Origin: Burkholderiaceae bacterium
GTDB lineage: Bacteria; Pseudomonadota; Gammaproteobacteria; Burkholderiales; Burkholderiaceae_C
Direction of reading: 5' to 3'
Length of the DNA stretch: 54,583 nucleotides
NCBI GenBank assembly: GCA_019751915.1
Contig: JAIEMS010000023.1
Location: forward strand, 1-54,583
Part shown: in pieces, positions 1-54,583 of the stretch
How positions within the stretch are numbered: the stretch's first letter is position 1
Layout of the letters: every line of letters starts with the position of its first letter
Translations under genes and position numbers: made by a program
Notes under the pieces: model-generated
Database searches by the model: none
Told to the model about the DNA's origin: nothing
What the model saw: only the letters and a program-made list of their open reading frames with translations

Positions 1-559
1 TGGGCCGCGCGATCCAGCACAGACGCTGGGCTTGGCGGTACGATTTTTCGTTCAGCCGGGCATTTGCCAAAACCAGCGGAATACCGCGCCGGTGGCAACT
101 CGAGACCAAATTGGGCCAAACCTCGGTCTCCATCAAAATGCCAAGGGCCGGACGAAACTGGCGCAAAAACCGCCCCACCGCCCCGCGCGAATCCCACGGC
201 TGCCACACTTGGATGTCGCCCGGTTGCAGGAGCTTTTCGCCCTCGGCCAAGCCGCTGGCGGTGCCGTGGGTCAGCAACAAGCGCATGCCCGGCAACTGGC
301 GGCGCAATTCGGCCAGCAAAATCGCTGCAGCCCGGGTTTCACCCAAAGAAACGGCATGAATCCAGACAAACCGACCATATGGATCGGCCATCGTCTCGGG
401 CATCAGGCTGTCGGTGTGTGGCGGGTAGTAACCAAAGCGCTCATCGACCCGTTGGCCGTAACCGGGTTCGGCCACAGCGCGGCGGCGCAGTTTTCGCCGT
501 AGCAAGGGCTGAACCGCCCATGCCAAAACCGAGTAAAGCCAAAGAGCGATGCGCGACAT
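1..559 (-). CDS. waaA: 3-deoxy-D-manno-octulosonic acid (Kdo) transferase, N-terminal part
   Basis: Transfers Kdo from CMP-Kdo onto lipid IVA at the inner face of the cytoplasmic membrane, starting the LPS inner core. Only the first 186 codons are in the window; the gene runs off base 1. The start is the ATG at 559. A hydrophobic N-terminal anchor (about residues 4-18) is followed by WIHAVSLGE, whose Glu matches the general base of the family, then LTHGTASG, METEVWPNLV and ANARLNEKS, all typical of WaaA/KdtA. It starts 12 bases after the stop of the phosphomutase gene upstream on the same strand, so the two probably form one transcription unit. kdsA, which makes the Kdo precursor, lies 11 kb away. 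The family call is secure; the missing C-terminal half prevents checking the rest of the active site. Confidence 0.93.
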   Translation of the reverse strand, partial: MSRIALWLYSVLAWAVQPLLRRKLRRRAVAEPGYGQRVDERFGYYPPHTDSLMPETMADPYGRFVWIHAVSLGETRAAAILLAELRRQLPGMRLLLTHGTASGLAEGEKLLQPGDIQVWQPWDSRGAVGRFLRQFRPALGILMETEVWPNLVSSCHRRGIPLVLANARLNEKSYRQAQRLCWIARP

Positions 560-571
560 AGGCACCCGCCC

Positions 572-1960
572 TCAGTGTGCTGCGCCGCCGACTTGCGCGC
601 CCGGTTTCACGCGGTGCAGCAGCGCCAGCATGGCCGCCTCAATGCGGGCCAGCGCTTGGCTGGTTTGGCCCTCAAAGCGCAGCACCAGCACTGGCGTGGT
701 GTTGCTGGCACGGATCAGGCCAAAGCCATCGTCCCAATCGACACGCAGACCATCAATGGTGCTAATTTGCGCTGGAGCGGCAAAAGTCTCGGCGGCCAAG
801 GCTTGCAACTGGGCGGTCAGGCGGTGGGGTTCGCCTTCGGCGCAAGTGACGTTCAATTCGGGCGTGGAGTAGCTGGTGGGCAAGGCGTTGAGCACCGCAC
901 TGGGGTCTGGGCTGCGGCTGACAATTTCCAGCAAACGACAGCCAGCGTAGGTGCCGTCGTCAAAACCATACCAACGCTCTTTGAAGAAGATGTGGCCGCT
1001 CATTTCGCCGCCCAATGGCGAGTTCAGCTCCTTCATGCGCGCCTTGATGAGCGAGTGGCCGGTTTTGTACATCACCGGCACACCACCGGCAGCAGCAATG
1101 GCCGGGGCCAAACGCTGGGTACATTTCACGTCAAACAAAATGTGCCCACCCGGTACGCGGGTCAACACGTCTTGGGCAAACAGCATCATTTGCCGGTCTG
1201 GGAAGATGTTGGTGCCGTCTTTGGTCACAATGCCGAGTCGGTCGCCATCGCCGTCGAAGGCCAAGCCCAATTCAGCGTCGCTGGCTTGCAAGGCGGCAAT
1301 CAGGTCGCGCAGGTTCTCGGGCTTGCTCGGGTCGGGGTGGTGGTTGGGGAAGTTGCCATCGACCTCAGAGAACAGCTCTATCACCTCACAGCCCAGCGCC
1401 CGGAAGATATCGGGGGCCGAAGCACCGGCAATGCCGTTGCCACAATCGACCACCACCTTCATCGGGCGGGCCAGCTTGACATCGCTGGTAATGCGTTCGC
1501 GGTAAGCGGGCAAAACATCGGCTTGGCGCACCGCGCCACCCGGCTGCAGCTGCCATGTTTCTTGCTCCATCGTCTGGCGCAGCGCTTGGATTTCGTCGCC
1601 GTAAATGGCCCGGCCATTGAGCACCATTTTGAAGCCGTTGTAGTCCTTGGGGTTGTGGCTGCCCGTGACCTGAATGCCGGTATTGCACAAGGTGCTGGCA
1701 GCAAAATACAACAGCGGCGTGGTGACCAAGCCGACATCTATCACTTCGATGCCAGCTTCGACCAATCCGGCTATCAGCGCGGCGCTCAGGGCCGGGCCAG
1801 ACAAACGACCATCACGGCCCACGGCCACCGTGGTCTGGCCCTCAGCACGGGCCGCCGTGCCAAACGCACGGCCCAAGCCCCGTGCCACGTCTTCGGTCAA
1901 GGTGGACGGCACAATGCCGCGAATGTCGTAGGCTTTAAAAATCGAAGATGAGAGCTGCAC
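572..1960 (-). CDS. phosphomannomutase/phosphoglucomutase
   Basis: Interconverts hexose 1- and 6-phosphates (mannose/glucose), feeding nucleotide-sugar synthesis for LPS and exopolysaccharide; cytosolic, alpha-D-phosphohexomutase family (AlgC/ManB/Pgm type). The signature elements are present in order: TGSHNPKDYNG with the phosphoserine, FDGDGDRLG for the metal site, GEMSGHIFF for sugar binding, and RASNTTPVLVLRFEG for the phosphate. I place the start at GTG 1960 (VQLSSSIFKAYDIRG), giving 462 residues, the family's usual size. The frame stays open to 2095 but that upstream part is not family-like. No clear Shine-Dalgarno precedes the GTG. It lies directly upstream of waaA. Substrate preference between mannose and glucose phosphate cannot be read from the sequence. 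Confidence 0.9.
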   Translation of the reverse strand: MQLSSSIFKAYDIRGIVPSTLTEDVARGLGRAFGTAARAEGQTTVAVGRDGRLSGPALSAALIAGLVEAGIEVIDVGLVTTPLLYFAASTLCNTGIQVTGSHNPKDYNGFKMVLNGRAIYGDEIQALRQTMEQETWQLQPGGAVRQADVLPAYRERITSDVKLARPMKVVVDCGNGIAGASAPDIFRALGCEVIELFSEVDGNFPNHHPDPSKPENLRDLIAALQASDAELGLAFDGDGDRLGIVTKDGTNIFPDRQMMLFAQDVLTRVPGGHILFDVKCTQRLAPAIAAAGGVPVMYKTGHSLIKARMKELNSPLGGEMSGHIFFKERWYGFDDGTYAGCRLLEIVSRSPDPSAVLNALPTSYSTPELNVTCAEGEPHRLTAQLQALAAETFAAPAQISTIDGLRVDWDDGFGLIRASNTTPVLVLRFEGQTSQALARIEAAMLALLHRVKPGAQVGGAAH

Positions 1961-2112
1961 GGGTTCGTACTTTCGTGTAACAGAAGGAAAGAAAATCCGG
2001 CTGCATTGTAGGCGGGCACCACACTGCTGCGACGATGCAGGCCCCACGTACACACCACCCGTGGGTGAGATGCTGCTGTGCCAGCCCCCTTGCACTTTGG
2101 CAACATCGATAG

Positions 2113-2168
2113 AACTATTAAATTGATAGCTGCTTACCCTAGCAGATCAACGGCTAGAGCGTCATTTC
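2113..2168 (+). repeat. dispersed palindromic repeat, copy 1
   Basis: An AT-rich block of the form CTATTAAATTGATAGCTGCT, then a short spacer, then AACGGCTAGAGC. It matches the intergenic blocks at 6605, 12155, 32248, 34702, 41625 and 51340. The ATAG/CTAT-type half sites can pair. It sits between the phosphomutase and ogt genes and does not encode anything obvious. Confidence 0.6.
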
Positions 2169-2188
2169 ACCTTTATTTTTGCCCTACC

Positions 2189-2734
2189 ATGCACTTTCAC
2201 CCCCTCACCGTGCAAGCGCACGCGAGCACCCCACTGGGCGCTGTCCGGCTTACTGCCACGCCCAAGGGCTTATCGGGACTTTGGTTCGCACAGGGTGAGC
2301 GCCATATTCCGGCCCCTTTTCTCGATGGCCCCAACGCTTGGCCCCAAGACAACGCCCACCCGGTGCTGCAAGCAGCCGTGGCCCAATTGCAGGAATACTT
2401 TGGCGCTGGCCGCACCGTGTTTGATCTGCCGTTGGATTTATCGGCTGGAACGCCCTTCCAGCAGAGCGTCTGGCTGGCACTGCAAGGCATTGCCCACGGC
2501 CAAACGACCAGCTACGGGGCACTGAGCACCCACCTAGGCCGCCCCACGGCAGTGCGTGCAGTGGCCGGGGCTATCGGACGCAACCCAATCAGCGTGATCG
2601 TTCCCTGCCACCGCGTGCTGGGCCGCAATGGGCACCTGACAGGTTACGCTGCAGGGCTAGAGCGCAAGGCATGGCTGCTCCAATCGGAAGGAGCGCCCTT
2701 TTTAGGCCCAGTGCACCAGTGTCAAGCGGGTTAA
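2189..2734 (+). CDS. ogt: methylated-DNA--protein-cysteine S-methyltransferase
   Basis: Suicide repair protein that moves the methyl group from O6-methylguanine (and O4-methylthymine) in DNA to its own cysteine. The C-terminal domain carries the active-site signature PCHRVLGRNGHLTGYAAGLE, with the acceptor cysteine at about residue 140 and the preceding ISVIVPCHR strand; the helix-turn-helix region (TTSYGALSTHLGRPTAVRAV) has the conserved Tyr. I chose ATG 2189 (MHFHPLTVQ), giving 181 residues, typical for Ogt. The longer frame from 2078 would run through dispersed repeat copy 1 and has no family resemblance there. There is no AraC-like N-terminal Ada domain, so it is Ogt-type rather than Ada. 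Confidence 0.93.
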   Translation: MHFHPLTVQAHASTPLGAVRLTATPKGLSGLWFAQGERHIPAPFLDGPNAWPQDNAHPVLQAAVAQLQEYFGAGRTVFDLPLDLSAGTPFQQSVWLALQGIAHGQTTSYGALSTHLGRPTAVRAVAGAIGRNPISVIVPCHRVLGRNGHLTGYAAGLERKAWLLQSEGAPFLGPVHQCQAG

Positions 2735-2818
2735 TCCCAATCCCCAGACAGCCCACAGAAACCCGGTGCATCCGATACTCCTGCCTGTCACCGGCACACC
2801 GCCAAGGAATTTCCTCAA

Positions 2819-5773
2819 ATGCACTCGAAAGATGGGCCTCTGGCCTTACCCACCTGGGGGTTTGTGCCAGCCAACTCGCTGCAAACTCTGCGCCAACGCG
2901 AACAAGAGCTGCTGACAGCCCTGAAATCCTCCGGTGGCGGACGCTGGGAATGGGACGTACCAAACCGCTATCTTTCGTTTCATGGTGATTTTTATGCCCG
3001 CTACGGACTGCTAGCACTACCAGCCCACGAGCGCACGGCCTATTGGAGCAGTTTGGTGCACCCCGAAGACCGCAGCTGCATTGCCGAGTCGCGCCAGCGC
3101 ACCATCGACGGCCTATCGGAGCACTACGAGGCCGAGTTTAGGGTGCGCGACAAAGCCGGCCAGTGGCGCTGGGTGATTGCCCGAGGCAGCATCACTGAGC
3201 ACAGCGCCGACGGCCAAGCCGTGCGCTTGGTCGGCATCAGCCTCGACATCACAGCCCGGCGCGCCACAGAGGACGCGCTGCGCACCTCACAGGCCAAATA
3301 CAACACCATTTACCAAGCACTGCCCGATCCGGCGGGCATCTCACGGCTATCGGACGGCAGCTTCATCGAAGTCAATCCGGCCTTTTGCCAGCTCTTTGGC
3401 TACGCACGCGAGGCCGTGGTCGGGCGCACCTCGACACAGTTGAACATCTGGGCCAGCGAACAAGAACGTGATCGCCTGCTGGAAACCTACCGCCGCGACG
3501 GACTGGTGAACAAACTGCCACTGGTAGCACGCACCCACGACGGCGTGCGTGTGCCGGGGCTGATGTCGGCATACCCGGTACACATCGACGGGCAAGAATG
3601 CTTTGTTTTTGTCCTGCACGACATGACACGCGAACAGCGCATTCATGACGAACTAGAAGCCAGCAACAGCCTGCTACAACAAGCAGGCCGACTGGCGCGG
3701 CTGGGTGTCTGGGAAGACCAGCCGGGCAAAGGGCCGGTGTATTGGTCGGACGTGTGTTACAGCATCCACGGCCTTGCTCCCAACGCCCCCTTGCCACGCG
3801 ACTACCTGCAACGCCACGTCGCCCCGCAGTGGCACGAGGCCTTTCGGGATGCCATGCGCCGCTGCATCCGTGAACACATCGAATGGGATCTCGAAATCGA
3901 AATTGTTCGCACCGATGGCCGCTTAGTCTGGGTGCGAACCTTGGGTGAGCCGGTGTTAGAGGATGGCCGCGTCGTGCGCATTCGCGGTGTCATGCAAGAT
4001 ATTGACACCGCCAAGCGTGCTGAAGCACGGGTGCGCGAACGCGAGGCATTGTTGTCTTTGACCATCGAGGCCGCCTCGCTCGGCCTGTGGGACTGGGACT
4101 TGCAAGCGGGCACCATCAAAGGCGATGCCCAGTGGCTGGCAATGCGCGGCTTGACCCCCGACATCCACGATCCAGCATGGCCCGTCCCTTGGACGAAAAA
4201 CATGGTTTCGGACGACATCCCGAAAATCAGCCAAGAGTTACAACGCCACGCCGAGCACCCCAAAACCCATTTTGATGCCATTTGCCGCATCGAGCACCCC
4301 CGCGAAGGCGACCGCTGGATTCGCAATCTGGGCAAAACGGTGCGCTACGGCGCAGACGGTACGCCACTGCGGATGCTGGGTGTCTCTATCGATGTGACCC
4401 GCCAGCGCGAACAAGAGCAACAACTGCACCAACTGGCCCACCACGACGCGCTCACGGGCCTACCAAACCGGGTCTCGCTGGCGCGTCGGCTGGCCGATGC
4501 GATGTCCCAAACACGCGAAATGGGCACCCTGCTGGGCGTAGCCTATTTGGACTTAGACGGCTTTAAACCCATCAACGACAACCACGGCCACGATGCGGGC
4601 GACCGTTTGCTGGCGATGGCTGCCGGGCGTTTGACACAGGCCGTGCGCGCCAGCGACTGCGTAGCGCGTTTGGGTGGTGATGAGTTTGTCATTTTGTTGC
4701 CCGGTCTGCAAAAAGGACTCGACTGCGAGCGGGCGCTGCGCTTGGTGATGGAAAGCATCGCTGCGCCCTACAACTTGGGGGACGACTGCGCCAGCGTCAC
4801 CGTGACCGCCAGCATTGGCTACACCCTCTACCCACAAGACGATGCCGACGCCGACACGCTGCTGCGCCATGCCGACCAAGCCATGTACATCGCCAAGCAA
4901 AGCGGACGCAACCGTTTTCACCAATTCGATGCGGCCTCAGAACGGGCAGCGCAACAAGCACAAAAACAAACCGCACGGCTGCAACAATCGCTGACCGACG
5001 GCGAATTTGTGCTCTACCTGCAACCCAAGGTCGATATGCATCTGGGCACGGTGGTGGGCGCTGAGGCCCTAGCCCGTTGGCAACATCCGAAGAAAGGCCT
5101 GCTCGGGCCGGGGGCATTTTTACCGCTGCTGCAAGACGCAGAAATCGAAACCGCTTTTGGCACGTGGGTCACCAACACCGCCTTGGCAATGGCACAAACC
5201 CTGCAAGCGCAAGGCCTGCCTATCCCTTTGAGCATCAACATCTCGGCACCGCACCTACAACAGGCAGAATTTGCCCATTGGCTGGGTGAGCGCTTGGCCC
5301 AGCACCCAGAGTTACCCCGGGGAATGCTGCAAATCGAAATCACCGAGACGGCGGCGCTCTACAACCTCGCCCCAGTCGCCCACACGCTGCTGCAATTGCG
5401 CGAGATGGGGGTCGGCACCGCACTGGACGACTTTGGTACCGGCTATTCATCGCTGACCTACCTGCGCCGGTTGCCACTCGACACCCTGAAAATTGACCAA
5501 AGCTTTGTGCGTGGCATGGTCAACGATGCGGGAGATTTGGCGATTGTGCAGGGTGTCATTGGGCTGGCGCACTCGTTTGGCTACCACGTCATTGCCGAGG
5601 GGGTCGAAACCATAGAGCAAGGCCAGATGTTGCTGCAAATGGGCTGCCGCTTGGCGCAGGGCTACTGCATTGCCCGCCCGATGCCGTTGCAAGAGTTCAT
5701 TGCTTGGGTCAACCAGTGGCAAGCACCAGCGCAGTGGGGCGGTCAAGTTTTTTCGGCCAGCTTGGTGCGTTGA
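2819..5773 (+). CDS. PAS-GGDEF-EAL cyclic-di-GMP turnover protein
   Basis: Multidomain protein of 984 residues predicted to make and/or degrade cyclic di-GMP in response to a signal sensed by PAS domains. In order: four PAS/PAC-like modules (about 30-140, 155-270, 285-395 and 405-525; each ends in a DITxR-type linker such as SLDITARRA, IDTAKRAEA or SIDVTRQRE), a GGDEF domain with intact GGDEF at residues 619-623, and an EAL domain beginning with the EAL triplet at 749-751. The EAL domain keeps SINISA, IEITETA, DDFGTGYSSL, LKIDQSF and AEGVET, so phosphodiesterase residues look intact, and the GGDEF motif is canonical. No transmembrane segments are evident, so it is probably cytoplasmic. AAGGAA lies 9 bases before the ATG. 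Net activity cannot be predicted when both domains are intact. Confidence 0.93.
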   Translation: MHSKDGPLALPTWGFVPANSLQTLRQREQELLTALKSSGGGRWEWDVPNRYLSFHGDFYARYGLLALPAHERTAYWSSLVHPEDRSCIAESRQRTIDGLSEHYEAEFRVRDKAGQWRWVIARGSITEHSADGQAVRLVGISLDITARRATEDALRTSQAKYNTIYQALPDPAGISRLSDGSFIEVNPAFCQLFGYAREAVVGRTSTQLNIWASEQERDRLLETYRRDGLVNKLPLVARTHDGVRVPGLMSAYPVHIDGQECFVFVLHDMTREQRIHDELEASNSLLQQAGRLARLGVWEDQPGKGPVYWSDVCYSIHGLAPNAPLPRDYLQRHVAPQWHEAFRDAMRRCIREHIEWDLEIEIVRTDGRLVWVRTLGEPVLEDGRVVRIRGVMQDIDTAKRAEARVREREALLSLTIEAASLGLWDWDLQAGTIKGDAQWLAMRGLTPDIHDPAWPVPWTKNMVSDDIPKISQELQRHAEHPKTHFDAICRIEHPREGDRWIRNLGKTVRYGADGTPLRMLGVSIDVTRQREQEQQLHQLAHHDALTGLPNRVSLARRLADAMSQTREMGTLLGVAYLDLDGFKPINDNHGHDAGDRLLAMAAGRLTQAVRASDCVARLGGDEFVILLPGLQKGLDCERALRLVMESIAAPYNLGDDCASVTVTASIGYTLYPQDDADADTLLRHADQAMYIAKQSGRNRFHQFDAASERAAQQAQKQTARLQQSLTDGEFVLYLQPKVDMHLGTVVGAEALARWQHPKKGLLGPGAFLPLLQDAEIETAFGTWVTNTALAMAQTLQAQGLPIPLSINISAPHLQQAEFAHWLGERLAQHPELPRGMLQIEITETAALYNLAPVAHTLLQLREMGVGTALDDFGTGYSSLTYLRRLPLDTLKIDQSFVRGMVNDAGDLAIVQGVIGLAHSFGYHVIAEGVETIEQGQMLLQMGCRLAQGYCIARPMPLQEFIAWVNQWQAPAQWGGQVFSASLVR

Positions 5774-5814
5774 AGCCGTTGCAAACTTCAAAATTCTGTA
5801 CGAGACTCCTACAC

Positions 5815-6594
5815 ATGCTCAGATCCAGCGCCTTGGAAGCAATCTCCCTCACAACCTACGCAGGCAAGCTTCTTGCCACAGACGCACTCAACACCCATGA
5901 CGTGGTGGATCCTGATGTTGTGTTGGTGCCGCTTACCCCTGTTCCGGGCAGAGAGGAAATCCCGGTGCTGGTGCCCCCTGCACAACTTCGCAAGCGTTCC
6001 ATGGCAAGCGTTGAGGGGCGAGCCATATTGATTCATGCCTTGGCGCACATCGAACTGAATGCGATTGATCTGGGTTTGGATATCGTGTGGCGGTTTTCTG
6101 GGATGCCCGACCAGTTTTACCGTGACTGGATCCACATCGCAAAGGAAGAGGCCTATCACTTTCGGCTGCTCAGTGAGCACTTGAATGGACTAGGCTATCG
6201 CTATGGTGATTTTCCTGCCCACAATGGTCTGTGGGAGATGGCAGAGAAAACCCGAGATGATCTGTTGGCACGATTGGCGTTGGTGCCCCGAACACTGGAA
6301 GCGCGGGGTTTAGATGCCTCTGTGCCCATCCGAGACAAGCTCAAGCAGGTGGGAGATAGCAAAGCAGCCGCCATTCTCGACATCATTTTGCGGGACGAAA
6401 TTGGGCATGTGGCAGTGGGAAACCATTGGTACAAATACCTCTGCGCACAACGCGGCCTTGATCCGGTGTCAACGTATGCCTTGTTGGCCAAGCAATACAA
6501 CGCTCCTCGATTGCGTGGCCCATTTAACCTGGATGCGCGCAGGGCCGCTGGCTTTGATGAAGCAGAACTCGCGGCATTACAGAGCCAAGGCTAG
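5815..6594 (+). CDS. DUF455 family ferritin-like protein
   Basis: Protein of 259 residues belonging to the DUF455 group, a ferritin-like four-helix fold with a predicted di-metal site; function unknown. Likely ligands are visible as HIELNAIDL, then EEAYHFRLLSEHL (EExxH) and DEIGHVAVGNHWY (ExxH), the spacing expected of a ferritin-like di-iron carboxylate centre. I chose ATG 5815 (MLRSSALEAI); the frame is open from 5704 but that part overlaps the GGDEF-EAL gene and is not family-like. It precedes a gamma carbonic anhydrase and hslO, an arrangement I recall as recurrent in Comamonadaceae. No enzymatic role should be assumed. Confidence 0.85.
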   Translation: MLRSSALEAISLTTYAGKLLATDALNTHDVVDPDVVLVPLTPVPGREEIPVLVPPAQLRKRSMASVEGRAILIHALAHIELNAIDLGLDIVWRFSGMPDQFYRDWIHIAKEEAYHFRLLSEHLNGLGYRYGDFPAHNGLWEMAEKTRDDLLARLALVPRTLEARGLDASVPIRDKLKQVGDSKAAAILDIILRDEIGHVAVGNHWYKYLCAQRGLDPVSTYALLAKQYNAPRLRGPFNLDARRAAGFDEAELAALQSQG

Positions 6595-6604
6595 GTGCTT
6601 TTTT

Positions 6605-6660
6605 GCTATTAAATAGATAGCAACAACCCCTTACAGGTAAAGCGCTACAGCCCATTTTTT
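6605..6660 (+). repeat. dispersed palindromic repeat, copy 2
   Basis: GCTATTAAATAGATAGC, which is a near-perfect palindrome, followed by a spacer and AGCGCTACAGCCCATTTTT. It begins 11 bases after the stop of the DUF455 gene. The T-run after the second half could act as a weak terminator. The rest of the gap to 6838 shows no gene. Confidence 0.65.
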
Positions 6661-6838
6661 ATCGGAACTGGCAAGGCACAAGGCCTGCAAAGCACGGTGG
6701 CGAAGCTCCATCTCTACAATTGTAGGAAAGCCTTGGCAGCTTGGGTGCGGCGCAGCAAGCCCAGTGGCTCGGTTTTTCTCTCCACAAAATTTCTCCTCTC
6801 CAACCCAATTCGCCCTTGTCTGGGGCGTGGATGCAAAC

Positions 6839-7363
6839 ATGGCAATTTATGAACTCGACGGCACAGCGCCGCAGGTGGCAGCAACGGCTTGGGTGGCCGA
6901 CAGCGCGCAGGTCATTGGCACGGTAACGCTGGGCGAACAGGCCAGTGTGTGGTTTGGTGCTGTGGTGCGGGGCGATACCGACTCCATCACCATCGGGGCT
7001 GGCTCGAATATTCAAGATGCCAGCGTGCTGCACGCCGATGTGGGCCAGCCACTGGTGGTAGGTGAGCGTGTCACTGTGGGCCACAAAGTGGTCTTGCATG
7101 GTTGCACCATTGGCGACGAGTCGCTGATCGGCATTGGCGCAGTGGTGCTCAACGGCGCTCGCATTGGCAAAAACTGTCTGGTAGGTGCCGGTGCATTGGT
7201 GACTGAAGGCAAAGAGTTTGCCGATGGCTCCATGATTATTGGCAGTCCCGCCAAGGCAGTGCGCCAACTCACGCCCGAACAAATCCAAGGGCTACGCCAA
7301 AGTGCCCAGCACTACATTGACAATGCTGGGCGTTTTCGCAGCACGCTCAAACCCATCGCTTGA
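6839..7363 (+). CDS. gamma-class carbonic anhydrase-like protein
   Basis: Left-handed beta-helix protein of 174 residues in the gamma carbonic anhydrase/YrdA/PaaY group. Hexapeptide repeats run from about residue 10 to 150 (AVVRGDTDSITIG, NIQDASVLHAD, VTVGHKVVLHGCTIGDESLIGIGAVVL, IGKNCLVGAGALV). The three zinc-ligand histidines expected from the Cam family are present as VLHAD and VGHKVVLH. I chose ATG 6839 (MAIYELDG), which matches the normal N-terminus; the frame open from 6764 adds an unlikely extension. Whether it hydrates CO2 is uncertain, since many members of this group lack activity when tested. It lies 33 bases before hslO and is probably co-transcribed with it. Confidence 0.88.
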   Translation: MAIYELDGTAPQVAATAWVADSAQVIGTVTLGEQASVWFGAVVRGDTDSITIGAGSNIQDASVLHADVGQPLVVGERVTVGHKVVLHGCTIGDESLIGIGAVVLNGARIGKNCLVGAGALVTEGKEFADGSMIIGSPAKAVRQLTPEQIQGLRQSAQHYIDNAGRFRSTLKPIA

Positions 7364-7396
7364 CCGCCCCTCTTATTCAATTCAGGAAACCCTTGC

Positions 7397-8386
7397 GTGT
7401 CTGAACTCCACAAGTTTTTATTTGAAGGCCTGCCCGTGCGCGGTGCCATCGTGCGCCTGACCGACGCTTGGACTGAGATGCTGCGCCGTCGCCAAGCCAA
7501 TACCAGCACCGGGGCCTATCCACTGCCCGTCAGCGAACTGCTCGGCGAGATGGCAGCAGCAGGTGTGCTGATGCAATCAGGCATCAAGTTCAATGGTGCG
7601 CTGGTGCTGCAAATTTTTGGTGACAGCCCAGTCAAGCTGGCCGTAGCCGAGGTGCAATCTGACCTTTCGCTGCGCGCTACGGCCACCCTCAAGGGCGAAG
7701 TGCCCGAGGGTGCAACGCTCAGTGGGTTGGTCAACGCACACGGTGGTGGTCGCTGCGCTATTACCCTTGACCCCAAGGTCAAGTTTCCGGGGCAACAGCC
7801 CTACCAAGGTGTGGTGCCGTTGGTCGATGCCCACGGCCATAAGCTCGATCGCCTGAGCGACGTACTGTCGCATTACATGTTGCAATCAGAGCAACTCGAT
7901 GCCACCTTGGTATTGGCTGCCAACGGTACCGTCGCGGCGGGCTTGCTGGTGCAGCGCATGCCCCTGAAAGGGCAAGGCAACATTGCAGCAGGCACAGGCC
8001 ACCGCGACGACGAAGACCAAATCGGCCACAACGAAGACTACAACCGCATTGCCCACCTTGCCGCGAGCCTGACCCGCGAGGAGCTTTTGAGTTTGGACGT
8101 AGATACCATTTTGCGCCGCTTGTTTTGGGAAGAAAAACTGCTGCGCTTTGCCCCGTTGCAGGGTGCCCAAGGCCCGCGTTTTGCCTGCAGTTGCAGCCGC
8201 GAGCGCGTGGGCAATATGCTGCGCAGCTTGGGTGCGCCCGAGGTCGAGGGCATCTTGGCCGAGCGTGGCGACATCGAAGTCGGTTGCGAATACTGCGGCC
8301 AACAGTACCACTTTGATGCCGTCGATGCAGCGCAGCTTTTTACAGCGCCTGCGGTGGTGGTGGCTCCCACAGCCACAGTTCAGTAA
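7397..8386 (+). CDS. hslO: redox-regulated molecular chaperone Hsp33
   Basis: Holdase chaperone activated by oxidation: zinc is released from four C-terminal cysteines, disulfides form, and the protein then binds unfolding clients. The zinc-binding switch is intact, with a CxC pair at about residues 264 and 266 (FACSCSRERV) and a CxxC pair at 297 and 300 (CEYCGQQY). The N-terminal domain contains NAHGGGRCAITLD and PYQGVVPL, typical of the family. The start is GTG 7397 (SELHKFLFEG) with AGGAAA about 8 bases upstream. Length 329 is slightly above the usual 290-300 owing to a longer N-terminal region and an Ala/Val-rich tail. Confidence 0.95.
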   Translation: MSELHKFLFEGLPVRGAIVRLTDAWTEMLRRRQANTSTGAYPLPVSELLGEMAAAGVLMQSGIKFNGALVLQIFGDSPVKLAVAEVQSDLSLRATATLKGEVPEGATLSGLVNAHGGGRCAITLDPKVKFPGQQPYQGVVPLVDAHGHKLDRLSDVLSHYMLQSEQLDATLVLAANGTVAAGLLVQRMPLKGQGNIAAGTGHRDDEDQIGHNEDYNRIAHLAASLTREELLSLDVDTILRRLFWEEKLLRFAPLQGAQGPRFACSCSRERVGNMLRSLGAPEVEGILAERGDIEVGCEYCGQQYHFDAVDAAQLFTAPAVVVAPTATVQ

Positions 8387-8393
8387 GGGGCAC

Positions 8394-8410
8394 TGCCGCC
8401 ACAGGCGGCA
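8394..8410. terminator. hairpin between convergent hslO and cheB
   Basis: TGCCGCC-ACA-GGCGGCA forms a perfect 7-bp stem with a 3-base loop in the 32-base gap between the two convergent genes. There is no good T-run on either strand, so a role as an intrinsic terminator is only suggested by position. Confidence 0.35.
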
Positions 8411-8418
8411 CCCTTGGC

Positions 8419-9474
8419 TTACATGCTCAGTTGGGCTTGAATTTCGCGGGCGATGGCGCTCAAAGGCACGACTTTGGCCACACCGCCGCGTTTGAAGGCT
8501 TCTTTGGGCATGCCATACACCACGCAGCTGTCTTCGTCTTGTCCTACGGTCAGTGCGCCAGCCTTTCGCATCTCTAGCAGGCCAGCGGCACCATCGTCGC
8601 CCATACCCGTCATGATGACACCCAATGCGTTGGCCCCGGCACTTTTGGCAACCGAGCGAAACAACACATCCACCGAAGGTTTGTGCCGGTTGACCAGCGG
8701 CCCATCCACTACCTCGACGTAGTATTGCGCCCCATTGCGTCGCAGCAGCATGTGCTTGCCTCCGGGGGCAATCAATGCCAACCCCGGAATGACGCGGTCG
8801 TTGTTTTGGGCCTCTTTGACATGAATTTGGCACAAACTATCGAGTCGGTTGGCAAAAGCAGCCGTGAATTTTTCTGGCATGTGCTGCACGATCACGATGC
8901 CCGGACACACTCTGGGCAAGGTGGTGAGCACAGCTTCGAGGGCTTGTGTGCCACCTGTGGAGGTGCCCAGTGCCACGACCCGCTGCGTGGTTTGGAGCAT
9001 GGCGCTGTGGTGCTCTGTCGCAGGCAAAATCACATCGGCAGTGAATTTTTGCACTACGTTCAGCCTGCGCACATTGGCCCGTGCTGCGGCTTTGACGGTT
9101 GCGGTCAAATCTTCGCTGGCATCGTGTAAAAACTGCTTGAGTCCAATTTTGGGCTTGGTGATGATCGAAACCGCCCCCGCCGACAGCGCAGCCAGAGAGG
9201 TTTGGGTGCCGCTCTCGGTCAGGGTCGAGCAAATGACCACCGGGGTCGGGCGCTCGGCCATGATCTTTTTCAAGAACGTAATGCCGTCCATGCGCGGCAT
9301 TTCAATGTCAAGCACAATGACATCAGGCCATTGCGCCTGCATTTTTACCATCGCCAGCAGCGGGTCAGAGGCTGCACCGATGACCTCGATTTCGGGGTCG
9401 GTCTCTAGCAGGGCGGTCACGACTTGGCGAACGACAGCAGAGTCGTCAATCACCATTACCTTGATACGTTTCAT
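8419..9474 (-). CDS. cheB: chemotaxis response regulator protein-glutamate methylesterase CheB
   Basis: Removes methyl groups from (and deamidates) chemoreceptors once phosphorylated by CheA, giving adaptation. The N-terminal receiver domain has the acidic pair in [11 protein letters not shown] and the phospho-acceptor in [13 protein letters not shown]. The C-terminal esterase has the catalytic triad: Ser in [13 protein letters not shown], His in VQHMPEKFT and Asp in [14 protein letters not shown] 9474 ([12 protein letters not shown]) gives 351 residues, the normal length; the longer frame to 9576 is not family-like. It is separated from the che operon (14.0-25.2 kb), which has cheR and cheD but no cheB, by four housekeeping genes. 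It diverges from pyrG. No convincing Shine-Dalgarno is seen. Confidence 0.95.
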
Positions 9475-9500
9475 GGGGTGGAATTTAGCAGACTGTTTAA

Positions 9501-12139
<2,639 letters not shown>

Positions 12140-12154
12140 TGTGCACCGCTAAAC

Positions 12155-12218
12155 ACTCCTATTAACTATAAAATTGATAGCTAATAGTGCTTGCCATATA
12201 ACGGCTACAGCCCGATTT
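12155..12218 (+). repeat. dispersed palindromic repeat, copy 3
   Basis: CTCCTATTAACTATAAAATT then GATAGCTAATAGTGCTTGCC and AACGGCTACAGCCCG. The end of this copy (AACGGCTACAGCCC) is identical to a stretch inside lpdA at about 49761. It lies between kdsA and eno; the remainder of that 139-base gap ends in the eno leader, with AAAGGAAAACC before the ATG. Confidence 0.65.
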
Positions 12219-12224
12219 GGTTAA

Positions 12225-13565
<1,341 letters not shown>

Positions 13566-13619
13566 AACATGCTAGCCCCGATGATCTACACCAGCACCCA
13601 GACGGTTGCACCCTGAACT

Positions 13620-13895
13620 ATGGGCTTGCGACTCGTACCTTTGATCTTATTGGCCGTGCTGGCGGCGGTGCAAGGACAGCTTTGGCTGGGTCGGGGCAGC
13701 ATTCCGCGTGTCAATGCCATGCAACAGCAAATCAACGTGCAAAAGGCGGCCAACGAAACCGCCCGCCAAGCCAATGAGCGTTTGGCCTCTGAAGTGCGTG
13801 ACCTCAAAGAAGGGCTGGACATGGTCGAAGAGAAAGCACGCAGCGAGCTGGGCATGGTCAAGCCCAACGAGGTATACGTCCATTACACCCCGTAA
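13620..13895 (+). CDS. ftsB: cell division protein FtsB (DivIC/septum formation initiator family)
   Basis: Small bitopic divisome protein that forms the FtsQLB complex and triggers septal peptidoglycan synthesis. At 91 residues it has one N-terminal membrane segment (about residues 4-20, LVPLILLAVLAAVQGQLWLG), then a heptad-type coiled coil (about 32-70) and the family-typical C-terminal part ARSELGMVKPNEVYV. Its position right after eno is the conserved one in proteobacteria. The start is ATG 13620. Confidence 0.93.
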   Translation: MGLRLVPLILLAVLAAVQGQLWLGRGSIPRVNAMQQQINVQKAANETARQANERLASEVRDLKEGLDMVEEKARSELGMVKPNEVYVHYTP

Positions 13896-14043
13896 CGTGG
13901 GGTAGGCCATTACCTCAAAAAAGCCAGTTTTCAGACGACTTGCATCCGTTAAACTCCTTTGAAGTGTTGCTTGGGTTGCCTGTTCAAACATGCTTGTGTT
14001 TTGACGGCGTAGTGACCAATTTTCACTTTCACAGGAGATTCTT

Positions 14044-15210
14044 TTGACTCATACCCTTTGGGATCATCCCACTTTCTGGGCTCCTGCCGGATTGGGTTTA
14101 GCCGGTGCGATGGCCGTGTTGGTGGCGGGCGGTTGGTCGCTACTGCCGCTGTTGTTGGCCGCGCTGCTGCTGGTGGGTGGAGTGCTGTTGGGCAGACATC
14201 TCACAAGTCAAGTCCAAGACCAATTACAACGCCAGTTACAGCCCTTTTTTGCAGGGCAGCAAGAATTTGGTGCACAAGTTGCGCCCGTCTGGGCCGGACA
14301 TATTGAGAACTCCCGTGCCCAAATGGAAGATGCCATCACTGTATTGGCACAGCGATTTTCATTGATCGTTGACCGCCTAGAGAACGCCGTCAACAGTGCA
14401 GGCCAAGCCACAGCGAATGTGGAGGGGGCGGGCAGTGGTTTGGTCGCTATCTTTGCCAGCAGTGAACGCGAACTCCAACAGGTGATTCACTCTCAGGCGA
14501 CCGCAATGGACAGCATGAACAGCATGCTAGAGAAGGTCGAGTCACTCAATCAATTCACCAAGCAGCTCGAAGACATGGCCTCTGAGGTGGCCAAGATTGC
14601 CGCACAGACCAACTTATTGGCCCTCAATGCCGCGATCGAAGCAGCACGCGCCGGAGACCTTGGACGCGGATTCTCTGTGGTGGCTAAAGAGTTTCGTATG
14701 CTATCGAACCAGTCCGGCGAAACCGGTCAGCGCATTACGGAGATGGTGCGTGTCATTAGCGAGGCCATCTCATCGACCTGCAAGGTAGCCCAAGAGTCGG
14801 TACACCAAGAAGACGGGTCGCTGCACAATGCACAACAGCGCATTGGGGGAGTACTGGGTGGGCTTCGGGAAGTTACCCATGCACTCGCAACCTCTAGCGA
14901 TTTACTGAAACAAGAAACTGTCACCATCCACGGTGACATTGCCGACGCACTGGTGCAGTTGCAATTTCAAGATCGGGTCAGCCAGATACTGACACAGGTT
15001 AAAACCAATATCGAGCAATTTCCTGCCTATCTGGCTGAATGCGAGAAAAACTACCTTAGCAGTGGCGAACTGCAAGGCTTAGATGCCACAGCGTTTTTGG
15101 CAGAAATGCGCAAGAGCTACGTCATGACCGACCAGCGCCTAACCCATGAACACAAGGGGGCTAGTAGCCCGGTGGCTCCTAAGCCTGATGATGAAATTAC
15201 TTTTTTCTAG
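14044..15210 (+). CDS. membrane-anchored MCP-like signalling protein without a sensor domain
   Basis: Protein of 388 residues that starts at TTG 14044, supported by AGGAG 7 bases upstream. Two hydrophobic segments in the first 55 residues form a hairpin with almost no periplasmic loop, then a coiled coil leads to a methyl-accepting-type hairpin tip, [21 protein letters not shown] with [14 protein letters not shown]. The C-terminal part contains [14 protein letters not shown], a motif I recall in short cluster-encoded MCP-like proteins. It opens the che operon, nine bases before the CheY-like gene. It probably joins the CheA/CheW array or senses the membrane or cytoplasm, but no ligand-binding domain is present. 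It ends ITFF and does not fit the CheR/CheB tether consensus seen in the two large MCPs. Confidence 0.85.
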
Positions 15211-15218
15211 GATGAGCA

Positions 15219-15587
15219 ATGGCAAAAACAATCATGGTAGTGGACGATTCCGCCTCAATCCGCATGGTAGTGGGCATCGCATTGCGCGGTGCTGGCTACG
15301 AAGTTATTGAAGCCAGCGACGGCGTTGATGCCGTGGCAAAGCTGACGGGCCAAAAGGTTCACCTCATTATTAGCGATGTCAATATGCCCAATATGGACGG
15401 CATCAGCTTCGTGAAAGCCGTCAAGCAAATGCCCAGTTACCGCTTTACGCCGATCATCATGCTGACTACTGAATCCGACGAGTCTAAAAAACGTGAAGGA
15501 CAGGTAGCAGGTGCTAAGGCTTGGGTGGTCAAACCGTTCAAACCAGAACAAATGCTTGCTGCTGTGCAAAAACTTTGCCTGCCCTGA
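15219..15587 (+). CDS. cheY: CheY-like single-domain response regulator
   Basis: Receiver domain of 122 residues, presumably phosphorylated by the CheA encoded 0.4 kb downstream. It has the acidic pair (VVDDSASIR), the phospho-acceptor Asp in IISDVNMPNMDG, the switch Thr in MLTTES and the Lys in VVKPFKPEQ. There is no output domain, so it acts by protein contact, for example with a flagellar or pilus motor or another regulator. It is tightly packed between the MCP-like and STAS genes, arguing for a dedicated partner in this cluster. The target is unknown. Confidence 0.93.
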   Translation: MAKTIMVVDDSASIRMVVGIALRGAGYEVIEASDGVDAVAKLTGQKVHLIISDVNMPNMDGISFVKAVKQMPSYRFTPIIMLTTESDESKKREGQVAGAKAWVVKPFKPEQMLAAVQKLCLP

Positions 15588-15589
15588 CC

Positions 15590-15925
15590 ATGCCTAGCTC
15601 CTCAGCCCCTTCGAGTTCTTCGCCTGCGACACTGCGGATCGAGGGTGACATGAACATCTACCGCGCTCAAGAGTTAAAGCAGGCACTCATTGCCCCTTTA
15701 CAACCGGGGGTTGAGTTGGAGGTCGATCTCTCGGCAGTCACCGAACTCGACACTGTGGGTCTGCAATTGTTGATGCTAGCCAAGCGCACTGCCGGCAAAC
15801 AGCAGGGCGCATTGCGGTTAGTAGGGCACAGCCCTGCCGTACTTGAAGTATTTGATATCTTGAATTTGGCAGCCTACTTTGGTGACCATTTGGTGATTCC
15901 ACCGCCTGCGGCGGGCAAGGTCTAA
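15590..15925 (+). CDS. STAS-domain protein (anti-anti-sigma-like)
   Basis: STAS domain of 111 residues starting 2 bases after the cheY stop. A Ser/Ala/Pro-rich N-terminus (residues 1-14) precedes a fold like SpoIIAA: DMNIYRAQELKQAL, then LEVDLSAVTELDTVGLQLLML. The phosphorylatable position of the D-(S/T)-x-G motif is Thr (DTVG). STAS proteins usually act as switches for a kinase or phosphatase partner; no such partner is encoded here, so a role tied to CheA or the MCP-like protein is inferred from the gene order only. Confidence 0.85.
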   Translation: MPSSSAPSSSSPATLRIEGDMNIYRAQELKQALIAPLQPGVELEVDLSAVTELDTVGLQLLMLAKRTAGKQQGALRLVGHSPAVLEVFDILNLAAYFGDHLVIPPPAAGKV

Positions 15926-15960
15926 ACCTCTGCCCGACTCTTACCCACTGCGAGCAACCC

Positions 15961-18120
15961 ATGAACCTTGACCAAGCCCTGCAAACTTTCATTCTCGAAA
16001 GCCGTGAGTTGCTGGAGGACATGGAAAACGCCCTGCTGTCCGTTGAAAATGCAGCAGAAAAAAAAGAACTCATCAACGCAATTTTCCGGGCAGCCCACAC
16101 TATTAAAGGGTCTTCGGGCTTATTTGGTCTCGATCATGTGGTGGCATTCACCCACGTCACTGAAAGTGTCCTCGACAGGGTACGCAGTGGCACAATCAAC
16201 ATTGTCGATAATCTGGTAGTGGTTTTGCTGTCGTGCTGTGACCACATCGGAGCACTCATTGATGCGGTCGCGGAAGGGCAAACCGTACCCGACCCCGGGC
16301 TGACGGCCAAAGGCGAGCCTCTTTTGATCCAGCTTCGCACCTATCTAGGCCCATCTGCAGCACCAGCCACGCAACTAACCACAAAACAAACCGATGCGGA
16401 TACGACCCAACGTATCGCATCTGTTGCCAATACCTCAGACTGTTGGCATTTGTCGTTGCGTTTTGGTACCGAAGTTTTACGCAATGGCATGGACCCCTTA
16501 GCGTTTATCCGCTTTTTGGGCACGTTGGGAAAAATTGTGGACATTCTGGTGCTTCCTGACACTTTACCCGATGCGCAGGAGATGGATCCAGAAGCCTGCT
16601 ATCTGAGCTATGAGATTGCGTTAGAAACTACCGTTGATAAAGTCACTATCGAAAATACTTTTGAATTTGTGCGTGATGATTGTGAGTTGCATATTTTGCC
16701 GCCACATAGTCGGGTTAGTGATTACATTCGTTTGATTCAAGAGTCTCCAGCAGTTTCAGCCCGCTTGGGTGAACTTATGGTGCACTGTGGCACATTGACA
16801 CCACAAGAACTCGATGCTGCGCTGCACATCCAAGCAGAAACATCCCCAGCTCAACCTATTGGGGCTATTTTAGTCGAGCAGCGATCCATACAGCCTGAAG
16901 TTCTTGATGCTGCTCTGAACAAACAAAAACAAGTTAAAGAATTACATGCCCAAGAAAATCGCTCCATTCGCATTGATGCAGAAAAATTAGATCAATTAAT
17001 TACACTGGTAGGTGAATTGATTATTGTTGGTGCAGGTGTTAATCTTATTGCACGGCGAGCCCATATTCCAGAACTACAGGAAAGTACTTCTAAACTCTCA
17101 ACACTGGTCGAAGAAGTCCGCGACAGTGCTTTGCAGTTGCGCATGGTGAAAATTGGCGCAACATTTAGCCGATTTCAACGTGTGGTTCACGATGTATCGC
17201 GTGAACTAGGTAAAGATATTGAATTGATTATCAATGGTGAAGATACCGAACTAGATAAAACCGTAGTTGAGAAAATTGGCGATCCTTTGATGCATTTGGT
17301 TCGTAACTCAATGGACCACGGAATTGAATCTGCTCCTGTACGATTGGCTGCAGGAAAACCTGCACAAGGCATCTTACAGTTGAATGCCTACCATGATTCC
17401 GGATGTATTGTTATTTCGGTACAGGACGATGGCGGAGGCCTCAAACGTGAGCGCATTTTAGCCAAAGCAATTGAACGTGGTTTGGTTGAACTAGGCCATC
17501 AACTCACTGACAGTGAAGTTTATGCCCTGATTTTTGAACCAGGATTTTCTACGGCAGATAAAGTCTCTAACCTGTCGGGGCGTGGCGTTGGCTTGGATGT
17601 GGTCAAGCGCAACATTACTGCATTGCGTGGAAGCGTTAATATTCAGAGTGAAGAAGGAGTTGGGACTACCGTAACAGTACGCTTGCCCCTGACGTTGGCG
17701 ATTATCGATGGCTTTCTCGTCGAAGTGGAAACTTCCGTATTCGCCATTCCACTTGACATGATTGAAGAGTGTGTCACTTTTTCTGCAGAACCGGGACATA
17801 ACTATACTAATTTGCGCGGTGAAGTACTACCCTTTATTCGGCTGCGCGAACTTTTTGGCCTGACTGCACCGTCCACACGGCAAGAAAATATTGTCGTCAT
17901 CAAACATGCTGGACAAAAGGTCGGCTTGGTGGTTGATACTTTATTAGGTGAGTTTCAAACAGTGATTAAGCCACTAGGAAAAATATTTAATCAAGCGCAA
18001 TGCGTGAGTGGATCTACTATTCTTGGCAGTGGTGAGGTGGCTTTGATCTTGGATGTGCCAGCATTGGTGCAAAAGGCTGCGCATATTATGGCAACAACAA
18101 AGATTTTAGATGCTGTTTAG
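15961..18120 (+). CDS. cheA: chemotaxis histidine kinase CheA with MshEN-like insert
   Basis: Sensor kinase of 719 residues that phosphorylates the CheY-like protein and CheB. In order: HPt domain (1-110) with phospho-His about 46 in AAHTIKGSSG; a middle domain (about 160-260) in the place of P2; a tandem motif at about 268-322 resembling MshEN c-di-GMP-binding repeats (RLGELMVHCG... then PIGAILVEQR...); dimerisation helix (KLDQLITLVGELIIV); ATPase domain with HLVRNSMDHGIE, VQDDGGGL and GRGVGLDVVK; and a CheW-like regulatory domain. The catalytic boxes are intact. From about 16.6 kb on, the codons are clearly richer in A/T than in the housekeeping genes. The MshEN assignment is mine from the motif spacing. 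Confidence 0.93.
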   Translation: MNLDQALQTFILESRELLEDMENALLSVENAAEKKELINAIFRAAHTIKGSSGLFGLDHVVAFTHVTESVLDRVRSGTINIVDNLVVVLLSCCDHIGALIDAVAEGQTVPDPGLTAKGEPLLIQLRTYLGPSAAPATQLTTKQTDADTTQRIASVANTSDCWHLSLRFGTEVLRNGMDPLAFIRFLGTLGKIVDILVLPDTLPDAQEMDPEACYLSYEIALETTVDKVTIENTFEFVRDDCELHILPPHSRVSDYIRLIQESPAVSARLGELMVHCGTLTPQELDAALHIQAETSPAQPIGAILVEQRSIQPEVLDAALNKQKQVKELHAQENRSIRIDAEKLDQLITLVGELIIVGAGVNLIARRAHIPELQESTSKLSTLVEEVRDSALQLRMVKIGATFSRFQRVVHDVSRELGKDIELIINGEDTELDKTVVEKIGDPLMHLVRNSMDHGIESAPVRLAAGKPAQGILQLNAYHDSGCIVISVQDDGGGLKRERILAKAIERGLVELGHQLTDSEVYALIFEPGFSTADKVSNLSGRGVGLDVVKRNITALRGSVNIQSEEGVGTTVTVRLPLTLAIIDGFLVEVETSVFAIPLDMIEECVTFSAEPGHNYTNLRGEVLPFIRLRELFGLTAPSTRQENIVVIKHAGQKVGLVVDTLLGEFQTVIKPLGKIFNQAQCVSGSTILGSGEVALILDVPALVQKAAHIMATTKILDAV

Positions 18121-18181
18121 GTCGTAGATTTCTCTACAAGAAAAAACGAATTAACAGCTAACTTACCACGAAAGAAATAAT

Positions 18182-20800
18182 ATGTTTAGTAACCTGAAAA
18201 TTGGGATTCGGCTGACCACCGGATTTGCTGTTACATTAGCTTTTTTACTAATTATGACGGCATTTGGAATTACCCATATAAATTTATTAAATAATAAAAT
18301 TAATATTTTAACTAATGGGGTTTTCGAAAAAAATTTATACGCAACAAGTATTATAAATGGAATCAATGCTGGAGCGCGACACATAAGAAACTCCTATATC
18401 CTAAAAGACCCTCAAACTCAAGAAGAAATCGATAATATTTTAAAGCAAAGACAAATTGTTGGGTCGAATATAGAAAAACTTGAAAAAATAATTACTACAA
18501 ACGAAGAAAGAGATAATCTACAAAAAATGAAAGAGGCACGCAATGCCTACATCATTCAGGTAGATCGTTTTCTGGCGCTGACAAAAGCAGGTCAACGCGA
18601 AGATGCTGTTGCAGTTCTGGTCGGCGATCTGCGTAAAGTCCAAGCATCCTTCCTCAACATTGCCAATACATTTGCAGAAGATCAAGCAGCACTGACAATC
18701 AAAGTGGGCAAAGAATCTGAAGATTTTGCTGCCGACTCTGAACGCCTATTGCTCATTTTAGCAGCAGTTGCAACTATCGCTAGCATTTTGATGGGCTGGT
18801 TAATCACACGCAGCGTCACCATGCCAACCCGTCAGCTGATGGACAACGCCAACAAAATGGCTACTGGCAATTTTGATAACAAAATTGAAATCGACCAAAA
18901 AGATGAAATCGGTGCTTTAGCTAAATCACTGCGCATAATGCAAACTGCCGTACAATCCATGAAGTCTGATACGGTCATGCTATCGAGTGCAGCGGTACAA
19001 GGCAAGCTAGCCACCCGTGCCGATGTGAATAAACACCAAGGCGATTTCCGTGAAATTGTCCAAGGAGTTAACAACACCTTGGACGCAGTGATTGGCCCGC
19101 TGAATGTGGCTGCCAAGTATGTAGACGATATTTCGCGCGGGGCCATTCCCGTCAAAATCACCGATACCTACAACGGTGACTTCAATACCCTGAAGAACAA
19201 CCTAAACACCTGTATTGATGCGGTCAATGCGCTGGTGGCAGATGCAGCGGTGCTGTCGAATGCGGCCGTGCAGGGCAAGCTGGCGACCCGAGCCGATGCC
19301 AGCCAACACCAAGGAGATTTCCGCAAAATTGTCCAAGGGGTCAACAATACCCTGGATGCAGTGATTGGCCCGCTAAATGTGGCGGCAAACTATGTGGAGT
19401 GTATTGCCGTTGGCGACACGCCAAAACCCATCACCGACACTTACAACGGTGATTTCAATACCCTGAAAAACAACCTCAATTTGTGCATTGAGGCGACCAA
19501 CCAGCAAGCTTTGGCTGCTAAATCTATTGCGGCTGGTGACTTGTCGGTATCTGTCAAAGTGCGTTCTGAGAACGATGTGCTCGCAAAGAGTTTGCTCGCA
19601 GTGGTCAATGCAGTGAGTGCATTGGTACGCGATGCCAATTTGTTGTCGCGTGCCACCGTCGAGGGGCGTTTGTCTGTGCGTGCCGATGCAGCACAGCACT
19701 CGGGCGACTTCCGCAAAGTGATGGAAGGAATCAACGCCACACTGGAGTCGGTGGTGGTGCCCATCAACGAAGCCATGTCGGTGCTCAGTGCCGTTGAACA
19801 AGGTGATCTGACCCGCAGCGTTGATGGCCATTACCAAGGCAAGTTGGCAGAACTACGTGACATGGTGAACAACACCGTAACCAAAATGGCCAACGTCATT
19901 GCCGAAGTGCTGGAAGCAGCAGTCGCACTGTCTGGCGCATCCGATCAAGTCAGTGCCACGGCGCAATCGTTGTCACAGGCCTCTAGCGAACAGGCCGCAA
20001 GTGTTGAGGAGACCAGCGCCTCGGTTGAGCAAATGACCTCGGCGATTGCCCAAAATACCGAAAATGCCAAAATCACCGACAGCATGGCAAGCCAAGCGGC
20101 CAAACAAGCTGCGGAAGGAGGCCAGTCTGTGGCGGCAACTGTGGCAGCCATGAAGCAAATTGCCAAGAAAATTGGCATCATTGACGACATTGCCTACCAA
20201 ACCAATTTGTTGGCACTCAACGCGGCCATTGAGGCGGCCCGTGCAGGCGAACATGGCAAGGGCTTTGCTGTGGTGGCTGCTGAAGTACGCAAATTGGCCG
20301 AGCGCAGCCAAATAGCGGCGCAAGAGATCAGTGAAGTAGCTGGCTCCAGCGTTGATTTGGCTGAAAAGGCGGGCAAACTGCTAGACGATATTGTCCCCAG
20401 TATTAAAAAAACCTCAGACTTGGTGCAAGAGATTACTGCGGCCTCGGAAGAGCAATCTTCAGGAGCCGGTCAAATTAATTCTGCCATCAGCCAATTGAGC
20501 CAAACCACGCAGCAAAATGCCTCTAGCTCTGAAGAACTGGCTGCCACTGCTGAAGAGATGAGCAACCAAGTGGCCCAGCTACAACAAACAATGGCATTTT
20601 TTAAAATTGAACCTATTAATGTAGTCCGGAAAAGAGTTACCGTAGCTCCACGCAAAATGGCATCATTGGGGCGTCATGCCGACTCCCACAAACTTGGGAG
20701 CGATACCAAGCATGTGATTGAAGCATCTGAGCCTCGCGTATCTCTCACAATAGATTCGCGAAGTAAAGAGATTGATGAAAGCAAATTCACCAGATTTTGA
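18182..20800 (+). CDS. methyl-accepting chemotaxis protein with poly-HAMP region (MCP 1)
   Basis: Chemoreceptor of 872 residues: membrane segment at about 9-33, a helical periplasmic domain to about 185 resembling the four-helix-bundle (4HB_MCP) type, a second membrane segment at about 190-212 ([18 protein letters not shown]), a HAMP domain, then a chain of HAMP-like units with a repeated block starting [12 protein letters not shown] (two copies 91 residues apart), and the signalling hairpin ([42 protein letters not shown], given here as one landmark). It ends KFTRF, which fits the CheR/CheB tether consensus. The first 500 bases are very AT-rich. The C-terminal two thirds is nearly identical in DNA to MCP 2. 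The ligand is unknown. Confidence 0.93.
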
Positions 20801-20811
20801 AAGCCGCAATC

Positions 20812-21366
20812 ATGAACAATATTGTGTCAACGGGTAGTCAGCGGTCGAATGCACCAGCATCATCAAGCCAAGCTGAAGAGAAAAAGCAATACCTCACATT
20901 TATGCTGAGTGGTGAATCATTCGCTATCGGCATTTTGTGCATTAAAGAAATCATCGAATACACCGGACTAACACAAGTACCAATGATGCCCGATTGTATT
21001 CGAGGAGTTATTAACTTGCGTGGCTCGGTAGTTCCTGTGTTGGATTTGGCGGTTCGCTTCGGTAAAAAATCTGGAGAAATCACAAAAAAAACCTGTATCG
21101 TTATTATTGAAGTCGCTTCTGGTGATGAGCGCCATGATATGGGTGTAGTGGTTGATGCAGTGAATGCGGTACTTGAAATACCACACAGCGAAATTGAGCC
21201 ACCACCAGCTTTTGGTGCCAAAATTCGCACTGACTTTATCGAAGGCATGGGTAAAGTAGGGGGCAAGTTCGTTATTTTACTCAATGCAAACCAAGTGCTA
21301 TCCATTGAAGAGCTTAGTGCTTTGCAACGCGTGGCACCTTCCACTGAATCTAATTTAGAAATTTAG
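20812..21366 (+). CDS. cheW: chemotaxis coupling protein CheW
   Basis: SH3-like adaptor of 184 residues that docks CheA to receptors. Core motifs: YLTFMLSGESFAIGILCIKEI, VPMMPDCIRGVINLRGSVVPVLDL (the signature region) and GVVVDAVNAVLEIP. A Ser/Ala-rich N-terminal tail of about 20 residues precedes the domain. I prefer ATG 20812 (MNNIVSTGSQ); a TTG at 20797 would overlap the MCP 1 stop. It lies between the two large MCP genes in the same direction. Confidence 0.93.
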   Translation: MNNIVSTGSQRSNAPASSSQAEEKKQYLTFMLSGESFAIGILCIKEIIEYTGLTQVPMMPDCIRGVINLRGSVVPVLDLAVRFGKKSGEITKKTCIVIIEVASGDERHDMGVVVDAVNAVLEIPHSEIEPPPAFGAKIRTDFIEGMGKVGGKFVILLNANQVLSIEELSALQRVAPSTESNLEI

Positions 21367-21461
21367 TAAATTAAATTTTTGGTAATTTTGATTTATGAAA
21401 AATTTCAAAAATTGCAGTTATTGATTTAAAAATAAAATCAACCAATCAAAGGACACAGGAA

Positions 21462-23807
21462 ATGTTTTCAAATCTCAAAATAAAAACCAGATTATTTTTA
21501 GGTTTTTTCTCTATTTTTATATTTTTAGTAATCATTGCGCTCATCGGAATCACAAAAATAAATCAAATAAATTCAAGCATCAATGGAATTGTTAATGGCA
21601 ATATACCAAAAACAGCCCAAGCCAATGCGGTGATTGATAGTTTGAATGAAAACTCAAAAAGCATCAGAAATGCTTACATATTCAAAGAGGCAGATGCAAA
21701 AAAAGAGCTAGATGAAATACCAAGAGTCAGCAAGGTAATTTCCGAAAATTTAGAGAAGTTAGAAAAATCTATAACTACCGATGCAGGAAAAGCTGACTTA
21801 CGAAAAATAAAAGAAGCTAGAGCTTTGTATCTTGTCGAAATGAATCGATACCTTGAGATGCTTAAAAATGGGCAGCGCGAAGAGGCCGTTGGAATTTTAT
21901 CTGGATCTCTGAGAAAAACACAGACAGATTACGTCAATGCGGCCAATGCCTTAGTAGCTGGGCAAACAGAATTAACAATTAAAGTCGGGCAGGGTGCCGA
22001 AGAATTGGCAGCTGAAACTGGTCGTTTGTTAATTATTTTATCAACTACTGCTGCTATTTTTAGTGCTGTTATGGCATGGCTAATCACACGCAGTGTGACT
22101 GGTCCGACCAACCAACTCATGGACAATGCCAATAAAATGGCCGCAGGAAATTTTGATTTCAAAATAGAAATTAACCAAAAAGATGAAATTGGAGCTTTAG
22201 CCCAATCGCTGCGTGTGATGCAAGCTTCAGTTCAGGCGATGATGTCTGATGCAGCAATGCTTTCAGGGGCAGCGGTGCAAGGAAAATTAGCTACCAGAGC
22301 CGATGCCAATCGACACCAAGGTGATTTCCGTAAAATTGTCGAAGGTGTCAATAACACTTTAGATGCAGTGATTGGCCCGCTGAATGTGGCAGCAAATTAT
22401 GTGGAGCGTATTGCCGTTGGTGACACGCCAAAACCCATCACCGACCCTTACAACGGTGATTTCAATACCCTAAAAAACAACCTCAATTTGTGCATTGAGG
22501 CGACCAACCAGCAAGCTTTGGCTGCTAAATCTATTGCGGCTGGTGACTTGTCGGTATCTGTCAAAGTGCGTTCTGAGAACGATGTGCTCGCAAAGAGTTT
22601 GCTCGCAGTGGTCAATGCAGTGAGTGCATTGGTACGCGATGCCAATTTGTTGTCGCGTGCCACCGTCGAAGGGCGTTTGTCTGTGCGTGCCGATGCAGCA
22701 CAGCACTCGGGTGATTTCCGCAAAGTGATGGAAGGAATCAACGCCACGCTGGAATCGGTGGTGGTGCCCATCAACGAAACCATGTCGGTGCTCAGTGCCG
22801 TTGAGCAAGGCGATCTGACCCGCAGCGTCAAAGGCCACTACGAAGGAAACTTAGGAGAGCTGCGGGACATGGTAAACAATGCCGTAGCAAAAATGGCCGA
22901 TGTCATTGCTGAAGTGATGGATGCTGCAGAGACGCTATCGAATGCCGCAGGGCAAGTCAGTGCCACGGCGCAATCGCTGTCGCAGGCCTCTAGCGAACAG
23001 GCTGCGAGCGTCGAGGAGACCAGCGCCTCGGTTGAGCAAATGACCTCATCAATTGCCCAAAATACTGAAAATGCCAAGATCACCGATAACATGGCAAGCC
23101 AAGCAGCCAAACAAGCTGCAGAAGGAGGCCAGTCGGTGGCTGCAACTGTGGCAGCCATGAAGCAAATTGCCAAGAAAATTGGCATCATTGACGACATTGC
23201 CTACCAAACCAATTTGCTGGCACTCAACGCAGCCATTGAGGCCGCCCGTGCAGGCGAACATGGCAAGGGCTTTGCTGTGGTGGCTGCTGAAGTACGCAAA
23301 TTGGCCGAGCGCAGCCAAATAGCGGCGCAAGAGATCAGTGAAGTAGCTGGCTCCAGCGTTGATTTGGCTGAAAAGGCGGGCAAACTGCTAGACGATATTG
23401 TCCCCAGTATTAAAAAAACCTCAGACTTGGTGCAAGAGATTACTGCGGCCTCGGAAGAGCAATCTTCAGGAGCCGGTCAAATTAATTCTGCCATCAGCCA
23501 ATTGAGCCAAACCACGCAGCAAAATGCCTCTAGCTCTGAAGAACTGGCTGCCACTGCTGAAGAGATGAGCAGCCAAGTAGCACAGTTACAGCAAACTATG
23601 GTATTTTTTAAGATAGAAAATGGTGGTAATTTTTACCGTAAAAAAAATGCAGTGCCACTGCGTAAAAATTCCTCATCAAAATTTCGACCCATTACCAACA
23701 AATTAATTAATGAAAATCTGCGCTTTAACGATCAACCCACTTCTTCATCCTTGATTTTGGAAGCAAGTGACACAGAAATTGATGAAAGAAAATTCACAAA
23801 ATTCTGA
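21462..23807 (+). CDS. methyl-accepting chemotaxis protein (MCP 2), paralogue of MCP 1
   Basis: Chemoreceptor of 781 residues with the same plan as MCP 1: membrane segments at about 9-30 and 190-210 around a helical sensor domain, HAMP, poly-HAMP chain and signalling hairpin. It has only one [12 protein letters not shown] block, and the length difference to MCP 1 is exactly 91 residues, one unit. The sensor domains differ clearly (ligand specificity may differ), while the region from about 22365 to 23600 is almost base-for-base that of MCP 1. It ends KFTKF, again a tether-type pentapeptide. ATG 21462 is preceded by AAAGGACACAGGAA. Confidence 0.93.
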
Positions 23808-23886
23808 ATCAATAGGGCCAAGCAAAGTTCAGCCATTCGGCAAGAAAATTAAAAATCAATACATAATAACAAAAATACTATAATCA

Positions 23887-24702
23887 ATGATTTCCATGCC
23901 ACAAATTACCAGCCATGAGTTTGGTCAATTCCAGCAATTCATTTTTGAAGCAGCAGGAATAACCCTTCCAGACTCTAAACAAGCACTGGTAAGTGGCAGG
24001 CTCATAAAACGCTTGGACTTTTATGGGTTGAAAAGCTATGGTGCCTATTTTAAATTACTAAAAGGCCCATCTGCCTCTGCCGAAATTCAAATTGCAGTTG
24101 ACTTACTCACAACCAACGAAACCTATTTTTTCAGAGAGTCTAAACACTTCGATTTTTTGCGAGAACAAGCACTAGGAGCACGTAGTCGCAACCAAGTTTT
24201 CAGGGTATGGAGTGCGGCCAGTTCCAGCGGTGAAGAAGCTTATAGCATTGCTATGGTGTTGGCAGATTGCTTGGATGGTTATGGAAATTGGGAGGTCGTT
24301 GGCTCTGACATTAGCAGCCGCGTTCTTCAAGGGGCCAAGCGGGCACATTATTCCATGGAGCGTGCGCGTAATATTCCATATAATTACTTACAAAGATTTT
24401 GCCTACGGGGCACTGAAGAGTACGAAGGAACCATACTCATTAATCGCACATTGCGTAGCAAAGTTAATTTTAGACAAATAAATCTGAATGCAGCATTTCC
24501 AGAATTAGGGTTATTTGATATCGTATTTTTACGCAACGTAATGATTTATTTTAGTGATGAGACAAAGCGCGGAGTTATTTCTCGGGTTATTTCTACTATA
24601 AAACCGGGCGGGCACTTTCTGATCGGCCATTCAGAAAATTTGAATGACCTAACAAGAGCAGTCAAACATTTGGCACCATCTATTTATCACAAAATTTTGT
24701 GA
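23887..24702 (+). CDS. cheR: chemotaxis protein methyltransferase CheR
   Basis: SAM-dependent methyltransferase that methylates receptor glutamates. It has TTNETYFFRE, the SAM-binding VWSAASSSGEEAYSIAM, GSDISSRVL, FLRNVMIYFS and GHSENL. The beta-subdomain between RGT and INL has the same length as in E. coli CheR (no three-residue gap), which is the form that binds receptor C-terminal pentapeptides; the MCPs here carry fitting tails. The frame has ATG at 23887 and another at 23896; I give the first, 271 residues. One base separates it from cheD. Confidence 0.94.
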   Translation: MISMPQITSHEFGQFQQFIFEAAGITLPDSKQALVSGRLIKRLDFYGLKSYGAYFKLLKGPSASAEIQIAVDLLTTNETYFFRESKHFDFLREQALGARSRNQVFRVWSAASSSGEEAYSIAMVLADCLDGYGNWEVVGSDISSRVLQGAKRAHYSMERARNIPYNYLQRFCLRGTEEYEGTILINRTLRSKVNFRQINLNAAFPELGLFDIVFLRNVMIYFSDETKRGVISRVISTIKPGGHFLIGHSENLNDLTRAVKHLAPSIYHKIL

Positions 24703-24703
24703 A

Positions 24704-25207
24704 ATGGTGCAACTAAGCCATTTAGTCGATATTTTTTTACAGCCTGGCGAGTATTTTGTCGGTAATGCCGATTTTCAAATACGCACCATGCTAGGATCTT
24801 GTGTTTCGATTACCCTATGGGATCCGATCAAACGCATTGGGGCAATGTCCCATTTTTTACTCCCAAAACGTACTTATACGACGGAGCCAATTCGGCATCT
24901 CGATGCCCGCTATGGCGACGAGGCCTTGCTGTTAATGCTGGGTGAACTGGCCCAAGTGGGTGTCTCGCCAGCGCAGTGCCAAGGAAAAATTTTTGGCGGT
25001 GGCAATATGTTTCCGGGGCATCGCAGTGCTGGAAGTATGCAAATCGGCCAAAGAAATGGTGAAGCAGCACGGGCCTTGCTGCGCGATCGGGGAATACCTA
25101 TCGTTTCAGAGAGTTTGTTCGGTATCGGCCATCGGCAAATCATTTTTGATGTCAGCACTGGTGATGTCTGGTCGCGTCAGGTTCGTTTGTCTACAGAAGA
25201 AACATAA
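24704..25207 (+). CDS. cheD: chemoreceptor glutamine deamidase CheD
   Basis: Deamidates specific glutamines in receptors and can modulate CheA signalling. The catalytic Cys is in MLGSCVSITLWD and the His in AMSHFLLPKR, with the Thr preceding the Cys strand (IRTMLGSC); GGGNMF and SESLFGIGHRQIIFD follow the family pattern. Length 167. It starts one base after the cheR stop. It closes the che operon; in many relatives cheB would follow here, but the next gene is coaBC. Confidence 0.93.
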   Translation: MVQLSHLVDIFLQPGEYFVGNADFQIRTMLGSCVSITLWDPIKRIGAMSHFLLPKRTYTTEPIRHLDARYGDEALLLMLGELAQVGVSPAQCQGKIFGGGNMFPGHRSAGSMQIGQRNGEAARALLRDRGIPIVSESLFGIGHRQIIFDVSTGDVWSRQVRLSTEET

Positions 25208-25213
25208 AGAAAT

Positions 25214-26437
25214 ATGCAAGAGCTTGCTGGTAAACATATTGTTTTGGGTCTCAGTGGAGGCGTTGCTTGTTACAAAGCAGCTGAACTGTGCCGTTTACTC
25301 ATCAGAGAAGGTGCCACCGTGCAGGTAGTAATGACCGAGGCCGCAGGGCAGTTCATCACCCCAGTGACGATGCAGGCGTTGTCGGGGCGGCCCGTGCATG
25401 GTTCGCAGTGGGATGCCCGCGAAGCCAACAATATGCCGCACATCAACCTCAGCCGCGAGGCCGATGCGATTTTGATCGCCCCTTGCAGTGCCGACTTTAT
25501 TGCCCGTTTAGCACAGGGCCGAGCCGATGAGTTGCTCAGTTTGCTTTGCTTGGCACGTCCACAAGAACAAGTGCCCTTGCTGCTAGCGCCCGCCATGAAC
25601 CGTCAGATGTGGGCCCACTCCGCCACCCAACGCAACGTAGCGCAGGTCGCCCAAGATGGTGCGGTGGTGCTAGGGGTAGGCCACGGCGATCAGGCTTGTG
25701 GTGAAACCGGCGACGGGCGTATGCTCGAACCGGCAGAACTGCTCCAAGAGCTGATTGCCTTTTTTACCCCCAAGATGCTGGCCGGCCAAAAGGTCCTCAT
25801 TACCGCTGGCCCGACCTTTGAGGCAATTGACCCCGTGCGTGGCATTACCAACCATTCCAGCGGCAAGATGGGTTTTGCCATTGCCAGAGCTGCCCGCGAA
25901 GCCGGGGCAGAGGTCACGCTGGTGGCCGGGCCGGTGCATTTGCCCACACCGCGTGGTGTGCGCCGAATTGATGTTAAATCTGCACAAAATATGCTGGAGG
26001 CCGTTGTTCCACAAGCACAAGCAGCTACTATATTTATAGCAACTGCAGCAGTGGCCGACTGGCGGCCAGCGATGCCATCGGAGCAGAAAATCAAAAAAGA
26101 CGGCTCTGGCCTGCCGCCGGTGCTGAACTTTGTTGAAAACCCCGACATTCTGGCAACCGTGGCGCAATCGAACCACGCGTTGGTGGGCGACTTGTTTTGT
26201 GTCGGCTTTGCCGCCGAAAGCCACGATTTGCTGCAACACGCCAGCGCCAAACGCCTGCGAAAGGGCGTACCGCTGCTGGTGGGCAACATCGGCCCTGCAA
26301 CCTTTGGTCAAGATGACAATGCCCTGTTACTGGTAGATGCCGACGGGCACCACGAACTCCCACGCGCCTCCAAGCGCCTGCTGGCCCAGCAATTGGTCGC
26401 TGAAATCGCTCTGCGCTTGCCACGCCAGAAGGCCTAA
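25214..26437 (+). CDS. coaBC: bifunctional phosphopantothenoylcysteine decarboxylase/phosphopantothenate-cysteine ligase
   Basis: Two successive steps of coenzyme A synthesis in one protein of 407 residues. The N-terminal flavodoxin-like CoaC domain has [14 protein letters not shown], the catalytic His in [17 protein letters not shown] and [13 protein letters not shown]. The C-terminal CoaB domain has [24 protein letters not shown] and [10 protein letters not shown]. Part of the CoaB coding region (25993-26042) matches the dispersed palindromic repeat read in reverse without breaking the frame. ATG 25214 follows the cheD stop by six bases. dut follows 22 bases after, as in many proteobacteria. 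Confidence 0.96.
25993..26042 (-). repeat. repeat-like block inside coaBC
   Basis: Read on the minus strand: GCTATAAATATAGTAGCTGC, then TTGTGCTTGTGG, then AACGGCCTCCAGC, in the order of the intergenic repeat copies. It encodes [18 protein letters not shown] in frame. Because this part of CoaB is itself conserved in length, the match may reflect conversion of existing codons rather than insertion, or chance. Confidence 0.4.
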
Positions 26438-26459
26438 AACCAACCAAAAAGAAATATTT

Positions 26460-26906
26460 ATGCAAATCGACATCAAAATCATCGATCCCCGGATGGCCCA
26501 TCAGTTACCCGCCTACGCCACCCCCGGCAGTGCAGGGCTGGATCTGCGCGCTTGTCTAGATGCCCCACTGACTTTGGCTCCCAACGCCTGGGAGCTGGTG
26601 CCCACAGGCATTGCCATTTACCTCAAAGACCCCGGCTACGCCGCCATGATCCTGCCGCGCTCGGGTTTGGGTCACAAGCATGGCATCGTACTGGGTAATT
26701 TGGTCGGTTTAATCGACAGCGATTACCAAGGCCAGTTGATGGTCAGCGCGTGGAACCGCAGCCCACAGCCCTTTACCCTTGAGCCAATGGAGCGTTTGGC
26801 CCAACTGGTCATCGTTCCCGTGGTGCAAGCACAATTTAACGTAGTGCAAGAGTTTCCGGCCTCACTGCGCGGTGAGGGCGGTTACGGCTCTACGGGCAAG
26901 GCCTGA
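26460..26906 (+). CDS. dut: deoxyuridine 5'-triphosphate nucleotidohydrolase
   Basis: Hydrolyses dUTP to dUMP, keeping uracil out of DNA and supplying thymidylate synthesis; trimeric. All five family motifs are present: [10 protein letters not shown] (I), [16 protein letters not shown] (II), [17 protein letters not shown] (III), RLAQLVIVP (IV) and [11 protein letters not shown] (V, the C-terminal lid). ATG 26460 gives 148 residues, the usual size; the longer frame overlaps coaBC. Convergent with the next gene, 12 bases from its stop. Confidence 0.96.
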
Positions 26907-26918
26907 GCGCTCGCAGCT

Positions 26919-28154
26919 TCAAGTGCTGCCAAAGGCGCGGTGCATTGACTGCTGCAAGTCGTGTTGTAAATCCTGCACGGCTTCCAACCCGATCGAAAAT
27001 CGCACCAAAATTCCGGGTGCAAGGTGGTTTGCTGGGCGGGTGCGCATGCTAGCGATTTGGTAGGGCATCACCAAACTCATAGGCCCTCCCCAGCTATAGC
27101 CAATCTTGAACCACTGCAAACCATCGCAAAAGGCATCGACTTGTTGTTGGCTGTACCGGGCGGCCATGACCACGCTGAACAAGCCTGCTGCGCCCCCATC
27201 CCCCCCGCCGACAGCGCCACACAGCGCTTGCCAATGCTGGTGACCGGGTGACTCTGGCAGCGCCGGGTGCAGCACCTGCGCTACAGCGGGCTGCTGCTGC
27301 ATCCAGCGGGCCAAGGTTCTGGCCGCTACATCGTGGGCGCGGTAACGCAGGCTGATGCTGGGCAGGGAGCGCAGCACTGCCTCGACATCGTTGGCTCCAA
27401 CACCCAAGCCCAAGTGCATATGCAGCAGTTTGATCTTCAGGTGCAAGGCGGGATCGCGGGTAATGATGCTGCCCATCAGCACATCGCCGCCGCCGCTGGG
27501 GTACTTGGTCAGGGCATGGGCCGAGATGTCTACCGCCAAGCTGCCGCTGCCGTCGCCTTCCAGATCAAAAGGTGCAAAGGCCAAACCTGCGCCCCAAGTG
27601 TTGTCTAGCGCGGTGACGATGCCACGCGCTTTGCACAAGCGCACCATCTCGGGCAGATTCGGGAACTCCATCGTCACCGAACCGGGTGCTTCGAGCCACA
27701 CCAGCCGGGTAGCGGGCGAAATTTTGGCCGCTAAATCCGCCGGGTCGAGTGCGTCGTACAGTGCGTGGCGAATGCCAAACTGCGCCAGCGTGGCCTCGGC
27801 CATCGACCTGTTGGGGCCGTAAGCGTTGTCAGGAATCAAAACTTCGTCGCCCGTTTTGAGCAAAGCCAGCGACACATTGGCAATGGCCGCCAAGCCACTG
27901 GGCACCAAAACGCACTGCAAACCGCCTTCGAGGGCGCAAAGACGTTCTTCCAAAATAAAAGTCGTCGGGGTGCCGTGCAGACCGTAGGTGTAACCGCTTT
28001 TGTCTTTCCATTCGCGGCTGCGAACGGCCTCGACATTCGGGAAAATTACCGTCGATGCCTTATGGACACCGGGTGCCGGCGCTACAAAACCGGCAGGCGG
28101 AGTGTAGTCGTGGTGAATAAGGCGGGTGGAAACATCGTGGGCAAAATCGTTCAT
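26919..28154 (-). CDS. metC: cystathionine beta-lyase (Cys/Met metabolism PLP enzyme)
   Basis: PLP-dependent enzyme of 411 residues of the Cys/Met metabolism family, closest in feel to cystathionine beta-lyase, which makes homocysteine for methionine synthesis. Landmarks: YTYGLHGTPTT, VLVPSGLAAIANV, DNAYGPNRS, LEAPGSVTMEFP, TALDNTWGAGLAF (Asp that contacts the pyridine) and the PLP lysine at about 217 in ISAHALTKYPSGGGDVLMG. The C-terminal SYSWGGPMSLVMP fits beta-lyases. Gamma-lyase or sulfhydrylase activity cannot be excluded. It lies 19 bases downstream of def on the same strand. Confidence 0.85.
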   Translation of the reverse strand: MNDFAHDVSTRLIHHDYTPPAGFVAPAPGVHKASTVIFPNVEAVRSREWKDKSGYTYGLHGTPTTFILEERLCALEGGLQCVLVPSGLAAIANVSLALLKTGDEVLIPDNAYGPNRSMAEATLAQFGIRHALYDALDPADLAAKISPATRLVWLEAPGSVTMEFPNLPEMVRLCKARGIVTALDNTWGAGLAFAPFDLEGDGSGSLAVDISAHALTKYPSGGGDVLMGSIITRDPALHLKIKLLHMHLGLGVGANDVEAVLRSLPSISLRYRAHDVAARTLARWMQQQPAVAQVLHPALPESPGHQHWQALCGAVGGGDGGAAGLFSVVMAARYSQQQVDAFCDGLQWFKIGYSWGGPMSLVMPYQIASMRTRPANHLAPGILVRFSIGLEAVQDLQHDLQQSMHRAFGST

Positions 28155-28173
28155 TCCACGATGTTAGCGCCTC

Positions 28174-28686
28174 TTACAGCATGGCATCGACATAGCCAAA
28201 CTGCCTGAAGTCGCGCACCCGCATCGGGTACAACGTGCCCCACAGGTGGTCGCACTCGTGTTGCACCACCCGCGCATGAAAGCCATCGACGCTGCGGTCT
28301 ATCGGGGCACCGTACACATCAAAACCTTGGTAGCGAATGCGTGACCAGCGCGGCACTTTGGCCCGCAGACCCGGCACCGAAAGACAGCCCTCCCAGTCCT
28401 CTTCTTCGCTGTCGCCCAGCGGGGTGATGGTGGGGTTGATCAGCACCGTGGGCGGCACCAAGGGGCGATCTGGGTAACGCAGATTGCGATCTTCAGAGCC
28501 AAAAACCACCAGTTGTAAATCGATGCCAATTTGCGGTGCAGCCAGCCCAGCACCACTGGCCGCTTGCATGGTGTCCCAGAGGTCTTGCACTTGTTGGTGC
28601 AACCCAGCAGTGCCGAATTCGGTGATGGGCTGGGCCAAGCGCAGCAGGCGCGGATCGCCCATTTTCAAAATGGAGTGGATCGCCAT
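28174..28686 (-). CDS. def: peptide deformylase
   Basis: Metalloenzyme that removes the N-formyl group from nascent proteins. The three motifs are [10 protein letters not shown] (I), EGCLSVPG (II, metal-ligand Cys) and QHECDHLWG (III, metal-ligand His pair with catalytic Glu). Motif III has Cys where most deformylases have Ile/Leu/Met (HEIDHLxG). Length 170. ATG 28686 is preceded by CAGGAGGTC, a strong Shine-Dalgarno. This is likely a second-type deformylase not linked to fmt. Confidence 0.94.
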
Positions 28687-28719
28687 TGTTTTTGACCTCC
28701 TGAAACAGTTGCCATAACG

Positions 28720-28750
28720 AAAAAGCCCACCTTTGTGGGGTGGGCTTTTT
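28720..28750 (-). terminator. intrinsic terminator downstream of tRNA-Asn
   Basis: AAAAAGCCCACC and its exact complement GGTGGGCTTTTT enclose a 7-base loop. Read on the minus strand it is a GC-rich stem ending in a U-run 19 bases after the tRNA 3' end, upstream of def. It is symmetrical and could work both ways. Confidence 0.85.
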
Positions 28751-28769
28751 GTGCCTTGCGGCTAAAATG

Positions 28770-28845
28770 TGGCTCCTCGACCTGGGCTCGAACCAGGGAC
28801 CTACGGATTAACAGTCCGGCGCTCTACCGACTGAGCTATCGAGGA
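28770..28845 (-). tRNA. tRNA-Asn (GTT)
   Basis: A 76-base cloverleaf on the minus strand: acceptor stem TCCTCGA/TCGAGGA with discriminator G and encoded CCA, D-loop AGCTCAGTCGGTAGAGC, anticodon loop CTGTTAA with anticodon GTT, and T-arm GGTTCGAGCC. A -10 box lies just upstream and a terminator follows. Confidence 0.97.
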
Positions 28846-28856
28846 ACAATCCTTAG

Positions 28857-28862
28857 ATTATA
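28857..28862 (-). promoter_or_regulatory. -10 box for tRNA-Asn
   Basis: On the minus strand the hexamer is TATAAT, ending 11 bases before the mature tRNA 5' end. A T-rich TTTTTT lies 16 bases further upstream as a poor -35 candidate. The consensus -10 and its position support a tRNA promoter. Confidence 0.55.
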
Positions 28863-28910
28863 TACACAGAATTGACGCAAAAAACGAAATTGGCGCAAAA
28901 ATTAGAATTT

Positions 28911-29552
28911 TTACGACAGCAATGGTACGCCGGTTTTCGCTTGCAGCACTTCCAACGTGACCTCTGGGGCCAGCTCGACCACCTTGAGTCCTTCGGGCGT
29001 AACGTCCATGACCGCCAAGTCGGTAATGATACGATTGACCACGCTCACGCCGGTCAGTGGCAAAGTGCAGTGGGGCAAAATTTTCAGGTCTTCGGTGCCG
29101 TCTTTTTTACGCGCTACATGCTCCATGAGCACAATCACGCGCTTGACACCGGCCACCAAGTCCATTGCGCCGCCCATGCCTTTGACCATTTTGCCGGGGA
29201 TCATCCAGTTGGCCAGATCGCCCTTTTCGCTGACCTGCATCGCACCCAAAATCGACAAGTTGATTTTGCCGCCACGGATCATGGCAAACGATTGATCGCT
29301 ACCAAAAATCGACGAACCCTTCATGGTGGTCACGGTCTGCTTGCCGGCATTAATCAGGTCGGCATCGACCTCGTCTTCGTACGGGAACGGGCCAATGCCC
29401 AGCATGCCGTTTTCGCTTTGCAACCAAACCTCGATGTCGTTGGGGACATGGTTTGCCACCAGCGTTGGGATGCCAATGCCAAGGTTGACGTAAAAGCCGT
29501 CTTGTAATTCTTGTGCCGCGCGCGCGGCCATTTGGTCTTGAGTCCAGGCCAT
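28911..29552 (-). CDS. scoB: succinyl-CoA:3-ketoacid CoA-transferase subunit B
   Basis: Beta subunit (213 residues) of the CoA-transferase that activates acetoacetate with succinyl-CoA. The catalytic Glu is in [24 protein letters not shown] is the family N-terminal signature, with [18 protein letters not shown] later. It lies 9 bases after scoA. The related 3-oxoadipate CoA-transferase (PcaJ) is the main alternative, which the nearby carboxymuconolactone decarboxylase-like gene might suggest, but the sequence reads as ScoB to me. Confidence 0.9.
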
Positions 29553-29561
29553 GATGTGTCC

Positions 29562-30263
29562 TTATTTCCGTTCACGCAGAGTGCGTTTTTCGATGCGCTT
29601 TTCAGGGGTCGGGTTGCACACAATGCGGTGTACGTAAATACCCGGCAGGTGAACATCGTCCGGGGCAATCTCACCCGTAGCAACGATGCGCTCGACTTCA
29701 ACGATGCAAATTTTGCCCGCAGTAGCGGCTGCGGGGTTGAAGTTGCGGGCTGTCAGGTTAAAGCGCAGGTTGCCCGATTCGTCGGCCACATCGGCCTTGA
29801 TCAGGGCCACCTCGGGCATCAATGAGCGCTCCATGACGTAGGTTTCGCCATCAAAGTCGCGCAGTTCTTTGCCTTCAGCAACGAGGGTGCCAACGCCGGT
29901 TTTGGTAAAAAAGGCCGGAATGCCCGCACCACCGGCACGCAGCTTTTCGGCCAGTGTGCCTTGGGGCGTGAACTCCAACTCCAGTTCGCCAGCCAAGTAT
30001 TGGCGCTCAAACTCTTTGTTCTCGCCCACGTAAGACGAGATCATCTTTTTGATTTGGCGGGTTTCGAGCAGTTTGCCCAAACCAAAGCCATCGACCCCGG
30101 CGTTGTTGGAGATCACAGTGAGGTCTTTGACACCTGAATCGCGCAGGGCATCAATCAGGGCCTCGGGAATACCACACAAGCCGAAACCACCCACAGCCAA
30201 AAGTTGGCCGTCGGCAACCACGCCCCGCAGGGCCTCGGCTGCGGAGGGAAAGACTTTATTCAA
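29562..30263 (-). CDS. scoA: succinyl-CoA:3-ketoacid CoA-transferase subunit A
   Basis: Alpha subunit (233 residues) of the same CoA-transferase. It shows GGFGLCGIPEALIDAL, VISNNAGVDGFGLG, SSYVGENKEFERQYL, ELEFTPQGTLAEKLRAGG and GIPAFFTKTGVGT, all closely following ScoA. ATG 30263 follows a short leader. The gene is divergent from a PAS-LuxR regulator 85 bases away, with a palindromic element in the shared gap, which suggests local control. Confidence 0.92.
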   Translation of the reverse strand: MNKVFPSAAEALRGVVADGQLLAVGGFGLCGIPEALIDALRDSGVKDLTVISNNAGVDGFGLGKLLETRQIKKMISSYVGENKEFERQYLAGELELEFTPQGTLAEKLRAGGAGIPAFFTKTGVGTLVAEGKELRDFDGETYVMERSLMPEVALIKADVADESGNLRFNLTARNFNPAAATAGKICIVEVERIVATGEIAPDDVHLPGIYVHRIVCNPTPEKRIEKRTLRERK

Positions 30264-30297
30264 AACAGGCTCCTTGAAAATTTAGTACCGTTAAGAT

Positions 30298-30319
30298 ACT
30301 ACGTAATTTGGTAAGTAGT
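30298..30319. promoter_or_regulatory. inverted repeat in the scoA / regulator divergent gap
   Basis: ACTAC at 30298-30302 and GTAGT at 30315-30319 form an interrupted palindrome; TACGTA at 30300-30305 is itself palindromic. It lies between divergent scoA and the LuxR-type gene. It is a candidate operator for that regulator, by position only. Confidence 0.4.
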
Positions 30320-30348
30320 GTTCCCTAGAGGTTTGCACCGATAGCCGT

Positions 30349-30891
30349 ATGGATGTGGATTACAAACTGGCATTTGATATGGCCCCCGTGGGCTTGGTGT
30401 TGTCGCGTCATCGCACGATGGTCGATTGCAATCGCCAAGTTTGTGAAATGTTCGCGGCCTCGCGTGAGGTGCTGATCGGTCAATCGTTTCAGCTCCTCTA
30501 CCCCAGCGCTGGCGAGTACGAACGCTTGGGCGCACGCATGGCCCCGATTTTGAACGCACGGGGTTACTACTCAGACGATCGGATCATGAAGCGTGCCAAC
30601 GGCGAGATGTTTTGGTGCCATGTCTCGGGCCGGGCCATCAACCGCGAGGCACCGCATGAATCGGGCATTTGGAGCTTCAAAGACCTGAGCGCCCAGCGGT
30701 CGGTCAAGGTCGATTTGACAGGCCGCGAACGCGAGGTGGCCGCGCGACTGCTCGAAGGCTTGACCTCGAAAGAAATCGGAAAAGCCTTGGAGATCAGCCA
30801 CCGCACGGTCGAGATTTACCGCGCTCGGCTGATGCGAAAGTATGGCGCGTCCACATCGGTCGATTTAGCCCACAAGCTGATCACGGGTTGA
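30349..30891 (+). CDS. PAS domain-containing LuxR-family transcriptional regulator
   Basis: Regulator of 180 residues with an N-terminal PAS domain (about 5-115; FDMAPVGLVLSRHRTMVDCN, MKRANGEMFWCHVSGRAI) and a C-terminal LuxR-type helix-turn-helix (LTGREREVAARLLEGLTSKE, HRTVEIYRARLMRKYG). There is no receiver domain, so it is not a standard two-component regulator; the PAS domain would sense a small ligand or redox state directly. Divergent from scoAB, which it may control. ATG 30349 is the first in-frame start. Confidence 0.88.
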   Translation: MDVDYKLAFDMAPVGLVLSRHRTMVDCNRQVCEMFAASREVLIGQSFQLLYPSAGEYERLGARMAPILNARGYYSDDRIMKRANGEMFWCHVSGRAINREAPHESGIWSFKDLSAQRSVKVDLTGREREVAARLLEGLTSKEIGKALEISHRTVEIYRARLMRKYGASTSVDLAHKLITG

Positions 30892-30898
30892 GCGCGCC

Positions 30899-31309
30899 TT
30901 ACGCCGCCGGTGGTACTGGCACGGTGGGTGCGGGTGTATTGACCACCTCGGCTGCAGCGCGAAAACCATCTACTGCCGTAGGAACGCCGCAATAGACGGC
31001 TGCATGCAGCAACACCTCTTGAATCTCGGTCACGCTGGCACCGTTGCGGATCGCGCCACGCACATGGCCCTTGAGTTCTTGCGAGCGCCCCAGTGCGGTC
31101 AGCATGGCAACCGTCACCAGACTGCGCGTTTTGCGGTCTAGGCCTTCGCGTTGCCACACATCGCCCCAAGCGGCGCGGGTGATGTGCTCTTGAATCGGTT
31201 GGGTGAATTCGGTCATTCCAGCAAAGGCACGGGCAACGAAGTCTTCGCCCATCACTTCTTTACGAGTTGCCAAGCCTTGGTCAAACTGTGCTTGTTGGTG
31301 TGCATCCAT
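30899..31309 (-). CDS. carboxymuconolactone decarboxylase family protein
   Basis: Protein of 136 residues of the AhpD/carboxymuconolactone decarboxylase fold, resembling 4-carboxymuconolactone decarboxylase PcaC (RKTRSLVTVAMLTALGRSQELKGHVRGAIRNGAS, quoted in parts: the HVRGA segment is the conserved core). It lacks the CxxC of peroxidase-type members. A Pro/Val-rich tail ends the protein. I chose ATG 31309 with GGAGA upstream; an upstream in-frame start at 31339 is less likely. No other protocatechuate-pathway gene is in the window, so the decarboxylase role is unproven. Convergent with the LuxR-type gene (7-base gap). Confidence 0.8.
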   Translation of the reverse strand: MDAHQQAQFDQGLATRKEVMGEDFVARAFAGMTEFTQPIQEHITRAAWGDVWQREGLDRKTRSLVTVAMLTALGRSQELKGHVRGAIRNGASVTEIQEVLLHAAVYCGVPTAVDGFRAAAEVVNTPAPTVPVPPAA

Positions 31310-31349
31310 GGGTTGATCTCCGAAAAAAACGAGCATCATCGCTCACCAA

Positions 31350-31439
31350 GTGCGCGGGAAGCCTCGGGGTTTAGCCCGTGGTTGAGAGCGCGAACGGCAT
31401 AGCCGTTCCATGGTGCTAAAATTTTTACCAGTGCGGATA
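31350..31439 (+). other. hairpin-bearing segment, possible other end of an IS200/IS605-type relic
   Basis: The gap between the decarboxylase-family and AhpD-like genes is 360 bases without a gene. Its first part has a hairpin around 31363-31380 (CTCGGGG-TTTA-GCCCGTGG, one mismatch) and a perfect GAACGGC-ATA-GCCGTTC stem at 31392-31408. With the right-end-like sequence that follows, this could be what is left of a non-autonomous element, but the left boundary is not defined. Confidence 0.3.
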
Positions 31440-31623
31440 AGATTCTAAATTTCCCCGCCATTAGGCACTTGGAATCCAGCACAGAAATCTCCGGTAATTT
31501 GCCGTCCATCAGTGGAATCCGAAAGGTAGGTATCTTACTGAATAAGTCGGCGCAAGCCGATGCGGTCGGGCATGACCGTCCTGTAGAGGGAATCCCCGTC
31601 GTTTATGGCGGGGAGGATGTCAA
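31440..31623 (+). mobile_element. IS200/IS605-family right end with omega-RNA-like scaffold, tnpB absent
   Basis: The end of this block reads GGAATCCCCGTCGTTTATGG then CGGGGAGGATGTCAA. This closely follows the right end and 3' guide-RNA scaffold that I know from IS1341/IS605-type elements carrying tnpB. The hairpin TCCCCGTC (31593-31600) pairs with GGCGGGGA (31607-31614) around GTTTAT. Upstream, GGCACTTGGAATCCAGCACA and TGACCGTCCTGTAGAGGGAA are also familiar from such elements. No tnpA or tnpB reading frame remains. If transcribed, the sequence right after 31623 would be the guide; it lies in the leader of the AhpD-like gene. A second, shorter relic ends at 37975. Confidence 0.65.
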
Positions 31624-31669
31624 CTTATGATTCTTGGCAGAAACAAACCCCCGTACCAAGGATCAAACC

Positions 31670-32245
31670 ATGAGCAACCGCTACCCCTTTCCCGACCTCA
31701 ACGACCTGCCTGCCGATATTCGGGACAAAGTGCTGGAAGTACAAGCCAAGGCCGGTTTTATCCCGAACGTGTTTTTGGCGTTTGCCCGTCGTCCAGCCGA
31801 GTGGCGGGCCTTTTTTGCTTACCACGATGCCTTGATGCTCAAAGAAGAGGGCAGTTTGAGCAAAGGTGAGCGCGAAATGATCGTCACCGCCACCAGCGCG
31901 GCCAACCAGTGCCTGTACTGCGTGGTGGCCCACGGTGCCATTTTGCGGATCTACGAAAAGAAACCTTTTGTCGCTGACCAAGTGGCCGTGAACTACCGCA
32001 AGGCCGACATCAGCGCACGCCAGCGGGCCATGCTGGACTTTGCTATGAAAGTTTCCCAGCAGGCCCACGCCATTGAAGACGCAGATTTTGAGGCCCTGCA
32101 CGCCCACGGCTTTGACGATGAGGACATTTGGGATATTGCCGCCATCACAGCGTTTTTTGGCCTCTCGAACCGAATGGCGAGCTTTGCCGGCATGCAGCCC
32201 AACCCAGAGTTTTACCTGATGGGCCGGGTGCCAAAGCAAAAATAA
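31670..32245 (+). CDS. AhpD-like peroxidase-related protein
   Basis: Protein of 191 residues of the AhpD/carboxymuconolactone decarboxylase superfamily, in the 'uncharacterised peroxidase-related enzyme' group. The redox motif is intact: NQCLYCVVAHGAIL gives CxxC followed by His three residues later, as in AhpD proton-relay sites. N-terminal FPDLNDLPADIRDKV and KAGFIPNVFLAFARRP are typical of the group. I chose ATG 31670 (MSNRYPFPDL). The IS-type right end stops 46 bases upstream, so its promoter region may have been reshaped by that insertion. It may act in peroxide removal; katG is 4 kb away. Confidence 0.85.
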   Translation: MSNRYPFPDLNDLPADIRDKVLEVQAKAGFIPNVFLAFARRPAEWRAFFAYHDALMLKEEGSLSKGEREMIVTATSAANQCLYCVVAHGAILRIYEKKPFVADQVAVNYRKADISARQRAMLDFAMKVSQQAHAIEDADFEALHAHGFDDEDIWDIAAITAFFGLSNRMASFAGMQPNPEFYLMGRVPKQK

Positions 32246-32247
32246 AC

Positions 32248-32302
32248 GCTATCCATTTAGAAGCATCCAATGCTTGCCACACAAGCGCTAGATGCTTATT
32301 TC
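32248..32302 (+). repeat. dispersed palindromic repeat, degenerate copy
   Basis: GCTATCCATTTAGAAGC, a spacer with GCTTGCCACACAAGCGCTAG, then ATGCTTATTTC. It follows the pattern of the other copies with more changes. It fills most of the gap between two convergent genes, where it may help end transcription. Confidence 0.5.
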
Positions 32303-32311
32303 ATTGCAAAA

Positions 32312-32734
32312 TCAGGGCGTAACGATGCTGCGAAGCCACTCGGGCAGGGCCACGGCTTTTTGCTGTGCAAAATCAACCCAAATCGTGGTGGCTCCGCCAG
32401 CGGCGCAAACGATGCCGGGCTGGTCTTGTCGCTCCATCGTGCTCCAAGTTTCAAAGGTGGTGCGCCCCGGATCGCTGACGTAAAACTTCAGCAGCACCTG
32501 TGCCGGGTATTCGAGTTGCTTGTAAAAATTGCAAAACGCATTGACGATGACCGGGCCTTGGCCGCTCGGATCGGGCTTGCAGCCGACCGAGGCCAGCCAG
32601 TCCACACGGGCCATTTCAAGGTAGCGAAAATAAACCGCGTTATTGACATGGCCCAAGGCATCCATATCGCCCCAGCGCACCGGAAAGCGCAGCTCATGCA
32701 CCAGTTTTTTGTTTTCGGGAAGCTCGATTTTCAT
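32312..32734 (-). CDS. acyl-CoA thioesterase, hotdog fold (4HBT/YbgC-like)
   Basis: Single hotdog-fold protein of 140 residues. FPVRWGDMDALGHVNNAVYF holds the conserved Asp/Gly/His-Val-Asn-Asn pattern of the 4-hydroxybenzoyl-CoA thioesterase family; the Asp in GDMDALGH is the likely catalytic residue. It would hydrolyse acyl-CoA esters, substrate unknown. Convergent with the AhpD-like gene. The 259 bases from here to the ETF oxidoreductase contain a short GCGCCAA-AAG-TTGGCGC hairpin (32768-32784) but no gene I can support. Confidence 0.88.
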   Translation of the reverse strand: MKIELPENKKLVHELRFPVRWGDMDALGHVNNAVYFRYLEMARVDWLASVGCKPDPSGQGPVIVNAFCNFYKQLEYPAQVLLKFYVSDPGRTTFETWSTMERQDQPGIVCAAGGATTIWVDFAQQKAVALPEWLRSIVTP

Positions 32735-32993
32735 GGGAATGGTGTTTCATATTACAAAATCATCAGCGCCAAAAGTTGGCGCGATGGCGCTGGGCAAACT
32801 TTGCCATCAGGTGCCTCAGGGCAGCCGTCACCAAGGCGACGTGCTCAAAGCGGTACAAATACGCACCAAGCCCAACAGGGCGACGGCGGCGCATAAAATC
32901 TTTCACTGGCCTTACGTGAGCGTCACAGCCGAACCGTGGCAAAAAACCAAGGCCGCCTGAATTTTGCAATTCCATTATCCAGCGAGATCCCCG

Positions 32994-34700
32994 ATGACAA
33001 ATCAAGAAATTCTGGCCCAGCACGGCCCGCGCGAAGCCATGGAGTACGACGTGGTCGTGGTCGGTGGTGGCCCTGCGGGGCTGTCCACGGCCATTCGGCT
33101 CAAACAACTGGCTGCCGAGAAAGGCCAAGACGTTTCTGTCGTGGTACTCGAAAAAGGCTCTGAGCCCGGCGCGCACATCCTCTCGGGGGCCATCATGGAC
33201 CCCAAGGCGCTGACCGAACTGTTCCCCAATTGGCAGGAGCTGGGTGCTCCGCTGAACCAGCCCGTCACCGACGATGCGATGGTGTTTTTGGGCGAAAAAT
33301 CAGGGTTTCGCACCCCGAACTTTTTGCTGCCCGGTTGCTTTCAAAACCACGGCAATTACATCGTCAGCTTGGGCAATGTGACGCGCTGGTTGGGCCAACA
33401 GGCCGAAAATCTGGGGGTCGAGATTTTCCCCGGCTTTGCCGCCGCCGAGGTGCTCTACAACGAGGACGGCTCGGTCAAGGGCGTTGCGACTGGCAACATG
33501 GGGATAGACAAAGAGGGCGAGCCTACCGGCGACTTTCAATTGGGCATGGAGTTGCACGCCAAATACACGGTTTTTGCCGAAGGCGCGCGCGGACATTTGG
33601 GCAAACAGGTGATTGCTAAATTCCGCCTTGACGAAGGTGCTGACCCGCAAACCTACGGCATTGGCATCAAGGAGCTGTGGGAGATTGACCCGGCCCGCCA
33701 CCAACCCGGTTTTGTCATGCACACCGCAGGCTGGCCGATGGATTGCGACACCTACGGCGGCTCGTTTCTGTACCACATGGAAGACAACAAGGTCACGCTG
33801 GGCTTTATCACTGGGCTGGACTACAGCAATCCGTACCTCAGCCCGTTTGAAGAATTCCAGCGCTGGAAGACCCACGCCAATATCCGCTACTACCTCGAAG
33901 GCGACGAATCCAAGGGCATCAAACCTGCCAAGCGCATTGGTTACGGTGCGCGGGCTATCACTGCGGGTGGCTTGTTGGCCTTGCCTAAAACGGTGTTCCC
34001 CGGTGGTGCGTTGGTCGGTTGCGATGCGGGTTATTTGAACGTCAGCCGCATCAAGGGCAGCCATGCCGCTATCAAGACCGGCATGCTGGCCGCCGAAGCC
34101 GCCTACGATGCACTGGTGGCAGGTCGCCAGCACGACGAACTGAGCGCCTACCCCAAGGCGTTTGAAAACAGCTGGCTGTTTACCGAATTGAACAAGGCGC
34201 GCAACTTCAAGGCGTGGTTCAAGAAGGGCCTGACCACTGCAACGCTGATGAACGGCATTGAGCAGTTTGTCTTCAAGGGCAACGTTCCGTGGACGCTGCA
34301 CCGCGACAAGCCCGACCACGCCTACCTCAAGCCCGCAGCCCAGTGCAAGCCGATCGACTATCCCAAGCCCGATGGCAAGCTGACCTTTGACCGCCTCTCT
34401 AGTGTGTTTATCAGCAACACCAACCACGCTGAAAACCAACCGGCCCATTTGACGCTCAAGGATGCCTCGGTGCCCGTGGGTATCAACCTTGCCAAATATG
34501 CTGGCCCCGAAACGCGCTACTGCCCTGCCGGGGTGTACGAGTTCGTGCCCGACGAGGCCAAGGGTGGCAGTGCCCAGCGCCTGCAAATCAACGCGCAAAA
34601 CTGCGTGCATTGCAAAACCTGCGACATCAAAGACCCGACGCAAAATATCGTCTGGGTCACGCCCGAAGGCGGCGGTGGCCCGAACTACTCAGGAATGTAA
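32994..34700 (+). CDS. electron transfer flavoprotein-ubiquinone oxidoreductase
   Basis: Membrane-associated iron-sulfur flavoprotein (568 residues) passing electrons from ETF, reduced by acyl-CoA and amino acid dehydrogenases, to ubiquinone. The N-terminal FAD site is [32 protein letters not shown] and the middle domain [18 protein letters not shown] match ETF-QO. The C-terminal 4Fe-4S site has its four cysteines: [10 protein letters not shown], then [16 protein letters not shown] 32994 (MTNQEILAQ) is the family start. ETF subunit genes are not in the window. It ends in a terminator shared with a repeat copy. Confidence 0.95.
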
Positions 34701-34701
34701 A

Positions 34702-34748
34702 AATCATAGCGCTCTGCGCTTGTCTGGCCTGCGCTGCAGGCCTTTTTT
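34702..34748 (+). repeat. partial dispersed repeat forming the terminator of the ETF-QO gene
   Basis: TCATAGCGCTCTGCGCTTGT is followed by TGGCCTGCGCTGCAGGCC and a T-run, in the order of the repeat consensus (ATAGC..GCTTGCGCTTGT..GCGCT..AGGC, T-run). See the terminator entry for the hairpin. Confidence 0.5.
34726..34748 (+). terminator. intrinsic terminator after the ETF-QO gene
   Basis: GGCCTGC-GCT-GCAGGCC makes a perfect 7-bp stem with a 3-base loop, immediately followed by six T. It is 26 bases after the stop codon and 17 bases before the rpiA start. Confidence 0.85.
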
Positions 34749-34764
34749 AACCCAAAATCAGCAG

Positions 34765-35454
34765 ATGACAACCCCTTCACCCCTGACCCAAGACGAACTC
34801 AAAACCCTGGTCGGCCAAGCCGCGCTGCGTTACATCGTGCCCGGCGACATTGTGGGCGTGGGCACTGGCTCGACGGTCAATAAGTTCATTGATGCGCTGG
34901 CAGGCATCAAAGACCAAATTCGTGCAGCGGTGTCCAGCTCGGTTGCCAGCACACAGCGCTTGCAAGCCTTGGGCATCACAGTGCTCGATGCCAACGAGGT
35001 CGAACAATTGTCGGTGTATGTCGATGGGGCCGATGAAATTGATGGCAGCGGCCACATGGTCAAGGGGGGCGGCGCGGCACTGACGCGTGAAAAAATCGTG
35101 GCATCGTTGGCGCAGCGCTTTGTTTGCATTGCCGATGAGTCCAAGCGCGTCGCGACGCTGGGGCGCTTTCCGCTGCCGGTAGAAGTCATTCCGATGGCGG
35201 CGCAGCACATTGCCCGTCGTTTTGCCGCCTTGGGTGGTCAAGCCACACTGCGGCTCCAAGACGGCCAACCGTTGGTCACCGACAACGGGCAGCACATTTT
35301 GGATGTGACCGGCTTAACCATCACCGACCCGCTGGCGCTGGAGTCGGCCATCAACCAGTGGCCCGGCGTGGTGACTGTGGGCATTTTTGCCCACCAAAAG
35401 GCCACGGTGTGTTTGCTCGGTACGGCGCATGGGGTTGAAACCCTGACCTACTGA
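34765..35454 (+). CDS. rpiA: ribose-5-phosphate isomerase A
   Basis: Interconverts ribose 5-phosphate and ribulose 5-phosphate in the non-oxidative pentose phosphate pathway. Motifs: [26 protein letters not shown] with catalytic Asp residues, and [16 protein letters not shown] with the Lys and the general-base Glu. ATG 34765 ([12 protein letters not shown]) gives 229 residues, slightly longer than E. coli RpiA (219). Convergent with katG across a 169-base gap in which I see no gene. Confidence 0.96.
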
Positions 35455-35623
35455 AGGCTGCCATAACCGCCCTGACCCAGCTGCGAGCGCAAGCCCCATC
35501 GTTCACGGCAGGGTCTGGCGAGTCCCCAGCCTTGGCACTATCTTCAGGCGCGTTGGGGGGGCCTCAGATGGCCCATTGCCCGATGGTCTCCGGCATTGCT
35601 TTTGCACGACTGCGGGTTAAAGG

Positions 35624-37975
<2,352 letters not shown>

Positions 37976-37981
37976 ATAGCC

Positions 37982-38644
37982 TCAGAACCGAATGCCTGCG
38001 GGGTTGCTTGGCACAGCGCCACGCGGCGCGGTAGGCAGATCATCGGTGCGGGGAGGTACTGGCGCGCTGGCAGGGCGGTTTCCTTGGCGCTCGGTCGGGG
38101 GTTCGGTACGTTGGGTGGGAGCCAACGGGGTGGCCGGTGGGCGGCGGTAGTTGCTAGGCAACTGCGACTGCTTGGGGTAGCCTGCTGCGTCGAGGTACTG
38201 CGTCCATTCGCTGTCGGAAAACCCCTGCAATTGTTGCGCCCCGATGGTGCCAAAGGGCAGGCTGGTGTTGGCACTCAAGCGCCGCAGTGCTTCGATGTCT
38301 TCGCTGCTGCTGACGGTGCGCTCGGTAAACGGCACCCCGCGCTGGGTCAGCAGGCTGCGCGCGTTGGCGCACGGCGCGCAATCGGCCCCGGTATAGAGGG
38401 TGACCGGAAAGCGCGCAGCAATCTGACGCAAGCCGTAGGGCAACCCGGTATCGGTATTTTCTGACCCGGTGCTGGGGCGCTCTGTGGTAGCAGCGGCGGC
38501 AGCGTTGCTCGGTGCCCGGTCAGAAAAGGTAATTTTTCCGTCCGGGCCGACAATCCGATACACCTGCTGCGCTTGCACTGTGCCTGCCGCTGTCAGCAGG
38601 CACAGCACAGCCGCCAGAGTCAAAGAAGGGCGCAAGGCCTGCAT
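37982..38644 (-). CDS. exported glutaredoxin-like protein with DUF4124 domain
   Basis: Protein of 220 residues with a signal peptide (about 1-25, ending TVQAQ), a DUF4124 segment (QVYRIVGPDGKITFSDRAP), a glutaredoxin-like thioredoxin fold with the redox pair CAPC (VTLYTGADCAPCANARSLL), and a Pro-rich C-terminal tail of about 60 residues. It probably acts as a periplasmic thiol-disulfide protein; partners are unknown. ATG 38644 (MQALRPSLTL) lies 5 bases after the stop of the M3 peptidase on the same strand. The frame stays open to 39085, but that part overlaps the peptidase and is not coding. Confidence 0.85.
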   Translation of the reverse strand: MQALRPSLTLAAVLCLLTAAGTVQAQQVYRIVGPDGKITFSDRAPSNAAAAATTERPSTGSENTDTGLPYGLRQIAARFPVTLYTGADCAPCANARSLLTQRGVPFTERTVSSSEDIEALRRLSANTSLPFGTIGAQQLQGFSDSEWTQYLDAAGYPKQSQLPSNYRRPPATPLAPTQRTEPPTERQGNRPASAPVPPRTDDLPTAPRGAVPSNPAGIRF

Positions 38645-38648
38645 TGCC

Positions 38649-40679
38649 TTAGGCCATTCCTTGGTGGCGCAACAGCGCGTCCAAACTCGGCTCACGGCCC
38701 CGGAAGGCTTTGAACGACTCCATGGCCGGTCGACTGCCCCCGGCCTCCAAAATAGCTTGGCGGTAGCGGCGACCTGTTTCGGCATTGGGCGTGCCATCGG
38801 CAGCGGCAGTTTCTTCAAAGGCGGCGTAAGCGTCGGCACTGAGCACCTCGGCCCACTTGTAGCTGTAGTAGCCCGCCGCATAACCACCGGCAAAAATATG
38901 GCTGAAGGTGTGGGCGGTGCGGCTAAAAGCGGGCGGTTGCAGCACCGCCACTTCTGCGCGTACCAAACTGAGCAACGGCATGAAGTCTTGCGCTGGATCG
39001 TGTTCGGTGTGCAGCAGCATGTCAAACAGCGAAAACTCAATTTGGCGCAGCGTTTGCATACCACTTTGGAAGTTTTTGGCCGCAATCATTTTGTCAAACA
39101 ACGCGCGCGGCAGTGGTGCGCCGGTATCGACATGGGCAGTCATGTGCTGGAGCACCTCCCATTCCCAGCAGAAGTTTTCCATAAACTGGCTGGGCAGCTC
39201 TACCGCGTCCCACTCCACGCCGCCAATGCCCGACACATCGCGCTCGTTGACCTGCGTCAGCATATGGTGCAGGCCGTGACCGAATTCGTGGAACAGCGTA
39301 ATGACATCGTCGTGCGTCAGCAGTGCCGGTTTGCCATCGACACCGCTGGCAAAGTTGCACACCAAATGCGCCACCGGCGTTTGCAGCGTGCCCGTGTCTG
39401 GGCGCAACCAGCGGGTGCGCACATCGTCCATCCAAGCGCCGCCGCGTTTGCCGGTGCGGGCGGGCAAATCGAGGTAAAACTGACCGACCAATTCACCACC
39501 GCGCTCAATGCGGTAAAACTCCACGGCAGGATTCCAGACCGGGGCTTGGTCGGCACGGATGCTGACTTCAAACAGCGTTTCGATGATTTTGAACAACCCG
39601 GCCAGCACTTTCGGGGCCGGAAAATACTGGCGCAACTCTTGTTCGCTGAAGGCGTAGCGGGCTTCTTTGAGTTTTTCGGCAACGTAGGGCCAATCCCACG
39701 CTTGTGGATCGGTCAGGCCAAGGTGCTCGGCGGCAAAGGCGTGCAAATCGGCCACGTCTTTTTCGGCATAGGGACGGGCGCGCTGGGCCAAATCGCGCAA
39801 AAAAGCCACCACTTCGGTGGCCGATTGCGCCATTTTGGGCACAACCGAGACCTCACCAAAATTGGCGTAACCGAGCAAATGCGCTTCTTCTTGGCGCAAT
39901 GCCAAAATTTCTTGGATAAAGGCGGTGTTGTCGAATTGGCGTGCCTCTTGCGGGGCTTGGTCAGAGGCGCGGGTAGCGTAGGCGCGGTACAGCGTAGCGC
40001 GCAGGGCGCTGCTGTGGGCCAGTTGCATCACCGGCAGGTAGCACGGCATCTTCAGCGTCAGTTTGTAGCCTTCTTTGCCTTCGGCTTGCGCAGCTTGGCG
40101 GGCCGTGTGCTGCACGTCGTCAGGTACACCAGCGAGTTCATCGGCGCTGGCATAGTAGGCGTAGGCATCGGTGGCATCAAGGGCGTTTTCGCTAAACTTT
40201 TGCTGCAACTGGGCTTGGCGCTCTTGGATTTGGGCAAAGCGCTCTTTGTCGGCACCGTTCAACTCGGCCCCTGAGAGCACAAAGTTGCGCACGGCATTCG
40301 TCCACGCTTGGCGCTGCTCATCGTTGAGCTGGGCGGGGTTCATGGCCTTGTATTTGGCATACAGGCGCTCGTCAGCACCGAGGTTGGTCCAAAACTCGGT
40401 TACGCGCGGCAGGGCTTCGTTGTAAGCGGCGCGCAACTCGGGGGTGTCGGCAACACTGTTGAGGTGATTGACCGCACCCCAAGCGCGCCCCAGCTCCTCG
40501 GTGGCTACGTCCAGCACGCGGGCCATATCTTCCCAGCGGGCCGGAAAGTCGGGCGCTGCTACGGTCTCAAGGGCTGCGTTGGCGCGTTCCAGCAAAAGAC
40601 CAATGGCAGGGGCCACATCGGCAGGGGTGATGCGGTCAAACGCGGGCAGGGCGGAGAAGTCGAGGAGGGGATTGCTCAT
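38649..40679 (-). CDS. prlC: oligopeptidase A (M3 family metallopeptidase)
   Basis: Zinc endopeptidase of 676 residues that degrades oligopeptides, including cleaved signal peptides. The zinc-binding HEFGHGLHHML (HExxH) is present, followed by the third-ligand Glu region GVEWDAVELPSQFMENFCWE, as in thimet/OpdA-type enzymes. The N-terminal half is helical with MSNPLLDFSALPAFDRITPA as the usual beginning. Long open frames on the other strand here are shadows of its GC-rich codons. Confidence 0.95.
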   Translation of the reverse strand: MSNPLLDFSALPAFDRITPADVAPAIGLLLERANAALETVAAPDFPARWEDMARVLDVATEELGRAWGAVNHLNSVADTPELRAAYNEALPRVTEFWTNLGADERLYAKYKAMNPAQLNDEQRQAWTNAVRNFVLSGAELNGADKERFAQIQERQAQLQQKFSENALDATDAYAYYASADELAGVPDDVQHTARQAAQAEGKEGYKLTLKMPCYLPVMQLAHSSALRATLYRAYATRASDQAPQEARQFDNTAFIQEILALRQEEAHLLGYANFGEVSVVPKMAQSATEVVAFLRDLAQRARPYAEKDVADLHAFAAEHLGLTDPQAWDWPYVAEKLKEARYAFSEQELRQYFPAPKVLAGLFKIIETLFEVSIRADQAPVWNPAVEFYRIERGGELVGQFYLDLPARTGKRGGAWMDDVRTRWLRPDTGTLQTPVAHLVCNFASGVDGKPALLTHDDVITLFHEFGHGLHHMLTQVNERDVSGIGGVEWDAVELPSQFMENFCWEWEVLQHMTAHVDTGAPLPRALFDKMIAAKNFQSGMQTLRQIEFSLFDMLLHTEHDPAQDFMPLLSLVRAEVAVLQPPAFSRTAHTFSHIFAGGYAAGYYSYKWAEVLSADAYAAFEETAAADGTPNAETGRRYRQAILEAGGSRPAMESFKAFRGREPSLDALLRHQGMA

Positions 40680-40754
40680 GCGGGCTTAGATAGCGTTGCG
40701 GGGCATAGGTTCAAGGCCGACCTGTGTAAAGAGCAGGTCAAGCGCGGGTGAAGT

Positions 40755-41609
40755 TCAAACGCCTGCGGCCCGTTCTGCCGCTTCCAAGGTGTTGACCAGC
40801 AGCATGGTGATGGTCATGGGGCCAACGCCGCCGGGCACGGGCGTGATGTAGCTTGCCACTTCTTTGACACCCTCAAAGTCCACATCACCGCAGAGTTTGC
40901 CTTCGTCGTTGCGGTTCATGCCCACATCCAGCACCACCGCGCCGGGTTTGACCATGTCGGCGGTAAGCACATTGCGCTTGCCCACCGCAGCCACAATCAC
41001 GTCGGCTTGCAGCGTTTGCGCCTTGAGGTTTTGTGTCGCGCTGTGGCAGACCGTGACGGTAGCGTTTTGGCCCAGCAGCATCAGCGCCATGGGTTTACCG
41101 ACGATGTTGCTGCGGCCAATGACCACCGCATGCTTGCCGCGCAGGTCGTAGCCAATGGATTCGAGCATCTTCATGCAGCCATAGGGGGTGCAGGGCCAAA
41201 AACCGGGCATGCCCGTCATGAGGGCACCGGCGCTGGCGATGTGAAAACCATCCACATCTTTGGCGGGCGAGATCGCTTCGATCACTTTTTGCGCGTCAAT
41301 GTGCTTGGGCAAGGGCAGTTGCACCAAGATGCCGTGGATGCTGGGGTCGTTGTTCAGGGCCTCGACCCGGGCCAGCAGCGCCGCTTCGGTCATGTCGGCA
41401 TCGTACTTTTCAAGCACCGAGTGCAAGCCGCTGTCTTGGCAGGCTTTGACCTTGTTGCGAACGTAGACTTGAGAGGCCGAGTTATCGCCGACCAGCACCA
41501 CGGCCAAGCCGGGGGTGATGCCACGGGTCTGAAGGGCTGCGGCGCGCTGGGCGACTTCGGTTCGCAGTTGGCGCGAGAGGGCGTTACCGTCGATCAATTG
41601 GGCTGTCAT
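40755..41609 (-). CDS. folD: bifunctional methylenetetrahydrofolate dehydrogenase/cyclohydrolase
   Basis: Interconverts 5,10-methylene-, methenyl- and 10-formyl-tetrahydrofolate. Conserved stretches: [14 protein letters not shown] (catalytic Lys), [39 protein letters not shown] (NADP site) and [19 protein letters not shown] 41609 gives 284 residues, the standard size, with GGAAA upstream; an in-frame ATG at 41624 is less likely. A dispersed repeat copy sits just upstream. Confidence 0.96.
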
Positions 41610-41624
41610 GTGCAAAATTTCCAA

Positions 41625-41676
41625 TAAAAAAAGCCCCTAGCGCTGATGGTGTGTACGCTAGAAGCTATGAAAAAAG
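41625..41676 (-). repeat. dispersed palindromic repeat between folD and the response regulator
   Basis: On the minus strand it reads ATAGCTTCTAGCGTACACAC then CATCAGCGCTAGGGGCTTTT with more T. The CTAGCG/CGCTAG halves pair. Its T-run follows the hairpin, so it could end transcription of the regulator gene (stop at 41683) before folD. Confidence 0.65.
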
Positions 41677-41682
41677 GAGCAA

Positions 41683-42309
41683 TCAGGCTTTGCTGGTATT
41701 TTGCCCAAGGGCAATTTTCAGCAGATCGGCCACGGTATTGGCACCGAGCTTTTCCATGATGTTGGCGCGGTGTGCTTCGACCGTTTTGATGCTGATACTC
41801 AGGTCGTCGGCGATTTGCTTGTTCAGTCGTCCAGCCACAATGCGCTCTAACACTTGGGCTTCGCGGGTGGTCAATTTTGATAGCAGTGCGTCGCGGCTGG
41901 CCGCTTGCTGGTGGCCGGTGAAGGCTTCGCGGGCGTGCTGGAGCATGCGCTCGACCAAATTGACCAACTCGTCCTCGTTAAAGGGCTTCTGGATAAAGTC
42001 CAGCGCACCCTTCTTCATGGTGTTGACGGCCATCGGCACGTCGCCGTGGCCGGTAATGAAAACGATAGGCAGCGGTGAATTGCGTTCAATCAGGCGGTCT
42101 TGCAGTTCTAGGCCCGTCATGCCGCCCATGCGAATATCGACAATCAGGCAGGCCACTTCGCGCGGGTCGTAGCGCGCCAGAAACGATTCTGCCGAATCAA
42201 AGCAACGTACCCGGTAGTCCTTGCCTTCGAGAAGCCACTGCAGCGAATCGCGCACCGCTTCGTCATCATCGACCACGTAAACAGTGCCTTTTTTCGGAAT
42301 CAAACTCAT
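41683..42309 (-). CDS. FixJ-type two-component response regulator
   Basis: Response regulator of 208 residues: receiver domain with VVDDDEAVRDSLQWLL, phospho-acceptor Asp in LIVDIRMGGMTG and Lys in FIQKPF, then a LuxR-type helix-turn-helix (LTTREAQVLERIVAGRLNKQ, IKTVEAHRANIMEKLGA). It follows the PAS histidine kinase by 11 bases on the same strand, so the two form a cognate pair. Divergent aceE on the other side makes the pyruvate dehydrogenase operon a candidate target, by position. Confidence 0.92.
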   Translation of the reverse strand: MSLIPKKGTVYVVDDDEAVRDSLQWLLEGKDYRVRCFDSAESFLARYDPREVACLIVDIRMGGMTGLELQDRLIERNSPLPIVFITGHGDVPMAVNTMKKGALDFIQKPFNEDELVNLVERMLQHAREAFTGHQQAASRDALLSKLTTREAQVLERIVAGRLNKQIADDLSISIKTVEAHRANIMEKLGANTVADLLKIALGQNTSKA

Positions 42310-42320
42310 GCAATTGTCTT

Positions 42321-44864
42321 TCAGGGGTGTCCGTTTGCTACAAGATTTGCAGTGTCACAGGGAGGTGCAGTCAGCGGAAGCCAGAATGAAAACCGGCACC
42401 CTGTGACCTCTAAACCATTGTAGATGTTCTGTGCCTGCATTCGCCCTTGGTGCGACTCAACGATGCTGCGGCACAGGTTCAAACCCATGCCCATGCCTTC
42501 TTGTTTGGTCGAGAAAAAAGCCTCAAACAAGCGCTCTAGCACTTCGTCGGCCAAGCCTTGGCCGGTGTCTTGCACCGAAAACTCAACCACAGACTGACCG
42601 TCGATCAATTTGGGCACCACCCGCAACTCCACACTGCGCCCTGACGGGGGGCGGCGTGCCATGGCGATGGATTCAGCGCCGTTCTTCATGAGGTTAATCA
42701 GCACTTGCTCAATCAAAATGGCATCGGCGATCACCGGCGGCAGGCGCGCTGCGACGTAGTGTGTCAGGCGCACGTTGTGGCGGCGCAGTTCAATACCGGC
42801 CAACTCGACGGCTTCGGCCACCATGGTGGCAACGTCGGCCAGTTGGCGGTTGGGTTCGCTCTTTTTCACAAAGTCGCGAATGCGCTGGATGATTTGACCG
42901 GCGCGCTGGGCTTGGTGCGCGGTTTTTTCGAGTGCCGTCAGTAAGGTTTCTGGGGTGATTTGGCCGCTGTGAATGCGCGAGATGATGCCGTTGCAATAGT
43001 TGCTGATGGCGGTCAGTGGTTGGTTGAGTTCGTGGGCCACGCTGGAGGCCATCTCGCCCATCGTGATCAGGCGACTGACCGACTGCGCACGCTCGGTTTG
43101 CCGGGCCGATTGCTCCTCGGCTTGTCGCCGTGGCGTGATGTCGGTGGCAATGACCATTTGCGCCAAGCGCCCATCGACCCAGCTCAGGTAGCGTGAGCGC
43201 ACTTCGAGCCATTTGCCCAAATCTGGCAGGTAAATTTCAGCATTTTCCGAATGGGCGCTGGTCACGGAATCGGTGGGCAAGCCCATCAAGCCATCTTCGC
43301 CATCGGCAGGACTGGCACTGGCGCTGCTAGAGGGCAACACCCCGGCCTGCGCCACCAGTTGCAAATGGCCTTCGGTTTGGCAGCCAAACCACTGGCGGTA
43401 GAGTTTGTTGGCAAACAGCAACTCATGGCTGCCCAGCGGTGCCACCGACACCGAGGCATCGAGCGCTTCGAGAACGATGGTAAAGCGCTCGTGCGAGGCC
43501 GAAAGCTGCTCGCGCACACGGTTAGGCTCGGTGATGTCGGTCATCGAGGTCATCCAGCCCGTTTGCTGACCGTGGGCATCAATCAATGGCGACACATACA
43601 GCCGCGAATCAAACAACGAACCGTCTTTGCGTTGCACCCGCACCTGAAAACCACCGGTCACTGTTTTACCGCTCAGTTCGTCTTTGAGCTTGCCATAGAG
43701 GTATTCGTAGTCTGATTCAGGCCAGTAAGGGAACGGCGCGCCTTGGCCGACCAATTCAGCTTCACTCCAGCCGGTCATTTGGCAAAAGGCGGTGTTGACG
43801 TAGGTGATGCGGCCATGCAAATCCAAGGCGCGCATTCCTGTAAGCACTGAGTTTTCCATCGCCCGGCGAAAGTTGGTTTCGGTCACCAATGCCTGCTGTG
43901 CCTGCAAGCGCCGCCGGGTGTGCCGCCAAGTGGCCATCAGCATCCAAACGGTCATGGCACTGAGCGTCACCACCAGCCAAAAAAGCCCGCTGCTGACCAC
44001 GCCCAGCGAAGTGCGGTAGGCCTGTGCGCGCAACACCAAGCCAGTGCCGACGGGCGAAACCGGCATTTCGTATTCGTTGGCATGTACCGCCCATGCCAGC
44101 CACTGCGAAGATGCATTGCGTGGTGCCAGAGGCGTACCCGCCAGTATTTGGCTGTTGGCATCAAGCAACGTGACGGCATAGCGGGCCAACACCTCGGTGG
44201 GGGTGCCGTAGCGCAACAGGTTATCGACCGAGTACTCGCCCAACACCACACCACCAAAGCGGCCTTGCACGTTCATTGGCACCTGCAACTGAAGCAAAGG
44301 CGCTGGTGCATTGGCATTGGCATTGGCATTGGCATTGGGCTGGGCATAAACGGGTTGCTGCAAGTCTCGGGCGATTGCAAAGGTGGTAGCCGTCAGACCG
44401 CTGGGCAGCGGCTTGCCGCTGGCGCGCACTTGCTCGCTGGACAGCGATGGCGATGCGTGGCGGGCTTTGACCTGCCCGTTTTCATCGATCCAAGTAATGG
44501 CCTGTAATTCGGGGTGCTGGCTGATGAGACCCTCGGCGCGCTGGACAAGCTGCACGGTGTCTAACTCTTGGTTCGAGAGGTCGCGGGCAATGCGCATCAG
44601 TTGCTCTTGGCGCTCGAGCAGGCGCAGGCGCACACGCTGCTGGGCGTATTCGACATCGCGGCGCAGCGCTTCTTGCTCGCGCTCGCCTTCCTCCATCCGC
44701 AAATACCCAAAGGCGGCAACGATGGCCGCCATGAACAGCAGCACCGCTGCCAGCGGTGCCAGCGCAGCAAAACGGTCTTGGCGCACCGGCGAAAGGTTGC
44801 GCCACCAGCGCACCAACGCCCAGCCGTGGGCGTGCGCAGCAGCAGTGAAAGAAGTCCGGTACAT
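42321..44864 (-). CDS. membrane PAS-domain sensor histidine kinase
   Basis: Kinase of about 847 residues. A membrane segment lies near residues 35-57 (LAPLAAVLLFMAAIVAAFGY), then a periplasmic sensor region to about 285, a second membrane segment (SSGLFWLVVTLSAMTVWML), two PAS domains, and a FixL/NtrB-type core with phospho-His about 611 in VAHELNQPLTAISNY, N box LINLMKNGAESI and glycine boxes (VQDTGQGL). The periplasmic part holds an Asn-Ala repeat (NANANANANA) from a hexanucleotide tandem repeat. I favour ATG 44864 (MYRTSFTAAAH); ATG 44918 is also in frame. It pairs with the FixJ-type regulator; the signal is unknown. Confidence 0.9.
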   Translation of the reverse strand: MYRTSFTAAAHAHGWALVRWWRNLSPVRQDRFAALAPLAAVLLFMAAIVAAFGYLRMEEGEREQEALRRDVEYAQQRVRLRLLERQEQLMRIARDLSNQELDTVQLVQRAEGLISQHPELQAITWIDENGQVKARHASPSLSSEQVRASGKPLPSGLTATTFAIARDLQQPVYAQPNANANANANAPAPLLQLQVPMNVQGRFGGVVLGEYSVDNLLRYGTPTEVLARYAVTLLDANSQILAGTPLAPRNASSQWLAWAVHANEYEMPVSPVGTGLVLRAQAYRTSLGVVSSGLFWLVVTLSAMTVWMLMATWRHTRRRLQAQQALVTETNFRRAMENSVLTGMRALDLHGRITYVNTAFCQMTGWSEAELVGQGAPFPYWPESDYEYLYGKLKDELSGKTVTGGFQVRVQRKDGSLFDSRLYVSPLIDAHGQQTGWMTSMTDITEPNRVREQLSASHERFTIVLEALDASVSVAPLGSHELLFANKLYRQWFGCQTEGHLQLVAQAGVLPSSSASASPADGEDGLMGLPTDSVTSAHSENAEIYLPDLGKWLEVRSRYLSWVDGRLAQMVIATDITPRRQAEEQSARQTERAQSVSRLITMGEMASSVAHELNQPLTAISNYCNGIISRIHSGQITPETLLTALEKTAHQAQRAGQIIQRIRDFVKKSEPNRQLADVATMVAEAVELAGIELRRHNVRLTHYVAARLPPVIADAILIEQVLINLMKNGAESIAMARRPPSGRSVELRVVPKLIDGQSVVEFSVQDTGQGLADEVLERLFEAFFSTKQEGMGMGLNLCRSIVESHQGRMQAQNIYNGLEVTGCRFSFWLPLTAPPCDTANLVANGHP
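44305..44340 (-). repeat. hexanucleotide tandem repeat in the sensor kinase gene
   Basis: At least four exact TTGGCA units (44311-44334), flanked by one variant unit on each side. In frame it encodes alternating Asn-Ala in the periplasmic domain. Unit changes would lengthen or shorten the protein by two residues without a frameshift. Confidence 0.85.
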
Positions 44865-45044
44865 GGCTTGGAGTGTAGGTGTGTTTGGAGGGTTTACCCG
44901 AGGGGCATTTGTGTGCATTGCAGCAATTTACCGCATTATGAAAATATAAAGCATCATTTGAAATTGTAGAAAATTTGTGCGAAACTGCACGCCGCAGCCT
45001 TCAGCCGCACCCTTATTTGTGGTCATACCGATAGGAGACGAAAC

Positions 45045-47756
45045 ATGTCAGCACAGACCGATCCACAGGCCGGCACCAGCGGCCCAGACACCGATAGCCA
45101 AGAAACCCGAGAGTGGATGCAGGCGCTGTCTGCAGTCATTGAGAACGAAGGCCCCGAGCGGGCCCACTACTTGCTAGAGCAGCTGCTAGAGCACGCCCGC
45201 CAGAGCAGCATTGATATGCCGTTCTCGGCCACCACCGGCTACGTCAACACCATTCAGGCTGACCACGAAGAGCGTTGCCCCGGCAATATCGAAATCGAAG
45301 AGCGTCTGCGGGCCTATATGCGCTGGAACGCCATGGCCATGGTCGTCAAGGCCAACCGGCACAACCCGGCCGATGGCGGCGACTTGGGCGGCCACATTGG
45401 TTCGTTTGCTTCGCTGGCGAATTTGTTTGGTGCCGGGTTTAACCACTTTTGGCACGCCGAGAGCCAAAACCACGGCGGCGATTGCCTCTACATTCAGGGC
45501 CACGTTTCGCCCGGCGTGTATGCCCGCGCGTACCTTGAAGGCCGTTTGAGCGAGGAACAATTGCTCAACTTCCGCCAAGAGGTCGATGGCAAAGGGCTGT
45601 CGAGCTACCCGCACCCCAAGCTGATGCCGGAGTTTTGGCAGTTCCCCACGGTGTCGATGGGGCTTGGCCCGCTGATGGCGATTTACCAAGCGCGCTTTTT
45701 GAAGTACCTGCACGCCCGTGGCATTGCCAACACCGAAAACCGCAAAGTCTGGGTGTTCTGCGGCGATGGCGAAATGGACGAGGTCGAGAGCTTGGGCGCG
45801 ATCGGTTTGGCAGCGCGCGAAAAACTCGACAACCTGATTTTTGTCGTCAATTGCAACCTGCAACGCCTCGATGGCCCGGTGCGCGGCAACGGCAAAATTG
45901 TGCAGGAACTCGAAGGTGAGTTCCGGGGCGCGGGCTGGAACGTCATCAAACTGCTCTGGGGCAGCGACTGGGATCCGCTGCTGGCACGCGACAAAGATGG
46001 CGCTTTGAAAAAGCTGATGATGGACACGCTCGATGGCGACTACCAGTCGTTCAAAGCCAACGACGGCGCTTATGTGCGCAAAAACTTCTTTGGCCGCGAT
46101 CCGCGCACGCTCGAGATGGTCTCGAAGATGAGCGACGACGACATCTGGAACCTGCGCCGGGGCGGTCACGACCCGCAAAAGGTCTATGCCGCTTACCACC
46201 AAGCCGTCAACACCAAGGGCCAGCCCACGGTGCTGCTGATCAAGACCGTCAAAGGTTTTGGCATGGGCAAGTCGGGCGAAGGCAAAAACAACGTCCACCA
46301 GACCAAAAAGCTGACCGACGAAGACATCAAAATCTTCCGTGACCGCTTCAATATCCCAATCCCTGACAGCGAATTGTCGAAGCTGCCGTTTTACAAGCCC
46401 GCCGACGATACGCCCGAAATGCAGTACCTGCACGAGCGGCGCAAGGCGCTGGGCGGCTATTTGCCCCACCGCCGCACCAAGGCCGACGAGCACTTTACGG
46501 TTCCATCATTGGAAACCTTCAAGTCGGTACTCGAACCCACCGCCGAAGGCCGCGAAATCTCCACCACCCAAGCCTATGTGCGCTTTTTGACGCAACTGCT
46601 GCGCGACCAAGCCCTTGGCCCGCGTGTGGTGCCGATTTTGGTTGATGAGGCCCGCACCTTTGGCATGGAAGGCTTGTTCCGCCAAGTGGGCATTTACAAC
46701 CCCGCAGGCCAGCTCTACACCCCGGTCGATAAAGACCAGGTGATGTATTACAAAGAGGACAAGCAGGGCCAAATCCTGCAAGAAGGCATCAACGAAGCCG
46801 GGGGCATGAGCAGCTGGATTGCAGCAGCGACCAGCTACAGCACCAGCAACCGCATCATGGTGCCGTTTTATGTCTATTACTCGATGTTTGGCTTTCAGCG
46901 CATTGGCGATTTGGCTTGGGCAGCGGGCGATATGCAAGCGCGCGGCTTTTTGCTCGGTGGCACGTCCGGGCGCACGACGCTCAACGGCGAAGGCTTGCAA
47001 CACGAAGACGGCCACAGCCACATTTTGGCCGGCACCATTCCGAACTGCGTCAGCTACGACCCGACCTTTGCCCACGAAGTGGCGGTGATCTTGCACCACG
47101 GCTTAAAACGCATGGTCGAAAAGCAAGAGAACGTCTTTTATTACCTGACCTTGCTGAACGAGAACTACGCCATGCCCGGCCTCACGCCCGGCACCGAAGA
47201 GCAAATCATCAAGGGCATGTACCTGAGCAAGCCCGGCGCAACCGGGGCCACCGGCCCGCGTGTGCAATTGCTGGGTTCGGGCACGATCTTGCGCGAATCG
47301 TTTGCCGCACAAGAGTTGCTGGCCGTCGATTGGGCGGTGCAGGCCGATGTTTGGAGTTGCCCCAGCTTTAACGAACTGACCCGCGATGGTCAAGACGCGG
47401 AACGCTTTAACCTGCTGCACCCGCTGGAGGCCCAGCGCGTGCCGTTTGTGGCGCAGCAATTGGCCGATTCGACTGGCCCGGTGGTGGCATCGACCGACTA
47501 CATCAAGGCCTATGCCGAGCAGATTCGGCCCTTTATCCCCAAGGGGCGCAGCTACAAGGTGCTGGGCACCGATGGCTTTGGCCGCAGTGACTTCCGCAGC
47601 AAGCTGCGCGAACACTTTGAGATTAACCGCCACTACATCGTCGTCGCTGCCCTGACTGCGCTGGCCGAGCAAGGCGAGGTGCCGCGCGAGCGTGTCGCCG
47701 AGGCCATTGCCAAATACGGCATTCAGGCCGACAAAGTCAATCCGTTGTACGCCTAA
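45045..47756 (+). CDS. aceE: pyruvate dehydrogenase E1 component (homodimeric type)
   Basis: Thiamine-diphosphate enzyme of 903 residues that decarboxylates pyruvate and acetylates the lipoyl groups of E2. The ThDP motif is present as GDGEMDEVESLG followed by NCNLQRLDGPVRGNGKI. DLGGHIGSFASLANLFGAGF and HEDGHSHIL (active-site histidines) are typical of the homodimeric AceE family. ATG 45045 has AGGAGA upstream. First gene of aceE-aceF-lpdA, divergent from the sensor kinase by about 180 bases. I could not identify a specific operator in that gap. Confidence 0.97.
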   Translation: MSAQTDPQAGTSGPDTDSQETREWMQALSAVIENEGPERAHYLLEQLLEHARQSSIDMPFSATTGYVNTIQADHEERCPGNIEIEERLRAYMRWNAMAMVVKANRHNPADGGDLGGHIGSFASLANLFGAGFNHFWHAESQNHGGDCLYIQGHVSPGVYARAYLEGRLSEEQLLNFRQEVDGKGLSSYPHPKLMPEFWQFPTVSMGLGPLMAIYQARFLKYLHARGIANTENRKVWVFCGDGEMDEVESLGAIGLAAREKLDNLIFVVNCNLQRLDGPVRGNGKIVQELEGEFRGAGWNVIKLLWGSDWDPLLARDKDGALKKLMMDTLDGDYQSFKANDGAYVRKNFFGRDPRTLEMVSKMSDDDIWNLRRGGHDPQKVYAAYHQAVNTKGQPTVLLIKTVKGFGMGKSGEGKNNVHQTKKLTDEDIKIFRDRFNIPIPDSELSKLPFYKPADDTPEMQYLHERRKALGGYLPHRRTKADEHFTVPSLETFKSVLEPTAEGREISTTQAYVRFLTQLLRDQALGPRVVPILVDEARTFGMEGLFRQVGIYNPAGQLYTPVDKDQVMYYKEDKQGQILQEGINEAGGMSSWIAAATSYSTSNRIMVPFYVYYSMFGFQRIGDLAWAAGDMQARGFLLGGTSGRTTLNGEGLQHEDGHSHILAGTIPNCVSYDPTFAHEVAVILHHGLKRMVEKQENVFYYLTLLNENYAMPGLTPGTEEQIIKGMYLSKPGATGATGPRVQLLGSGTILRESFAAQELLAVDWAVQADVWSCPSFNELTRDGQDAERFNLLHPLEAQRVPFVAQQLADSTGPVVASTDYIKAYAEQIRPFIPKGRSYKVLGTDGFGRSDFRSKLREHFEINRHYIVVAALTALAEQGEVPRERVAEAIAKYGIQADKVNPLYA

Positions 47757-47773
47757 CCCTACCGGAGAGCAAC

Positions 47774-49447
47774 ATGGCATTAGTAGAAATCAAGGTTCCC
47801 GATATTGGGGATTTCGACGAGGTGGGCGTGATCGAATTGCTGGTCAAGCCCGGCGACAGCGTCAAGCCTGAACAGTCGCTGATTACCGTCGAGTCCGACA
47901 AAGCCTCGATGGAGATTCCCTCCAGCCACGCCGGTGTGGTGCAGGCGCTGCGGGTGCAGGTCGGCGACAAGGTCAGCGAAGGCTCGGTGGTGCTGACGCT
48001 GGAAGTGGCCGAAAACGCCGCTAGCGCAGCCGATTCAGTACCGAATACGGTAGCAGCCGTTGCTGCCCCTGCCCCAGCAGCTATCAAAACAGAAGCGCCT
48101 ACGGTCGCCGCTGCCGTGGCTTCTGGCCCAATTGAAGTGCGCGTGCCCGACATTGGCGACTTCAAAGACGTGGCGGTGATTGAACTGCTGGTCAAGCCCG
48201 GCGACAGCGTCAAGCTGGAGCAATCGCTGTTCACCGTTGAATCCGACAAAGCCTCGATGGAGATTCCATCGCCCGCCGCTGGCGTGGTCAAGGCGCTGAA
48301 GGTGCAAATTGGCGATAAGGTCAATATCGGCGATTTGGTGGCATTGCTCGAAGGATCGGCTCCAGCGGCAAATTTGGTGCCAAACCCAGCGGTAGCCAGC
48401 GCCCAGACTGCACCAGCAGCTACGAATTCTGTAGCGCCGGTTGCTGCGCTGGCACCAGCGCCAGCGGCCCTGCCCGCGCACCAGCCGGGCACACCCAGCG
48501 CGGCCTTGCCGCACGCATCGCCCTCGGTACGCAAGTTTGCCCGCGAGCTGGGCGTGCCGCTGGCCGAAGTCAAAGGCAGCGGCCCGAAAAGCCGCATCAC
48601 CCAAGACGACGTGCAACGCTTTACCCAAAGCGTCATGGCCGGTGCCGTGCAGACCTTGGCGATTGCTGCCAAGCAAGCGGCCAAACCGGCTGCGCCAGCC
48701 AACGATGGCGCAGGCTTGGGCCTGATCCCGTGGCCCAAGGTGGACTTTGCCAAGTTTGGCCCGATTGAGCGCAAAGAGTTGAGCCGGATCAAAAAGATCA
48801 GCGGTGCCAACTTGCTGCGCAACGCCATCATGATTCCGGCCGTCACCAACCACGACGATGCCGACATCACCGACTTGGAAGCCTTCCGCGTTTCGACCAA
48901 CAAGGAAAACGAGAAATCGGGCACCAAAGTAACAATGCTGGCCTTCCTCATCAAGGCTTGCGTGGCAGCGCTGAAGAAGTTTCCGGAGTTCAACAGCTCC
49001 ATCGACGGCGACGCGCTGGTCTACAAGCAGTATTGGCACATCGGCTTTGCTGCCGACACGCCCAACGGCTTGATGGTGCCGGTGATTAAAGATGCCGACA
49101 AAAAAGGCATCTTCCAAATCAGCCAAGAAATGGGCGAACTGGCGAAAAAAGCCCGCGACGGCAAACTCAGCCCGGCAGAAATGACCGGCGCGACCTTCAC
49201 CATCTCCAGCTTGGGCGGCATTGGCGGGCGCTACTTTACGCCGATCATCAATGCCCCGGAAGTGGCGATTTTGGGGGTCTGCAAGAGCCAAATGGAGCCG
49301 GTGTGGGATGGCAAACAATTTGTGCCGCGCCTGATGTTGCCGCTGTCGCTGACGTGGGACCACCGCGTGATTGATGGTGCAGCGGCGGCGCGCTTTAACG
49401 TGTATCTGGGCCAAATCCTCGGCGACTTCCGCCGGGTGTTGCTCTGA
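47774..49447 (+). CDS. aceF: dihydrolipoamide acetyltransferase (PDH E2), two lipoyl domains
   Basis: Core of the PDH complex, 557 residues. Two lipoyl domains (about 2-78 and 118-195), each with ESDKASMEIP; the lipoylated lysines are about K43 and K159. Ala/Pro/Val-rich linkers follow each domain and both contain blocks like the dispersed palindromic repeat. Next come the peripheral subunit-binding domain (about 249-285, PSVRKFARELGVPLAEVKG) and the catalytic domain (about 325-557) with DHRVIDGAAAARF, which carries the catalytic His and Asp. It starts 17 bases after aceE, with GGAGAGC before the ATG. Confidence 0.97.
   Translation: MALVEIKVPDIGDFDEVGVIELLVKPGDSVKPEQSLITVESDKASMEIPSSHAGVVQALRVQVGDKVSEGSVVLTLEVAENAASAADSVPNTVAAVAAPAPAAIKTEAPTVAAAVASGPIEVRVPDIGDFKDVAVIELLVKPGDSVKLEQSLFTVESDKASMEIPSPAAGVVKALKVQIGDKVNIGDLVALLEGSAPAANLVPNPAVASAQTAPAATNSVAPVAALAPAPAALPAHQPGTPSAALPHASPSVRKFARELGVPLAEVKGSGPKSRITQDDVQRFTQSVMAGAVQTLAIAAKQAAKPAAPANDGAGLGLIPWPKVDFAKFGPIERKELSRIKKISGANLLRNAIMIPAVTNHDDADITDLEAFRVSTNKENEKSGTKVTMLAFLIKACVAALKKFPEFNSSIDGDALVYKQYWHIGFAADTPNGLMVPVIKDADKKGIFQISQEMGELAKKARDGKLSPAEMTGATFTISSLGGIGGRYFTPIINAPEVAILGVCKSQMEPVWDGKQFVPRLMLPLSLTWDHRVIDGAAAARFNVYLGQILGDFRRVLL
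48049..48097 (-). repeat. repeat-like block in the first aceF linker
   Basis: Read on the minus strand: GCTTCTGTTTTGATAGCTGC, TGGGGCAGGGGCAG, then CAACGGCTGCTACC, matching the order of the intergenic repeat (GCT..TTTTGATAGCTGCT..AACGGCT). On the plus strand it encodes VAAVAAPAPAAIKTEA, a normal-looking flexible linker. Confidence 0.5.
48389..48435 (-). repeat. repeat-like block in the second aceF linker
   Basis: Read on the minus strand: GCTACAGAATTCGTAGCTGC, TGGTGCAGTCTGG, then GCGCTGGCTACCGC. GCTACAGAATTCGTAGC is palindromic, as in the intergenic copies. In frame it encodes AVASAQTAPAATNSVA. Confidence 0.5.
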
Positions 49448-49458
49448 CGGAGGCAAAA

Positions 49459-51327
49459 ATGGCACTGATTGACATTCAAGTTCCCGACATCGGTGACTTT
49501 GCCGAAGTCGCCGTGATCGAATTGCTGGTCAAACCCGGCGACACCATCATCCCCGAGCAAAGCCTAGTGACCGTCGAGTCGGACAAAGCCTCGATGGAGA
49601 TTCCCTCCAGCCACGGCGGCGTGGTCAAGGCGTTAAAAGTCGCGTTGGGCGACAAAGTGGCCGAAGGCTCGGTGCTGCTGACGTTGGAAGTGGCGGCGGG
49701 GGCGGCTGCGGCTGCACCGACCTCTGCTCCTGTTTCAGGAGCTAACAATGCAAGCCCTGCAACGGCTACAGCCCCCAAAGTGCCCGAAACTGCTGCTGCA
49801 CCCGCTTCGACGGCAGTGCTACCGGCTTCGAGCTACAGCGGCAGCGTCGATGTGGACTGCGACCTCTTGGTGCTGGGCGGTGGCCCCGGTGGTTACAGCG
49901 CTGCGTTTCGCGCCGCCGACTTGGGGCTGAAGGTGGTGATCGTCGAACGCTACGCCACGCTGGGCGGGGTGTGCCTGAATGTGGGCTGCATCCCCAGCAA
50001 AGCGCTGCTGCACGTTGCGGCGGTGATGGACGAAGTCAGCCACTTGGGTGATTTGGGCATTGATTTTGGTGCGCCGAGCGTCGACATCGACAAACTGCGC
50101 GGCCACAAAGAAAAGGTCATCACCAAACTGACCGGCGGCTTGGCCGCGATGGCCAAAATGCGCAAAGTCACGGTGGTGCGGGGCTACGGCGCTTTTGTCG
50201 GTAGCCACCACCTCGAAGTCGAAGAGACCACCGGCACAGCGCAAGACAAAACCGGCAGCAAAAAAGTGATTGCCTTTCAAAAGGCCATCATTGCCGCCGG
50301 TAGCCAAGCGGTGCGCCTGCCGTTTATGCCCGACGATCCGCGCGTGGTGGACTCCACTGGGGCGCTGGCTTTGACGCAAGTGCCCAAACGCATGCTGATT
50401 TTGGGCGGCGGCATCATCGGCCTTGAAATGGGCACGGTGTATTCGACACTCGGTGCGCGCTTGGATGTGGTCGAAATGATGGACGGCCTGATGCAAGGCG
50501 CTGACCGGGATTTGGTCAAAATCTGGCAAAAAATGAACGCCAAGCGTTTTGACCACATCCTGCTCAAAACCAAGACGGTCGGCGCACGCGCCACGCCCGA
50601 GGGCATTGAGGTCACGTTCGCCCCAGCCGAAGAAGGCGGCACAGCCCCAGCACCACAAACTTACGACTTGGTTTTGCAAGCGGTGGGGCGCACGCCCAAT
50701 GGCAAAAAAATCGCTGCCGACAAAGCTGGTGTTGCGGTGACGGACCGGGGTTTTATCAACGTCGATATCCAAATGCGCACCAATGTGCCGCATATTTTTG
50801 CCATTGGCGATATCGTCGGCCAGCCGATGCTGGCGCACAAAGCGGTGCACGAAGCGCACGTCGCCGCCGAAGTGATTGCCGGTGAACTGCAAGGCAACAA
50901 AGAGCTGGCCTCGGCAGCGTTCAATGCCCGCGTTATCCCGAGCGTGGCCTACACCGACCCCGAAGTGGCGTGGGTCGGCTTGACCGAAACCGAAGCCAAG
51001 GCGCAAGGTATCAAGGTCAAAAAAGGCTTATTCCCGTGGAGCGCCTCAGGCCGGGCCATTGCCAATGGCCGCGACGAAGGCGTGACCAAGCTGCTGTTTG
51101 ACGATTCGCCCGAGGCCCACGGCCATGGCCGAATTTTGGGCGGTGGCATGGTCGGCACCCACGCGGGCGACATGGTTGGCGAGATTGCCTTGGCGATTGA
51201 AATGGGGGCCGATGCCATCGACATCGGCAAGACCATCCACCCGCACCCGACGCTGGGCGAAAGCATCGGCATGGCAGCAGAAGTGGCGCACGGCAGTTGC
51301 ACGGATTTGCCGCCGCAGAAAAAGTAA
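49459..51327 (+). CDS. lpdA: dihydrolipoamide dehydrogenase (PDH E3) with N-terminal lipoyl domain
   Basis: FAD enzyme of 622 residues that reoxidises dihydrolipoyl groups with NAD. Unlike the usual 470-residue E3, it starts with its own lipoyl domain (1-80, lipoyl Lys about 43 in ESDKASMEIP) and an Ala/Pro linker (about 80-130), a form known in several betaproteobacteria. Then come the FAD site (LLVLGGGPGGYSAAFRA), the redox disulfide C172/C177 (GGVCLNVGCIPSK), the NAD site (LILGGGIIGLEMG) and the active-site His-Glu (HPHPTLGES, about 594-602). The linker contains a clear copy of the dispersed repeat. It starts 11 bases after aceF. Confidence 0.97.
   Translation: MALIDIQVPDIGDFAEVAVIELLVKPGDTIIPEQSLVTVESDKASMEIPSSHGGVVKALKVALGDKVAEGSVLLTLEVAAGAAAAAPTSAPVSGANNASPATATAPKVPETAAAPASTAVLPASSYSGSVDVDCDLLVLGGGPGGYSAAFRAADLGLKVVIVERYATLGGVCLNVGCIPSKALLHVAAVMDEVSHLGDLGIDFGAPSVDIDKLRGHKEKVITKLTGGLAAMAKMRKVTVVRGYGAFVGSHHLEVEETTGTAQDKTGSKKVIAFQKAIIAAGSQAVRLPFMPDDPRVVDSTGALALTQVPKRMLILGGGIIGLEMGTVYSTLGARLDVVEMMDGLMQGADRDLVKIWQKMNAKRFDHILLKTKTVGARATPEGIEVTFAPAEEGGTAPAPQTYDLVLQAVGRTPNGKKIAADKAGVAVTDRGFINVDIQMRTNVPHIFAIGDIVGQPMLAHKAVHEAHVAAEVIAGELQGNKELASAAFNARVIPSVAYTDPEVAWVGLTETEAKAQGIKVKKGLFPWSASGRAIANGRDEGVTKLLFDDSPEAHGHGRILGGGMVGTHAGDMVGEIALAIEMGADAIDIGKTIHPHPTLGESIGMAAEVAHGSCTDLPPQKK
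49726..49779 (+). repeat. dispersed palindromic repeat copy inside the lpdA linker
   Basis: GCTCCTG-TTT-CAGGAGC is a perfect 7-bp hairpin (49726-49742), followed by TAACAATGCAAGCCCTGC and AACGGCTACAGCCC; the last 14 bases are identical to the end of the intergenic copy at 12155-12218. In frame it encodes APVSGANNASPATATAP without a stop, extending the interdomain linker. Confidence 0.7.
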
Positions 51328-51339
51328 ATAAGTCAATTT

Positions 51340-51395
51340 GCTACAAATAAAGTAGCTGGCCGCGCAGGTACTGAAAGGACTGCGCGGCTTTTTTT
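51340..51395 (+). repeat. partial dispersed repeat at the end of the PDH operon
   Basis: GCTACAAATAAAGTAGCTGG resembles the first half of the repeat; it runs into the GC-rich hairpin and T-run described as the lpdA terminator. Confidence 0.45.
51359..51395 (+). terminator. intrinsic terminator of the aceE-aceF-lpdA operon
   Basis: GCCGCGCAG (51359-51367) pairs perfectly with CTGCGCGGC (51380-51388), followed by seven T. It begins 32 bases after the lpdA stop and ends next to the stop of the convergent TPR gene. Confidence 0.9.
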
Positions 51396-51398
51396 ATC

Positions 51399-53675
51399 TT
51401 ATTTCGTGTTGGCGGTGATTGCTGTTGCACCTGCATCGACGTGATCCGACACGCCGTCCAGCCGGTTCAAAATATGCCCATACTGTGGGTCATGTGGCAC
51501 CGCCAGCGCAAGCCGATGAAACAAATTGCGTGCCCGCCCCAAATGGGCCGCTGCCGCCTCTGAAGCGCCTTGCTGGTGGAGTACGTCGCCTAGTCCAAGC
51601 TCCCCAACGGCCTGTGCTTGGAGCGCTGGAACCGATTCCCCATAACCGTTGATTAAGTCTTGTGCCACGGAAACCGCCGCCGAATATGCCTGCCGGGCCG
51701 CAATCCAATTGCCCAACGCCTCAGCAACTGTTCCTAGCTTACTTGTTGATGCTGAGAGGTCGCGCAGGCGTTCGGGGGTTTTGCCAAAGTCGTCTATCAA
51801 TGCTTGCCCGATTTGCTGACTTTTCAGATAAGCGGCTTGGGCTTCATCCAAATAGCCCAGCATCTGGGCCACTTCCCCTAGCTTTTCTGTCGATACCGAG
51901 AGATCACGTAAGCGTTCGGGCGTTTTGCCAAAGTCGTCGATCAACGTTTGGTGCAACTGCTGACTCTTCCGATAGGCGGTTTGGGCTTCGTCCAAATGGC
52001 CCAGTGCTTGGGCAACTTCACCCAGTTTAGCGATCGATACCGAGAGATCACGCAAACGTTCGGGCGTTTTGCCAAAGTCCTCCATCAGTGCTTGGGCAAT
52101 TCGCTGACTTTCCAGATAGGCCATCCGAGCTTCGTCCAGATGGCCCAGTGCTTGGGCAACTTCACCCAGTTTCGTGCTCGATACCGAGAGATCACGCAAA
52201 CGTTCGGGCGTTTTGCCAAAGTCGTCCATCAGCGTTTGGCGTAACTGCTGACTCCCCAGATAGGCAGTTTGGGCTTCGTCCAAATGGCCCAGTGCTTGGG
52301 CAACTTCACCCAGTTTGCCAATCGATACCGAGAGATCACGCAAACGTTCGGGCGTTTTACCAAAGTCGTCCATCAATGCTTGGTCAATTCGCTGACTTTC
52401 CAGATAGGCGCTCTGGGCTTCGTCCAGATGGCCCAGTGCTTGGGCAACTTCACCCAGTTTGCCAATCGATACCGAGAGATCACGCAAACGTTCGGGCGTT
52501 TTGCCAAAGTCGTCGATCAACGTTTGGTGCAACTGCTGACTCTTCCGATAGGCGCTCCGGGCTTCGTCCAAATGGCCCAGTGCTTGGGCAACCTCACCCA
52601 GTTTATTTATGGATACTGAGAGATCACGCAAACGTTCGGGCGTTTTGCCAAAGTTCTCTATCAGTGCTTGGTCAATTCGCTGACTTTCCAGATAGGCTCT
52701 CTGGGCTTCGTCCAAATGGCCCAGTGCTTGGGCAACATCACCCAGTTTATTCATCAATATCGATAGGTCGTGCAGGTGCTCGGGTGTTTTGCCAAAGTCG
52801 GCTATCAACGTTTGGCGCAACTGTTGGCTCTCCAGATAGGCCGTCCGGGCTTGATCCAACTTACCTAGCGCCTGAGCGACTTCGCCCAGCTTTTCAATGG
52901 CTACCGAGAGGTTGCGCAGGTGTTGCGGCGTTTGTCCAAACTGAGCGAGATACGAACGGGCTTGTGCAACGGTTTCTTGCGCGATAGTCCAAGCCCAATC
53001 AGGGTGGCCTGCGGCCAATGCTGCATCACTGGCTCTAGTGCTGTCCCACAGGCTCAATTCGGCTTTACCGTCTTTTTGACTTGCCTGCCAACGCCGAACT
53101 GTTTCGGGCAATTCTTTCTGGGAGGGGGCCTTGAAATCGGTGGTGGGGGAAGGTCGCACAACAGCAACTGGTTCGGTAGGCAGCGCAGTGCCTTGGGTAT
53201 CGAGGTACACCGAGGGCAGGCGGATGGTCCACAGGTCGGGCGCTGCCTCGGCAGCCTGCTTCGTCCAATCTTGCGGCAGCACCAACACCACAGTTCTTGT
53301 GTGTTCGCTGGTAAGGGCCGCACGGCGCTCATTCAGGCAGTACAGGAACTCCAGCCGGGCTTGGTTCCAGTCCTCAGTTTCTGGGTGGCCGTCTAAATCT
53401 AGCCATAAAGGCATCCCCATTCGCATGAGAGCCGACGAAGGATGGATGGCAGCAGGCAAAAGGTATTTTGCCAAATCGGTGGCATATCGAACCTCTGGGC
53501 GTTGAAAATGGCGTACTTGTGCCCGCATCAAGTCGTCAGCTCGCCGAAACAGTGCTTGTTTTGCCGGTGCATTGCTACAAAAAACGAAAATCAGGCCAAA
53601 CTCTTGTGCCCATTCGAGATTGCAGCGCAAAGACTGCCAAGCTGCTTCAAGGTGTAGCGGCATTGGTGTGTTCAT
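51399..53675 (-). CDS. TPR repeat protein with conflict-system-like N-terminal domain
   Basis: Protein of 758 residues of unknown function. Residues about 1-165 form a globular domain (WAQEFGLIFVFCSN, MPLWLDLDG, RTVVLVLPQDW, APDLWTIRLPSVYLD) of a kind I associate with STAND/NB-ARC-linked TPR proteins. Nine consecutive 48-residue TPR-type units follow, each with FGKTPERLRDLSVS, KLGEVAQALGHLDEA and AYLESQ, almost identical to one another; a more diverged helical C-terminus (about 660-758) ends the protein. I chose ATG 53675 (MNTPMPLHLEAAW), which overlaps the end of the ATPase fragment by 29 bases, so the two are coupled. A defence or signalling role is inference. Confidence 0.75.
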   Translation of the reverse strand: MNTPMPLHLEAAWQSLRCNLEWAQEFGLIFVFCSNAPAKQALFRRADDLMRAQVRHFQRPEVRYATDLAKYLLPAAIHPSSALMRMGMPLWLDLDGHPETEDWNQARLEFLYCLNERRAALTSEHTRTVVLVLPQDWTKQAAEAAPDLWTIRLPSVYLDTQGTALPTEPVAVVRPSPTTDFKAPSQKELPETVRRWQASQKDGKAELSLWDSTRASDAALAAGHPDWAWTIAQETVAQARSYLAQFGQTPQHLRNLSVAIEKLGEVAQALGKLDQARTAYLESQQLRQTLIADFGKTPEHLHDLSILMNKLGDVAQALGHLDEAQRAYLESQRIDQALIENFGKTPERLRDLSVSINKLGEVAQALGHLDEARSAYRKSQQLHQTLIDDFGKTPERLRDLSVSIGKLGEVAQALGHLDEAQSAYLESQRIDQALMDDFGKTPERLRDLSVSIGKLGEVAQALGHLDEAQTAYLGSQQLRQTLMDDFGKTPERLRDLSVSSTKLGEVAQALGHLDEARMAYLESQRIAQALMEDFGKTPERLRDLSVSIAKLGEVAQALGHLDEAQTAYRKSQQLHQTLIDDFGKTPERLRDLSVSTEKLGEVAQMLGYLDEAQAAYLKSQQIGQALIDDFGKTPERLRDLSASTSKLGTVAEALGNWIAARQAYSAAVSVAQDLINGYGESVPALQAQAVGELGLGDVLHQQGASEAAAAHLGRARNLFHRLALAVPHDPQYGHILNRLDGVSDHVDAGATAITANTK
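51760..53000 (-). repeat. 144-bp tandem repeat array (nine units) in the TPR gene
   Basis: The marker TTCGGGCGTTTTGCC recurs at 51915, 52059, 52203, 52347, 52491 and 52635, exactly 144 bases apart; variants of it near 51771, 52779 and 52923 keep the register. The central units differ by only a few bases. The exact period of 48 codons keeps the frame when units are gained or lost. Confidence 0.93.
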
Positions 53676-54567
53676 TCCATCGATCCACCAAGGGCCACAG
53701 CAGGGGATGAATATCGAACCATTCGGCCCCATTGCGGTAGTTCAAGATAACCCGTGTATTAAACAGTCGTGCCAAGGCACGCAAAGAGTCCCCACGGTCT
53801 GCCGCAATCGCGTTGTGGGTACATGCAATATCAGCCAGCAAAGGCCATTCGCTTTTTACCGTCAGTCGTTCAGTCTCGCCCCGATTTTCGTCAATGATAC
53901 GTTGAACCAATGGGTCATCCACTTTCAAAGGCAGCCTATCGAGTGCAAACTGTGCTTGCCCCACCACGCCCGATACCAGCCTTTGCATAAAGTGGCGCAA
54001 ATCGCCCCCCGAGGCCAAGGCTAGAGCGTCTAATGTCGCTGGGGCCAACACTTCATTCCATTGCCGGTAGCGCCGTTCAATAAGAGAACGCATCTTCTCT
54101 AAACCTTCGGGCCGAGGCTTGCGTCGATACTCAGTCGGTTGTCCATTGGCTACCGGCTTACCATAGACCCGCACCGATGCCAGCGCGTAGCAAGAGACAT
54201 AGTTACGTACATCTGCCAAAAGTGCTAGGTAGGGCGGCACGGAATACACCACGCTGGCAGTTGGAATGCCCAAGCGTTCAAATTCTCCTGAAAACGTCGT
54301 AACCACATGCTGAAACATCGCATCTTGGTCTGCGTTAGAGACACCTCGCAGCCGCTCCAGCGAATCGACGATAACGACCACCCTTTGACGGCGGGTACGC
54401 TGGCGAATAAACTCTACGATGGCACTGGCATATGCTTGTACTTTCGCTGTCCACTCTCGAGGAGCTGAAAGATTTCGGATTTTTTCGGCGACGGTATTTT
54501 GCTGCTCCTTAGAGTGGCTAACACAACCTATCCACGAACCGAGAGCAGATGATGGCAGCGGCCAATG
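53647..54567 (-). pseudogene. C-terminal part of a P-loop ATPase, apparently interrupted upstream
   Basis: The frame is open from 54567 (just after an in-frame TGA at 54568-54570) to 53647. It contains a Walker B-like strand QRVVVIVDSLERLRG followed by sensor-like SVVYSVPPYLALL and a helical C-terminus ending HPLLWPLVDRWNEHTNAATP. No Walker A motif and no credible start codon lie in the visible part; the first GTG (54381) is inside the Walker B strand. Likely the 5' part was separated by an insertion sequence whose end I place near 54512, so real ATPase sequence would start at about 54511. It overlaps the TPR gene by 29 bases, suggesting a joint system. Confidence 0.6.
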
Positions 54568-54583
54568 TCAGTAACGCTTGGTG
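54512..54583 (-). mobile_element. putative end of an IS5-family insertion sequence with transposase C-terminus
   Basis: On the minus strand from the window edge, one frame reads HQALLTLAAAIICSRFVDRL, Cys, stop at 54518. This resembles the C-terminal helix of IS5-type transposases. The stop lies within GAGTGGCTAACACAACC (from 54512, plus strand), which looks like a terminal inverted repeat, and it is preceded by TTA, fitting the TNA target duplications of the IS1031 group. Only 72 bases are visible, so this is a tentative call. Confidence 0.4.

Follow-up and report, generated by a model that had tools for sequence, protein, structure and literature searches.

A CheA chemotaxis kinase with a predicted c-di-GMP-binding MshEN domain in a Burkholderiaceae bacterium

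MshEN domains in described proteins and in the CheA of the window

The MshEN domain of the V. cholerae ATPase MshE (PDB 5HTL) is built from two 24-residue motifs that form a four-helix bundle, and its contact positions recur in the CheA kinase described here. GSPII-C of the Thermus thermophilus protein PilF, a pilus ATPase, differs from this CheA domain by a third motif but has the same 7-residue spacer and likewise opens motif II with Pro: Pro335 is reported as its sole deviation from the consensus, the second c-di-GMP site of PilF (KD 460 nM) has been attributed to it and the authors widened motif position 1 to R/K/L (PMC11731258). In E. coli NfrB an MshEN domain is likewise fused to another enzyme and c-di-GMP binding has been shown (PMC8669469), although NfrB is a membrane glycosyltransferase and no kinase. 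Other proteins connect c-di-GMP to chemotaxis, namely a PilZ receptor, MapZ on CheR and CheY-like proteins; these are described as acting at the receptor, CheR or CheY and not at CheA, which is portrayed as a kinase lacking an intrinsic sensor domain (PMC10782961). According to the first-pass annotation of the present locus, no CheA with an MshEN domain is known to have been described. The novelty of the pairing is lessened by Wang et al. 2016, who mention the association of MshEN with ‘chemotaxis protein kinase CheA’, the same pairing as here, the accessible part of their paper giving no mechanism for CheA (PMC5013675). What stands is that the literature searched, to which most subscription journals do not belong, yielded no study characterising an MshEN-CheA; the main text of a 2023 survey of CheA architectures contains no occurrence of MshEN, T2SSE or c-di-GMP. 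The pairing is thus known and, as far as we found, uncharacterised, and the analysis below shows it to form a conserved CheA subtype whose pocket likely works.

The window, i.e. the whole stretch of 54,583 nucleotides that was analysed, carries this CheA within a chemotaxis gene cluster (Table 1). Membership in the CheA family is given by four Pfam matches (Hpt, dimerisation, HATPase_c and CheW-like), all of them over the cut-off. The P2/CheY-binding domain, an auxiliary domain absent from some CheA, gave no Pfam match; a folded region is present at this place in the full-length AlphaFold model (built on 51 CheA sequences, mean pLDDT 82.9, pTM 0.55), from which the P2-like region was placed. 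Domain matches and model agree with the first-pass siting of the MshEN domain between the P2-like region and the dimerisation helix. For the neighbouring CheW, an ATG 15 bases downstream of the TTG appears to be the likelier start, as read from the sequence.

Table 1. Positions of the CheA gene, its parts and the neighbouring genes in the window
Feature	Positions	Strand	Evidence or remark
PAS-GGDEF-EAL c-di-GMP enzyme, ~10 kb upstream of CheA	2819..5773	+	PF00990, PF00563, PAS
CheB methylesterase, away from cluster	8419..9576	-	PF01339, PF00072
Short methyl-accepting protein	14044..15210	+	PF00015
CheY-type response regulator	15219..15587	+	PF00072
STAS-domain protein	15590..15925	+	PF13466, PF01740
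CheA histidine kinase, 719 aa	15961..18120	+	Pfam and NCBIfam matches; AlphaFold model
CheA domains (residues)	Hpt 6-90; P2-like ~160-247; MshEN 268-322; dimerisation helices 334-392; ATPase 441-578; CheW-like 584-705		
MshEN motif I, residues 268-291, RLGELMVHCGTLTPQELDAALHIQ	16762..16833	+	sequence, NCBIfam profile, conservation in 94 domains
7-residue spacer AETSPAQ, residues 292-298	16834..16854	+	sequence
MshEN motif II, residues 299-322, PIGAILVEQRSIQPEVLDAALNKQ	16855..16926	+	sequence, NCBIfam profile, conservation in 94 domains
Last MshEN helix, residues 312-335	16894..16965	+	DSSP of full-length model
Chemoreceptor, several HAMP	18182..20800	+	4HB_MCP_1, HAMP, three HAMP_2, MCPsignal
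CheW	20797..21366	+	PF01584
Chemoreceptor, several HAMP	21462..23807	+	4HB_MCP_1, HAMP, two HAMP_2, MCPsignal
CheR methyltransferase	23887..24702	+	PF01739, PF03705
CheD	24704..25207	+	PF03975

Motif pair, profile matches and predicted fold

An MshEN-like motif pair with MshE-type spacing had been annotated at 16762-16926. These coordinates are exact (16762 is the first base of residue 268 and 16926 the last base of residue 322) and both 24-residue motifs are present, but the spacer comprises 7 residues where MshE has 5. A pattern search found a motif pair in 107 CheA frames, of which 83 have spacers of 6 to 11 residues; the values of 31 and 34 in this set stem from mis-paired motifs. Aligned to MshE, motif I residues R268, L269, G270, G277, L284, L288 and Q291 correspond to R9, L10, G11, G18, L25, L29 and Q32, and motif II residues P299, I300, G301, R308, L315, L319 and Q322 to R38, L39, G40, G47, L54, L58 and Q61. 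Compared with the strict motif RLGxx(L/V/I)(L/V/I)xxG(L/V/I)(L/V/I)xxxxLxxxLxxQ, motif I keeps all six key residues and bears Met at position 6 and Thr at position 11. Motif II deviates by Pro in place of Arg (Arg38 of MshE), Ile in place of Leu, Arg in place of the turn Gly (Gly47 of MshE) and Ser at position 11; it indeed opens with Pro-Ile-Gly (P299, I300, G301) where motif I has Arg-Leu-Gly, as first noticed. The core positions 273, 278 and 309 are thereby Met, Thr and Ser, and Arg308 stands where motif II would have its turn glycine. A relaxed form of the motif allows Pro at position 1 but neither Arg at position 10 nor a polar residue at position 11; even so relaxed, it does not cover Arg308 or the polar residues at 278 and 309 (PMC5013675). 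Doubts about the pocket that are left concern these three residues. The Pro opening motif II, by contrast, is by analogy tolerated, because PilF GSPII-C likewise opens this motif with Pro and is reported to bind c-di-GMP; PilF 302-360, which lies in the best PDB sequence match of the segment (phmmer), aligns gap-free with the same 7-residue spacer.

The NCBIfam model NF053729 (‘cyclic di-GMP-binding domain-containing protein, MshE-related’) matches CheA residues 268-322 with an E-value of 5.4e-10 and 38.9 bits at a cut-off of 38, and it matches 18/18 alignment rows (the window CheA and 17 relatives) at E 0.001 or better. The Pfam MshEN profile PF05157, proposed as a check in the first-pass annotation, was formally negative: neither the protein nor the segment was matched at E-values up to 10, nor any of the 18 rows (0/18) at E up to 0.01. 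Since Pfam misses the domain, a survey based on Pfam profiles would probably overlook MshEN-CheA. A weak Pfam match of the segment to DUF4388 (E 0.00096, 19.6 bits versus a cut-off of 25) was set aside.

We modelled the domain alone (94 aa, alignment of 94 rows, mean pLDDT 81.2) and compared the model with 350,542 PDB chains by Foldseek. The top four matches are all titled c-di-GMP complexes: 8pfa and 9gl5, which are PilF GSPII-B point mutants, and the V. cholerae MshE chains 5htl_B and 5htl_A. They reach Foldseek probabilities of 0.99-1.00 with rmsd values of 1.0-1.6 Å over 57-58 columns (1.0 and 1.6 for the two MshE chains), but their E-values of 0.24-0.59 are weak, and with this short domain none of the 24 matches reaches 0.001. 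The other 20 matches include the PilB N-domain 7lkm at rank 10 (probability 0.44) and 19 chains that look unrelated by title. The suggested comparison with the MshEN-c-di-GMP structure thus returned the four-helix MshEN_N fold. Residues 268-322 would accordingly be expected to form such a module, with one c-di-GMP held between the two motifs. The C-terminal subdomain of MshE is not seen in CheA; as isolated V. cholerae MshEN_N 1-62 binds c-di-GMP at 0.35 µM (PMC5013675), its absence would be no obstacle. That a helical linker merely resembles MshEN by chance, a reading to which the Pfam miss lends itself, is next to impossible in view of the NF053729 E-value, the fold matches and the residue conservation described below, and was rejected.

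Conservation of the ligand contacts and distribution of the domain

Contact positions were mapped to V. cholerae MshE on the basis of PMC5013675. Across 94 aligned CheA domains, G270, G277, L284, L288, Q291, G301 and Q322 are invariant (94/94). Arg occupies position 268 in 83/94; at position 299 Pro occurs in 53 and Arg in only 4, and at position 308 Gly occurs in 43 and Arg in 8 of the 94. Mean entropy is 0.49 at the 12 contact positions versus 1.54 at the other motif positions, a difference equalled in 91 of 100,000 permutations. As these 94 domains had been picked with a profile of the domain, the residue count was redone on loci retrieved with the whole CheA. Among the 31 domain-hit frames of this second set Q322 is kept in 31/31, Q291 in 27/31 (three gaps, one Asn), G270 in 30 and G301 in 29; two of these frames (L209 and L211) look decayed and one (L246) is apparently not the CheA frame of its locus. 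The contact residues are on the whole conserved among relatives, including both Gln and both Gly of the RLG position.

The genome to which the window belongs yields 43 GGDEF and 3 PilZ matches. Besides the window CheA, NF053729 matches one frame in this genome, of 634 aa on contig 1, that is also matched by Pfam MshEN. A second CheA on contig 14 (G000:C14:49239-51449, equal to L150:9240-11450), adjoining an MCP and CheR, shows 54% identity over query residues 1-634; its MshEN is decayed, with a motif I that lacks RLG and Gln and no motif II, as judged by eye. A third CheA, on contig 7 and without MshEN, lies beside frames read by eye as fliM, fliP and fliR. At least three kinases of one cell therefore differ in this putative c-di-GMP input.

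Decay of this kind bears on the question whether the fold in the window CheA might be retained as a spacer or dimer aid after loss of ligand binding, as reported for XpsE of Xanthomonas. The replacement of the turn Gly by Arg308 and of Arg by Pro299, together with the rarity of Arg at position 1 of motif II, would fit such a loss. However, XpsE is reported to lack G11, I19, L29, R38, G40, L54, L58 and Q61 (PMC5013675), of which the window CheA keeps all except I19 (Thr278) and R38 (Pro299), and the invariance of both Gln in the 94 domains is opposed to their loss, together with RLG, in the decayed copy of the same genome; we consider this explanation quite unlikely. Another cyclic dinucleotide such as 3′,3′-cGAMP is a highly improbable ligand: V. 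cholerae MshEN_N does bind cGAMP, but weakly (KD 3.3e-4 M), whereas the same domain binds c-di-GMP at 5e-7 M (PMC5013675), and the genome is rich in GGDEF proteins. Profile, predicted fold and contact conservation uphold the assignment as an MshEN domain, and direct c-di-GMP binding by this CheA, as proposed at first, is therefore well supported. The binding is strongly predicted from computed motifs, fold and contacts: residues 268-322 very probably bind c-di-GMP.

We searched for relatives with the whole CheA as query. At family level (E 1e-100), 35/150 genomes match, the own genome included, and 15/29 aligned CheA loci of other genomes carry MshEN, while 14/29 are without it (the same 14 by profile). 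At class level (E 1e-120), 37/274 genomes match, again including the own one; 29/47 CheA places outside the own genome carry the domain by profile (E 1e-4), two of them looking decayed, and 18/47 do not. A further set, L040-L119, represents the best 80 of 547 candidates; as these were ranked by a domain-containing query, no frequency is derived from them. By record title, these best 80 of 547 come from, among others, Simplicispira, Rhodoferax, Roseateles, Massilia, Duganella, Rugamonas, Azonexus, Gallionella, Methylobacter and Pseudomonas, and an oddity confined to the window genome was accordingly rejected. The occurrence of Methylococcales among the relatives, and the mention of an F8 system for a methanotroph (PMC7184735), led us to think of the F8 chemosensory class for the window CheA, which is only a guess.

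In a tree of 135 of 142 kinase cores (seven short ones dropped), most of them fetched with the domain, MshEN-less CheA are scattered among MshEN-bearing CheA. We read this computed placement as repeated loss of MshEN, in a tree with several poorly supported nodes and a mostly domain-fetched set. Patchy presence and decayed copies imply that the chemosensory pathway works without MshEN in many species. Distant CheA in genomes of the same phylum bear MshEN-like motif pairs. At least four of them (L136, L137, L138 and L144) have just one residue between the motifs, which may reflect an independent gain or an older form. In Aeromonas (L038) and Pseudomonas (L039), a cluster including an MshEN-CheA was seen on plasmids of 98 and 180 kb, respectively, which are typed non-mobilizable in PLSDB.

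Gene neighbourhood and possible control of the kinase

The genes around MshEN-CheA recur in the order MCP, CheY, STAS, CheA, MCP, CheW, CheR, CheD, CheB; among the best 80 of 547 loci STAS was found in 80/80 and CheY in 76/80. We compared clusters in a family sample of 31/46 places outside the window genome and a class sample of 47/47. In these samples together, STAS accompanies 34/44 MshEN-positive versus 8/34 MshEN-negative CheA (p = 3e-6, uncorrected for ancestry). The STAS gene may be compared with CheS of Sinorhizobium, a small CheA-binding protein. The association would suit a domain that binds c-di-GMP without gating the kinase and instead alters the location or partners of CheA, for example how it assembles into arrays, whether it is placed at the pole, or whether it contacts the STAS protein or a phosphodiesterase. 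Against this, the last MshEN helix abuts the dimerisation helices in both models, a site suited to gating: the first dimerisation helix (340-367) begins four residues past it in the full-length model (DSSP), and a single helix spans 312-343 in the domain-only model. A role in location or partners alone seems unlikely to us.

In the gating model that we prefer, the MshEN module would connect the phosphotransfer arm (formed by P1 and the P2-like region) with the dimerisation helices, its last helix running nearly straight into the latter. Via this helix, c-di-GMP binding could make the P1-P2 arm stiffer or change its orientation towards the ATPase domain; the shift of the arm may alter autophosphorylation or phosphotransfer, and the chemosensory pathway would gain a second input beside its receptors. 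The effect on the kinase, whichever its sign, is what we infer here, and c-di-GMP control of CheA is plausible. That c-di-GMP both binds CheA directly and modulates kinase output is, taken jointly, a likely reading. Speaking against binding or control are the Pfam MshEN miss, the weak Foldseek E-values, Arg308, Pro299 in place of the stacking Arg and the patchy presence of the domain.

c-di-GMP is a signal for settling down, and decisions on swimming and settling may meet inside one enzyme. A widespread CheA subtype with a c-di-GMP pocket would give this lifestyle second messenger direct access to the array, with no adaptor needed.

Some clusters additionally encode a potential source of feedback. 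Of the best 80 of 547 loci, 13 have an EAL protein without GGDEF in the cluster, between CheW and CheR in 3 and directly after CheB in 10; downstream che genes are visible in 44/80 loci, and one of the 14 EAL frames listed is a fragment without the EAL motif. A receiver domain was confirmed in 9/13 of these proteins, and the six that were scanned are Response_reg plus EAL. All nine, when aligned, keep the receiver Asp and Lys and what we take to be the EAL catalytic residues, the roles of the receiver positions likewise being assumed. PAS-GGDEF-EAL genes follow CheW in L074 and L089, and a GGDEF/EAL-type gene stands after CheB in the MshEN-negative cluster of L179. In the family sample REC-EAL genes occur in 4/15 MshEN-positive versus 0/16 MshEN-negative clusters (p = 0.043), in the class sample in 0/29 versus 0/18, and pooling both gives p = 0.13. 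Given the class-level zeros, the pooled value and the restriction to a lineage, a general link between MshEN-CheA and REC-EAL is not claimed. The presence of a REC-EAL phosphodiesterase in clusters of some relatives suggests feedback, the link being lineage-restricted and overall not significant. More tentatively, and with considerable doubt on our side, one operon could contain a closed loop in which CheA senses c-di-GMP via MshEN and phosphorylates the adjacent REC-EAL phosphodiesterase, so that the array would serve both as chemosensor and as c-di-GMP homeostat. The window genome gave no match spanning both receiver and EAL, and a loop there would therefore need another enzyme.

Two further observations were made in the window. 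The chemoreceptors at 18182-20800 and 21462-23807 share long stretches that are near-identical by eye, and the pair is perhaps a recent duplication. A 777-aa frame on the minus strand (51399-53732) contains many near-identical tandem repeats of ~48 residues that are TPR-like by look.
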